Source: Planktothricoides sp. SR001
Lineage (GTDB): Bacteria; Cyanobacteriota; Cyanobacteriia; Cyanobacteriales; Laspinemataceae
Assembly: GCF_001276715.1 (NCBI RefSeq)
Contig: NZ_LIUQ01000030.1
Location: 29,305-81,446 of the forward strand
Direction of reading: 5' to 3'
DNA: 52,142 nucleotides
The position numbers and the translations under genes are program-made. The notes beneath the pieces were generated by a model. The model ran no database searches, was not told the origin of the DNA, and worked only from the letters and a program-made list of their open reading frames with translations. Numbering within the stretch: position 1 is the stretch's first letter; the number at the start of each line of letters is the position of its first letter. Shown piece after piece: positions 1 through 52,142 of this stretch.

Positions 1-325
1 TGTAGGGGCAAAGCATTTGCGCTATTAGCACTGCCCTGTCCTCCTGCCATATCCTTGTTCCCTTCTTAAAACATTCTCGATCGACAAAATCTCTCCAAAA
101 TCTCCCCAAAATCTCTCTTTGTGTCCTCTGTGTCTCTGTGGTTTCGATCCAGCCGTGTCCTTCGTTATCTCTCGTTCCCAGGCTCTGACTGGGAATGCTT
201 CTCTGGAGGCTCTGCCTCGTGTCAGAAAAACCCGAAAAAACCCCCCCAACCCCCCCTTACTAAGGGGGGGCTTACTGATAAAATAGGAAAAAAAATCCTA
301 GCCCCGACGTGCCCGTCCAACCACA
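1..325. repeat. Gene-free stretch of dispersed repeats
   Basis: No credible gene is seen. The stretch is a patchwork of elements found again elsewhere in the window: a GTAGGGGCAAAGCATT-type element (compare 50491 and 52123), a piece resembling the GTGTCTCTGTGGT element (compare 30820, 38680, 43970, 46380, 50455), a CCCAGGCTC...CTGGGAATGC element (compare 6231 and 6560) and a C-tract/G-tract inverted repeat at about 239-269 like the one inside the kinase gene near 5075. Small ORFs here overlap these repeats and are not supported. Confidence 0.6.
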
Positions 326-1075
326 ATGGCAGACTTAATTCCCTACCTCATCATTCAATCCCCCAGTGGCGAAGAAAAAAAACTCGAACTCCGTGACACC
401 CACTACACCATTGGCCGACTTTCTGATAATGACATATCTTTATCCGAAGATCCAAATAGTCTCATTACCCGCATCAAGCACTGTATTTTATATCGAGAAG
501 CGGGACAATGGTTATTAACTGATAATAGCACCAATGGCACCATCGTGGAATGGGGCGAAAACCGAGAAGACATTCACCAAAAAACCATCGCCCTGAAACC
601 GGAATCAGCGATTTTAATTCACCACTGGAAAATCACGTTTTTCGACCCCAATGCCACCAACAAATATAAAACTAAGATCGTAAAACCATCGGCAGAATTA
701 GCGGAATTACCGAAAAAGCCATTAGAAACCAGCAGATTTATTTACAAAATCTCTCAAGCTACCTTGTATCATCAAATTGGCACAGAACGCACCGCAATTC
801 CCTGCCGTCCCCAAGTAAATGCCATGCTGCGATATATGGCACAAAAAAATTTAGATAATCAAGGAGAACCCATTGTTTGTGAATATCAAGAACTGATTTC
901 TGCGGTGTGGGGCAACGGGCTAGACGCGGAAGGACGCACTGCTTTAGAAGTCAATGGATTAGCCCGCGATATTCGTAAATTATTAGAAGAATATAGTAAT
1001 ATAAATGATGCAGAAGCAGCATTAGTCACTATCCGACGTATGGGTTATTTATTAAAAATTCAATCTGAATGGTAG
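326..1075 (+). CDS. FHA domain protein with C-terminal OmpR-type winged helix
   Basis: 249 aa. An FHA phosphothreonine-binding domain occupies about residues 20-95: the Gly-Arg pair at 30-31, the IKH around 50-52 and the STNGT loop at 68-72 match the FHA signature. The C-terminal 100 residues resemble an OmpR/PhoB winged-helix domain, including a VWG turn, a recognition-helix-like [11 protein letters not shown] and the hallmark TIRRMGYLL at the end. No receiver domain is present, so the FHA module appears to replace it. FHA domains read phosphorylated Ser/Thr kinase targets, and a Ser/Thr kinase is encoded 2.1 kb downstream as the DGR target; a kinase-to-FHA-to-DNA circuit is inference. The gene lies 50 bp upstream of avd on the same strand and may be co-transcribed with the DGR. 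Confidence 0.85.
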
Positions 1076-1124
1076 TGAGGTAATTCGTGAAAACACTAAA
1101 AGGCAACAACTAAATTATCAGCTT

Positions 1125-1481
1125 ATGGAAGAATTACCCATTATCCAAAAAACCTACGATCTAATTCAATGGTATATTCCCCTGCTCAACAAATTGCCTC
1201 GCGACCATAAAATGGCATTAGGAAGTCGAATCGTTGATGGACTTTACGACTTGCTTGAATCTCTGATTATTGCTCGATATTCATCCAATAAACTAGAATT
1301 GTTGCGGAGTTTAAATCCCAAAATCTCGGTTTTACGCTATCAAACTCGTCTGCTACTAGATTTCAAGCTATTTTCTAGCCAACGGTATGAATATGCGGTA
1401 AAACTAATTGATATTATTGGCAGCGATCTTGGTGGTTGGATTGCTCAACAAAAAGATTCATTTCCAAAAAAAATTCATTAA
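1125..1481 (+). CDS. avd: DGR accessory variability determinant (Avd-like four-helix protein)
   Basis: 118 aa, close to the usual Avd length of about 120. It is all-helical, with four amphipathic segments and the family-like pattern of an N-terminal [19 protein letters not shown] helix followed by helices rich in basic and aromatic residues. Avd proteins form pentameric barrels that bind the DGR reverse transcriptase and template RNA and are needed for mutagenic retrohoming; that is family knowledge. Its position directly upstream of a DGR-type reverse transcriptase (35 bp between stop and the proposed start) strongly supports the call. The alternative would be the related S23/four-helix-bundle family, but context makes Avd much more likely. 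Confidence 0.88.
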
Positions 1482-1515
1482 CCATTTTTACCCAGGTAAA
1501 AATTCTATCAAACCC

Positions 1516-2571
1516 ATGAAATCTTTCAACAATCTCTGGCCAAATGTCACTAATTTTGATAATTTACTTCAAGCAGCCCGTCAAGCCCAAAAAAATAAAC
1601 GATTTCGCGAAAATGTTCTTAAGTTTAATGATAACTTAGAAACAAACCTCATTCAACTGCAACAGGAATTACAAACCAAAACTTATCAACCGAGCAAGTA
1701 CAAGGCTTTTCATATTTTTGAGCCAAAAAAACGGCTGATTTCTGCTGCTCCCTATCGCGATCGCGTTATTCATCATGCTCTTTGTAATATTATTGTGCCG
1801 ATATTTGAACCCACTTTTATCCCTGACTCCTACTCCAACCGAGTCGGTTTTGGCACCCATCGCGCTGTCAAACGATTTACTCAGTTCTTCCGCTCCAGTC
1901 GTTATATTCTCCAATGCGATATTCGGAAATATTTTCCCACTATCGATCGCGAAATATTAAAGTCCTTAATTCGCCGAAAAATTAAATGTCACGATACCCT
2001 ATGGCTGATTGATTTAATCATTGACAACGGCAATGACCAAGAACCCATCGTGCATTATTTTCCCGGAGACGATCTTCTCACTCCCTTAATGCGACCTTGT
2101 GGTTTACCCATCGGCAATTTAACCAGTCAATTTTTTGCCAATATTTATCTTAATGGTTTCGATCGCTATCTCAAAGAGCAGTTGAAAGTTCGCAAATATT
2201 TACGCTATGTTGACGATTTTGCCTTGTTTTCTGATGACCGGCATTTTTTAATGGATGCGCGAGTTGCGATCGAGGAATACTTAGCCACTTTGCGTCTAAA
2301 AATTCATCCGATTAAAAGTCAGCTATTTGAAACCCGTCATGGAGCAAATTTTCTGGGTTTTAGAATTATGCCCGATCGCATTCGTATTTGCTCTAAAAGT
2401 CTAAAACGGGGTCGCCGTAAACTAAAATATCGCCTAGAACAATATCGCCAAGGTGAAATCGATCGCCCTACTTTAAAAAGTTCCGTAGCTAGTTGGCAAG
2501 CGCACTTAAACCACGGCGATACTTGGCGATTACAACAAAAGCTATTTGCTCCTCTCGATGACTTGCCTTAA
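1516..2571 (+). CDS. DGR reverse transcriptase
   Basis: 351 aa from the ATG at 1516. An in-frame start at 1408 would overlap avd and encode a low-complexity leader, so it was not chosen. Palm motifs are intact: motif A CDIRKYFP with Asp135, the DGR-diagnostic IGNLTSQ at about 199-205 (group II intron enzymes have QG...SP here), and the catalytic YVDD at 231-234, followed by the thumb-proximal GANFLGFRI. There is no maturase X or HNH domain, so it is not an intron enzyme. It copies the template repeat RNA with adenine-specific errors and feeds the cDNA into the variable repeat. It sits between avd and the template repeat on the same strand, the natural order for a DGR cassette. Confidence 0.95.
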
Positions 2572-2707
2572 CTAAGTTATCTGGTTTGGTGGGCAAATTT
2601 TTTAGACTTAGCAATAATTTAAGGATTTGATTCATTTGCCCACCCTACAACAGGCTTGTTTTAACTGGCGAATTAGCTTATAATACAAACACGGGATGGA
2701 CGATTTT

Positions 2708-2831
2708 AGCTGTTGCGTGGCGGAAACTGGTACAACAATCCCAGGAATTGCCGTTCGGCGCATCGTAACTACCACGATCCGGGCAATCGGAATCACAATA
2801 TTGGCTTCCGTATTGGGATCTCCCTGCCGAG
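2708..2831 (+). other. DGR template repeat (TR)
   Basis: A 124-bp segment, 136 bp downstream of the RT stop and on the same strand. It aligns gap-free with the reverse complement of 3220-3343, with 112 identities and 12 differences. All 12 differences are adenines in the TR (positions 2725, 2732, 2734, 2737, 2743, 2746, 2767, 2768, 2771, 2774, 2785, 2786) replaced by T, G or C in the VR. Translated, it reads as a lectin-fold C-terminus rich in Asn/Tyr/His codons, typical of TRs that place AAC/AAT/TAC/CAC codons at diversified sites. The last 45 bp or so (2787-2831) are identical despite containing adenines and should act as the homing (IMH-side) anchor. It has no start codon context of its own and is not a gene. 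Confidence 0.96.
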
Positions 2832-3156
2832 CACTTTTCAACTGCCAGAGTTGTTGAATGGGAATTCAACAAGCGTGCGATCGAAAAGTTCAGTTCCATC
2901 CCAGAGATATCGGTGACGGTGAGCCACTGCGGTCTTGGGGTCTCCCCAAGTAGAGCAAGTGGCGTGTCTCCCCAAGTAGAGCAACTGACGAACCCGTAGG
3001 GCGAACCCGAAGGGTATCCAAACATCAACCGGAGTCGGATATTTTAGTAGTACATCGAAAGATTATCCGACTCTATCTTATTGATTTAAAGTCAAAACTT
3101 CTCATACTTAATTACATATACTTAATTACCAACTAGCAATAAACTGAAAAAAGCTC
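2832..3156. other. Spacer between template and variable repeats
   Basis: No supported gene. It contains two direct copies of a TCTCCCCAAGTAGAGCAA element near 2939 and 2970, a short GAACCCGTAGGG/GAACCCGAAGGG pair near 2991-3015, and AT-rich sequence after 3050. In characterised DGRs the sequence 3' of the TR is part of the structured template RNA that primes cDNA synthesis, so part of this stretch may be functional RNA; that is inference. Confidence 0.4.
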
Positions 3157-3179
3157 AAAAAAAAAAGGCGCGAAGCGCC
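3157..3179 (-). terminator. Hairpin plus T-tract downstream of the VR gene
   Basis: Read on the minus strand, GGCGC-TTC-GCGCC (3179-3167) is followed by ten T residues (3166-3157), 34 bp after the stop codon of the DGR target. It has the form of an intrinsic terminator. It may also serve as the hairpin/cruciform that lies downstream of the VR in several DGRs and helps target recognition; the sequence alone cannot separate the two roles. Confidence 0.75.
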
Positions 3180-3212
3180 AAGAGGGAAAGAGGGAAAAAG
3201 AGTAGAGGGAAA

Positions 3213-5327
3213 TTAAGTTCTCGGCAGGGAGATCCCAATACGGAAGCCAATATTGTGATTCCGAACGCCCGGATCGCGGGAGAAACGATGCGCCGAACGG
3301 CAATACCCGGGATCGTAGAACCAGTATCCGCCACGCAACAGCTTATTTTTTTTATGTTCCAGAAATTTTTTCAGTAAATTTTGCCAATTCCCAAAATGAT
3401 AATCATTATCATTCTTATTTTTAGGTAAAACACTAGAAATAATTCGACCAAAAATAGTTTGATAATCATTATCATTATTATCTAGCCACGGACGACCATC
3501 AGTGGGGGCGCCAGTATAGCTGTCATGCCAATCATCTAAACACCATTCCCACACATTCCCATGCATATCGTGCAAACCCCAAGCATTCGCCGCATTCAGG
3601 CTACCCACCGGAATAGTCTCTCCCCGAAGAACCCCTTGCTGACCCCTGCCGTAAGTATGGTCGCCGTCGTAGTTAGCCACTTCTGTGGAAATAGTTTCCC
3701 CAAAATGAAAGGGCGTAGTAGTCCCAGCACGACAGGCATATTCCCATTCTGCCTCGCTGGGCAGACGGTAGTTTTTCCCTGTTTTCTGACTCAACCGCGC
3801 ACAGAATTCGATACAGTCGTACCAACTGACCTGTTCTACGGGGCAGTTGTCCCCTTTGAAGAATGACGGGTCGGGGTCGAGGTCGCGGTGAATTTTCGGC
3901 AAATTAGCCACCACCCGCCATTGAGCCTGGGTAACTTGAGTTTGCCCCAGGCAAAATTCCGCGATCCTGACTTGATGTTGCGGACATTGACTGTTGTGAT
4001 ATTCCAATTCTTTATCCGGGGAACCCATCAAGAAGCTGCCAGAGGGAATTCTCAGCAGGGGAAACTCCACGCCGTTGATGCGTTCGATATAGCCTTGGTT
4101 GCTGCCCTGGTTGCGGCTGCTGATATTGCCTTGGGGGTCGAGTTTTACTACAGCGTAGGAGAATGTTTTCCAGTGGATTCCCGCCTGCGCGGGAATGACA
4201 GGAGAGTGGATTCCCGCCTGCGCGGGAATGACAGGAGAGTGGATTCCCGCCTGCGCGGGAATGACAGGAGAGTGGATTCCCGCCTGCGCGGGAATGACAG
4301 GAGGATGGATTCCCGCCTGCGCGGGAATGACAGGAGAGTGGATTCCCGCCTGCGCGGGAATGACAGGAGGATCGATTCTCTGCGCGGGAATGACAGGAGA
4401 GTGGATTCCCGCCTGCGCGGGAATGACAGGTGGTTTCAGCGCCTCTAGTACCCGTTCAGCCGTCCACCGTTGCCGTCTGTCCTCTTGCAAACAGCCCCGG
4501 ACAATTGGCTCTAACTCTGAGGGAATATTATTTGGCAAAACTAAATTACCAGTCATCACCTGCTTGAGCAACTGAGTTTGTCCCTCAAAACTATAAGGAA
4601 CTTGTCCGCTAACCGCATTCACCACCATAATTCCCAGAGACCAAACATCCCAAGCCGTAGAAATCTTACCTCGATCGCCGAATGCTTCCGGGGGCGTATA
4701 GGCAAGAGTGCCAATAGGGTTGGCAGTTTGGGCATAACTCTGAGTGCCCAAACTCCGCACTAAACCAAAATCAGACAATTTCCAGGTATTGTTCAGCCAG
4801 AGAACATTTCCCGGCTTCAAATCCCGATGCACTTTATTTTGACCGTGCAGGTAAACCAACCCCGCCGCCACATCCCCAGCCAATTTTTTCGTATCGGCCA
4901 CGGACAGCTTGCCCTGTTCTAGGCGCTTCTCTAGGGAATATTCGGCTTTTTCCATCACTAAATAAAGAAAGTCAATCCCATTTAACTGGCAATCTCCTGC
5001 TGCATAAGAGCGGATTAAATTAGGATGGTCTAAACTAACCGCTTCAATCAGTTCCTCAAGTTGCTCGTTCAACCCCCCCTTGCCCCCCCTTACTAAGGGG
5101 GGGTTGGGGGGGTTGGGGGGGTTGGGGGGGTTGGGGGGGTTCTGCCCAGCCTCGCTGTCGTCGGCAATCAACTTAATCGCCAATTCTCGCAGCAGCCGGT
5201 CTCGGACTACTTCATCGGCCAGAAAAACGCCCCCAAAGCTCCCGGCGCCGAGCACTTTTCTTAAATGGTACAGGTCTTTGATTACCTCTCCTACGAACAC
5301 TTTGTATAGCAGTTCAGCTTGATTCAT
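3213..5327 (-). CDS. DGR target: Ser/Thr protein kinase fused to FGE/C-type-lectin domain
   Basis: 704 aa from the ATG at 5327, four bases after the upstream radical SAM gene; a longer in-frame start at 5444 would lie inside that gene. The kinase domain spans about 20-298: glycine loop GAGSFGG (27-33), Lys52, HRDLKPGN (167-174), DFG (186-188), PPE (212-214). Residues 299-385 are eight VIPAQ-type 11-mers encoded by a palindromic repeat array. The FGE/sulfatase-modifying-like domain covers about 413-704, with IPSGSFLMGS, YRLPSEAEWEYACRAG, GNVWEW and a C-terminal VR. No transmembrane segment is seen. Kinase-FGE fusions are a known class of cyanobacterial DGR target, so the lectin end probably binds a diversified ligand and the kinase reports it. 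Oddities are a repeat-derived insert in the beta3-alphaC loop (about 62-88) and a duplicated NDNDY block 21 residues apart (about 617-643) just before the VR. Confidence 0.93.
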   Translation of the reverse strand: MNQAELLYKVFVGEVIKDLYHLRKVLGAGSFGGVFLADEVVRDRLLRELAIKLIADDSEAGQNPPNPPNPPNPPNPPLVRGGKGGLNEQLEELIEAVSLDHPNLIRSYAAGDCQLNGIDFLYLVMEKAEYSLEKRLEQGKLSVADTKKLAGDVAAGLVYLHGQNKVHRDLKPGNVLWLNNTWKLSDFGLVRSLGTQSYAQTANPIGTLAYTPPEAFGDRGKISTAWDVWSLGIMVVNAVSGQVPYSFEGQTQLLKQVMTGNLVLPNNIPSELEPIVRGCLQEDRRQRWTAERVLEALKPPVIPAQAGIHSPVIPAQRIDPPVIPAQAGIHSPVIPAQAGIHPPVIPAQAGIHSPVIPAQAGIHSPVIPAQAGIHSPVIPAQAGIHWKTFSYAVVKLDPQGNISSRNQGSNQGYIERINGVEFPLLRIPSGSFLMGSPDKELEYHNSQCPQHQVRIAEFCLGQTQVTQAQWRVVANLPKIHRDLDPDPSFFKGDNCPVEQVSWYDCIEFCARLSQKTGKNYRLPSEAEWEYACRAGTTTPFHFGETISTEVANYDGDHTYGRGQQGVLRGETIPVGSLNAANAWGLHDMHGNVWEWCLDDWHDSYTGAPTDGRPWLDNNDNDYQTIFGRIISSVLPKNKNDNDYHFGNWQNLLKKFLEHKKNKLLRGGYWFYDPGYCRSAHRFSRDPGVRNHNIGFRIGISLPRT
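3220..3343 (-). other. DGR variable repeat (VR)
   Basis: Coding-strand copy of the template repeat at the very 3' end of the kinase-FGE gene, ending seven bases before the first base of the stop region (stop at 3215-3213). Ten codons carry the 12 adenine-derived changes: residues 668, 670-672, 674, 675, 682-684 and 688 of the 704-aa protein. The invariant residues between them (Trp669, Pro673, CRSAHR, DPG, NHNIGFR) are scaffold positions of the lectin fold. Non-adenine TR positions are unchanged across all 124 bp. Confidence 0.96.
4172..4432. repeat. 33-bp tandem array of inverted-repeat palindromes inside the kinase gene
   Basis: Eight units, each centred on ATTCCCGCCTGCGCGGGAAT followed by GACAGG and a short GATGGATT/GAGTGGATT linker. 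The sixth unit on the plus strand (about 4371-4396) is shortened and has lost the left arm of its palindrome. Each unit is 33 bp, so the reading frame is kept on the minus strand and gives an 11-residue period. The same palindrome family (dRS3/REP-like) appears singly at about 6347, 7027, 7440 and 48655 and as a second array in drmA at 49612-49885. Confidence 0.9.
5068..5142. repeat. C-tract/G-tract repeat inserted in frame in the kinase N-lobe
   Basis: AACCCCCCCTTGCCCCCC and TACTAAGGGGGGGTTGGGG sequences form an inverted repeat extended by four or more GGTTGGGGG units. On the coding strand it yields an NPPNPP tract followed by LVRGGKGGLN. The related intergenic repeat is seen at 239-269 and near 13090, so this looks like an intergenic repeat captured by the gene. 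Stacked G-runs could form G-quadruplex structure. Confidence 0.8.
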
Positions 5328-5331
5328 TTTT

Positions 5332-5976
5332 CTAAACCCGAATGATAATTCCGCGTTTTTGCATTTGTGCCTCGAACTGTTGGCGAAATTGAGGCATCCC
5401 CGGCACGCCAGTAAAATAAACCTCCCCATTGCTTCCAGACACAAAGGTGAGTCCCGCTGAGTTGTCCCCAGCCGCCAAACGTTCTGCCACCGTGACTCGA
5501 TACCGTGGGGTCAAGCAGAGCAAACGCTGATTCCGAGAACCCCGCCACAATAGGTCATCGTGTTGGGACTGAATATATGTCCCATCTACCAGTAAATCAA
5601 TTTTTTGCAACAATTGTCTTTGGGAGTTGATTCCCTGTTGTTGAAGTGCTTCCAGTCGATATCCCGTATAGCACATTACTCCTAAATCCCGTTCTTGGCG
5701 AATCAGATCGATTAACTGAGTTAAAGCCCCTGCTTGGATCATCGGTTCGCCCCCAGATAAGGTAATGCCTTCGATGTGCGGTTGCCCCAATACCCAGTCA
5801 GCCAGTTCCCCCAGGGTAATTTCTTCGCCACCGTTATGATCCCAAGATTCGGGAACGATACAACCGGGACAAGCGAAAGCACAGCCTTGAACCCAGATAA
5901 CCGCTCGTTGTCCGGGTCCCAATACTCCCACGGGGGCTTCTCGACGAAAAATGCGTAAGGTGGTTTGCGGTGTCAT
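5332..5976 (-). CDS. Radical SAM 4Fe-4S protein (NrdG/activase-like)
   Basis: 214 aa. The CX3CX2C cluster motif is at Cys32, Cys36 and Cys39, followed by GGEP at 75-78, which binds the SAM amino group. The size and the GCxFxCPGC context resemble small activating enzymes such as NrdG and PflA. No glycyl radical enzyme is present nearby. It ends 4 bp before the start of the kinase-FGE target on the same strand, so the two are almost certainly co-translated. A role in modifying the diversified receptor or a substrate it recognises is inference. The start ATG at 5976 is used; about 300 bp of repeats lie upstream. Confidence 0.85.
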   Translation of the reverse strand: MTPQTTLRIFRREAPVGVLGPGQRAVIWVQGCAFACPGCIVPESWDHNGGEEITLGELADWVLGQPHIEGITLSGGEPMIQAGALTQLIDLIRQERDLGVMCYTGYRLEALQQQGINSQRQLLQKIDLLVDGTYIQSQHDDLLWRGSRNQRLLCLTPRYRVTVAERLAAGDNSAGLTFVSGSNGEVYFTGVPGMPQFRQQFEAQMQKRGIIIRV

Positions 5977-6288
5977 AAGCCTGAAAGATGTTTTAAATGT
6001 TGCTATTCGTAGTCTGGCATTTTGTCAGCAGTGGCGGAATGACAGGAAGATGCCAGTCTTATGGTAACTGCATGGAAATTAAGATCGTAGGGTGGGCAAA
6101 TGAATCAAAGCCTTACAGCGGTTTTCTTTCTTACTGAACCACGATCTGACCCGCGCCCAAGCGTAGGGGCGAATGCGAGAACGCCCCTACATTTAATATT
6201 TTTCCTCGTTTTCCTCGTTCGTTTTCCTCGTTCCCAGGCTCCAGCCTGGGAATGCCAGTCGAGAGGCTCTGCCTCGCGAGGGCTGGTT
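5977..6288. repeat. Intergenic repeats upstream of the radical SAM operon
   Basis: No supported gene. A GTAGGGTGGGCAAATGAATC element at about 6089 recurs inverted near 2625-2650. The stretch also has a GTAGGGGCGAATGCGAGAAC element (6164) and the CCCAGGCTCCAGCCTGGG palindrome (6233). The promoter of the radical SAM/kinase operon must lie here, but I see no convincing -35/-10 pair. Confidence 0.5.
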
Positions 6289-6291
6289 ATA

Positions 6292-6416
6292 AGTAGGTGG
6301 GCAGAAATAAATGCACCACAGACCAGATCGGGAGAAAAACTGTCATTCCCGCGCAGGCGGGAATCCACAGCCTATCGGCGGGGAACGAAAAGTGCAATTA
6401 ATTATGTTCACCTACT
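6292..6416. mobile_element. MITE copy A (about 125 bp)
   Basis: Terminal inverted repeats AGTAGGTG (6292-6299) and CACCTACT (6409-6416) are flanked by TA on both sides (6290-6291, 6417-6418). The interior carries the ATTCCCGCGCAGGCGGGAAT palindrome and no ORF. TA target duplication is typical of IS630/Tc1-type transposition, which suggests an IS630-mobilised MITE; a decayed IS630 transposase lies at 11093-11609. Same orientation as copy B. Confidence 0.85.
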
Positions 6417-6418
6417 TA

Positions 6419-6608
6419 CCAAGTTATACCAAGCATCAAAAATTATTGCTACGATTTCGAGGTTAATTTGGGCGCAAGCATTGCGCCCCTACAGATGCCA
6501 AATCACCAGATATTGTAGGGGCGAATGCGAGAACGCCCCTACATTTAATATTTTTCCTCGTTCCCAGGCTCCAGCCTGGGAACGAGAATGGAATCTTGCC
6601 CATCCTAC
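6419..6608. repeat. Dispersed repeats downstream of vapC
   Basis: GGGCGCAAGCATTGCGCCCC (6470), a GTAGGGGCGAATGCGAGAAC element (6514) and a CCCAGGCTCCAGCCTGGG palindrome (6563) are all repeated elsewhere in the window. No gene is supported. Confidence 0.5.
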
Positions 6609-7139
6609 TTACCAAATTGTCTGAATATTAGTTAAGGATTGAATTTGCGCGTCGCGAGTGACTAAGGGAAGATTCAAAGATAACGCAGTGGCGGCAATAA
6701 TCCTATCAGGCATATCTGGCACTAGATGGCGGGGAATCTGACGCAAAGTTTGTGCTGTTATTAAATTTAAAGGGGCTATTTCTAATTCAGTCTCCGCATC
6801 GGATAAAGCCTGAATTAGTTGCCCAAATGCCTCTTCTGGCAATCGATATCTTTCCACTAGATAGCCTACTTCTACCACAGAAATCGCTGATACATAAATC
6901 AGATATCCTCCTGTAGATGCAGTATCTAAAGCATTCATAGCGGCTGGCGATAATCGAGTATGATCGCGCAAATAAGTAGGTGGGCAGAAATAAATGCACC
7001 ACAGACCCAATGAGAAAAAAACTGTCATTCCCGCGAAGGCGGGAATCCACAGCCTATCGGCGGGGAACGAAAAGTGCAATTAATTATGTTCACCTACTTA
7101 CCAGATAATTGTATGAGTGTCAGCGACAACGGCTGTCAT
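6609..7139 (-). pseudogene. vapC: vapC PIN-domain toxin split by a MITE
   Basis: The original start is the ATG at 7139, overlapping the vapB stop as TAATG. Thirteen codons (MTAVVADTHTIIW) are followed directly by a TAA created by the MITE end. Removing the MITE and one TA joins TGG to TATTTGCGC and restores a continuous PIN protein of about 130 aa (IIWYLRDHTRLSP... to NIQTIW). The intact protein would have the PIN acidic residues Asp7, the VVE glutamate and the MPDR/TRD aspartates. The remaining downstream ORF can be read from an ATG inside the MITE, giving a foreign leader in place of the first strand with Asp7, so nuclease activity should be lost. Confidence 0.88.
6975..7098. mobile_element. 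MITE copy B inside vapC (124 bp)
   Basis: Same element as copy A, with AGTAGGTG/CACCTACT ends and TA duplications at 6973-6974 and 7099-7100. It carries the GCGAAGGC version of the internal palindrome. It interrupts vapC after codon 13, and precise excision with one TA restores the frame. Confidence 0.92.
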
Positions 7140-7363
7140 TAAAAATCCTCTCTGGGAAAATTTCCCCACATTTCCTTTCTAGCTTGGGCGATATCTGCTT
7201 CCGTAATATTGATATCTAAATTATTCCACATTCCTTTAACACTTTTCCGAGGTTTTTTAGAAATGATTTTTTGTTGAAGAAACTCAGCAAAATCTAAAAC
7301 TTCTTGTTGCTTATCTGGGGGCAATGTCTGCAACTTATCTAAAACGGCTTGCTCTAAATTCAT
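7139..7363 (-). CDS. vapB: VapB-type antitoxin (DUF2281-like)
   Basis: 74 aa. The LEQAVLDKLQTLPPDKQQEVLDFAEFLQQK start is typical of the DUF2281/VapB-like antitoxins common in cyanobacteria, and the C-terminal half is the acidic, flexible toxin-binding segment. Its stop overlaps the vapC start by one base (TAATG), indicating translational coupling. Because vapC is broken by MITE copy B, this antitoxin now seems to be an orphan. MITE copy C lies only 24 bp upstream of its start and may have displaced or supplied the promoter. Confidence 0.85.
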   Translation of the reverse strand: MNLEQAVLDKLQTLPPDKQQEVLDFAEFLQQKIISKKPRKSVKGMWNNLDINITEADIAQARKEMWGNFPREDF

Positions 7364-7386
7364 TGTTAATTTTCTCCGTAATTATA

Positions 7387-7511
7387 AGTAGGTGAACATA
7401 ATTAATTGCTCTTTTCGTTCCCCGCCGATAGGCTGTGGATTCCCGCCTGCGCGGGAATGACAGTTTTTCTTCTAATGGGGTCTGTGGTGCATTTATTTCT
7501 GCCAGTCTACT
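7387..7511. mobile_element. MITE copy C, inverted orientation (125 bp)
   Basis: The reverse orientation of copies A and B: AGTAGGTGAACATAATTAAT at 7387 and a degenerate CAGTCTACT right end at about 7503-7511, with TA on both sides (7385-7386, 7512-7513). It contains the ATTCCCGCCTGCGCGGGAAT palindrome. Its position just upstream of vapB places it in the promoter region. Confidence 0.85.
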
Positions 7512-7721
7512 TACCTGATTTTTTTCATGTTTTAGCCAATATGCTCCGGCGATCGCATTTTTGCCATGACTTTGAGCTAATTACTATCCTATCAAATTCC
7601 ATGTAAATTCCATATTCCTGACATTCTTCTCCTATGGAGTTTTTCCCCAACCAACCTTAGTCTGGAGATAACCCTAGAAACCGGGTTTCTGCATCAACAC
7701 TATATATAAGGAGAAACTCCC

Positions 7722-8999
7722 ATGAGTGGTAGCCCTAAATATTCCAGTGCGGAACTAGACCGCCAACGCCAAGAAAAACTGGAACGCGATCGCCGAGAAC
7801 GGGCAGCAGAAGAAGAACGGCGCCGCCAAGAAGCGGCAGCCCGGGAAAAGCAACGTCGCCTAGAAAATCGTCGGACTAAAGTGCGGGAACAGGCGCAAAA
7901 GTTTCAGGCTGAATTGTCCCAACAACAAGCTAACCTGTATCCCAAGGCAGCCCAAACTCTGCAACAACAACTGCAACAGCATCAGCAAAAGATCCAGACA
8001 GCCCAGTCCGAACCGACTTTACAAGAAATTTCTCAGCATCTGGAACAATTGCAACAGGAAATGCAGGTTCATATTGCCCAAAAACGGCGCGATGATGAGG
8101 AGAAAAAGCGCCAAGCGGAACTGGACCGGCAACAGTTTGCCCTGGAAGAGTTGCAACGGCAACTGGGGCAAATTCCCGATGGGGCTAAGTTTGCCCCCCA
8201 GTCTGAAGCTGATATAGCACAAAAGCTGCAAAATGTCAAGCAATTCATCCAAACTGGCAACCCGATCGCAGTCCGACAACCCCTGCAAGCGGCAGAACAA
8301 GCCCTGGCACAACATCGCCAACGAGTGACCGAGCGCCGCGCTGAGTGGCAACGACGCCAAGCCCAAGCAGAACAACAGTTAGGAGACTTGCAAGCCCTGA
8401 TTGCCGGACTGCAAGCAGACCCGGTAGTGATGCGGTGGCAGCCCCAAGAAGTCGCGCAACTGGAAAGTCAAATCGCGGCGGCAACACAAGGGATTACCTC
8501 GGAACAGTTCGAGGTAGTGGGTGAAATTCTGGCCACTTGCCAACAGCAAAGCCAAAATACGATTAAAACTGCCAACGCCGCCCAACTTAAAGCAGACCAA
8601 CGGGACTACATTGCCGATAGTATCGCCCAAAGCTTAGAGTCTCTGGGTTTTAGCATTCTCGCCCGCCAAGCGGAACATCCCGATAACCCTGCCAGTGCGG
8701 TAATTTTGGGCGCGGCCACCTATGCGGGGAAAGGTATTAGCGTTAGCATTCCCGTGGAAGGGGAAGTTTTCTACGATGTGGAGGGCTATAGCAAGAGTAC
8801 GGAAGCGGCTGTGGGTGGGGGTTCGGCGGCAACCTGCGATGAAGCCGAAGCGGTGCTGAATGAAATGGGCAAAATTCTGGAAACGGAGTTTGGGGTACAA
8901 ATGGGCGAGTTGCAATGGGAGGGAAAGGACCCTAACCGGAATATTCACCAAGCGGATAGCCTCCCCCGTAGTCAGGGTTCGCGATCGCGGACTGCGTGA
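7722..8999 (+). CDS. Coiled-coil protein with conserved C-terminal globular domain
   Basis: 425 aa. Residues from about 10 to 300 are almost continuous charged coiled coil, rich in Gln, Glu, Arg and Ala. About residues 300-410 form a compact domain (DYIADSIAQSLESLGFSIL... GKGISVSIPVEGEVFYDVEGY) that I cannot name. The tail PRSQGSRSRTA is derived from a HIP1-containing repeat and may be a recent extension. The start ATG follows a GGAG-type ribosome site (AAGGAGAAACTCCC). The AAA+ ATPase gene begins 64 bp downstream on the same strand, so the two probably act together, with the coiled coil as a scaffold or adaptor for the ATPase. No catalytic motif is seen. Confidence 0.7.
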   Translation: MSGSPKYSSAELDRQRQEKLERDRRERAAEEERRRQEAAAREKQRRLENRRTKVREQAQKFQAELSQQQANLYPKAAQTLQQQLQQHQQKIQTAQSEPTLQEISQHLEQLQQEMQVHIAQKRRDDEEKKRQAELDRQQFALEELQRQLGQIPDGAKFAPQSEADIAQKLQNVKQFIQTGNPIAVRQPLQAAEQALAQHRQRVTERRAEWQRRQAQAEQQLGDLQALIAGLQADPVVMRWQPQEVAQLESQIAAATQGITSEQFEVVGEILATCQQQSQNTIKTANAAQLKADQRDYIADSIAQSLESLGFSILARQAEHPDNPASAVILGAATYAGKGISVSIPVEGEVFYDVEGYSKSTEAAVGGGSAATCDEAEAVLNEMGKILETEFGVQMGELQWEGKDPNRNIHQADSLPRSQGSRSRTA

Positions 9000-9063
9000 A
9001 TCTGAATACACCAAGCGGGCGCAAGCATTGCGCCCCTACACCCCTAGTTTCGAGGACACCACT

Positions 9064-11073
9064 ATGAATCTTCCGCTAATTTCCGCTCGTTGGATTTCTG
9101 ACTTTGACAAACAACTACACCGCCGCAGTCATATTCTCCTTTACGGTGATATTCACGACCCCTTAGTATGGCGGGGAAACTATCTGTCTATTCAGGACTT
9201 TCTGAGCAGCTATTTCCAAGAACTCGACTTTAACCTGATCCTCCGCTATGACAGTATTGATGGGTTCACCTTTGCCGAACCGCAGATGCAGCAAGAGTTC
9301 CAGCGGATTTCTCAGGAACAACTCCGCCATCGTCATGGGGCAGCCCCAGACCTGCAACCTCCTAATCCTAATCCTGCTCCTAATGGTAATCCTGCGATCG
9401 CACCACCTCGCGGCAACCCAGGGGCTGTTCTGCAACAACGTGGCAATGCTCAACTAAATCGCCGCATTCCCCCAGAAGAAGCGTTCGGACAATTGCGTTC
9501 TGTCCTCTGCCAAACCGAAACCGCGATCGCCGCAGTGATCGATTTGGGAGATATGCTCACTGCTGACCCCGATCGCTATGCTACGGAAGAACGCAACGCG
9601 CTGATTTTGCTGCAACGCTGCACTTTAGAAGCGGCGACGATCCAAGCAGGAACACTTCGAGGCTACCGCAATACGGTGATAATTTTGGCCAGCGACTTGA
9701 AACGAGTTCCCGTCTGGTTCTACAACAACAATCCTTATGTAAATTTAGTCCAAGCCACCTATCCCAACAAAGCCGAACGAAAATATTTTGCTTTGCGCTT
9801 TGGGGCAAATTTCTATGAGGGCGATCGGCTAAATGCGCGATCGGCTAACCCAAACCAAGCCTCGGAACTCGAACAAGTGGCCGAAGAATTCGCCGACCTC
9901 ACCGACGGGTTTAAAACGATGGACTTAGAAGCCCTGCGTCTGACGTCAATTCAAAACCGTCTGCCTTTGAATCAACGAGACGCTATGCGCTTAGTGGACT
10001 TCTATAAATTCGGACAGCGAGACGAACCCTTTGAACAACTCAGCCGGGAAAAAGTGTCTCGGGCTGCGGAAACTTTGTCCCAAGAAGTCATCGGACAACC
10101 TCGGGCAATTCAAGCGGTGACGGATATGCTGACCACAGCGAAGGTGGGCATCAGCCTCAGCCAAGTTCGCGGACGCAACAGTAAACCAAAAGGCGTCTTT
10201 TTCTTTGTCGGTCCGACCGGGGTGGGCAAAACGGAGTTAGCCAAATCTCTCAGTCGTTTGATTTTTGGAGACGAGGAAGCTTTCGCCCGGTTTGATATGA
10301 GTGAATATAAAGAGGAACACGCTGCGGAAAAGTTGGCCGGTTCTCCTCCGGGTTTTGTGGGCTATGAAGAAGGGGGACAATTGACCAACCGCGTTTTAGC
10401 CAATCCCTATAGCATTTTGTTATTTGATGAGATTGAAAAAGCACATCCAAAGGTATTGGACAAGTTTCTGCAAGTTCTCGAAGATGGTCGCTTAACTGAT
10501 GGTAAAGGGCAGACGGCTTATTTCAATCAAACGGTAATTATTTTTACTAGCAATATCGGGGCTTCTGATTTAACCGACCCGCAAACCGGGGCGCTAATTC
10601 GTCCCGGAATTATGAATCAAGTACAGCATGGGGGGACGAGTCAGTACACTTATGACCAAGTTAACCAGCATTTTCGTGAGGAAGTAAGCTGGTATTTTTC
10701 CAGCCGCATTGGTCGAGCCGAATTACTGAACCGCTTAGGAGATAATATTGTCGTGTTCGACTTGTTGCGATCGCAATTTGTCACGCAAATTGGTCAGAAG
10801 TTTTTGGGACAATTGCAAGCATCATCCCAAGAAAAATATCGGTTATTCCTGAAATTTGATGCATCGATTTTAACCGGGTTAACTGATGCCATGCAAGCCG
10901 GAGATAATTTGCTGTTTGGCGGTCGGCGGATTAAAACTTTACTAGAGACTTTGGTAGAACGACCTTTAAATCGGTGGATTTTTGATAATTATGTCAATCT
11001 ATCAGAGATGGCTGGACAAACTTTAGAATTAAGTTTAGAGGTTGATAATAAATTGCGGGTTCAGCGTTCATAA
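9064..11073 (+). CDS. ClpB/ClpA-like AAA+ ATPase with novel N-terminal region
   Basis: 669 aa from the ATG at 9064 (GAGG upstream); an in-frame start at 8860 would overlap the coiled-coil gene and was rejected. Residues 1 to about 310 form a family-specific region beginning MNLPLISARWISDFDKQL, with a Pro/Asn-rich stretch near 100-130. The C-terminal half is a Clp/Hsp100 D2-type AAA+ module: EVIGQPRAIQAV, Walker A GPTGVGKT at about 383-390, Walker B ILLFDEIEKAHP at about 452-463, sensor-1 FTSNIG, then a small C-terminal domain. It has a single AAA+ ring and no Clp N-domain, so it is not a canonical ClpB. It is likely an operon partner of the coiled-coil protein; a link to the DGR receptor pathway is positional inference. 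Confidence 0.85.
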   Translation: MNLPLISARWISDFDKQLHRRSHILLYGDIHDPLVWRGNYLSIQDFLSSYFQELDFNLILRYDSIDGFTFAEPQMQQEFQRISQEQLRHRHGAAPDLQPPNPNPAPNGNPAIAPPRGNPGAVLQQRGNAQLNRRIPPEEAFGQLRSVLCQTETAIAAVIDLGDMLTADPDRYATEERNALILLQRCTLEAATIQAGTLRGYRNTVIILASDLKRVPVWFYNNNPYVNLVQATYPNKAERKYFALRFGANFYEGDRLNARSANPNQASELEQVAEEFADLTDGFKTMDLEALRLTSIQNRLPLNQRDAMRLVDFYKFGQRDEPFEQLSREKVSRAAETLSQEVIGQPRAIQAVTDMLTTAKVGISLSQVRGRNSKPKGVFFFVGPTGVGKTELAKSLSRLIFGDEEAFARFDMSEYKEEHAAEKLAGSPPGFVGYEEGGQLTNRVLANPYSILLFDEIEKAHPKVLDKFLQVLEDGRLTDGKGQTAYFNQTVIIFTSNIGASDLTDPQTGALIRPGIMNQVQHGGTSQYTYDQVNQHFREEVSWYFSSRIGRAELLNRLGDNIVVFDLLRSQFVTQIGQKFLGQLQASSQEKYRLFLKFDASILTGLTDAMQAGDNLLFGGRRIKTLLETLVERPLNRWIFDNYVNLSEMAGQTLELSLEVDNKLRVQRS

Positions 11074-11092
11074 AATCAATAAATCCGCATTG

Positions 11093-11609
11093 GGGGCTTT
11101 ATGTCAAAAAGAGTTTTTGGCACCAATGGTGTATGAAGGATATTCTACATCTCAGGTAATTGAGACAAAGGCTAGAACAAGTGTTATTACTCAATCTCAA
11201 AAAAGGTCAAGTCATAATTAGGCATAATGCCCGGTTCCATCAAGGAAAAAAGTCAGATAATTAATTGAGAATGCGGGTTGTGAATTATTATTTTTACCAA
11301 AGGGAACAGGCAACAGGCAACTACTGCTACAGACAACAGGATGCTAATGAAAGAGGTGAATTATGAAAGAGGAAAACTCTCTCTTCTCTCTTCTCTCTTC
11401 TCTCTTCTCTCTTCTCTCTTCTCTCTTCTCTCTTCTCTCTTCTCTCTTCTCTCTTCTCTCTCCTCCGAACCGCGTTCCCCAATATTCTCCTGACTTAAAT
11501 CCAATTGAGCATTGGTGGCAAAAAAATCAAGAACGCTATCAAAAAAGAACTCCACCAGTATGATTTTAATCTCGATAAGGCGGTAGATGCAGTATTTGCG
11601 TATTTGTAG
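11093..11609 (+). pseudogene. Decayed IS630-family transposase fragment
   Basis: Pieces of a DDE_3 transposase C-terminal half can be read in several frames: LAPMVYEGYSTSQVIET, then WLEQVLLLNLKKGQVII.HNARFH after a shift, then ENAGCELLFLPK, then PQYSPDLNPIEHWW and QYDFNLDKAVDAVFAYL ending at the TAG at 11607-11609. At least two frameshifts and a roughly 170-bp insertion holding a heptanucleotide array separate LLFLPK from YSPDLNPIEHWW. The N-terminal half is absent. It cannot encode an active enzyme, but its family fits the TA-flanked MITEs upstream. Confidence 0.85.
11377..11460. repeat. Heptanucleotide tandem array, 12 units
   Basis: Twelve perfect copies of a 7-bp TCTCTCT/TCTTCTC-type unit (period 7: TCTCTTC) lie inside the IS630 relic. 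One strand is pure pyrimidine, which favours slipped-strand length change and triplex structure. Seven is not a multiple of three. Confidence 0.9.
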
Positions 11610-13044
<1,435 letters not shown>

Positions 13045-13106
13045 ACAATTCTGGCAAAATATCTGGCAAAATAAGCGATCGATCCTCCCAACCCCCCCTT
13101 AAAAAG

Positions 13107-13178
13107 TAAACCACACCCGTCGGGGATTAAAATCCCCGCCTCATAGCGCAAGTCGGTTTTAACCGACTAATCATGCTT
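13107..13178. repeat. 72-bp repeat, left arm of an inverted pair
   Basis: Nearly identical (one mismatch) to the reverse complement of 13887-13958. It contains two internal palindromes, GGGGATTAAAATCCCC and GTCGGTTTTAACCGAC. Related palindromes continue to about 13320, including GTAGGGGTCAACGGCCGTTG. Confidence 0.92.
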
Positions 13179-13339
13179 GGTAGGGGTCAACGACCGTTGG
13201 CCCCTATAACAGCCCTTGACCCGTAAAGAATTTTAGTCAGTTTTAACCGACTGTAGGGGTCAACGGCCGTTGACCCCTACAGTCGGGATTTAATTCCCTG
13301 GCGGTTAATGTGGTTTATCTATCTGAAAAGCCCTGTAAG

Positions 13340-13723
13340 CTAAGTTTTGACCAATTCTTCTGCGACATTTTCAGTAACTACATTGTCAGTAACCGGGTAA
13401 TCTATTTTTTCCGGTTCATTATCAACTTTAACGGTTAATTTTAATCCCACAACTTGCAGCCATTCAGCTAAATTATAAATCACCTCACTGCCACCATTAG
13501 ATAGCAATCGTTCCAGCTTTTCTAGGTGAATTTTAACTTCTTCTGGGGTGAGGCGATCGCCTGCCAATGCTTGAGCAACATCTTTGAGGGCCAAAGCCAA
13601 TATTGCCTGGTCGGGTGCTTCGTCTTTTTCTAATTCTAAATGAGTTTCCACATAGCCAACGGCATAGTTGCGATCTTTTAACTTGGCCATCAAAAAATCA
13701 TCATAAGATACAGATTTATTCAT
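13340..13723 (-). CDS. HigA-like addiction-module antitoxin, apparently orphan
   Basis: 127 aa. The N-terminal SYDDFLMAKLKDRNYAVGYVETHLEL matches the start of the cyanobacterial addiction-module antidote family, and ALALKDVAQA continues the family pattern. The C-terminal EVIYNLAEWLQVVGLKLTV matches the end of that family, where the last HTH helix and a dimerisation strand lie; a 25-residue acidic extension follows. The middle helix-turn-helix is divergent. The matching toxin gene upstream survives only as a 42-codon fragment at 14000-14128, separated by the right inverted-repeat arm, so the pair has been broken. The function as an antitoxin is inferred from the family and neighbour. Confidence 0.6.
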   Translation of the reverse strand: MNKSVSYDDFLMAKLKDRNYAVGYVETHLELEKDEAPDQAILALALKDVAQALAGDRLTPEEVKIHLEKLERLLSNGGSEVIYNLAEWLQVVGLKLTVKVDNEPEKIDYPVTDNVVTENVAEELVKT

Positions 13724-13775
13724 AGTTTTAACTCCGATATTCTAAATAGCCCCCTTTTTACAGCGGTTTTTAGAT

Positions 13776-13858
13776 TAAAAAACCACATTAACCACATTAA
13801 CCACATTAACCACATTAACCGCCAGGGAATGAATTCCCTGGCTAATAGCTAAAGTCGG
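13776..13858. repeat. ACCACATTA tandem repeats and inner inverted arm
   Basis: Four or five copies of a 12-bp ACCACATTAACC unit run directly into GCCAGGGAATGAATTCCCTGGC. The inverse of this end (GGGATTTAATTCCCTGGCGG then TTAATGTGGTTT) is present at about 13286-13318, so the inverted repeats extend inward from the 72-bp arms. Confidence 0.8.
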
Positions 13859-13886
13859 TTAAAACCGACTGAAATTCTGATAAATA

Positions 13887-13958
13887 CAAGCATAATTAGT
13901 CGGTTTTAACCGACTTGCGCTATGAGGCGGGGATTTTAATCCCCGACGGGTGTGGTTT
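13887..13958. repeat. 72-bp repeat, right arm of an inverted pair
   Basis: Inverted partner of 13107-13178, 71 of 72 positions matching. It lies between the orphan antitoxin and the truncated toxin remnant. Confidence 0.92.
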
Positions 13959-13999
13959 ACTCAGTCTGGTGTAAAAGCTTTCTTGTCTAGCTTTCTTGT

Positions 14000-14128
14000 C
14001 TAGCTTTCTTGTCTATCGATCGTAGTTTTGGCTTTTTCGTCTTGGAGAGAATCAAACCACTTGGAAAAAGGAATCTTTCCCGCAGGGGTGATGTAAAGTT
14101 GAATATCTCTTGGTTGTGCTTCTGCCAT
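14000..14128 (-). pseudogene. Truncated HigB/RelE-like toxin (addiction-module killer) fragment
   Basis: An ATG at 14128 opens a 42-codon frame, MAEAQPRDIQLYITPAGKIP followed by FSKWFDSLQDEKAKTTIDRQES and TAG. The pattern (beta strand, TPxGKxPFxxWFDSLxDxxAK) is the N-terminus of the putative addiction-module killer protein family, whose members are about 95-110 aa. The rest is missing, and a thrice-repeated CTTTCTTGTCTAG follows the break. It precedes the HigA-like antitoxin on the same strand, the usual toxin-antitoxin order in this family. Confidence 0.75.
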
Positions 14129-14341
14129 ATCATTCTAGCTAAGGTATCTTTGAGAAACAGGGTTTCTTGGTCAACCGTCTCACTTGAGTACCAAGTCAGC
14201 CCCGAGACAGAAAACTGAAATTTAACCAAAAAATCTGATTTCTCAGGATTGATCTGGTTAAATTACCAACTTGATCTGTTACAATTATTCATAAATTCTG
14301 CTGAATACAAACTAATATCACGTTTATCCTAGACGCAAGTT

Positions 14342-16135
14342 ATGAGTCTTCCCATTCGCAACGTCGCTATCATTGCCCACGTCGATCACGGCAAAACCAC
14401 TCTGGTGGATGCCCTCCTGAAACAATCTGGTATTTTTCGTGAAGGGGAAGACGTCCCTGATTGCGTCATGGACTCCAACCCCCTGGAACGGGAACGGGGG
14501 ATTACGATTCTCTCCAAAAATACCGCCGTTCGCTACAAAGACACCTTAATTAATATTGTGGATACCCCCGGTCACGCTGACTTTGGCGGTGAAGTGGAAC
14601 GGGTGCTCGGCATGGTCGATGGTTGTTTGCTAATTGTTGATGCTAACGAAGGGCCGATGCCACAAACTCGGTTTGTGCTGAAAAAAGCCTTAGAAAAAGG
14701 ACTTCGCCCTATTGTGGTGGTGAACAAAATTGACCGCCCTCGCGCTGAACCTCATGGGGCAGTGGATAAGGTTTTAGACCTGTTTTTGGAACTCGGCGCC
14801 GACGACGATCAGTGCGAATTCCCCTATTTATTTGCTTCCGGTCTAGATGGATATGCCAAGAAAAACCTGGAAGAAGAAGGGGTGGATATGCAGCCACTAT
14901 TTGAGGAAATCCTCGCCCATGTCCCAGCCCCGGTCGGCGATCCTACGAAACCCCTGCAATTACAAGTGACCACTTTGGATTATTCCGAATATATCGGTCG
15001 GATCGTGATTGGTCGGATTCACAATGGCACCATCAAAGCTGGGCAGCAAGCGGCTTTGGTGAAAGAAGATGGGTCAATTGTTAAGGCCAAAATTACTAAA
15101 TTGATGGGCTTTGAAGGGTTAAGCCGCGTGGAAATTGCGGAATCCTCAGCGGGTAATTTGGTGGCAGTGGCGGGTTTTGCCGATGCGAATATTGGCGAAA
15201 CTATTACTTGCCCCAATGAACCCCAAGCCCTGCCACTGATTAAGGTGGATGAACCTACTTTACAGATGACTTTCTGGGTGAATGATTCCCCGTTTGCCGG
15301 ACAGGAAGGCACTTTTGTTACTTCCCGTCAGTTGCGCGATCGCCTAATGCGGGAACTGGAAACCAACGTTGCCCTACGGGTGGAAGAAGCGGACACCCCA
15401 GATAAATTATTAGTGTCCGGTCGTGGGGAACTGCACCTGGGTATTTTGATTGAAACCATGCGCCGGGAAGGTTATGAATTCCAAGTTTCCCAGCCCCAGG
15501 TGATTTACCGGGAAATTGGCGGTCAGCCTTGCGAACCGTTTGAATGTTTAGTCCTGGATGTCCCCGAAGAGGCGGTGGGTGCTTGCATCGAACGCTTGGG
15601 ACAGCGCAAAGGGGAAATGCAAGATATGCGGGTGATTACTGGGGGTCGGACTCAGCTAGAATTTGCTATTCCCGCACGGGGATTAATCGGTTTCCGGGGT
15701 GAATTCCTGCGGATCACCCGTGGGGAAGGGATTATGAACCATAGCTTCTTGGATTATCGTCCTTTATCTGGGGATGTGGAAACCCGCCGCAATGGGGTGA
15801 TTGTGGCTTTTGAAGAAGGAACCGCTACTTTCTATGCCCTGAAAAACGCTGAAGATCGCGGAGTTTTCTTTATTACTCCCGGTACTAAGGTGTATAAAGG
15901 CATGATTGTGGGCGAACATAATCGTGCTCAAGATTTGGATTTGAATGTCTGCAAAACCAAGCAGTTGACGAATATGCGATCGGCTAGTGGCGATGAATTA
16001 GTTCAGCTACAAACGCCGATTGATATGAGTTTAGAACGGGCGTTAGAATATATCAGTTCTGATGAACTGTTGGAAGTGACCCCGGAATCGATTCGTCTGC
16101 GGAAGATGAACGCGAAGAAGTTAGCGAAACGCTAA
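14342..16135 (+). CDS. typA: Ribosome-associated GTPase TypA/BipA
   Basis: 597 aa, the full family length. G-domain motifs are intact: G1 AHVDHGKTT (residues 12-20), G3 [16 protein letters not shown]4 NKIDRP. EF-G-like domains II, III and V follow, and then the BipA-specific C-terminal domain ([24 protein letters not shown]...). TypA is an EF-G-related GTPase acting on the 70S ribosome during stress and ribosome assembly. It stands alone, followed by a large inverted repeat that may act as a terminator. Base composition and codon use look native. Confidence 0.98.
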
Positions 16136-16155
16136 AGAAAACCCTGGAAAAAATA

Positions 16156-16210
16156 TGGGGGCAACCGCAGAAGAAACCGGGTTTCTGTGCAGAAACCCGG
16201 TTTCTGGCTT
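16156..16210. repeat. 55-bp direct repeat, left flank of the R-M cassette
   Basis: It begins TGGGGGCAACC and contains AGAAACCGGGTTTCT, a GTGC loop and AGAAACCCGGTTTCT, so it can form a 15-bp hairpin. It matches 18710-18764 at 53 of 55 positions in the same orientation, with the restriction-modification genes exactly between the two copies. Confidence 0.92.
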
Positions 16211-16258
16211 AATTTTTAACTTAATCATATAGACAAAATTTTATAGGCAGGATTTTTA

Positions 16259-17695
16259 ATGGCGATCGGTCTGTCAAGCATCTCTAATATCATCCCTCAA
16301 GCAGAAACAGAAAATCTCAGGGAAATTGATATCCTTGACAAGCAATTATATGACCACTTTAAAACTAAATTTTTAGTCCAATCCTCCCTGACTAGACTTT
16401 TAGTCAGCTTTCAGGCAAATAAAACCAAACCAATGTATCGGTGGTACAAGTATAAAGAGGCGTTTTCCGCTTCTTTGGTGGAGTTTTTATTCCAGAAATA
16501 TGAGATTTTCCAAGGGAAGATTTTAGATCCTTTTGCAGGGAGCGGGACGGCTTTATTTGCTGCCGGGGATCTGGGTCTTGATGGTGATGGCATTGAATTA
16601 TTGCCCATTGGTCAAACCATAATTGAGACGAGAAAAATTTTTAATTCTGAATTTACCTCCGATGATATTGCCCGTTTAAAAGACTGGGTTAAATTGCCGT
16701 TATGGAAAAATTTTGAACATGAAACAAGTCTGCCAGAATTTAGAATTACTCAGGGGGCTTATTCCCTAGAAACTAAAACAGCCATTGAGGAATATATAGC
16801 CCGGTGCGATCGCGAAAATCCCAGAGTAAAAGCAGTTTTAATGTTTGCTTTACTTTGTATCTTGGAATCCGTAAGTTATACCCGAAAAGATGGGCAATAT
16901 CTGCGGTGGGATTATCGTTCTGGTCGGGGTTCGGGGAAAAAACCTTTTAACAAAGGTGAAATTTTAACCTTCGAGATTGCCATCAGTCAGAAAATCAATG
17001 AAATCATCAATGATTTAGAACCAAACATAGAGCAAATCGAGCTTTTTCCCACCCAAAAGCCGCAAGGTCTGATTAATTTGTACAAAGGATCTTGTTTGGA
17101 ATTAATGCCCAGTTTACCTGATGCCAGCTATGATGCTATTATGACCTCTCCCCCCTATTGTAATCGATATGATTACACTCGTACTTATGCCTTAGAACTG
17201 GCTTTATTGGGGGTTTCAGAACAGGGATTAATTGAGTTTCGTCAGCAAATGTTAAGTTGTACGGTTGAAAATCGTCCTAAAAATTTGTTAGCTATTAATT
17301 CAAACTGGGAATTGGCTGTAAATCTGGCAGATAGTCAATCTCTATTGCAAGCTATTTTAAAATATTTAGATAACCAAAAAATAGAAGGTTTATTAAATAA
17401 CAAAAATATCCCCAGAATGGTCAAAGGATATTTCTATGAAATGGCTTGTGTCATCCAAGAATGCTCTCGTGTCCTTAAACCAGGAGCGCTTTTATTTATG
17501 GTTAATGACAATGTGCGTTATGCTGGGGCAAGCATTTCCGTGGACATGATTCTTTCTGCCTTGGCTGAAAAAGTAGGCTTTATTGTAGAGAATATTCTGG
17601 TTTTACCCAGTGATAAAGGCAACAGTAGTCAACAGATGGGAAATCATGGCCGCGACCCTTTAAGAAAGTGTGTTTATGTATGGAAAAAGCAATAA
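16259..17695 (+). CDS. DNA methyltransferase of an AvaI-type R-M system
   Basis: 478 aa, close to the length of M.AvaI. SAM-binding motif [10 protein letters not shown] is at about 88-97 and the catalytic TSPPY at about 297-301; the order (SAM motif first, some 200 residues before SPPY) and the TSPPY form point to an amino-methyltransferase, probably N4-cytosine as in the AvaI family. It should protect the host at the site cut by the endonuclease that starts 44 bp downstream on the same strand; from that partner the predicted site is CYCGRG. The pair lies between two 55-bp direct repeats, a sign of acquisition or loss as a unit. Confidence 0.88.
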
Positions 17696-17739
17696 ATGAG
17701 ATGAATTTAAATCAGATTAATTTAAATTAATTTAAATCT

Positions 17740-18708
17740 ATGAGCGCTTATCTTAACCATCTGAAATCTAGTGACGATCTGGTGACAACTTATGAAGCCA
17801 CCCGTGCCGGATTTGTAGCCCTTGCCCTGGAGAGAAATCGACAGGCTGCACCTTATATTGCCGAAGCAAAAGCACTTCAAGCAGCGGCAAGTCAAGCTGT
17901 CAGTGCGGCTGATTTGCTCAAGATTAAGGATATTGAGGTGGGATTGTTAACAGCGGCAGGACTATCTCAAAAATCTCTTAATTATTTGACTCCAGAAGAT
18001 AAAATTGATGCAATCAATGGGCTGATTCAGAATTTTCTTGAGCCAGCAGCGGCAAATTTTGTGGAGGAATTGGTGTTTAGATTTCTCCTGACTCGTGGTG
18101 ACACCCTTGGTGGTTCAATGCGTAATATCGGTGGAGCATTAGCACAAAGAAAGTTAACCCGTGCTATCCTTTCGACTCTGAAAATTGCAGGTCGTCAATA
18201 TTCTTGGCAAGATTCCAGGACTAAACAATGGATAGCCATGACCAATGATGATATAGAAATTGAGTTATCTTTACGCGGGATAAACTGGCAGAGTGAAGGA
18301 GAGAATCGCACCCTAATTTATAATCTGAAGGTGCCATTAGTCAGGAGCAATGTGGATCTATGTTTATTTAATCTTCCCCCGACCGAACTGGTAGTGAATA
18401 AATCCAGTAAAATTCAGCCATCTGAAACTGCACCATCTATCATCGCTTTGGGTGAACTAAAAGGAGGCATAGATCCAGCCGGAGCAGATGAGCATTGGAA
18501 AACAGCACAAGCCGCACTAAATCGGATTCGGGAAGCATTTTCTAAAGTTGGCTATTTTCCTAATACTTTCTTTGTCGGATCGGCAGTAGCAAAAAGGATG
18601 GCCGATGAAATTTGGCATCAACTGGAGGAGGGGACGCTCACTAATGCGGCTAACCTGAATCAAGAGAATCAAGTTGCATCGATCGCTCGTTGGCTATGCA
18701 ATTTATAA
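17740..18708 (+). CDS. Type II restriction endonuclease, AvaI/BsoBI family
   Basis: 322 aa, against about 315-323 for AvaI and BsoBI. Stretches I recognise from that family include [18 protein letters not shown] near the N-terminus, [23 protein letters not shown] in the middle, [20 protein letters not shown], and the active-site segment [19 protein letters not shown], where Glu and Lys of ELK are the metal-dependent catalytic pair and the His is catalytic in BsoBI. Family members cut C/YCGRG. It is intact from end to end, so the system is probably active. Specificity is inferred by homology from memory and not tested. Confidence 0.9.
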
Positions 18709-18709
18709 C

Positions 18710-18764
18710 TGGGGGCAACCCCAGGAGAAACCGGGTTTCTGTGCAGAAACCCGGTTTCTGGCTT
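18710..18764. repeat. 55-bp direct repeat, right flank of the R-M cassette
   Basis: Second copy of 16156-16210, beginning one base after the endonuclease stop. The internal AGAAACC(C/G)GGTTTCT pair could also end transcription. Confidence 0.92.
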
Positions 18765-18787
18765 GATTATGATGCGGCTAATTCTCA

Positions 18788-20058
18788 TCAATTTTGGCAA
18801 AAATTTCTGACATATTCTTGCATCACGGGAGATAGTTGAAATAAAAGCCGTTCGCGGTTAATTTTCCTGACTAAATAACGCTGTTGTAAAGATTGCAACC
18901 CATTCATTAAGTCCATTGAAGATAAGTCTAAACGTTGCCTAAGTTCTTCTCTGGATAAAGCTTGGTCTTGACTCAAGGCTAAAATAAGTTGCTGTTCGCT
19001 GGGGGAAAGTCGGTTAAATAGCTGCTGCAAAGCAACCTGCATTTCTTTGGTGATGACCAAAGTATTCTCGTCTAAAAACTCAGCTACATGACCGGCAAAA
19101 ATATTTTTAATTAAAATCGCAATACTTTTTAAATCAGCGGGATTTCCTTGATATAAATTAAGCAGCGAAGTCCAGCTATCTTCATCTTGTAATCCTGTAT
19201 GGTTGAGGATTTATACCCCATCTAATCTTGATAACTCTAGGCATTTAATGGGATATAACTCTTCGTCTAAGCATTCCATTTCCGCAGATTTTTCTTGACT
19301 GATTAAAATTAAATGACTTTGATGGTCACGTCCGGCGATCGCTTTAAAAAAGTTTTGATAATCTTGATATTCTGGTTGATATTGTCCGGCAAATTAACCA
19401 GGGATAAATAGATTTTGCACATCATTCATCCAGGATGATTAAACACCGTTTTTCCGCGAACAGGGCAAATAATTGTTTGAGGCGATCGCTCATAGTTTAT
19501 TTTTGTTCTTGATGACAAACTTGCAATAAATCATTGACCAAGACATCCAAAGATTCGGGAAATTTTAAGTTTCGCCAAATGATGATTTCAAATCGATCTA
19601 AGGTGCGATTCCGCGAAGCGGATCCGGAAAGGGAATCGACCAATCTTTTCACCAGAGTAGTTTTGCCAATTCCCGATAATCCTAATACGGCGATTAAACG
19701 AGTATTTTGATTAATTAACCAGTCGGATAGGGTTTAGAGTTCCGTATCTCTGCGATAAAAATGAATAATTTTCGGGGCTAAGGTTAAATCGATTTTTTGG
19801 GATTTATCTTCATTTTTTGGTTCTTGTTCTTGAGATGGATAAGGATATGAACAAAATTTAAAATTATGGCTGCTTTGTATATTAATAAATTGTGATGATT
19901 TTAATTCTAACCTTTCAAAAGTTGATCGAAAATTATTTTTTTTAACATCCTCACCCAATGCTTCTGATAAGATTTGCCATAGTTTATAACCCACATCTCT
20001 AACATAGCGCTCACTCAAGTGAGATATACGGGCAATTTCCTCATAAGTTGTACTTTCC
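18788..20058 (-). pseudogene. Decayed NB-ARC (STAND) ATPase
   Basis: Reading on the minus strand from about 20058, TYEEIARISHLSERYVRDVG and KLWQILSEALGEDVKKNNFR match the N-terminal helical domain that precedes NB-ARC in cyanobacterial STAND proteins. It continues through TAG/TAA stops near 19734 into LIAVLGLSGIGKTTLVKRL (Walker A), WRNLKFPESLDVLVNDLLQ, another TAA, then LKQLFALFAEKRCLIILDE (Walker B) and a TGA and frameshift near 19430. The distal ORF 18788-19060 is the winged-helix end of the NB-ARC module (LSPSEQQLILALSQDQALSREELRQRL). No sensor repeats follow. At least three stops and a frameshift make this nonfunctional. Confidence 0.85.
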
Positions 20059-20175
20059 TAAACTCCCTTAATCACTGTTTATCCACGGTTGCTAAATCTC
20101 CTAAAAAAAGTGGAGAGCAGCACCTCCGACTCCAATCGGTAGCGGTTGCCTTCAACTTTCCACGGTGATTATACT

Positions 20176-20526
20176 TTATTTCTTAGGATAGATTTCATCC
20201 ATCAATGATTGCCAGATAAGTTCTGTCATCCGCGCCGCTGTCCGCTGAATCGCTAGTTTCTTCCATTTTTTCTGAGTGTCTTCTTCTTCTTTTGGTAAGT
20301 AACTTTCTACAGAAATAGACCGCTCGATCGCTGCTTTCATGTCAGCCAATATTTGATAATCTATTATCTCCTTGAATTGCTTGTCTAAGGCTGCTTTGGC
20401 TTTTTTGATTGCTTGTTTTCGTTCGCGTTCGGCGATCGCACGTGGATCGGTATTCCACCGATCTACCAGGCTTTTGTAGTAGGAAAGCACCAAGTCTTGC
20501 TGCTTTGTCGTGCAGTAAGGAGTCAT
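20176..20526 (-). CDS. Hypothetical protein abutting an IS end
   Basis: 116 aa, highly charged and helical; I do not recognise it. Its apparent ATG (20526-20524) lies inside the left terminal repeat of the ISAzo13 element, so the original 5' end may have been cut off and the start supplied by the IS. A 110-bp stretch with no gene (20059-20175) separates it from the STAND remnant. It may be a fragment of a larger gene. Confidence 0.4.
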   Translation of the reverse strand: MTPYCTTKQQDLVLSYYKSLVDRWNTDPRAIAERERKQAIKKAKAALDKQFKEIIDYQILADMKAAIERSISVESYLPKEEEDTQKKWKKLAIQRTAARMTELIWQSLMDEIYPKK

Positions 20527-21864
20527 GTAAAAATAAGTTGGTCAATTATGCCTCGACTCGGGGCTTAATGATATAGTTCCATTCACCCCGAAAAGAGTGG
20601 AGCGAAATCACAATAGAATTAAACTCTTGGTCGGTCACTTTGATTCCTGTTTCGTAGCGACTTTCATCTAAGTTGGCTTGCACTTCTAATCCTTCCAAGG
20701 TCGTTGTATTTTTAATTAAATTAATCAGGACTTGCAAGCTTGTTATTGGTCTGCCCCGCCAATTTTGAGTCAGATGACAGAATCAGCGATGCTCAATTTT
20801 ATTCCATTTACTGGTTCCCGGAGGAAAATTACAGACTTGAATCGGTTTCTGAATTTCGTCGGCCAACTCTTGGAGTTTTAACTTCCAGAGTCTCGACCGA
20901 TAGCTATTACTTCCTCCACAATCTGCTGTAATCATTATCTTTTGACTATGGGGATAACAATCTTTTCCCATTGACTGCCACCAATGACGAATTGATTCCA
21001 CCGCAAATTCCGCTGTATCATGGTCAATTCCCACATTGACCCATCCTTTATTCTGGGTTAAATCATAAATCCCATAAGGAATAGCTTTACCCAAATTTGG
21101 GTCTACAAAGTCATGCCTTCGGACTTCAATAGGCGGCGCCTTAAGCGTCCACTCTTTTCCTTCGTTTTTAAAGTCTCCAATTAATTCTTTTTTCTTGGTA
21201 TCAACAGAGATTACGGGTTCGTTGGCGGCTTGAAAACTTTTGACTTCTGAATAAATATGTAAAAATTGCTCATCTCTATCTTGACAAGATGAGCCCTCCC
21301 GAGTTTTCCGATTTGATTGTAAGCTATAGCCTAGATGTTCTAGTAAATTATAAACGCTTTTTGGACTGATTCTATGTCCCCCACCATTTAGCTCTTTGGC
21401 CAGTTTGGCTACACTGTTACAAGTCCATTTTAGCGGAGACTCCGGGTCTCCCAATGTCATAGGTTCTATCAAGGATTCCAAATCTGATAGCAGCATTCCA
21501 TCTTTTTCTTCTAGTAATTTACGTCCACCCCCCTGACGACGGATCCGAGGAAGCTCTTTTTCTGATGGAGTGCCCGAAGATTCAGACAGTTCGCGGATTC
21601 CGGAATTTATTGTCGTCCGGGATAGTCCAGTTGCCTTGGCAGTAAGTGTTACACCTCCCCATCCCAAAGACAAGGCTTCACAAGCTGCCCAAATCCTTCG
21701 TGTTTTTTCATTCAAATAAGGTGATAATGACTAATATTTATCTTTAATGCTTTAATGCTTTTGAGGGTTTCGTTATCCACAATCATCAGGCTCGCGGTAG
21801 CGCTACTTCTTGATTATCCCACTTCCGGTCTAATTGGTCAACTTATTTTTACACGACTCCTAAC
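20515..21864. mobile_element. ISAzo13-family insertion sequence (about 1350 bp)
   Basis: 34-bp terminal inverted repeats at 20515-20548 and 21831-21864 match at 30 of 34 positions, sharing the core TGTAAAAATAAGTTG. The single transposase gene between them is on the minus strand and has a nonsense codon. I see no obvious target-site duplication. The right end abuts a group II intron remnant, suggesting insertion into the intron ORF or deletion next to it. Confidence 0.88.
20546..21715 (-). pseudogene. ISAzo13-family transposase with in-frame TGA
   Basis: 389 codons plus stop when read through, the expected size. The N-terminal HTH region (GGVTLTAKATGLSRTTINSGIREL), the VISVDTKKKELIGDF segment with the first catalytic Asp, the ITADCGGSNSYRSRLWK segment and NKIEHR with the catalytic Glu are intact. 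After IEHR comes TGA (20785-20783), where relatives have a Leu codon, and the same frame continues FCHLTQNWRGRPITSLQVL to the family's normal C-terminus ending in EWNYIIKP. One point mutation therefore truncates the last 77 residues. The truncated protein keeps all catalytic residues, so residual activity cannot be excluded. Confidence 0.9.
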
Positions 21865-22315
21865 GCTATGGAAACACGCGGATGTCGAAATTAAATGACA
21901 CACCTTAGTCAACCCTGACAAATCCCCTTATGACGGAGATTGGGTTTATTGGAGTACCAGGCGAGGACAAGACATTGAACCCCCTACAAGAGTGGCAAAA
22001 CTGTTGAAAAAACAGAAGGGCAAATGCCCATATTGCGGGCAATACTTCACAAGCAGCGACCCGTGAGAAGTAGACCACATCATACCTAGAAGCTTAGGTG
22101 GAAAGGATGAATACAAAAACCTGCAATTGCTTCACGCTCATTGTCACGACTTAAAGTCAAGATATGACGGAAGCGCCCAAGGGCGGAGGAAGAACTACCA
22201 CTCTGGTAGACGTACCTGTGTAAAAGGTCAATTTAGGTAGGAGCCTAGTGCCGTGAAAGTGGCACGCTGGGTTCTGAATGGGAGGTGGGGAGAACGATTT
22301 CCCCATCGACCCCTA
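21865..22315 (+). pseudogene. Group II intron 3' remnant with HNH domain
   Basis: Only the end of the intron-encoded protein remains. DWVYWSTRRGQDIEPPTRVA leads into the endonuclease zinc/HNH motif KCPYCGQYF ... VDHIIPRSLGGKDEYKNLQLLHAHCHD, with a TGA at about 22064 where a Trp would be expected, and a TAG at 22238-22240. Intron domains V and VI follow directly. The reverse transcriptase and 5' intron domains are missing, apparently removed with the ISAzo13 insertion. It is unrelated to the DGR reverse transcriptase at 1516. Confidence 0.88.
22241..22274 (+). ncRNA. Group II intron domain V
   Basis: 34 nt beginning GAGCC and ending GGTTC, with a central CCGTGAAAGTGG hairpin closed by a GAAA tetraloop: the catalytic-triad-bearing domain V shape. 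Domain VI (about 22276-22312, a GGTGGGGA/TTCCCCATC stem) follows. Confidence 0.88.
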
Positions 22316-22370
22316 ATAAATATGAAGTTATCCTGTTAATTGTTGATATTGAAAAATAAGAAGTCAGAAA

Positions 22371-22709
22371 ATGGACAAATTAACCGATTATCAAAATTTT
22401 ATTAAAAAAATCTTAAATGAGTATGAAATAATCTCAGCACAAGTCCCCGATCCTGATATAGATGAGGTCTTAATGTTTGACGATCAAATGAGTGAATATT
22501 TTTGGTTTAATATTGGCTGGAAAAATAAGCGACGAGTTAAGGCAATTTTTGTTTATGTTCGCCTTAAAAATGAGAAAATTTACATTGAGGAAGATTGGAC
22601 AGAGGAGGGAATTAGTGAGTTGTTAAGGGAGGGAGTGCCGTCCAAGGATATTGTGTTAGCGTTCCATGATCCTGAGAGTCGGAAGTTTACGGATTTTGCG
22701 ATTGCTTGA
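22371..22709 (+). CDS. xisI: XisI-family protein
   Basis: 112 aa, the usual XisI length. The opening MDKLTDYQNFIKKILNEYE, the central YFWFNIGWKNKRRVKAIFVYVRLKNEKIYIEEDWTEEGI and the closing LLREGVPSKDIVLAFHDPESRKFTDFAIA follow the family pattern closely. XisI was named as a control factor for excision of the fdxN element in Anabaena and normally pairs with XisH, a nuclease-fold partner encoded just upstream. No xisH is seen here; the upstream DNA is a group II intron end, so the partner may have been lost or be elsewhere. Actual function outside the fdxN context is unknown. Confidence 0.88.
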   Translation: MDKLTDYQNFIKKILNEYEIISAQVPDPDIDEVLMFDDQMSEYFWFNIGWKNKRRVKAIFVYVRLKNEKIYIEEDWTEEGISELLREGVPSKDIVLAFHDPESRKFTDFAIA

Positions 22710-22869
22710 GTCAGGTTGGTAAGGTGATCGCTATAGTTGTTTTATCTGGATCGATCGCCAATAAACCGGGTTTCTCTGGTGGGCCGATCGCATGACTTTG
22801 GCCTGCCAAAAAGAAACCCGGTTTCTAGGAAGTTTTGGGAAATAACTTATTTAGAGTTATTTATTAGAC

Positions 22870-24855
22870 TTATTTAGTGGCGCGATCGGTTAAAGTGGTG
22901 AGCACTTGGTTAGAACGCTGGACAAAGGCTTTCATCCCATCAGCATCAAAGCCTTTTTGGGCCATTAAAGCCAGGTCATAAACGTGCTGACAAATCATAT
23001 TTGCCAGTTCCCCAGAGGGAGAAGTGCCATCAGGCCCAATAATGGTGCCACTGCTGAGTTGAGCCAGATTTTTGATTAAGGGGTGGGCAGTATTTACTAA
23101 TAAAATATGTTCTTCGGGGAATTTGGCGACTTCTTGGGACATGAGGGCACTCATATCTTGAATTCGGCGCATGAATTCCGGTAAGAGTACCATTGCCGGA
23201 GGACTGCCTTGGGGGTCGGAGGATTTGAGGGCTTCGGTACGAATATTTACCTTGGGTTTGTTCAGCGCTTTTTCAAAGATTTCTTTGATTTGTTCGCTGC
23301 GGGTTTTGTTGGTGGTGGGGTCAACAATTTCTTTTTCTTGGTCTTTGTCCAAGAGTTTGTCGTCAATTTCCGAGTCTACCCGTGAGAATTTAACATCGGT
23401 GTGTTCCCGTTCTAGGAAGGAAATAAAGTGGGTGTCGATGAAGGAGTCCATAATTAGGACTTCTAAGCCTTGACTCTTATGGAGTTGAATGTAGGTGGCT
23501 TGTTGGGCTTCATCGGTGGCATAGAACACCCGGTTTTCATGGCGTTCTTTGTTGCGGTCTAGGTAGTCTTGGAGAGTGGTGTAAGAGCCCCATTGAGTCC
23601 CCCCTTTGCTATTTTTTGGGGTGACATCTTGCCAAACGTCTCCCGCTTCGGACTGGACTTCCACTGCTGGGGTTTCCGGTTCGGCTTTACTCAGGTCAGC
23701 GGTGGTGCGGAAGATGACGATATCGTTGACTTGTTTTTTGAATTTGTCGTCGTTGAGGCAGCCAAATTTGACGAAGGTGCCAATGTCTTGCCAGCAACGA
23801 ACATATTCGTTCCAGTCTTGTTTGTAGAATTCGTTGAGGCGATCGCCTACTTTTTTGGCGACAAAATCGGCAATCTTGCGGACGGTGCGATCAACTTGTA
23901 AGGCGCTACGGGAAACGTTCAGAGGAATATCCGGGCTGTCAATCACCCCGCGCATAGGCAGCAAGAATTTGGGAATAATTTCCTCAACGTGCTCGCTGAC
24001 AAAGACGTGATTGCAGTAGAGTTTAATTTCCCCTTTGGTGACATCCACATCAGGGCGCAGTTTGGGGAAATAGAGAATGCCGTTAATGTCAAACGGATAG
24101 TCAGTTTTGAGATGTACCCACAGCAGAGGTTCATCTTGGAACGGATAAAGATAACGATAGAATTCCAGATAGTCTTCTTTGGTCAGGTTGTTGGGAGACT
24201 CTCGCCAAGGGGACTTTTGTTTGTTGATCGCTTCCCCGTCGAGTTTGATGGGTACGGGCATAAAGTCACAGTAGGTTTTCACCAACTGTTTGATTCGAGA
24301 AGCTTCAGTGTATTCTTTTTCTTCGTCGAGCAGGTGTAGGGTGATGGTGGTGCCGCGAGTGGTGCGGGTGGAATCTTCCAAGGTGAAGGAGGGAGAACCG
24401 TCACAAGACCAGTGAACCGCTTGGGCGCCTTCTTGATAAGACAGGGTATCGATTTCTACTTTGCTAGAAACCATGAAGGATGAGTAAAAACCCAGCCCGA
24501 AGTGACCGATGATTTGTTCTCCGGCAGATTTGTATTTTTCTAGAAATTCCTCGGCGCTGGAGAAGGCGACTTGGTTAATGTATTTTTTCACCTCGTCAGC
24601 GGTCATGCCAATGCCGTTGTCGGAAATGGAGAGGGTGTTTTTGCTGCTGTCGAGTTCGATGGTGATTTCCGGTTCGCCTACGTCCCCCTTGAATTCGTCG
24701 CTGAAGGACACCATTTTCATTTTGGTGATGGCGTCTACGGCGTTGGACATCAGTTCCCGAAAGAAGACTTCGTGACCAGAGTAGAGGGACTTCTTGATGA
24801 TCGGGAAGATGTTCTCGGTATGGATCGTAATGTTGCCCTGTTCGAGTACGGCCAT
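22870..24855 (-). CDS. htpG: Hsp90 chaperone HtpG
   Basis: 661 aa, full length. The GHKL ATPase domain is at the N-terminus: FFRELMSNAVDAI with the catalytic Glu and Mg-binding Asn, DNGIGM, GHFGLGFYSSFMV. The middle domain includes the LPMRGVIDSPDIPLNVSR loop, and the C-terminal dimerisation domain follows. It is a cytosolic homodimeric ATP-dependent chaperone in heat, light and oxidative stress. The catalytic loop is canonical. No CIRCE element was seen upstream. It stands alone, with repeats at both ends. Confidence 0.98.
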   Translation of the reverse strand: MAVLEQGNITIHTENIFPIIKKSLYSGHEVFFRELMSNAVDAITKMKMVSFSDEFKGDVGEPEITIELDSSKNTLSISDNGIGMTADEVKKYINQVAFSSAEEFLEKYKSAGEQIIGHFGLGFYSSFMVSSKVEIDTLSYQEGAQAVHWSCDGSPSFTLEDSTRTTRGTTITLHLLDEEKEYTEASRIKQLVKTYCDFMPVPIKLDGEAINKQKSPWRESPNNLTKEDYLEFYRYLYPFQDEPLLWVHLKTDYPFDINGILYFPKLRPDVDVTKGEIKLYCNHVFVSEHVEEIIPKFLLPMRGVIDSPDIPLNVSRSALQVDRTVRKIADFVAKKVGDRLNEFYKQDWNEYVRCWQDIGTFVKFGCLNDDKFKKQVNDIVIFRTTADLSKAEPETPAVEVQSEAGDVWQDVTPKNSKGGTQWGSYTTLQDYLDRNKERHENRVFYATDEAQQATYIQLHKSQGLEVLIMDSFIDTHFISFLEREHTDVKFSRVDSEIDDKLLDKDQEKEIVDPTTNKTRSEQIKEIFEKALNKPKVNIRTEALKSSDPQGSPPAMVLLPEFMRRIQDMSALMSQEVAKFPEEHILLVNTAHPLIKNLAQLSSGTIIGPDGTSPSGELANMICQHVYDLALMAQKGFDADGMKAFVQRSNQVLTTLTDRATK

Positions 24856-25230
24856 AGTTATCTCTCGCTGATTGATCTGTTATGTTATTGTAGGGTGCGT
24901 TAGCAAAGCGTAACGCACCGTTAATTGATTGTGGGCGATCTCTACCCTAGGATGGATCGCGGATAGCCCCCCGCTAGGGATGCGGATTTCCCTACACGCG
25001 ACGATTAGATTTCGGGGCGATCGGGCCAATTACTATGGCGATCGCGCTTAAGTCCCTTCTCCAGAACTGCGAGAATCTCGGAAAACTTACTGCCCGCCGC
25101 CCGCCATTTACGCCTTGCATCCCATGACTCTTACACCCCATGACTAGAGAAACCGATCAAAAAAATCGTGAAATCGTTAATCGGACTCGGCAAGTGATGT
25201 CATTGCCCAATATTCAGCTATGAGGTCATC
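24856..25230. other. Divergent intergenic region between htpG and the acetyltransferase gene
   Basis: Contains a GTGCGTTAGCAAAGCGTAAC element (24895) of a type seen again near 44010-44080, and several HIP1-like GCGATCGC sites. Both promoters should lie here, but none stands out. A GAGG at about 25222 is the ribosome site for the GTG start at 25231. Confidence 0.4.
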
Positions 25231-26709
25231 GTGTTATTTAACTCTTATGTTTTTATTTTAGGTTTTTTACCGATTACCCTGATGATTTTTTTCGGCTTGC
25301 TGCGGTTTGGTCATCGTCAATTTGCTCTCCTCTGGATGACTCTAGCTTCTTTATTTTTTTATGGCTATTGGAATCCTGCCTATTTACCTTTATTACTGAT
25401 TTCAATTGGGGGAAATTATTGGTTTGGCTGGGAAATTAATCGCGGTGAACCGAAAAGTACCAAGTCCCGAAATTTGTTAATTTTAGGGATAGCTTTTAAC
25501 TTGGTAATTTTGGGTTATTATAAATATGCCAACTTTTTTGTCAATTCTTTGAATCAAATTTGGTCAACCGATTGGCAATTGCCCACAATTATTCTGCCCC
25601 TGGCGATTTCTTTTTATAGTTTTACCCAAATTGCTTACCTAGTGGATGCATATCGTGGGGAAACCCAGGATTCTGATTATGATTTAATCACCTATACCTT
25701 ATTTGTGACGTTTTACCCCCAACTGATTGCCGGGCCAATTTTGCGCCATGATGAGCTGATTCCCCAATTGCGCGATCGCCAGAAAGTTTTCTTCTCTGAG
25801 GCGAAGTTTGCCCAAGGTTTAACCTTATTTATTTTAGGACTTGCCAAAAAGGTTTTAATTGCGGATAATTTATCTCCTTGGGTTTCCTTAGTTTTTGACA
25901 ATGCCAATGATGTCGGTTTCCTAGAAGCTTGGGTCGGGGCGTTAGCTTATACCTTTCAGCTTTACTTTGATTTTTCTGGTTACTCTGATATGGCGATCGG
26001 GTTAGCATGGATGGTGAATATCGATCTGCCATTAAATTTTAACTCTCCCTATAAATCTACCTCAATTATTGAATTTTGGCGGCGTTGGCATATTACCTTA
26101 TCAAATTTTCTCAGAGATTATCTTTATATTTTCCTCGGTGGCAATCGCAAAGGGGAAATTCGGCGGTATATTAATCTCATTATTACCATGTTACTGGGAG
26201 GACTATGGCATGGGGCAGGCTGGACTTTTGTCTTGTGGGGTGGAATGCATGGGTTTTATTTGGCGATTAACCAAGCATGGCGCAAATTGGGAATATTTTT
26301 GCCCAAAATAGTGGCATGGATGATTACTTTTTTGGCTGTGGTCTTTAGTTGGGTATTATTTAGGGCTAGTAGTATTAGTGATGCAGTAGAAATGTTTAAG
26401 GCAATGACGGGAATTAAACCAATTGAAATGCCCCTTGCCTATCAAGGTTTTTTGGGGTGGTTATCGTTATTGGGCGGAAAATTTGAGCCGTGGAATAACT
26501 TTACTTACTTACCCGAAAATTTAGGAAATAATTATATCTTATTGATTCTGTTAGGATTAATGTTAGCAGTTATTTGGTTGCCGAACAACCAGGCAATTAT
26601 GGATTGGTTTAAACCTCGGTTGTGGGTTGCTTGCTTAACAAGTTTGTTGGCGCTTTTTTGTTTGCTTTCTCTGAATCGTGTTTCGGAATTTCTTTACTTT
26701 CAGTTTTGA
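25231..26709 (+). CDS. MBOAT-family O-acetyltransferase (AlgI-like)
   Basis: 492 aa with about ten membrane spans. The MBOAT hallmarks are present: FWRRWHITLSNFLRDYLYI and the catalytic-histidine segment GGLWHGAGWTFVLWGGMHG. AlgI-type proteins move acetyl groups across the inner membrane for O-acetylation of exported polysaccharides. It starts with GTG at 25231, preceded by a GAGG. The next gene begins 5 bp after its stop and encodes an SGNH-like protein, the usual periplasmic partner that finishes acetyl transfer. It is one member of a polysaccharide-modification cluster. Confidence 0.92.
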   Translation: MLFNSYVFILGFLPITLMIFFGLLRFGHRQFALLWMTLASLFFYGYWNPAYLPLLLISIGGNYWFGWEINRGEPKSTKSRNLLILGIAFNLVILGYYKYANFFVNSLNQIWSTDWQLPTIILPLAISFYSFTQIAYLVDAYRGETQDSDYDLITYTLFVTFYPQLIAGPILRHDELIPQLRDRQKVFFSEAKFAQGLTLFILGLAKKVLIADNLSPWVSLVFDNANDVGFLEAWVGALAYTFQLYFDFSGYSDMAIGLAWMVNIDLPLNFNSPYKSTSIIEFWRRWHITLSNFLRDYLYIFLGGNRKGEIRRYINLIITMLLGGLWHGAGWTFVLWGGMHGFYLAINQAWRKLGIFLPKIVAWMITFLAVVFSWVLFRASSISDAVEMFKAMTGIKPIEMPLAYQGFLGWLSLLGGKFEPWNNFTYLPENLGNNYILLILLGLMLAVIWLPNNQAIMDWFKPRLWVACLTSLLALFCLLSLNRVSEFLYFQF

Positions 26710-26714
26710 TCAGA

Positions 26715-27902
26715 ATGAAGCTTTATCAAACCTATCAAAAATATAATTTAATTTTATTTGTTTGTCTATTATCTCAGATATTAGCGATTGTGTCTTTTAA
26801 TGTGATCGTAGATCCTTATGTAGTTTTTAATAGTCCAAAAATTGTCGGTTTCAATAAAGTCAAAAAGGAAACCCATAGTCATGCTAGACTTTTTAAAGCA
26901 ATGGAAGCAATTCGTGTCCGTCCGCAAACCGTGTTTCTGGGGTTTTCGAGAACTGAGTTTGGGTTAGATCCAGCCCATCCGGCTTTTCGCGATCGCCAGC
27001 CCGCGTATAATTTGGCGCTTCCCGGCGCCAATATGTATGAAGCAAGACGTTATTTTGACCATGCAATTTACCTGAACCCCGACCTAAATTTAGTGGTCAT
27101 TGGGGTTGATTTTATGATGTTTACGACTTTCGATGAGATTAAACCCGATTTTAAAGAAGAGCGATTAGAAACAAAAAATATTGTCGCGACAGATTTACTG
27201 GATGTCTTATTTTCCCTTGATGCGGTTTTTGGCAGTTTAAAAACAATTAAAGCCAATATCCTCTCTCCCAATGATGTAGGTTTTTATTATCCAAACGGTC
27301 TGAGGGAGCCAGAATTTTTTAAAAAACATATTTTCGGGGGAATTTCTAATCAAGGCAGATTTAAAAAATTTTTGCAAGAAGACTTGGCATCCTTAAGGAA
27401 AAGTATGAATAATTACCAACCTATCATCTCAACAGCATATTTAAATGACCTAAAGAAAGTTGTGGAGATTTGTCGCGAAAAAAATATCAAAATAAAACTT
27501 TTTATCTCTCCAGTTCATGTCAGTCTTTGGGAATCTCGGCGTTTGCTCAATGTTTGGCCTAGCTTTGAAGAATGGAAACGAGAATTAGTCAAAATTGCTC
27601 CGGTTTGGGATTTTTCGGGATATAACAGTATCACCACTGAACCAATTGGTCAAGAAGACATGAAAAATTACATCGATCCTTCTCATTATACCAAGGAAGT
27701 AGGAGATTTAATATTGAATAGAATGTTTGACGTGAATCAGGAGACTGTCCCGCAAGATTTTGGGGTGTTGGTGACTGATAAAAATATTGAAGAACACTTA
27801 AAACAGATCGAACGGCAAAGAGCAAAATGGATCCAAGAAGATCCAGAAATGTTAAAATATGTGGAAACATTTGTACCACCGGAAGATTGGAGCCAAAAAT
27901 GA
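26715..27902 (+). CDS. Membrane-anchored SGNH-like acetyltransferase partner
   Basis: 395 aa from the ATG at 26715; an in-frame start at 26622 overlaps the preceding gene. One N-terminal membrane anchor (about residues 10-32) is followed by an extracytoplasmic domain with block-I-like VFLGFSRTEFG and a C-terminal DPSHY, which would supply the Ser and Asp/His of an SGNH site. This resembles the AlgJ/AlgX/DUF1574 class that works with MBOAT proteins. It probably transfers acetyl from the MBOAT channel to an extracellular glycan. The C-terminal 60 residues are charged and helical. Five-base spacing with the MBOAT gene indicates coupling. Confidence 0.78.
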   Translation: MKLYQTYQKYNLILFVCLLSQILAIVSFNVIVDPYVVFNSPKIVGFNKVKKETHSHARLFKAMEAIRVRPQTVFLGFSRTEFGLDPAHPAFRDRQPAYNLALPGANMYEARRYFDHAIYLNPDLNLVVIGVDFMMFTTFDEIKPDFKEERLETKNIVATDLLDVLFSLDAVFGSLKTIKANILSPNDVGFYYPNGLREPEFFKKHIFGGISNQGRFKKFLQEDLASLRKSMNNYQPIISTAYLNDLKKVVEICREKNIKIKLFISPVHVSLWESRRLLNVWPSFEEWKRELVKIAPVWDFSGYNSITTEPIGQEDMKNYIDPSHYTKEVGDLILNRMFDVNQETVPQDFGVLVTDKNIEEHLKQIERQRAKWIQEDPEMLKYVETFVPPEDWSQK

Positions 27903-27938
27903 TAGTAATTCTAATTTTCACTAGAGGAGTTGGCAGTG

Positions 27939-29213
27939 ATGAAACCGAGTTATCCTCCCGAATTTAAAAAGTTCGTCGATCCAAACACAAATCACACGGT
28001 GATTCAATGGACAAATTCAACGGCTAAAGACCAGCATTTCTATTTCACCACTTATAGTATTACCCAAGACGATCGCTGGTTAGTATTTATTTCAGAACGA
28101 GATGGACATCCGAATTTATATGCGATCGCCCGTTCTTCTGGGGAAATTTATCAACTGACTCATAACCAAAATGGGTTAATCAGAAGTTATGTCTATCCTC
28201 AAGGAGGACTTAAGGGATTAAGTAAAACATCTCCTTGTCTAGATCCGATTAATAACCGAGTCTATTGGACTCAGGATGATATCTTATTTTCTATTGAATT
28301 AGATACCGGAAATAAACGGGTTATTTGTCATTTACCCGAATATTGGTGGACGGCTTATAATCATATTTATCCTGATGGAAAATTACTCTGCGTTCCAGTC
28401 ACCCAACCCGAAGCATTTCCTGATGGAATTGTTGACCAATGGGAACAACTGCAAACCATACCAAAACGGATGGTTGAACAAGGATTTGTAACTCGATTAT
28501 ATCGCATTGATGCGAATACTGGAACAGCAGAAATTTGGGCAAAAGTTCCATTTTGGGTGACTCATGTTCAGTTCGATCCCCTTGGCAGTGGTCGGTTAAT
28601 TTTTAACCGAGAAGGACATGGAGAATACACCACACCTAGAATCTGGTGTTTAGAACCCAATGGCAATTATCGCCCGTTATTTGACCAACCGAAAAATACT
28701 CTCTGCACTCACGAAAACTGGTCGCCTACAGGAGAATTTATTGTTTACCACGGTTGGAATTCTCAAGGCCCTTTTTTGGCTGCCAGAACTTGGGAGGGAG
28801 ACTTAGTTCATCAAATCCCTATGCCGAATTTTTCTCTCGGTCATGTCACCAGTACCCTCGATAGTCGTCACTTTATTATTGATGGGATGGATGGGTTTGT
28901 CACCCTGGCTGAACCCATAATCGGCCAAGAAAAAAATCCGCTGAACCAGTGGTTAAATAAAATATCTTGGCTGTTACGTCGGCAAAAGGTTCAAGCATTA
29001 TGGCCAGGAATGATTTCTCGTCTGGAAAAACAAGTCACGGATATGTATGTTCGGCGACTGTTAAAGATAACTCACTTGTGCAAGCATGATACCGATCCGT
29101 CGTTAAAAGACCAAGATGCTCATGTCCATGCGGCGATCGCCCCTCACGGACGCAGTATTGTCTTTACCTCAGACCGCGAGGGAACTTGTAATGTTTATGA
29201 GGTAATTTTATAA
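27939..29213 (+). CDS. Oligogalacturonide-lyase-like beta-propeller protein
   Basis: 424 aa from the ATG at 27939, nine bases after AGAGGAG; a TTG at 27930 would give a slightly longer product. TolB-like beta-propeller blades recur (LVFISERDGHPNLYAI, IVFTSDREGTCNVYEV). The ENWSPTGEFIVYHG and DAHVHAAIAPHGRSIVFTSDREG segments resemble the metal/substrate histidine region of oligogalacturonate lyase family PL22. No signal peptide is seen, so it should be cytoplasmic. It may process uronate-containing oligosaccharides tied to the polysaccharide made or modified here; the substrate is unknown. Confidence 0.75.
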   Translation: MKPSYPPEFKKFVDPNTNHTVIQWTNSTAKDQHFYFTTYSITQDDRWLVFISERDGHPNLYAIARSSGEIYQLTHNQNGLIRSYVYPQGGLKGLSKTSPCLDPINNRVYWTQDDILFSIELDTGNKRVICHLPEYWWTAYNHIYPDGKLLCVPVTQPEAFPDGIVDQWEQLQTIPKRMVEQGFVTRLYRIDANTGTAEIWAKVPFWVTHVQFDPLGSGRLIFNREGHGEYTTPRIWCLEPNGNYRPLFDQPKNTLCTHENWSPTGEFIVYHGWNSQGPFLAARTWEGDLVHQIPMPNFSLGHVTSTLDSRHFIIDGMDGFVTLAEPIIGQEKNPLNQWLNKISWLLRRQKVQALWPGMISRLEKQVTDMYVRRLLKITHLCKHDTDPSLKDQDAHVHAAIAPHGRSIVFTSDREGTCNVYEVIL

Positions 29214-29261
29214 GCAATTTTTGGCGAAATCTTGTCAATCAATCAATCAGGAGTGTCAACC

Positions 29262-30806
29262 TTGAAAAACATTCGCCGCTATTGGCAGAATTTAATCATT
29301 CTGATTGTGTGCCTAATGGTTCCAGGAAATGCCCAGGCAAAACCAATTCATGTTTTTATTTTGGCTGGTCAATCTAATGCCGTAGGCAGTGGCACCATTG
29401 GATCTTATTTATCTCAACCGGATGCGATTAATCGGTATAGTCGGGATCTTAGCAGCCAACCTGACATCGAATTTTTCTATGAAATATCCTTAAATGAAGA
29501 ATGTTTTTTCCTTGACACCCCAGTTGTCTATAATTCTGCTGGCAATTGGGTGCCATTAGGTCTTCAGCAAGCCGCTCCCTATACCAGTGGCCCATTTTGT
29601 AATCCTTTCTATAATGCACCGACTCTGGCCAATGGTTTTGGCCCTGAAATTACCTTGGGTCGGTGGTTGGCTGACAATGAATCCATACCAGTGGCGATCG
29701 TTAAATTTGCCGTCGGTGCCACTTTATTAGGCGATCCCGTGAGGGGATGGATGCCCGGAGGTAAACTGCATCAGCATTTATTAGCAGTTCTGGACAATGC
29801 TACGGCGGCTTTAACTGCCCGTGGAGATAGCTTTGAAATTCGGGGAGTTTTTTGGATGCAGGGAGAATCCGATGCCACCGATAAATATCATAAGCAAGTT
29901 TATTTGACCTACGAAGAAAACCTCACGAACCTAAAGAAATCCCTGCGAGACTATGCTAAAAATTCATTTTTACCATTTGTGATTGGGGAAATTTCTCCCC
30001 ATGTGGGTTCCCAGGCAAAATATGAGTATTTTGTGCGAAATTCTCAGTTTAATGTGGCCTTAAATGACCCATTTACTATCGTAGTAAATACCAGCGATCT
30101 AGAAAAAACCCCCAAAGACGAAATTCATTATAGTTCCCAAGGACAATTAGACCTGGGTCAACGGTTTGCCCAGGCTTATTTTTATTTAACCCAAGATTTC
30201 CCCAAGACCCCAGAAAAAGTTGCGATCGCCTTTGATTGGTCTACGGAGTCTGCTGGATTCGATCTAGCGAATTTCTTTGGGGTTGAGGTGGGAAAACCTT
30301 TGGCCGGAACCGGAATATTATCCTACTATCCTAAAACCCCTTACTATAGCTGGATTGGAGATTATCCAGGAGCCATAGAATTCAGCTTAAGCAATGATCA
30401 AAAAACCCTGGAATTTAAATCACAAATCGATCAGACTCGTGAACCTAGCGATCGCGGTTTAGACTTGCGGTTAGCGGAACAGAAAGAAGATGGTAGTTTA
30501 TTGTATAAAGCCTTTGGTAGATTTTTATGGCCTGAATTAAATAGGGCTGAAATTCAAACGGAAGTAGAACTCACTTTTGAGCAGTTTAATCCTGAATTTG
30601 CCTGTAGCCAAAATCGGGGAAATTCTGGGCTTTTGCTCCTGCCCCCTGCGGAATGTTTTCTCAGTCCAGGAGGCACAAATTCTCAGGCAAATCTTCAAGT
30701 TTTCGTTAGCATTCTCACCTATCCCAAAGTCCCTACTGACTGCCCAAATTGTCAGCCAAATTCTCAGCAAACTTTGTTAAAGCTGGCTAATTTAAAGCTA
30801 ATTTAA
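29262..30806 (+). CDS. Secreted SASA-type carbohydrate esterase
   Basis: 514 aa using the TTG at 29262, which follows AGGAG by 8 bases and gives a clean signal peptide (MKNIRR... hydrophobic core ... GNAQA). An upstream TTG at 29232 would lengthen the N-terminus without a ribosome site. The catalytic domain has HVFILAGQSNAVGSG (nucleophile Ser in GQSN), WMQGESDA and DEIHYSSQGQ (catalytic Asp/His), the sialate O-acetylesterase/SASA pattern. The C-terminal 180 residues form a separate beta-rich domain with four cysteines near the end. It probably removes acetyl groups from surface glycans, opposing the MBOAT pair upstream. Confidence 0.85.
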   Translation: MKNIRRYWQNLIILIVCLMVPGNAQAKPIHVFILAGQSNAVGSGTIGSYLSQPDAINRYSRDLSSQPDIEFFYEISLNEECFFLDTPVVYNSAGNWVPLGLQQAAPYTSGPFCNPFYNAPTLANGFGPEITLGRWLADNESIPVAIVKFAVGATLLGDPVRGWMPGGKLHQHLLAVLDNATAALTARGDSFEIRGVFWMQGESDATDKYHKQVYLTYEENLTNLKKSLRDYAKNSFLPFVIGEISPHVGSQAKYEYFVRNSQFNVALNDPFTIVVNTSDLEKTPKDEIHYSSQGQLDLGQRFAQAYFYLTQDFPKTPEKVAIAFDWSTESAGFDLANFFGVEVGKPLAGTGILSYYPKTPYYSWIGDYPGAIEFSLSNDQKTLEFKSQIDQTREPSDRGLDLRLAEQKEDGSLLYKAFGRFLWPELNRAEIQTEVELTFEQFNPEFACSQNRGNSGLLLLPPAECFLSPGGTNSQANLQVFVSILTYPKVPTDCPNCQPNSQQTLLKLANLKLI

Positions 30807-30864
30807 AACAGAGATATTTACCACAAAGACACAGAGAACACAAAGATCAGATATATCTATTATT

Positions 30865-32121
30865 CTAACCTAGAATATCTTGATATAAATTGATATAAGC
30901 CCGAGCTAAAATTTCCATCGTAAATTTCTGCTCAACGGTTTTTATAGCGCATTGGGAAAGCGATCGCCTGCGGTTTTCATCCTGCAAAACCCAAGTAATT
31001 CCTGCGGCTAAATCATCCTCACTAAAACATTTCGCCCGATAGCCATTTTGTTGATGATCGACAATTTCTTTTAAGCCGCTGCTATCAAAACAAACCACTG
31101 GAGTGCCACAAGCTAAAGACTCAATCGGCGTTTTCGGACAAGCATCGAGATAGGAAGGAACAATCATCACATCTGCTGCGGCATAAACTAAGGCTAAAGT
31201 TAAATCATCATTTAACCGTCCTAGATAAGTCGTTTTCATGCCCAAATTCGGGCGATCGCGAGGTTCTGAAGCTCCAAATATCACTAATTCTGTATCAGCG
31301 GCTAAATCACTTTCGGCAAATTTTTTAATCGCAGAACTCAAATATTCAAAACCTTTGCGGCGATCGCTCGTTGCTCTGATTGCCCCAAATAAAATCAACT
31401 TACGATTCTCTGGTAAATTCAGCAATTGTCTCGCTAACTTTTTATCTCTGGGCTGAAAAGTTAACGTATTAATCGCATTATAAATAACTTCTATTCGGGA
31501 ATCTTTAAACAAACTACTTTGTCTCGTACAGTCTGCCAACCACTGACTAACCGCTACAATCGTCATATTTAAATCATTAAACGATTTTTGTTTTCGGTGC
31601 CAAAGCTTTCGAGATAAATCGTGTTCTTTTCCCGACCCTAAATGAGGACATAACCCACAATTCACTTGATAGCGAGTGCAGTCCTCCGTATAATGGCAGC
31701 CTCCCGTGAACCCCCACATATCCCGAAATGTCCAGACAATTGGTTTTTCAATTTTAGCAATAGTTTCGGGATTCAAGAAAGATTTACCAATCCAATGGAT
31801 ATTCACAATATCTGGGTTAATCGATTTAACTTTAGACAAGATATTTTGGGAATACCAAGCGGGAGAAAACAATTCTTTTTTTTGATTTTTATATTGTTTC
31901 AGCGGCCATTCATCAATATATTCACCAATATCTCTGCGGAGTTTCTCCGATATCGTCCTATACTGACTGCCCATCACCGTATAATCGTCACTCAACTTAT
32001 GACCCACCAGCATCATAGAATTCACACCTGCTTTTAAGAGAGACTGGTGCATCCAATAAGCCCCACGAGAAGCCCCTCCTTCAATATCCCAAGTATTCAA
32101 ATGTAATATTTTCATTATCAT
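30865..32121 (-). CDS. Glycosyltransferase family 4 (GT-B)
   Basis: 418 aa from the ATG at 32121; another ATG two codons later is possible. The N-terminal HLNTWDIEGGASRGAYWMHQSL and the donor-binding C-terminal half (VIYNAINTLTFQP, ILFGAIRA, DVMIVPSYLDACPKTPIESLACGTPVVCFDSSGLKEIV) are typical GT4. A CHYTEDCTRYQVNCGLCPHLG cysteine cluster in the middle is shared by a subset of GT4 enzymes in cyanobacterial polysaccharide clusters. It is cytoplasmic and uses nucleotide sugars to extend lipid-linked glycans. Confidence 0.92.
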   Translation of the reverse strand: MIMKILHLNTWDIEGGASRGAYWMHQSLLKAGVNSMMLVGHKLSDDYTVMGSQYRTISEKLRRDIGEYIDEWPLKQYKNQKKELFSPAWYSQNILSKVKSINPDIVNIHWIGKSFLNPETIAKIEKPIVWTFRDMWGFTGGCHYTEDCTRYQVNCGLCPHLGSGKEHDLSRKLWHRKQKSFNDLNMTIVAVSQWLADCTRQSSLFKDSRIEVIYNAINTLTFQPRDKKLARQLLNLPENRKLILFGAIRATSDRRKGFEYLSSAIKKFAESDLAADTELVIFGASEPRDRPNLGMKTTYLGRLNDDLTLALVYAAADVMIVPSYLDACPKTPIESLACGTPVVCFDSSGLKEIVDHQQNGYRAKCFSEDDLAAGITWVLQDENRRRSLSQCAIKTVEQKFTMEILARAYINLYQDILG

Positions 32122-32283
32122 TATGAACTATAGACAAAAAACCTGTACCAAGCTGCCCTCGTTCGGGAATCCATCTTTTTAAGCATCTCAGCAGACAAAT
32201 CGATCTTGGCATCGCATCAGGCGTGAGTTTTAGATCAATTTTATATCATAGACATTCGGCAATCTATGATTACTCGGTAAAAA

Positions 32284-33234
32284 TTATGCAGATAGCTTTT
32301 TCAAAGTCTCGATCAAGATTCTGGATTGCTTAGGCAGAAAAATCGTGATTAATATTTTTATTAGCAGCACCGACACAAATCGTGATTTCGTCAGGATCGA
32401 TGGATTGTGAAGAATCGCTTTCACAAAACATTTAAATGCAATCAATCCTTCTTGTGTAGTGGGATAATTTTCTAAAGCCTTGGCCATCAAATATTTGTAT
32501 CGATTTGCTAAACAAATCTTCTTTAAATGTTGGAGAGATTCAGGCGCATTAGCAAATGCTCTTTCCAGGGTTTTTAGGCTAACTTGCTCCATTTTCAAAA
32601 CATTTTGAGTCACAGAACCAGCACTTTGTTGTCTATACAAAATTTGCACATGTGGCACTACGACTAAATTATATTTAGCCAATAACCTAAGCCATAAATC
32701 CCAATCAGCCGCTGGAGCAAGTGATACTTCAAAATTTCCTACTTCATCTAATGCTTGCTTACGAATCAAGGGATTAGAACCCGAACCTACATAATCTTCC
32801 AACAAGAGTTTGGTATAAGCATCGCCATTAAAAGTAGGGTGAGGTCCTTGACGTAAAAACTGACCGGATTTATCGATGTGATCTGTCCAGCTTATTGCCA
32901 CGGCAGCTTCAGGATTATTTTGCAGTGATTTCAATTGATCTTTTAATTTATCCGTTGTCCATAGATCATCTGCATCTATAAATGAAATATATTCACCCTT
33001 AGCTAGAGATAATCCTCTATTGTTACTAAAAGCTTGACCTGAATTTGCATGAGAAAATACCTGTATTCTTGAATCATAAATGCTGTTAATGACATCTAAA
33101 GTTGCATCCTGAGATCCGTCATTAATAATAATTAGTTCCCAATCTGTAAAACTTTGATTTATGACCGATTTAATTGTTTCGGCTATGGTTTCCGATCCGT
33201 TATAAACCGACAAAATTACTGAAATTAATGGCAT
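32284..33234 (-). CDS. Glycosyltransferase family 2
   Basis: 316 aa. The GT-A fold is clear: ISVILSVYNGSETIAETI at the N-terminus, IINDGSQDAT, SFIDADDLW (DXD motif) and a PAADWDLWLRLL acceptor-side segment. It lies in a minus-strand run of four glycosyltransferase genes with 50-160 bp gaps. It is probably involved in exopolysaccharide or hormogonium-type polysaccharide assembly; donor and acceptor cannot be told from sequence. Confidence 0.92.
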   Translation of the reverse strand: MPLISVILSVYNGSETIAETIKSVINQSFTDWELIIINDGSQDATLDVINSIYDSRIQVFSHANSGQAFSNNRGLSLAKGEYISFIDADDLWTTDKLKDQLKSLQNNPEAAVAISWTDHIDKSGQFLRQGPHPTFNGDAYTKLLLEDYVGSGSNPLIRKQALDEVGNFEVSLAPAADWDLWLRLLAKYNLVVVPHVQILYRQQSAGSVTQNVLKMEQVSLKTLERAFANAPESLQHLKKICLANRYKYLMAKALENYPTTQEGLIAFKCFVKAILHNPSILTKSRFVSVLLIKILITIFLPKQSRILIETLKKLSA

Positions 33235-33295
33235 ATATTTCCTGTTTTTTAAAAAACTAAAATTTGCTCCAGTAAAACCATTAATATTTGATCAA

Positions 33296-34249
33296 TTATT
33301 GATCGATTTTCATTAACTCAACAAAAGGACTCATCAAACTTCCCCAAGAAAATTCCATTTCAAAGGCTGGAATTAACTGATTTTTCACGTCACTTCTATA
33401 TTTTAACCGATATTCTAGTAAACGACGCAAATTACCCAGTATTGTCCTAATAAAAATTACTGGTCTTTCACCAGGTTTAGCATTAATCATCCTCAGTTGA
33501 TAGGTGGCTAAACCGCAACCTCTAGCAATAGAAAGCAGATAATCTCTTTCCAATCGCCAGTGGGGAATCTGATGATGAGTGTGCATCGCTGGATTATACC
33601 AAATTTTCCAACCTGTTTTATATATATAAAGCAAGGGCTCGTAATCATCGCCCTGGATTAACAACCCTGGTAATTTTCCCGTTAACCGGGGGCGATCGGG
33701 CACACTTTCCAGCCAAGCTTGCTTGCGAACCACCAAAGCTGCCGCAGGGGGTAATCTAATATTTGCCGCATCAAAAGTAAAAGGTTCTGAACCATGTTCT
33801 CTAATGGCTAGAAATTGTTGAATTTTCTCAAAACCTTCTGGGGGTTGGACTTCAAAATCACCGTGGATCTGTCCGCCAATTGCACCAGCATCAGGATGTG
33901 CTTGGGCAAAGGAATAAGCCGCCGCGATCCAGTCTGGTTCAGGTAAATTATCATCATCCAGAAATCCAATCCATTCTCCTTGGGCTTCTCGAACTGCTTT
34001 CAGTCTAGCAAATGCCGCCCCCTGTTCGGGTTCAAAAAAGTATTTTAAAGCTACCCCAGGCATAGATTTTGACCAAGTTGCTTGATATTCTTGCACAACT
34101 TTGGCTGTGTCATCTTTGCTGTTATTATCAACAATAATAATTTCCCTGGAAAGATTTTCAATACCTGTTTGTTTTTCCAGCTTTGCCAATACTTTAGTCA
34201 AACGGCTGGCTCCATTATAAGTAGGAATTGCTACGGTGAAGTAAACCAC
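33296..34249 (-). CDS. Glycosyltransferase family 2, HpsE-like
   Basis: 317 aa from a GTG start; GGGGGA lies just upstream and an in-frame TAA lies beyond it. FTVAIPTYNGASRL, IIVDNNSKDDT, GFLDDDNLPEPDW (DDD metal motif), GGQIHGDFEV and HHQIPHWRLERDYLLSIARGCGL follow the pattern of hormogonium polysaccharide glycosyltransferase HpsE. It is a close paralogue of the adjacent gene at 34349-35311, with the same motifs in the same places, suggesting tandem duplication. Confidence 0.85.
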   Translation of the reverse strand: MVYFTVAIPTYNGASRLTKVLAKLEKQTGIENLSREIIIVDNNSKDDTAKVVQEYQATWSKSMPGVALKYFFEPEQGAAFARLKAVREAQGEWIGFLDDDNLPEPDWIAAAYSFAQAHPDAGAIGGQIHGDFEVQPPEGFEKIQQFLAIREHGSEPFTFDAANIRLPPAAALVVRKQAWLESVPDRPRLTGKLPGLLIQGDDYEPLLYIYKTGWKIWYNPAMHTHHQIPHWRLERDYLLSIARGCGLATYQLRMINAKPGERPVIFIRTILGNLRRLLEYRLKYRSDVKNQLIPAFEMEFSWGSLMSPFVELMKIDQ

Positions 34250-34348
34250 TTTTTCCCCCGATTAACTGAATGAATATCACCCTTGGTTTTAACTGTAGTG
34301 AAATGATTCAAGCATGAGCGATCGCCTCCCATGATTTTTTTATTTTTT

Positions 34349-35311
34349 TCAGTTTTTTTCAGCTTTTTTCAAATAACCATGCCTCCATAAATAAAAGGGA
34401 CTTTGCAAACTACTGACTAAAAGTTGCATTTCACAAGCGGCCACCAAGTCGGTTTTAATTTTAGTGCCATATTTTAGCAAATGTAGCAATATTTTGCGAA
34501 TATCGTTGACGCTATAAGCTAAGAAAACCAAAGGTTTAAGCCAAGATTTAACTCCTACCATTCGAGTGACATAGCGACTTAAACCAATGCCACGAAAAAA
34601 AGGAATTAAATAATCTTTTTCAAAGCGCCACTTAGGAATTTTATGTCTAACTTCCATTGCTGGATTATACCAAATTTCCCAGCCAGACTGTTGAATATAG
34701 GCTAAAACCTCCAAATCTTCACTGGTGAGCATACTGCCAGGAACTCTGCCACTTAATATACAGTGTTTTGGCACATTTGCCAGCCAGATTTCTTTTCTCA
34801 CGACCAGTCCCGCAGAAGGGGGTAAAACTTTTTTTTTGGAATTGTATAAAAGCGGTTTATATCCCCGTTCATTGATGGCTAAAAATGGGACTATCCGCTC
34901 AAAATTTTCTGGTGTTTCTACTTCAAATTGGCCATGAATTTGACTGGCATAAGCCCCGGCTTTGGGGTATTTTTGCCCAAATAAAAATGCTTCATTTACC
35001 CAATTATTTGCAGGTAAATTATCGTCATCGATAAAACCAATTAAGTCTGATTTCGCTTCTTTAATCGCTCGGTTCCTGGCAAAACCCGCACCTTGTTGGG
35101 ATTCAAAAACATATTTTAAGGGATAAGTTTCTGGCCAATTATTTTGATATTCGCGCACGATTTTGGCGGTGCCATCTTTGCTGTTATTGTCAATCACCAT
35201 AATTTCCCAGGAAATATTTTCCGGGTTGATTTGCGATCGCAGACAATCTAAAACTTCGGGCAACCGCTTTTCTCCATTATAAGTGCATATCGCTACGGTA
35301 AAATTGACCAT
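34349..35311 (-). CDS. Glycosyltransferase family 2, HpsE-like paralogue
   Basis: 320 aa from the ATG at 35311; a TTG three codons earlier is possible. Motifs mirror its neighbour: VAICTYNGEKRLPEVL, VIDNNSKDGT, GFIDDDNLPANNW, ASQIHGQFEVETPENFERI, RHKIPKWRFEKDYLIPFFRGIGL. It ends in a lysine-rich tail with no membrane span. First gene of the minus-strand glycosyltransferase run. In filamentous cyanobacteria, hps genes serve gliding-associated polysaccharide; membership of that pathway here is inferred. Confidence 0.85.
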   Translation of the reverse strand: MVNFTVAICTYNGEKRLPEVLDCLRSQINPENISWEIMVIDNNSKDGTAKIVREYQNNWPETYPLKYVFESQQGAGFARNRAIKEAKSDLIGFIDDDNLPANNWVNEAFLFGQKYPKAGAYASQIHGQFEVETPENFERIVPFLAINERGYKPLLYNSKKKVLPPSAGLVVRKEIWLANVPKHCILSGRVPGSMLTSEDLEVLAYIQQSGWEIWYNPAMEVRHKIPKWRFEKDYLIPFFRGIGLSRYVTRMVGVKSWLKPLVFLAYSVNDIRKILLHLLKYGTKIKTDLVAACEMQLLVSSLQSPFYLWRHGYLKKAEKN

Positions 35312-35409
35312 AAGTGCCAATGTTGAGTGATGCTAGATTGTTGATTGTTGGGTAGGGATTCTTTCACGGTTGACTGTTAACAAAAGAATCCCTACCCTGC
35401 TGCCTTCGG

Positions 35410-38277
35410 TTAAGATTTCATCGGCTGACTATTAATTTCTATCGTCTGTCCGGTAATGGGGAATGATTTACCCCGCTGAACCGCTACGGGTTCCGGTTCT
35501 TCTGACCAGGGGTCAGTTTCCGAGGTTGTCGTGACTTCAGTGGCTTCTAAAACGTCTACTTCCAAAGTTTCGGCAGCATTCACCGCTGAAGTTTCGGACA
35601 GTTCATCAGAGCTTTCTGACAATGTTTCCGAACTATCAGAAATATCGGAGCTAAATCTTAGCTGCCCGTCTCCGAGACTAATATATATCGTGTCACCGGC
35701 GACAAACTTTTGCTCTAGGAGCAAGTTCGCAATGGGATTTTCTAATTCCCGCTGAATGGCTCGTTTGAGGGGTCTAGCCCCATACACCGGATCGTACCCT
35801 ACATCGGCAATATATTTCTGCGCTGCGGGCATTAAATTGAAAGTAATTTTTTGTTCGGCGAGGAGTTTTTCCAGTCGTTTGACCTGAATGGCGACAATTT
35901 GCGCTAGTTCTGAACGGCTGAGGGGGTGGAAAATAATCGTGTCATCTACCCGGTTGAGAAATTCCGGGCGGAAATGTTTGCGTAAAGAATGCATGACTCG
36001 TTTCCGCATTTCCTCATATTTAGAGTCATCCCCGGAAACATCGAGAATATGGTCGCTGCCAATATTGCTGGTCATTACGATGACGGTGTTGCGGAAATCT
36101 ACCACCCGCCCTTGGGAGTCAGTAATGCGGCCATCGTCCAGGACTTGTAGGAGGATATTAAATACGTCCGGGTGGGCTTTTTCTACTTCATCAAATAAGA
36201 CTACGGAGTAAGCATGACGCCGCACCGCTTCCGTGAGTTGACCCCCTTCATCGTATCCCACATAACCGGGAGGGGCGCCGACTAACCGGGCGACGGAATG
36301 TTTTTCCATGTATTCGGACATATCGATGCGAACGATCGCCTCTTCGCTGTCAAACATAGCCTCTGCCAGGGTTCGGGCTAACTCGGTTTTGCCCACTCCC
36401 GTCGGCCCCATAAATAGGAAAGAACCAATGGGACGGCTGGGGTCTTTCATGCCAGCGCGAGCTCGCCGAATAGCCGCCGATACAGCGGTGACGGCTTCTT
36501 GCTGGCCGATGACCCGTTGATGTAGATAGGATTCCAGGTGTAGGAGTTTTTGTCGTTCCGATTCTAATAACCGATTTACGGGAATGCCGGTCCATTTGGC
36601 GACAATTTCCGCAATATCCGATTCGGTGACTTGTTCCCGCAATAGGGTAGCGCCGCTAGATTGTAATTTCAGCAGTTCCGCTTCTTTGGCTTCGCGATCG
36701 CGCTGCAAAACTGCCAACTGTCCGTATTTCAACCGTGAAGCCCGTTCCAGTTCATATTTCCGTTCTGCTTGTTCGATTTGCACCCGGATTTGGTCTTCTT
36801 CTTCTTTTAAAGTATTGATGTCATCCAAAAGATGCTTTTCCGTTTGCCACTGAGAACTGAGGGATTCTTGTTTGGTTTTCAGAGAGGTAATTTCTGAGTT
36901 AATTCGGGCTAACCGTTCTTTGGAGGAACGATAAGCACTCGACCCAACGACTCCTTCCCCTTCTCCTTCCAGAGACAGTTTTTCCATTTCTAACTGCATT
37001 AACCGCCGGTCTACCCCTTCCAGTTCCGCCGGTTTAGAGGTAATTTCCATTTTTAGTTTTGCTGCCGCTTCGTCTACCAGGTCGATCGCTTTATCGGGCA
37101 AAAACCGCTCGGAAATATAGCGATCGCTCAACGTAGCTGCTGCCACCAAAGCGGAATCCAGGATTTTCACCCCGTGGTGGACTTCATAGCGTTCTTTCAG
37201 ACCCCGCAAAATGGAGATGGTATTTTCCACCGTAGGCTGACCCACAAACACTTGTTGAAAACGCCGTTCCAGGGCGGCATCTTTTTCAATATGTTTGCGA
37301 TATTCATCCAAGGTGGTAGCGCCAATACAGCGGATTTCTCCCCTAGCTAACATGGGTTTGAGCAGGTTACTGGCATCCATTGTCCCCTGTCCGGCCCCTG
37401 CCCCTACGACCGTATGGAGTTCGTCAATAAATAGGACAATTTGCCCGTCGGATTGAATTACTTCCCGCAAAACCGCCCGGAGTCGTTGCTCAAATTCCCC
37501 GCGAAATTTCGCCCCAGCAATCAAGCTGCCCATGTCCAGGGAAATCAACTGACGATTTTTCAGGGATTCCGGCACATCCCCATTCAGGATCCGTTGGGCT
37601 AAGGCTTCGGCGATCGCGGTTTTGCCCACCCCTGGCTCCCCAATGAGTACGGGATTATTTTTCGTCCGCCGCGAAAGTACCTGAATCACTCGGCGAATTT
37701 CCTCATCTCGACCAATTACCGGATCTAATTTACCTTTGCGGGCTTCTTCGGTTAAATCGCGGCCATACTTTTCCAGGGCTTCATATTGACTTTCTGGGTT
37801 TTGATCGGTGACTTTGGTATTGCCGCGAATGGTTTTAATCGCTGCTGCCAGTTGTTGTTGCTCAAAGGGAGTCCGGGGGTCTTGGGTGGAGGCTTTCATT
37901 ACCCGTCGTCCGACTCGTTCTTCTTCTGCCAAAGCCAGCAGAATATGTTCCACAGAGATAAAATTATCGTTCCAATTTACCCGCGCTTCTTCCGCTTTGT
38001 CCAACATCACATCTAAACTACGGCCTAAGTACAACTCCGTGGTGTTGGGGACTTTCGGCTGTCGGACGGCAAAGGCGTTGAGTTGTTGTAGAAGCTTTTC
38101 CGGGAGAATTCCCGCACGAGTCAGAACTCGGTTGGCTAATGATTTTTGTTCCAGGAGGGCGATCGCCACGTGCTCCACTTCTAAATATTGATGCTGATAG
38201 CGACGCGCAACATCTTGGGATTTGACAATTGCTTCCCAAGCGGTATCGGTGAATTTACTAGGGTCGGTGGGCTGCAT
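35410..38277 (-). CDS. clpB: ClpB disaggregase with acidic C-terminal extension
   Basis: 955 aa; typical ClpB is about 860-880. An N-domain (1 to about 150) is followed by D1 with Walker [10 protein letters not shown] and Walker [15 protein letters not shown], the middle coiled coil (about 410-530) that binds DnaK, and D2 with GPTGVGKTE and [12 protein letters not shown]. The conserved core ends near [13 protein letters not shown]. About 80 further residues are Ser/Glu/Asp/Thr-rich with no similarity I recognise. Cyanobacteria carry more than one ClpB; I cannot say from sequence which this is. No CIRCE box was seen upstream. An ATP-driven hexamer that threads aggregated proteins. Confidence 0.96.
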
Positions 38278-38717
38278 ACGTGGAAATCTTCTCTTAGATG
38301 ACAGCTATATTTTAGTAGAGTGACAGATATTTTTTGCAGACAACAGCAATGAAATCCGTCTAGATTCAGGCAAATCATACCAAATGACTATCCCAGAAAC
38401 CAGGTTTCTTTTTGGGATATCACAGTTATCTATTTTTCGCCACCAAGAAACCCGGTTTCTCTTTTCTCAACAATACCGCTGTCAACACCCATCCGGTGCC
38501 AATCACTATCCGAAAATAAAATAGTCAACAATACTGCTGTCCACTGTCTCAGAAACCGGGTTTAAGAAGGTGAATATCAAAAAAAGGACTTTATTCTTGT
38601 TTCAAGGGATTTCCAGCCCTCGCCAATAAAAACGGTTGATCAAGGCATGATCGCACCTCTGGAAAGAAACCAAAACCCTCTGTGTATCTCTGTGTCTCTG
38701 GGGTAAAAATTCGCCCT
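38278..38717. repeat. Intergenic repeats between clpB and the DUF1611 gene
   Basis: No gene. Several copies or variants of the AGAAACCCGGTTTCT palindrome (about 38395, 38447, 38551) and a CTCTGTGTATCTCTGTGTCT element (38679) that recurs inverted at other sites. The clpB promoter must lie at the left end. Confidence 0.6.
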
Positions 38718-39731
38718 TTAAAATCCTAACTTTTCTTGCAAAAGTTCTTGCAAATGCGGCAAAGATTTCCGTTGAGGCAAACTTAAAGCTTTCACTCCCG
38801 TGAGTTTTTCTACTAATTCCACTCCGGCACTATCGCTGGTGGCAATCCCACTCACTAAATCGGGGTGCAAGCCAAAACTGTTAATTAACGCCAATACAGA
38901 ATAAGGATCGGACGAACAAATCACCGTACAACGAATCTGATCTTGAATTTCATCTAAAACTATCGATCCATTGTAGGGTTCTAATGGGGAAGCCCCCGCT
39001 TCTGCCACCACTACATCGGGCTTTTCGGCGGCAATTTTGGCTAATAATTTATGGACAGCAACCCGAAACTCATCTTCAGGACAAACCGTAGAGGGTAAAC
39101 CGACATCGACAAAATCAAATATCGCATCAGCCCCCGCATCTTCCATTGATAAAATATCATGGTATTGTCCGGCCCCGGCAAATTTAGCTCCCACTACTTT
39201 TAAACCCGATCGCTTCAATTGAGAAATAATCGATCGAATAGATGTAGTCTTGCCACAAGACATAGAAGTACCCACCACCATTACCGTGGGACATTGGTAA
39301 TTTGTCTCTGAAATATCTGGGGCAAAATCCTGCATACAAACTTTCTTTCCTTCCCGGACAACATGACCTTGATAAGTCATCGATGCCATCGGGTCTGCCA
39401 AAAATGACTCAGATGTCACCCGACCAAACAGACCCCCTTCGGTCATAGCTTGCATCACCCCATCATCGCCGATACTTTGCCAATCTCCCACCGCTTCCAA
39501 AGTAGCGCGACGCACCCCAAAAGCACCGACCACTAAATCTCCTTCCATTACCTCCGTCATTCTTCCTGTAGGCAGTTCCACTACTAAGTGATTTCCAGAA
39601 GGAGAAATCACTTCCCCGACCACATAATCCCCGGTTTCCCATTGCTCTTGTGGTAAAACACGCACCTCAAATGGGCGAGATTCTAAATCAGAAATCCGGG
39701 TCATTGATGTGAAGAAATACTTTTGAAACAT
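38718..39731 (-). CDS. DUF1611/DgcN-like P-loop protein
   Basis: 337 aa. The C-terminal half has a P-loop GTSMSCGKTTSIRSI (about 150-164) and the family-like run VVGAKFAGAGQYHDILSMEDAGADAIFDFVDVGLPST, then VVVAEAGASP. The N-terminal half is a beta-rich domain with VVGEVISPSGNHLVVELPTGR. DUF1611 members near amino-acid epimerase genes (DgcN) have been linked to D-glutamate or acidic amino-acid metabolism. It is divergent from a flavin reductase/M20 carboxypeptidase pair, which would fit a peptide or amino-acid pathway. ATG 39731 is used; ATG 39704 is a possible alternative. Confidence 0.7.
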   Translation of the reverse strand: MFQKYFFTSMTRISDLESRPFEVRVLPQEQWETGDYVVGEVISPSGNHLVVELPTGRMTEVMEGDLVVGAFGVRRATLEAVGDWQSIGDDGVMQAMTEGGLFGRVTSESFLADPMASMTYQGHVVREGKKVCMQDFAPDISETNYQCPTVMVVGTSMSCGKTTSIRSIISQLKRSGLKVVGAKFAGAGQYHDILSMEDAGADAIFDFVDVGLPSTVCPEDEFRVAVHKLLAKIAAEKPDVVVAEAGASPLEPYNGSIVLDEIQDQIRCTVICSSDPYSVLALINSFGLHPDLVSGIATSDSAGVELVEKLTGVKALSLPQRKSLPHLQELLQEKLGF

Positions 39732-40135
39732 AATTCTTAGCGCCTTGTCAAATCTTCATAGCTATTTTCATGCTGATGATGATGAATCAAGCTATTGTGT
39801 TTCGCTATTGTATAGCGGTTTGTCCCTGATGAACGATCACTTTTTCGTCAGTTTATGTCGCTCCCCCTCAAAGCACAATGAAAAATTAGATTAAATTTGA
39901 TGTGAAATGGCGGAAATTCTGGGGAACTTCAATGATTTATGAATTTTTTTATATTTTTGTGAAAAAAAAATACATTTTGACAAAAATTGTTAAGATAAAT
40001 TTTACAAGGCCACTAACGATCATATTTAGTAGAATTAAACTGCCTGGAGCGATCGCGGATTCAGCCCGGTGACAGTCTCGATCGGTTTAACAATTCTGAT
40101 CGATATGCTGTAATAGAAGAGTCTAAGTGATTGGC
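39732..40135. other. AT-rich divergent intergenic region
   Basis: No gene. From 39890 to 40010 the DNA is very AT-rich with A- and T-runs, and a TTGACA-like hexamer occurs at about 39976; I could not place a matching -10 at good spacing. Confidence 0.35.
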
Positions 40136-40214
40136 CTGTGCTAACCGTCAGGGAACTATCACAGTCGCGGGCAGCTACCCAGGGGAAGGACCCCGACAGG
40201 TCATCGGAATACGC
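40136..40214 (+). promoter_or_regulatory. Possible structured mRNA leader
   Basis: Three successive stems can be drawn: CTGTG (40136-40140) with CACAG (40160-40164), GGG (40169-40171) with CCC (40178-40180), and GGGG (40182-40185) with CCCC (40191-40194). They sit just before the flavin reductase ATG in a GC-rich block unlike its AT-rich surroundings. I do not recognise a known riboswitch class. Confidence 0.3.
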
Positions 40215-40227
40215 GGAGCAAAATTTT

Positions 40228-40830
40228 ATGTCTGTCCCAAATAAGCTGGTCAGTCTTGATGTAAACAAAGCCTTATGGGAGCGTTTTTTCTATGTCTCAC
40301 CACTCGTTATTGTGGGCAGTCGAGAAGAAGACGGCAGCTACGATCTAGCGCCAAAGAGTATGACTATGCCGTTAGGTTGGGATAATTACTTCGGATTTAT
40401 TTGCACCCCAAAACATCGCACTTACGCCAATATTAAACAATCCCAAAGTTTTACTGTCACCTTTCCCCGACCGGAACAAGTGGTTCTGACTAGCCTGAGT
40501 GCGGCGCCCCGTTGTGAGGATGATTCTAAACCAACTTTAGCGACTTTACCCACATTTCCAGCCAGCAAGGTGGATGGAATATTTCTCAAAGATGGCTATT
40601 TATTTATTGAATGCGAACTCGATCGCATTGTGGATGGGTTCGGGGAAAATAGTTTAATTGCCGGAAAAATTGTCGCGGTTCAGGTTCAAGAAGCGGCGCT
40701 AAGAATGAGCGATCGCGACGATCAAGATTTACTGCTAAATTCACCGTTACTGGCTTATCTCTCACCCGGACGGTACGCCACTATTAATCATAGTTGCTCA
40801 TTTCCCTTTTACAACGGGTATAAAAGATAA
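40228..40830 (+). CDS. Flavin reductase-like FMN-binding protein
   Basis: 200 aa from the ATG at 40228 with GCGGAG upstream; a longer reading from 40138 would cover a GC-rich stem-forming leader. The split-barrel FMN-binding pattern is visible: YVSPLVIVGSREEDGSYDLAPKSM, NYFGFICTPKHRTYANIKQSQSFTVTFP and FIECELDRIV. Such proteins reduce flavin with NAD(P)H or bind FMN as oxidoreductases. Its stop overlaps the next start (TAATG), so it is translationally coupled to the M20 peptidase. The exact reaction is unknown. Confidence 0.85.
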   Translation: MSVPNKLVSLDVNKALWERFFYVSPLVIVGSREEDGSYDLAPKSMTMPLGWDNYFGFICTPKHRTYANIKQSQSFTVTFPRPEQVVLTSLSAAPRCEDDSKPTLATLPTFPASKVDGIFLKDGYLFIECELDRIVDGFGENSLIAGKIVAVQVQEAALRMSDRDDQDLLLNSPLLAYLSPGRYATINHSCSFPFYNGYKR

Positions 40831-42014
40831 TGAAGATCGATCCTCTCCAGGCGAAAATTGCACAACGGTTGCGAGATTATCTCCACAATCGCCAAACCGA
40901 GATGACTAATTTATTGGCACAATTAGTGCTGGCTGAGTCTCCGTCGGTGGTAGCAGAATCACAACACCAAGTCTTAAGTCTGCTTCAGACAGAATTAGAA
41001 CAAAGAAATTATCGAGTTAAGCGGATACCGGGGCAGAAAACAGGTGGGCAACTGTTCGCAGTTCCGGGCGATCGCACCAAAAACCAATCGATTCAAATGC
41101 TCTTAGGGCATTGTGACACCGTATGGCCGTTGAACACTTTAAAAAAAATGCCCCTACGTCAGAAACAGGGGAAAATGTATGGGCCGGGAATCTATGATAT
41201 GAAAGCGGGATTAGTTCAAGTCATCTTTGCTTTAGAAGCATTGCGGGCTTTGGAAATCCAGCCAGAAATTGCTCCAGTAATTTTTATTAATTCTGATGAA
41301 GAAATTGGCAGTAATGAATCCAAAGTTCATATTCAAAGATTGGCAAAAGTTGCCGATCGCGTCTTTGTCATGGAACCGTCCCTCGGTCCGAGTGGAAAAT
41401 TGAAAACACAACGTAAAGGACTCGGTGAATTTACTGTTCACGTCATCGGTAAAGCTGCCCATGCTGGGTTAGAACCAGAAAAAGGGGCCAGCGCAATTTT
41501 AGAATTATCCTTTGCCATTCAGCAATTATTTGCCCTCAATGATCCAGAACGCGGTATCACTGTGAATGTGGGCAATATTGATGGGGGAATTCGCCCCAAT
41601 GTGATTGCCCCTTCCAGTAAAGCAGTGGTGGATGTGCGGGTACTCCACCGAGAAGATGCCGATCGCATTGACGCCAAAATTCGCTCGCTTCAACCCAGTA
41701 CCCCAGGCACTAAAATTATTGTCGAGGGAGGATTCGATCGCCCGCCTTTGGAAAAAACCCCTGGAAATCAGCAATTATGGCAACGAGCTCAAAAAGCAGC
41801 CTCGGAGTTGGGCATAGAAATTGATGAAGCCACCGCTGGGGGAGGATCTGATGGGAACTTTACCAGTTTATATGCTCCCACATTAGATGGTCTGGGGGCA
41901 GTGGGAGATGCAGCCCATGCACCGGGAGAATTTGTCTATTTGGATCTTATGGTCGAGCGATCGGCTTTGTTATCTCGATTATTGTTAGAGTCTGCGATTA
42001 AAAATATTGGATGA
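40830..42014 (+). CDS. M20 family metallopeptidase (glutamate carboxypeptidase-like)
   Basis: 394 aa. The dizinc site is intact: LGHCDTVWP (His, Asp), YDMKAGL (bridging Asp), NSDEEIGS (catalytic Glu-Glu), an EPS acidic ligand and the terminal DAAHAPGEF His. The dimerisation domain includes GKAAHAGLEPEKGASAILEL. The order and spacing match the carboxypeptidase G2/ArgE/DapE group, closest to glutamate carboxypeptidase. It is likely to release a C-terminal Glu or related residue in the cytoplasm. Coupled to the flavin reductase upstream. Confidence 0.92.
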   Translation: MKIDPLQAKIAQRLRDYLHNRQTEMTNLLAQLVLAESPSVVAESQHQVLSLLQTELEQRNYRVKRIPGQKTGGQLFAVPGDRTKNQSIQMLLGHCDTVWPLNTLKKMPLRQKQGKMYGPGIYDMKAGLVQVIFALEALRALEIQPEIAPVIFINSDEEIGSNESKVHIQRLAKVADRVFVMEPSLGPSGKLKTQRKGLGEFTVHVIGKAAHAGLEPEKGASAILELSFAIQQLFALNDPERGITVNVGNIDGGIRPNVIAPSSKAVVDVRVLHREDADRIDAKIRSLQPSTPGTKIIVEGGFDRPPLEKTPGNQQLWQRAQKAASELGIEIDEATAGGGSDGNFTSLYAPTLDGLGAVGDAAHAPGEFVYLDLMVERSALLSRLLLESAIKNIG

Positions 42015-42021
42015 TGAAGTG

Positions 42022-43932
42022 TTAAAAATCTTTTGGGAAAAAAGCAGCGTTTTCTCTGGCGATGGTGTTGACTACTAAGGCGCGATCGAGAAAGTCGTTA
42101 CTTCTTTCACAAGAACTTTCCGCAATTAACACGCAACCATGACAAGCTGCCCCTTGTAATAATGCATCGTCTTCGCGATCGCCGGGGATATGTTGAGAGC
42201 AAATCGGATCGTTAGAACATATTTCTCCGCTTTCTAAGGCTAGTTCGAGGTAATATTCTAAGCGATCGCCGATTTCAATTAATCCCCCTAATGTGCCTTC
42301 AGAACCACTCGAACCCGTATAAATTAATATACCATAACCGAGGTCATCATTAGCATAAATTCTTTCTTTAATTGCCGTAGAAGAATAGCCGCATTTTAAG
42401 GAAATGGTAGTAATTAATAAATGGGATAAAGAATGCAGCATGATGTATGGCATTCCCGGAAAATGTTCCTCTTTTTTGGGAATATTGTTAATTTCTAGCC
42501 ATGCTTTATAGCCTCTTTGTAAATCTTTGCAGCGTTCGATTACCGGCGATCGCTCTGCCCAAGTTTTGATTTTTTCTTGGTTGAAAGAAAAGAAAATTCC
42601 CTCTCCTTTATTGGCGATCGCGGGCACCCATGATATTCCACTGGTTTCCCAGTCTAAACTTGCCCGACGGACATTAATATCTAATTCCCCGTTAATATCT
42701 GGCATTACCGCTTCAAACCGCGTAAAACCTACTTGGGCAATTACTTCTCGGAGGCGGTGAACTAAGACAATTTTATCTAGGAAAGGTTGCCAGTTACTTT
42801 CGATGGGTTTTCTGCGTAAATATGCCTCAAAATCTACCTCATCAATAGGTTTATTTTGTGCTGCTTGGGGTTCTGGTCCACAAGCTAACAGCACCTCTAA
42901 CTCCGCCTCTTTAATGGTTTTTTCCACTTCGGGATCGTCGCTTTTTCGGCGTTCTAATTCTTCCCACAGTTTATCGATATTAAATGTTTTTAATTCAGCA
43001 TATCTTTTCTTTTTTAATTCATATTTTAAATCTTCAATACTTTCGACTTCCTCTAATTCATCGGGATAAAATTTATCCACGACTTTTCTTAATTCGTGGT
43101 CGGAGTCCGGCAAAGAAATCACGCTGAGAGTTTGACTAAAATAAGCGTTACTAGCCGATCGCACTAATAAACGGCTTTGTTCCGGTTCATTAGTAGGAAT
43201 TAACTCCTCGGTTTCTGGATCTCGTTTATAACCTTGGCATTCTTCTTTGGTGTTTTTAGTCGGATTTAACCACGGGCGATCGCCCAAACATTTGCCTAAT
43301 ATTTTGGAATTGGGTAACTTAGCCAAAGAAAGGGGATGGCGTTTTTTACAAGCGTCACAGCGGACGAAAATTTCCTCAAAATCATTCCCCGAACCCGCTT
43401 CATCTAACCAAATTTGTCCTGGGCAGTTGGTTTGAAAATCTTGATGGGCAAAAGCCCGCCAATTAATATCACTTAAATGGCCATTTACGCAAGCTTGAAC
43501 AAAGCGAACGGGCACCGCATGGCATTTTTTCCCTTCCCATGTACAGCCTTTTTTAATCCCACTCCAAGGGAATAGGGGACGAGTGCGATATAGCTTACCT
43601 TGAATAGTAATATTGCGTTCGATTTGCACTAGAAACCAGCGGGGAAATACAAAAGCATCGATGCCAGAAATCGCCGCCCCCGTCGGGTCGGAATCATCCA
43701 CAGGTGGGGCATAAAGTTGCACATTTTCCCCTGGATTTATCTTTAATATTTTTTGCACTTTTTGCCGCAGACGTTCTTCTTGAATTGGTTGTTTATATCC
43801 TTTCCAATAGGATAAACCGCTAATCACCACAGACTGTTCTGGTAAGTCTACCATTGCCCCCGGCCCAAAGGTAGTAAGTAGTTGACTTTGCCGGAGTTCG
43901 CCATCAGGTTGAATGTTATTTGTATTTGCCAT
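42022..43932 (-). CDS. drmB: DrmB-like DUF1998 protein of a DISARM-related system
   Basis: 636 aa. RQSQLLTTFGPGAMVDLPEQSVVI at the N-terminus is the characteristic DrmB opening. Zinc-type cysteine clusters follow (CVNGHLSDINW, CPGQIW, CDACKKRHPL). A C-terminal DUF1998 domain (LHSLSHLLITTISLKCGYSSTAIKERIY ... GYGILIYTGSSGSEGTLGGL) ends with CSQH and CHGCVLIAESSCE. In DISARM, DrmB forms a complex with the helicase DrmA that loads on invading DNA. It is last in a four-gene minus-strand operon with drmA, a methyltransferase and a putative endonuclease. Confidence 0.92.
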   Translation of the reverse strand: MANTNNIQPDGELRQSQLLTTFGPGAMVDLPEQSVVISGLSYWKGYKQPIQEERLRQKVQKILKINPGENVQLYAPPVDDSDPTGAAISGIDAFVFPRWFLVQIERNITIQGKLYRTRPLFPWSGIKKGCTWEGKKCHAVPVRFVQACVNGHLSDINWRAFAHQDFQTNCPGQIWLDEAGSGNDFEEIFVRCDACKKRHPLSLAKLPNSKILGKCLGDRPWLNPTKNTKEECQGYKRDPETEELIPTNEPEQSRLLVRSASNAYFSQTLSVISLPDSDHELRKVVDKFYPDELEEVESIEDLKYELKKKRYAELKTFNIDKLWEELERRKSDDPEVEKTIKEAELEVLLACGPEPQAAQNKPIDEVDFEAYLRRKPIESNWQPFLDKIVLVHRLREVIAQVGFTRFEAVMPDINGELDINVRRASLDWETSGISWVPAIANKGEGIFFSFNQEKIKTWAERSPVIERCKDLQRGYKAWLEINNIPKKEEHFPGMPYIMLHSLSHLLITTISLKCGYSSTAIKERIYANDDLGYGILIYTGSSGSEGTLGGLIEIGDRLEYYLELALESGEICSNDPICSQHIPGDREDDALLQGAACHGCVLIAESSCERSNDFLDRALVVNTIARENAAFFPKDF

Positions 43933-44192
43933 AGGATTAGGTTTTAATGGTGGGTTAATGGTGGGTATTTTTTACCACAAAGACACAAAGGACACGAAGT
44001 TTAAGTAGGGTGTGTTAGGCGCGGTGATAATTAATATTATAAACCATTAAATGAACTGTCCGCGCCGTAACGCACCTGTTTAGGTTGAGGGTACAGAAAC
44101 CGGGTTTCTTAGTTAACCTTTGGATATTTGCGTAAATTTTCGCAGAAACCCGGTTTCTTGGTTGCTTAATTAGCGTTGAATATTAAATTTTA
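43933..44192. repeat. Repeat-rich gap upstream of drmB
   Basis: GGATTAGGTTTTAATGGTGG then a TTTTTTACCACAAAGACACA element (about 43933-44000) also occurs just upstream of the methyltransferase (46352-46411). Two AGAAACCGGGTTTCT-type palindromes (44097, 44145) and a GTAACGCACC element follow. The operon may be split into two transcripts here. Confidence 0.65.
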
Positions 44193-45104
44193 TTAAAAAT
44201 GACCCTGATTGAGAACATTCTCCATTGATGGGCTTGTATCATCAATGAGAGATTGGATCTTATCGATCATTCTTTGAAATACATCACTATAGTATCTAGA
44301 GGAATCCAAAAAATCTATATATTCCTGTCTATGGTTTCGTCTTGCTTCTGGGGTTCTATACTCTTGGCGAATATTAGAGGACATTCGCTTCGTCTTGCGG
44401 ACGATTAGAACATCATCAATTTGAGTTGAGATCAGCGAAACTGGGGTCATATCCAGAAATTCACAGACAATAAAATATAAAGATCCAGGAACAGCAGTTT
44501 TTAAGTCTCGACTTGTCGCTACTGCCTCTTGAAACATCGTTTTGTCTAGATTAGTTTTACACTCTGCACAAACATATCCAAGATGTGACTCAATGAACTT
44601 ACAATCTTGAAATTCTCGGTCGAATGATGATTTTAGATATAATTTTTTACCCAAGATAAAGTCTTGGTCTTTACTTCTAATAATTGGTTCACCACCTTGA
44701 CCTAAATTTCCCAGAGATGATAGAAAACTTAATCCAGCAAACGTATTTCTCGGTCCTAACTCAAAAGAATCATCGATTCCCCGCAAACTACGAAAAACTA
44801 CTTGTGGCAAGAATTCTTCTAGGATAGTATTGTCTAGTTTTAACTGTCCTTTCTGTCTGTATAGAAAGTTTTCTGCACTATCAAAAATAAAATCAAGTTC
44901 GATAAAACGCTTGTATCGATTGGTTGCCTCGACGAGTCTTTCAACCGTATCCGGTTGACCCCGTTCAATTGATTCCATATCCGATATCCATTGATGATAC
45001 TTTCTGATTGCTTCTTCTAACCGTTCTCGATCAGATTCAGGTAAGCGACGGTTGTTGAGACAAGCGATTAACTTTGTGTAATGAGGTCGAGAAATCTCAG
45101 GCAT
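44193..45104 (-). CDS. Putative Bpu10I-like restriction endonuclease
   Basis: 303 aa. The N-terminal 110 residues are helical and charged. In the centre, PRNTFAGLSFLSSLG and YVCAECKTNLDKTMFQEAVATSRDLKTAVPG resemble the catalytic region of Bpu10I-type endonucleases, where Glu and Lys of ECK would belong to a PD-(D/E)XK site; DQDFILGKKLYLKSS lies upstream and could supply the first Asp. Placement directly after a DNA methyltransferase (40 bp) supports an R-M pair. It is not a PLD-type DrmC. Family assignment is from memory of motifs; function as a nuclease is inference. Confidence 0.6.
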   Translation of the reverse strand: MPEISRPHYTKLIACLNNRRLPESDRERLEEAIRKYHQWISDMESIERGQPDTVERLVEATNRYKRFIELDFIFDSAENFLYRQKGQLKLDNTILEEFLPQVVFRSLRGIDDSFELGPRNTFAGLSFLSSLGNLGQGGEPIIRSKDQDFILGKKLYLKSSFDREFQDCKFIESHLGYVCAECKTNLDKTMFQEAVATSRDLKTAVPGSLYFIVCEFLDMTPVSLISTQIDDVLIVRKTKRMSSNIRQEYRTPEARRNHRQEYIDFLDSSRYYSDVFQRMIDKIQSLIDDTSPSMENVLNQGHF

Positions 45105-45144
45105 AGAGTGAAGTTTTATTTTTATTTTATTGATAATTTTACAA

Positions 45145-46347
45145 TTATTTTATCCGATCGCTAACTATTTTTCGATCTAAAATCGGGGTACTTTTAATAT
45201 AGTCTACTTTATCAATAGCCTCTTCAAGCAAACCGATATTTTGGCGATCGCATAAAGAGAGACCACTCTTTAATATATCAAAAGCTACCTCCCTGGCAAT
45301 TTTTACCACGGCTTCCTGTGATATTTTATTATTCAAATTATAAAAACCAATAATATCTTCTCTGATTAATTGGCCAAACTTATTTTTAAATTCTCTTTTT
45401 TGCCTTAATTTTTCTTTAAGTAGGTTAGCTTTTAACCCAATTTTTTCGATGATATCCGCATTATAAAATGGTACGCCCATTACATTAGATTTATGCCCGA
45501 TAATCAGGACGATTCGGGCTTTTTCTTTGCTGACTCTAGAAATCTCTCTGAGAGTATCAGCCATGTCTAAACAGTATTGAACTACTGTGTAAAATCGATT
45601 GCTTCTGTTCGCTCTATTGGAGCCAATTTCTGACCGGGCTATTTTTAAAATATCCCAGCCGAGTATTTCAGCGGATTTCCGATAGTTTTGATGATAATTA
45701 AATACATTAATATAGGGGGGAGATGTGACGACAAAATCTATCGAATTGCTTTCTAAGGGAAGCGATCGCGCATCGGCTAAACCCATATTAATCGGCTGGT
45801 TGGAGTAAGGAATATTTTCCATAAGATTTACCAAATCAGCAAATTTTGCCTGAACAGATTCATTGGTGACAGTATTATTGGCGATATCGAGTAAAATCAC
45901 CAATGCGTCAAATATCTTGATTGATTCTCGATCTAGCTGATGCCTAATATTGTTGATTTTTTCGGCAAAATTATCCACTGGACTTTGGGCAAAAATTCTA
46001 AAAGGAAACTCTCGATCTATAACTTCTCTGAGAAGGTTAATCGATTGTTTTTTTCTGGAGTTATTAATAAATTCATATATTGTGCTAAGTATCCAAGCTG
46101 CCGGATTAACATCAAATCCATAGGCTTCAAGCTGGAGAATTCCCGCTTCTAGTAAAACAGTGCCGCTGCCTGCAAAAGGATCTAAAATTACCGAATCAGG
46201 CAGGCAGTATTCATTCAGGATAACCTCAATAAGCTGAGGCGAAAATTGACCGCGCCAGGTAAACAAGTTAGACCTGGTTTTTTCCACTATGTCAAGTTTT
46301 TCTTTTGGGATTGGTTTGTCAAACTGCTTCAATGTTTTCTGGTACAT
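45145..46347 (-). CDS. DNA methyltransferase of the DISARM-like operon
   Basis: 400 aa from the ATG at 46347; a longer start at 46398 would translate a dispersed repeat. SAM motif [10 protein letters not shown] is at 54-63 and catalytic TSPPY at 208-212, an amino-methyltransferase (N4-cytosine or N6-adenine). Between them lie about 145 helical residues; the C-terminus carries a likely target-recognition part. It shares motif style (TSPPYxN) with the AvaI-type enzyme at 16259 but is clearly distinct. It should mark self DNA for the DrmAB/endonuclease system. Confidence 0.88.
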   Translation of the reverse strand: MYQKTLKQFDKPIPKEKLDIVEKTRSNLFTWRGQFSPQLIEVILNEYCLPDSVILDPFAGSGTVLLEAGILQLEAYGFDVNPAAWILSTIYEFINNSRKKQSINLLREVIDREFPFRIFAQSPVDNFAEKINNIRHQLDRESIKIFDALVILLDIANNTVTNESVQAKFADLVNLMENIPYSNQPINMGLADARSLPLESNSIDFVVTSPPYINVFNYHQNYRKSAEILGWDILKIARSEIGSNRANRSNRFYTVVQYCLDMADTLREISRVSKEKARIVLIIGHKSNVMGVPFYNADIIEKIGLKANLLKEKLRQKREFKNKFGQLIREDIIGFYNLNNKISQEAVVKIAREVAFDILKSGLSLCDRQNIGLLEEAIDKVDYIKSTPILDRKIVSDRIK

Positions 46348-46351
46348 TTGC

Positions 46352-46411
46352 TTAGGATTAGGTTTTAATGGTGGGTATTTTTTACCACAGAGACACAAAG
46401 GACACGAAGAG
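46352..46411. repeat. Shared leader repeat upstream of the methyltransferase
   Basis: TTAGGATTAGGTTTTAATGG followed by TGGGTATTTTTTACCACA and GAGACACAAAGGACACGAAG matches the sequence just upstream of drmB at 43933-44000 almost base for base. Confidence 0.85.
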
Positions 46412-46422
46412 ATTATATTGAA

Positions 46423-49400
46423 TTAATCCCGGCTAATCCAGAGGTTAACGGTGGGTTCTACGTCCCGTAAACTGCGCGGGGTTTTGAATTTTTTCGCGGC
46501 TTCGGAAAGGTTGGCGGTTTTGGGGTCGTTGGGGTCGCACAATAGCGGGCCAATGTTTTCCGCTTCGGTCTGATTATATTGCAGTATTTTATCGTTGCTT
46601 TCCCATAATTCTGTCCAAGTATCTAATAAGTTCATTACCCGTTTTTCTATTTCTTGGCGAATTTTGGCGCTTTCTGCTGGGGACATGGGGGTATGACTCG
46701 CTGCCCGATCGCATATTGGGGCGATCGCCTGTTCGATAGTTGACCGGAGTTGGGCTATTTTACCGGCGCCCATAGGCGGAGTCATTTCGGCTAAATTTAA
46801 GCGGGTTAAGGCAACGGTGACAGCAGCTAAACCGCGATCTAAGGCCCGAACGGAGAAGGGAGTGACACTGGTGACTTCTACGGAACGATAGAAATTATTA
46901 TGCCAATGCATGAATCTTTCATAATGTGAGCGATCGCGCGGTCGATGGATATTTAATAGAGTAACTACCAACCCCGGACGACTGGGGTCACGACCGACCC
47001 GACTGCTACTTTGAATATATTCGGCGGCAGTTTTTGGTTGACCGAGAATCACCATTAATCCTAAACGGACAATATCCAAACCCACAGAAATCATATTTGT
47101 GGCTAAGGCAATATCTACCCGTTCTTTTTTCGGGTCTTTTTCGGCAAAAGAAATAGATAAGCGGCGTTTGGTATTGGCTATTTTATCCGTAGTAACTCGC
47201 GAGGTGAGTTCTTGCTGATCGTCTTGGATTTTTCGGTTAGCAAATAAGCCGTCTTTTTCTCCATAACGCTGGCGGCTTTGATAGTTTTGCAGTCGAGAAA
47301 CTACCTCATCTTCCACAATGCGGCGACTGCCCCCTAATTCTCGCAGAGAGTTAAAATATCCCAGTAAAGTCATATATGGATCGACTGGGTTATTGGAATT
47401 TTTTTGGCCTCCAGCTAATTCCCATTGTTTTTGGGCTGCACTTAATAAGGCCAAATAGGTTCTTAATAAGACTACTTTTAAACTACGGCCTTGGGCGGCT
47501 ACTCCTATATATAGTCGTCCAGGGCTTTTTTTAGTCGGTATGGTTTGGGCAAAAAATGAATCATCCAAGTTTGGCCCCGGAGGAGGAAAAACTTGAATTT
47601 CCGTCCGATTAAATAGGGCTTGAATTTGTCGATCTGCCCTGCGGACTGTGGCAGTAGAGGCGACTATTTTCGGGCGAATTATTCTATCTCCCCCCTTTTC
47701 AAGGGGGGCAAGGGGGGCATCTCCTGCTGGGGTGGAAATTATGCGGCTGCAAAGTTCATCGATCGCGGTTTCATAAAGTCCCACCATTGTCCCTAATGGC
47801 CCAGAAATTAGGTGCAATTCATCTTGAATAATTAAATCTGGGGGTGGCAAAGGTTGCTTGAGTTGAGTTCCTTTAATCCCTCGTCCTTTAATATTATCTG
47901 CGGTACTATAAAAACCTTCTCCAGTTTGATAATGGCTAACTTTACCAAATAAGGCCGCAGTTTGGCCAAACCACGGCAAACCGGCAAATTTATCTACAGT
48001 GGAAATGAGAAAACAAGGTAAACGCCGATAGATGGATTCATCGATCGCAATTATGGGTAAATGATTGTTTTCCTCAGAAAATTCACAGTCAAAGTTTTGA
48101 CATTTAACTAATAGTTGCGTCGGGTGGCTTTCGTCCGGGTGTAACCAAAAAGAATCGGGAGTGAATTTTTCCCCACACCAGGGACACTTTTCTAAGGGAA
48201 TGGGCGATCGCGATCGCTTACTATCCTTTTTGAAATTAAGGGTAATTTGGCGGGCTGAATCGGGGTTTTTATCGCCTTTTTTGCCCATACGGTTGGGGGT
48301 GGCGCTTTGTCCCACCCACAGGCCAATTTCAAACGGCCATTGTCCTAATTTTTTTAAGTTATCCGGGTGGTTTTTTCTGATTAATTCTAAGGCACAAATT
48401 AACCGAGTTGCCCTTTCTAATTGGTCTAAGGTTAGCAGGCGCAAAGTATAGCGCATGATGACGCTAACTCCCGCGCCATATATGTCTTGATTGGTTAATC
48501 GGCGATAGACTAAAGTAAATGCCGCTAGTCCTAAATAGGCTTCGGTTTTACCGCCACCTGTGGGAAAAAATAGCAGGTCAACTATATCGCGATCGCTTTT
48601 ATCTCCTATTTTATCTCCCCCTTCTTCCCCTGCCAAAGAAAGAGTTTGATTGTCATTCCCGCGCCGGCGGGAATCCATCTTATTACTATTGACAATACCG
48701 CCAAGATTTAGTAAAATAAAAGCTAACTGAAATGGTCGCCAATTTGGGGCAGAAAAAGCATCCGCCGGTTGCTTAATTTCTTGGGCTAACTGTTGGCGAC
48801 GGGCTTGGGCTACCGCTTGATTGGCAAGTTTAAAAGCGTAGAATACTTGGCTATCTGTTAGTAAGTCTATGCCTTGGTTGATGCGATCGCAGGCAATTTG
48901 CGCCCGACTTAGCAGTTTTTTGCTAGTTTCTACTTGCTTCTCGGAATCCACAGAAATCTTCTGTTGTTCGGCAATCCATTGGCGATAAGCAATAGTTAAA
49001 GGGCGGAGGCTTTCTTGCAAAGATTCCGATTGAGAAAATTGGCCAATTTTCTCCATATTTAACTCAACTTGGTCTAACTTTGCCGGGGCAACTTGGGCAA
49101 CTTCTGCCGCAGGAACCCAAGTAGTTTTAATCAGCGGACAATAGGCGGAATTTTCTGGGTCAATTTGGGCAAAAGCGGAGGCATTGTGACCCACCGCAAA
49201 CTCATAATTATGGCGATATTGGACAGCGGCAACTCTTTCATCCCAATCATCATCACCGCCTTCTCGCAAGTCGGGACGAGGGAGAAATCCTTCCCTACAT
49301 TCTAACTGTAATTGGGCTTGGAAAATATAGCTAGTATCTCGTTGTTTGCCCTCAGCAATTTTTCGTTTATTAACTAAAAATACGGATAAAATATTAGTGT

Positions 49401-50277
49401 CGGCGAAAAGGCGACGATGATTGTCTTGAATATTTCCCTGGATATGCAAAGGGCGGTTATTTATGGCTAATTCTAACCCATTGCTATCGGGAATTGGCAT
49501 ATAAATTGTTTTTTCTGTGGTTCGCAGTTTTAAAGTTAATTCATATTTATGGGGAATTCTTTGCCAATATTCTGGGTCCGAGAAACCGGGTTTCTCAGAA
49601 AGAGAATTGTCATTCCCGCGAAGGCGGGAATCCATATTTTCTGGTGTTAACTCGATCGCCTCACATATATTGTCATTCCCGCCTTCGCGGGAATCCATAT
49701 TTTCTGGTGTTAACTCGATCGCCTCACATATATTGTCATTCCCGCCTTCGCGGGAATCCATATTTTCTGGTGTTAACTCGATCGCCTCACATATATTGTC
49801 ATTCCCGCGAAGGCGGGAATCCATATTTTCTGGTGTTAACTCGATCGCCTCACATATATTGTCATTCCCGCCTTCGCGGGAATCCATATTTTCTGGTGTT
49901 AACTCGATCGCCTCATAGTCTCCCCAAGTCACCGTCACCTCTAACTCTTCGATCGTATTTTTTAATAAGAAAGTCAGCCCTACCGAGGAGGGAAACGGGG
50001 CAGTTCGGGCAGCTTTTTTTTCGGGACTGTAGCTATCTTCCCCGCGATCGCTTTTATTCAGGCTACTATTTAAATCATCTTGACCGCGATCGTCATCAAT
50101 GCGGTCTTTCAGGGGGGCACCTTTGGGACAGAGAAACCCGGTTAAATACCATTTAGTTGGGGGAGAATTAATAATTTCTCTTGCGTGTTCGATATCGTCG
50201 GGAGTTGGCCCGATTAAATCGAATTCTAAGGCATGAACCAGGATATCTCTAACTTGGGCAGAGGTAATTGAGGACAT
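46423..50277 (-). CDS. drmA: DrmA-like SF2 helicase of a DISARM-related system
   Basis: 1284 aa. It opens SSITSAQVRDILVHALEFDLIGP, as DrmA proteins do. Helicase motifs: Walker A FPTGGGKTEAYLG (about 568-580), a zinc-like CPWCGEKF...CQNFDC insert, Walker B variant IIQDELHLISGPLG (about 812-825), STATVRR, and motif VI SSSRVGRDPSRPGLVV near 1095. The QDELHL form and this layout are typical of DrmA. Repeat-derived sequence sits in three places: a 21-residue x5 array at about 120-226, an MDSRRRGNDN insert shortly before Walker A, and APLAPLEKGGDR after ISTPAGD near 855. All keep the frame. In DISARM, DrmA with DrmB threads DNA and blocks phage. First gene of the operon. Confidence 0.92.
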   Translation of the reverse strand: MSSITSAQVRDILVHALEFDLIGPTPDDIEHAREIINSPPTKWYLTGFLCPKGAPLKDRIDDDRGQDDLNSSLNKSDRGEDSYSPEKKAARTAPFPSSVGLTFLLKNTIEELEVTVTWGDYEAIELTPENMDSREGGNDNICEAIELTPENMDSRLRGNDNICEAIELTPENMDSREGGNDNICEAIELTPENMDSREGGNDNICEAIELTPENMDSRLRGNDNSLSEKPGFSDPEYWQRIPHKYELTLKLRTTEKTIYMPIPDSNGLELAINNRPLHIQGNIQDNHRRLFADTNILSVFLVNKRKIAEGKQRDTSYIFQAQLQLECREGFLPRPDLREGGDDDWDERVAAVQYRHNYEFAVGHNASAFAQIDPENSAYCPLIKTTWVPAAEVAQVAPAKLDQVELNMEKIGQFSQSESLQESLRPLTIAYRQWIAEQQKISVDSEKQVETSKKLLSRAQIACDRINQGIDLLTDSQVFYAFKLANQAVAQARRQQLAQEIKQPADAFSAPNWRPFQLAFILLNLGGIVNSNKMDSRRRGNDNQTLSLAGEEGGDKIGDKSDRDIVDLLFFPTGGGKTEAYLGLAAFTLVYRRLTNQDIYGAGVSVIMRYTLRLLTLDQLERATRLICALELIRKNHPDNLKKLGQWPFEIGLWVGQSATPNRMGKKGDKNPDSARQITLNFKKDSKRSRSPIPLEKCPWCGEKFTPDSFWLHPDESHPTQLLVKCQNFDCEFSEENNHLPIIAIDESIYRRLPCFLISTVDKFAGLPWFGQTAALFGKVSHYQTGEGFYSTADNIKGRGIKGTQLKQPLPPPDLIIQDELHLISGPLGTMVGLYETAIDELCSRIISTPAGDAPLAPLEKGGDRIIRPKIVASTATVRRADRQIQALFNRTEIQVFPPPGPNLDDSFFAQTIPTKKSPGRLYIGVAAQGRSLKVVLLRTYLALLSAAQKQWELAGGQKNSNNPVDPYMTLLGYFNSLRELGGSRRIVEDEVVSRLQNYQSRQRYGEKDGLFANRKIQDDQQELTSRVTTDKIANTKRRLSISFAEKDPKKERVDIALATNMISVGLDIVRLGLMVILGQPKTAAEYIQSSSRVGRDPSRPGLVVTLLNIHRPRDRSHYERFMHWHNNFYRSVEVTSVTPFSVRALDRGLAAVTVALTRLNLAEMTPPMGAGKIAQLRSTIEQAIAPICDRAASHTPMSPAESAKIRQEIEKRVMNLLDTWTELWESNDKILQYNQTEAENIGPLLCDPNDPKTANLSEAAKKFKTPRSLRDVEPTVNLWISRD
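49612..49885. repeat. 63-bp tandem array with flipping palindrome cores inside drmA
   Basis: Five palindromes start at 49612, 49675, 49738, 49801 and 49864, exactly 63 bp apart. The arms ATTCCCGC and GCGGGAAT are constant, while the 4-bp core is GAAG in units 1 and 4 and CTTC in units 2, 3 and 5. The 41-43 bp between palindromes is constant. On the coding strand the period is 21 residues, alternating SREGGND and SRLRGND. Confidence 0.95.
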
Positions 50278-50490
50278 AAGTTATTTGTTGTTGGTTGTTT
50301 GTTGTTGGTTGGTTGTTGGTTGTTGGTTGGTATTATATCAAAGTTTGCAGCGTAATTAGAGAAACCGGGTTTTTTAATTATTTTTTAATGTTATCCGTAA
50401 ATTTACGCAGAAACCCGGTTTCTTGGTTTAACCGTAACGCACCATATTATTTTTTTACCACAAAGACACAAAGAAACACAAAGATATTTT
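50278..50490. repeat. drmA upstream region with GTTGTTG and dispersed repeats
   Basis: GGTTGTTTGTTGTTGGTTGG low-complexity sequence directly precedes the drmA start, then two AGAAACC(C/G)GGTTTCT-type elements (about 50361 and 50409) and a TTTTTACCACAAAGACACA element (50452). No gene is supported. Confidence 0.6.
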
Positions 50491-50976
50491 GTAGGGGCAA
50501 AGCATTCCGGCGGATAAATTATCGCTGAAAACGTTAACCTAAATACCGGAATGCTTCGCCCTCGCTGTGGGATTAGGGCGAAGCATTCCGGTATTTAAAT
50601 TGTCGTTTATATATTAAATCAATCGCCGGAATGCTTCGCCCCTACAAAATAAAAAATTACAACCAGGGCTGTAGGGGCGAAGCATTCCGGCAGATAAATT
50701 ATCGCTTAAACCGTTAACCTAAATACCGGAGTGCTTCGCCCTCGCTGTGGGATTAGGGCGAAGCATTCCGGTATTTAAATTGTCGTTTATATCCCAAATC
50801 AATCGCCGGAATGCTTTGCCCCTACAAAATAAAAAATTACAACCAGGGCTGTAGGGGCGAAGCATTCCGGCAGATAAATTATCGCTTAAACCGTTAACCT
50901 AAATACCGGAATGCTTCGCCCTCGCTGTGGGATTAGGGCGAAGCATTCCGGTATTTAAATTGTCGTTTATATCCCA
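50491..50976. repeat. 180-bp tandem repeat, 2.7 copies
   Basis: Units begin with GTAGGGGC(A/G)AAGCATTCCG at 50491, 50671 and 50851, a period of exactly 180 bp. Inside each unit GCGAAGCATTCCGG and its inverse CCGGAATGCTTCGC occur several times, so strong secondary structure is expected. The third unit is cut short at about 50976, where a truncated coding frame begins. Copies differ at only a few bases. Confidence 0.95.
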
Positions 50977-51017
50977 AAGATACCCTCAAGCAAAAGCCCC
51001 AGCCTTTTGTTGATGAG

Positions 51018-51230
51018 TTGTTATCTTCCAAGTGTAAGTTCAGCAACGAGGAAATCCTAGCAGCATTGGAACATCTACAGGCAATAACAGAACAGAAAAT
51101 TATTCAGGCGGTTGCCAGTCCACCGAAGCAATGGCAAATTACAATAGAGGAAAGGGTTGTTTTAGTGGAATATCTGATGACGCGGCAACACCGAATCTTA
51201 TCAAATGACAATCTCTCAAACCAGGATTAG
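51018..51230 (+). CDS. Hypothetical protein, possibly 5'-truncated
   Basis: 70 aa from a TTG at 51018. The same frame continues upstream to the edge of the 180-bp repeat (DTLKQKPQPFVDE), so the visible ORF is probably the C-terminal part of a longer gene cut by the repeat. It is mostly helical; I do not recognise it. Its stop is 17 bases before the ATG of the DUF3037 gene, suggesting one transcript. Confidence 0.4.
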   Translation: MLSSKCKFSNEEILAALEHLQAITEQKIIQAVASPPKQWQITIEERVVLVEYLMTRQHRILSNDNLSNQD

Positions 51231-51247
51231 GCAAGGGAGTGGATATT

Positions 51248-52078
51248 ATGGCAAGTCGATATAGTGTAATTCAATATGTCCCCAATCCGATCGCCGATGA
51301 ACGGATTAATATTGGAGTGCTTGCTTTTGACCAGCAAACCGTGAAAGTTCATTTTTTGTCGAACTGGGATCGGGTTCGGGTTTTTGGTCGGTCTCAAGAT
51401 ATGAGTACCTTAAAAAGCTTTGCCGATCGGATGCAAAAATCTGCCGCTGCTGGGCAACTATTTCCTGGGGATGAACTCAGCAACACCCCAAACCATGAAG
51501 GATTACTAAAAGTTGTCCAAGGTTGGATTAATCATATTCAATTCACTGAACCCAGAAAGTCTTTAGACACGGTAGATAATCTGTTAACTGATGCCATTGC
51601 CACTTATTTATTAGAACCGGAACCAAAACCAAAACTCAGAGATAGGCAGGCGGCTGCCCGAATTGCCCAAAATAAAATTAAACAAGCTTTGATTAACAAA
51701 TTGGGAGAAAATCGGGCGCAAGAATTGCTGAAACCTGACTATTTTATCTCTGGGCAACATCAAGGCCATACTTTTGATGTGGCGATCGCCAACAACGGTC
51801 GGCCATTACTAGCGGCGCATGGTCTGTCATTCGAGGTACAAACTTCTATCCAAGTCACCGATTCTTTAGCGTGGATGATTGTTGATGTGAGAAATCATCA
51901 GCCTGATTTTCCATTAGGAATTTTGGCGTTACCGCCTCAAGAAAATAGTCCTCATTATCGGAAACTTAATGAATTTTATGGCAAAACGATTTCTACTTAT
52001 GAAAGTTTAGGGGCAACCATGATTAATGAGAATAATATTGACCTTTGGGCGTCGGAAAATCTAGCCGCGATGAAATAA
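51248..52078 (+). CDS. DUF3037 family protein
   Basis: 276 aa from the ATG at 51248, eight bases after AAGGGAG; an in-frame GTG at 51239 overlaps that site. The SRYSVIQYVPNPIADERINIGVLAFD opening is the DUF3037 signature. The middle (about 120-150) is helical and Lys/Arg-rich, and the end has a beta-rich region (SGQHQGHTFDVAIANNGRPL). No enzymatic motif is visible and the function is unknown. It lies about 1 kb from drmA in divergent orientation, so a defence link is possible but unsupported. Confidence 0.75.
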   Translation: MASRYSVIQYVPNPIADERINIGVLAFDQQTVKVHFLSNWDRVRVFGRSQDMSTLKSFADRMQKSAAAGQLFPGDELSNTPNHEGLLKVVQGWINHIQFTEPRKSLDTVDNLLTDAIATYLLEPEPKPKLRDRQAAARIAQNKIKQALINKLGENRAQELLKPDYFISGQHQGHTFDVAIANNGRPLLAAHGLSFEVQTSIQVTDSLAWMIVDVRNHQPDFPLGILALPPQENSPHYRKLNEFYGKTISTYESLGATMINENNIDLWASENLAAMK

Positions 52079-52142
52079 ACGGGCGTTTAGAAACCGGGTT
52101 TCTTTTTTGAATTCCACAGTAGGGGCAAAGCATTCCGGTAAA
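52079..52142. repeat. Repeat sequence at the window end
   Basis: Contains GAAACCGGGTTTCT at 52091 and the start of a GTAGGGGCAAAGCATTCCGG element, the same one that begins each 180-bp unit at 50491. Confidence 0.6.

Follow-up and report, generated by a model that had tools for sequence, protein, structure and literature searches.

The stretch of DNA analysed here (hereafter the window, 52,142 nucleotides from Planktothricoides sp. SR001) carries an avd gene, a reverse transcriptase (RT) gene, a template repeat (TR) and a variable repeat (VR), the last forming the 3′ end of a kinase-lectin gene. This raises the question of what the element is, and how far its template reaches. I conclude that the locus is very probably a complete diversity-generating retroelement (DGR) of a cyanobacterial clade, in which one template serves four kinase-FGE genes, one adjoining and three remote. 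The original prediction was of a single complete DGR; that much stands, but it proved too narrow, as there are four targets, the evidence points to action in trans, and the core appears not to be the vertical ortholog of that of the sister species. Three genomes of the genus were compared: that of the window (G000, a 165-contig assembly, in which an additional TR or VR could be missing), a second strain of the same species (G059) and a sister species (G001, which appears to be a metagenome-assembled genome). Their templates are labeled TR0 (window) and TR1 (sister type).

Both expected core proteins were found (Table 1). The RT start is best read as ATG 1516, the mechanical ORF start being TTG 1408. 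By sequence, its nearest solved structure is 8ub7 (“Reverse transcriptase”, E 1e-54), which I take to be the BPP-1 DGR enzyme. It is the sole full-length DGR-type RT in G000, where two other RT matches are partial (28–29% identity), and it resembles RTs of many cyanobacteria. A similar core (E ≤ 1e-60) occurs in 62 of 388 genomes of the order; among the matches listed, identity is 83% for the sister species and then about 66–76%. At 36 of 53 related loci, an RT close to that of the window adjoins its own TR-VR pair, the TR being detected within 1.7 kb 3′ of the RT, and this gave 56 local TR-VR pairs, two of which, having 19 and 23 mismatches at non-A sites, were probably aligned in the wrong register and are uninformative. 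An inverted, convergent target as in the window was seen in 0 of these 56 pairs; when the 1.7-kb limit was lifted, locus L043 gave two inverted pairs with 67% of changes at A, which were not counted as DGR pairs.

Table 1. Features of the DGR and its immediate surroundings (positions in the window).
Feature	Position	Strand	Basis or remark
FHA-domain gene 5′ of avd, neighbour; putative link to the system	326–1075	+	Pfam FHA, E 2e-9
avd, DGR accessory protein, 118 aa	1125–1481	+	Pfam bAvd, E 1e-17
DGR reverse transcriptase, 351 aa	1516–2571	+	Pfam RVT_1; motifs IGNLTSQ and YVDD
RT-TR spacer	2585–2631	+	91% identity over 47 bp to G059, L191 9354–9400
Template repeat (TR)	2708–2831	+	TR-VR alignment, genome matches, sister comparison
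Conserved structured RNA	2827–3088	+	cmsearch, model built without the window sequence: 113.7 bits, E 1e-24, full length 1–168
Hairpin GGCGC-TTC-GCGCC, 40 nt past the target VR	3167–3179	-	GNA triloop on the other strand
Variable repeat (VR), 3′ end of the local target	3220–3343	-	TR-VR alignment
Local target, 704 aa: Ser/Thr kinase (residues 20–295) and FGE/C-type-lectin domain	3213–5327	-	Pfam
Fer4_12/radical-SAM gene, 5′ of the target, 4-bp gap	5332–5976	-	Pfam

The TR aligns without gaps to the reverse complement of the VR over 124 bp, with 12 mismatches, all of which are A in the TR (seven A>T, four A>G, one A>C). The stretch contains 29 A, and the hypergeometric probability of 12 out of 12 mismatches falling on A is 3e-9. 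Alignment and A-specificity were reproduced as first described, as was the count of ten altered codons; A-changes turn none of the template codons into a stop. The adenines of the last 45 bp, said to be unchanged, are so in the local VR, but remote VRs vary at template adenines up to 2812. The repeat extends to 2836; position 2832, a C in both TRs, is occupied by A in each of the eight G000 and G001 VRs, and therefore lies beyond the transferred part. Judging from which TR differences are copied, this part starts between 2709 and 2715 (as defined by the C94-type target described below) and ends between 2818 and 2832. Across the 12 VRs of the three genomes, each scored against whichever of the two TRs is closer, changes were counted at 179 of 346 template-A sites (83 A>T, 79 A>G and 17 A>C) and at 15 of 1130 non-A sites, and three of the G000 VRs show no non-A change over 95 sites each.

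The local target is convergent with the core. Its start is most likely ATG 5327, an in-frame TTG lying at 5444. The kinase and lectin domains that had been proposed are recovered by Pfam (Pkinase, E 1e-38; FGE-sulfatase, E 2e-46), but the proposed extent to 5976 is not, since 5332–5976 is the separate radical-SAM gene. The latter is likely co-transcribed with the target and has a putative part in the system; homologs occur in six other genomes of the order, at 57–72% identity. In the predicted structure of the last 320 residues (pLDDT 86), Foldseek matches PvdO (5hha), the T. denticola variable protein TvpA (2y3c) and FGE enzymes, and the VR falls in the C-terminal part of the predicted CLec/FGE fold. 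The HRD and DFG motifs are kept in the kinases of the window, C144 and C159 targets; in that of C94, DFG is present and FHRDIKPSNI was recognised by eye, outside the motif pattern used. The lectin face is taken to bind a ligand and the kinase to be the output, as others propose for such proteins (PMC7517822). Two repeat-derived features set the local target apart from its G059 ortholog: an in-frame insert in the kinase domain (window about 5073–5145, NPPNPP..LVRGGKGGL), which the ortholog is without, and an array of 33-bp interspersed repeats (VIPAQAGIH) in the kinase-FGE linker (window 4173–4429), which is longer than in G059.

Ten window proteins were scanned with Pfam (E ≤ 0.01), giving FHA, radical SAM, ClpB-like AAA_2 (with weaker AAA_5 and AAA_3), PIN and other domains. 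No vWA or CHAT domain was found among these ten, and a VMAP-type conflict-system reading of the window is weakened.

The region directly 3′ of the TR would encode a structured RNA. In an alignment of 30 other loci, 40 pairs were identified, 26 of them with compensatory changes, and pairing holds in 96% of cells. None of 500 shuffles attains such values, and structures shifted by 1–3 columns score far lower. This alignment used 30 of the 36 TR flanks, leaving out L012 (the sister’s own), L013, L035, L039, L048 and L057. The first helix involves the TR 3′ end itself, ACTTTTC here and commonly ACTCTTC, which pairs with GAAAAGT or GAAGAGT, a double compensatory change. The covariance model, built without the window, also finds the sister RNA (E 9e-26), gives E values below 1e-10 for 11 of 26 further sources (four of the 26 being G059 loci, which give no match), and has a match in 18 of 59 relatives. 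The window RNA has 97 nt (2916–3012) where the model has two positions, and this loop might impair it. A version of the window RNA cut off at 2918 was rejected, as the model matches at full length with the long loop. Rfam has no family at 2827–3088 in the window up to E 1, and gave no match at gathering score for the RNA of five relatives; five sub-gathering matches (four miRNA families and one H/ACA) to a repeat at about 5052–5130 were rejected as chance. In BPP-1, a structured spacer recruits RT-Avd and primes cDNA synthesis (PMC12875486), and the RNA described here is likely its counterpart and would have an equivalent role. One cyanobacterial locus departs from the usual order in another way, its RNA and TR (L037 1093–1256) lying on the strand opposite the RT.

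A search of the genome with the TR, as had been suggested, revealed three more VRs. Five places in G000 match the TR: its own site, the VR of the local target and one VR each on contigs C144, C159 and C94. All three remote genes encode kinase-FGE proteins. The C144 VR has 14 differences from the TR, the C159 VR 16 and the C94 VR 18; TR adenines account for 14, 12 and 18 of these, respectively. One of the C94 changes, at 2708, is common to the sister ortholog and lies outside the transferred part. The only non-A changes, at four sites, are in the C159 target (hereafter kinA). Its adjoining paralog, kinB, is without such a VR and provides a natural control; it is 97% identical between G000 and G001.

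Comparison of strains had been set beforehand as a test of activity, with variation at non-adenine TR positions as the refuting sign. At two orthologous remote VRs, G000 and G059 differ at 19 and 23 positions, every one a template adenine (p 2e-15 and 8e-20), although 4-fold divergence does not exceed about 4% in 21 of the 25 gene pairs compared (one pair of the 25, at 64%, is a paralog match). These VRs were evidently written in the recent past, in agreement with the earlier view that the element has been active. The refuting sign is absent from both, but it does appear in kinA, which has 4 and 5 non-A differences from today’s TR in the two strains. Of the 24 differences between the two kinA VRs, 21 are at an A of today’s TR; since the strains differ there mostly at adenines, the non-A states are better explained by an older template that had A at 2773 and 2794 than by ordinary mutation.

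The sister species has its own TR and four VRs. At 13 positions the two TRs differ with A in neither, and at these diagnostic cells the VRs carry the base of their own TR in 50 of 52 cases in G000 and in 52 of 52 in G001. A further eight positions have A in only one TR; VRs vary at six of them, and this variation is confined to the genome with the A, except at 2773 and 2794 in the C159 target. In both genomes the TR thus behaves as the unchanged donor, the VRs showing its states and varying at its adenines.

Judged by outcome, one TR appears to write unlinked VRs in trans. The remote VRs could instead be recent copies of the 3′ end of the local target, made by duplication or gene conversion rather than by retrohoming, and the VRs indeed have some 30–40 bp in common on the 3′ side of the transferred part, which suggests that the gene 3′ ends are related by past copying. 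I nevertheless regard this as highly improbable. The remote genes occupy the same neighbourhoods in G000 and G059; G000 and G001 have the kinA/kinB and C144-type neighbourhoods in common (the C94-type neighbourhood was not seen to be), and in the target pairs of these two genomes most blocks are at least 0.9 identical while the linker and VR blocks drop. Each genome’s VRs bear the non-A states of its own TR, and copying from VR to VR would not produce the A-only differences between strains.

In the window, the hairpin past the VR is followed by a T run. When at least five stem pairs, four or more of them G-C, are required (a strict rule), a hairpin lies within 130 nt of 27 of 56 VRs, where 1.2 are expected. 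Under a wider rule, which allows G-A pairs and which was chosen, with its loop classes, after seeing the data, a C-G-closed hairpin is found at 47 of 62 VRs (4.3 expected); this set comprises 55 of the 56 pairs (one flank being too short) and seven further VRs of the genus. The stems are mostly of 4–6 bp and in most cases lie some 33–66 nt beyond where the TR-VR match ends, and the loops are GNA or GNNA on one or other strand in 39 cases, AAA/TTT in six and other in two. Phage DGR hairpins, by comparison, are described with 7–10 bp stems and GRNA tetraloops, 4–34 bp from the VR (PMC3240598). The loop after the local target is TTC in the window and GAA in G059, as if the hairpin had flipped within the species. 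At another locus (L040), the loops after two VRs are GTTA and TAAC, mutual reverse complements. Such loops may be a trace of cruciform extrusion.

Could the hairpin be a mere transcription terminator, with no part in homing? I consider this somewhat unlikely. The T run after the window hairpin would fit a terminator, VRs of other genera in which no hairpin is detectable mostly still follow their TR, and kinA, whose hairpin is broken in G000 and G059 alike, was nevertheless rewritten in one or both of them. On the other side, several hairpins have no T’s directly after them, GNA or GNNA loops recur on either strand at 39 of the 62 VRs, and experiments with BPP-1 assign a role to the DNA hairpin (PMC3240598). 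Within the genus, moreover, the three VRs without an intact hairpin are those with 4–5 non-A differences, while the nine with a hairpin have 0 or 1, although two of the three are orthologs sharing the loss. A simple rule, that a VR is frozen once its hairpin is lost, fits the twelve VRs of the genus but was rejected: several VRs of the wider set with no detectable hairpin follow their TR, and the rewriting of kinA also speaks against it. A part of the hairpin in homing remains the preferred reading.

The second strain shows what targets look like where the core is missing. Its genome (one contig, 7.2 Mb, 99% complete) carries four VRs but gave no match to the core at E ≤ 1e-60, in a search where only 2 of 92 candidates were scored; a firmer test, by protein search, found no RT above 31% identity to the window RT in G059, that is, no DGR RT. 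A plasmid absent from the assembly could carry a core. At the site corresponding to the window, the FHA region is kept (window 1–1081, 97%), and 534 bp stand in place of the core, including the 47-bp piece resembling the RT-TR spacer. No further copy of this piece was found within 255 kb of G000, G001 and G059 DNA, and it is probably the remnant of a lost core, so that a core was probably once present there. The G059 copy of the window target differs from TR1 by 19 A changes and one non-A change, and from TR0 by 17 non-A changes, suggesting that it was written from a TR1-like template; this would account for the 17 non-A positions at which the local target VR differs between the strains.

In the sister species, the core sits between kinA and kinB. 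The kinA-kinB interval of G000 is colinear without a core, and holds a stretch like the 3′ end of the sister’s RNA, a 22-mer of which occurs once in G000 and once in G001; it is likely a scar of the sister-type core site. Searches with the RNA model miss it in both L010 (E up to 10, with one chance match elsewhere) and L190 (E up to 1); the scar, in which just the 3′ part of the RNA would remain, is therefore read only from the sequence alignment with G001. A DUF3368/PIN-like gene, its family recognised by eye, lies in this interval in G000 (L010 7704–8204 and the preceding frame).

How the window core relates to that of the sister admits more than one history. That it is simply the vertical ortholog, fast-evolving and never replaced, I judge distinctly unlikely, although the window and sister RTs are each other’s closest kin (joined with 100/100 support in an RT tree whose frame-broken L049 row is disregarded), TR and 3′ flank are 86–90% identical between them, and the RNA model misses the supposed scar. 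The G000 and G001 genes differ at 46% (35 sites, avd) and 44% (107 sites, RT) of 4-fold sites, against 5–19% in eight other gene pairs, where the upper end is made up of one further gene and, with their VRs included, three of the four target genes in the comparison. From this divergence, the window core appears too diverged to be the vertical ortholog of the sister’s, and the coreless kinA-kinB interval with its scar-like stretch, the 22-mer being unique in each genome, also speaks against it. Either a replacement within the genus or the differential loss of two old copies fits; under either, the G000 VRs now bear the window template, with four exceptions in kinA. It might also be that the element is decaying, active when the VRs were last written and now dead as in G059. 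The absence of a DGR RT and the likely 47-bp remnant in a single-contig genome of the same species lend this some weight, as do the long loop insertion in the window RNA and the repeat insertions in the local target, but I hold it unlikely. The avd and RT frames are intact, and with 88–92% amino acid identity (92% over 111 codons for Avd) at 44–46% 4-fold divergence they are under protein-level constraint; the three G000 VRs free of non-A changes argue in the same direction.

It seems that cores come and go, by loss or replacement, whereas the scattered targets persist and are re-templated. I lean towards a joint account in which stable, scattered “open sockets” (matching ends, tract and hairpin) are served by transient, interchangeable cores of avd, RT, TR and RNA. 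The ancestor of this species would have lost its kinA-kinB core; a diverged core, sited at the window locus, would have taken over and rewritten the scattered VRs to its own template; and a sister strain would then have lost its core, keeping VRs from two or three templates (TR0, an older TR0′ and a TR1-like one). If true, VRs are a fossil record of the templates that passed through a lineage. A literature search, with subscription journals outside its coverage, found no report of core replacement with re-templating and no paper joining DGRs with concerted evolution.

The mechanism by which a core would write its targets can be outlined from these results and from BPP-1. The TR would be transcribed together with the 3′ structured RNA, whose structure is supported by covariation. 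Bound to this RNA, RT and Avd would synthesise cDNA in which random bases stand opposite adenines, as in BPP-1, consistent with the A-specific outcome seen here. The cDNA, over the transferred part delimited above, would then, in cis or in trans, replace the VR of any gene in which the ends match and a pyrimidine tract comes next, in most cases along with a small hairpin, as the outcomes at local and remote VRs suggest; the hairpin would assist at this step. The variable lectin face would finally bind a ligand and control the attached kinase.

Several known systems bear comparison. That kinase-FGE proteins are DGR targets in cyanobacteria as a class, as the original prediction stated, is in print: Vallota-Eastman et al. 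(2020; PMC7517822) describe a C-terminal CLec/FGE variable domain, an N-terminal Ser/Thr kinase in the commonest target, and, as here, remote targets in the same genome. They also proposed recruitment of DGRs from one gene to another. In the present case, trans writing was tested directly by comparing strains and sister species, the core appears not to be the sister’s vertical ortholog, a likely scar lies elsewhere, and the local target is convergent with the core. The DGR of Nostoc punctiforme, likewise cyanobacterial and with more than one target, shows A-specific mutation in culture and a highly expressed TR RNA (PMC12691664); its two described targets lie within the DGR region, whereas three of the four here are remote. 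For the DGRs of Thiohalocapsa PB-PSB1, Dore et al. (2024; PMC10907252) inferred trans action from the agreement of VRs with a distant TR outside its adenines, and RT or TR have been lost there at some loci and in some strains, as is probable here; all four targets here, however, are kinase-FGE proteins, with vWA and CHAT absent from the ten window proteins scanned. Finally, the A-specific homing into a target 3′ end followed by a hairpin/cruciform is like that of the BPP-1 phage DGR (Guo et al., 2011; PMC3240598).

The genus offers a natural experiment on whether one core writes unlinked targets in trans, and on the fate of targets after core loss or exchange. Both points can be tested in culture, since there are closely related strains that either have or lack a core, as well as orthologous VRs written from different templates. 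The covarying RNA 3′ of the TR, in turn, provides a delimited element through which the cis-acting RNA of the cyanobacterial clade can be studied.

Other features were observed in the window. A repeat of ∼130 bp occurs in both orientations (6290–7513) around a PIN gene (6609–7079) and a DUF2281 gene (7139–7363), and has many similar copies in the sister genome. A type II restriction-modification pair (methylase and REase_II) lies at 16259–18708. At 42022–50277, DISARM-like DrmA and DrmB genes flank a Bpu10I-type restriction enzyme and a methylase, and the DrmA frame contains repeated in-frame units.
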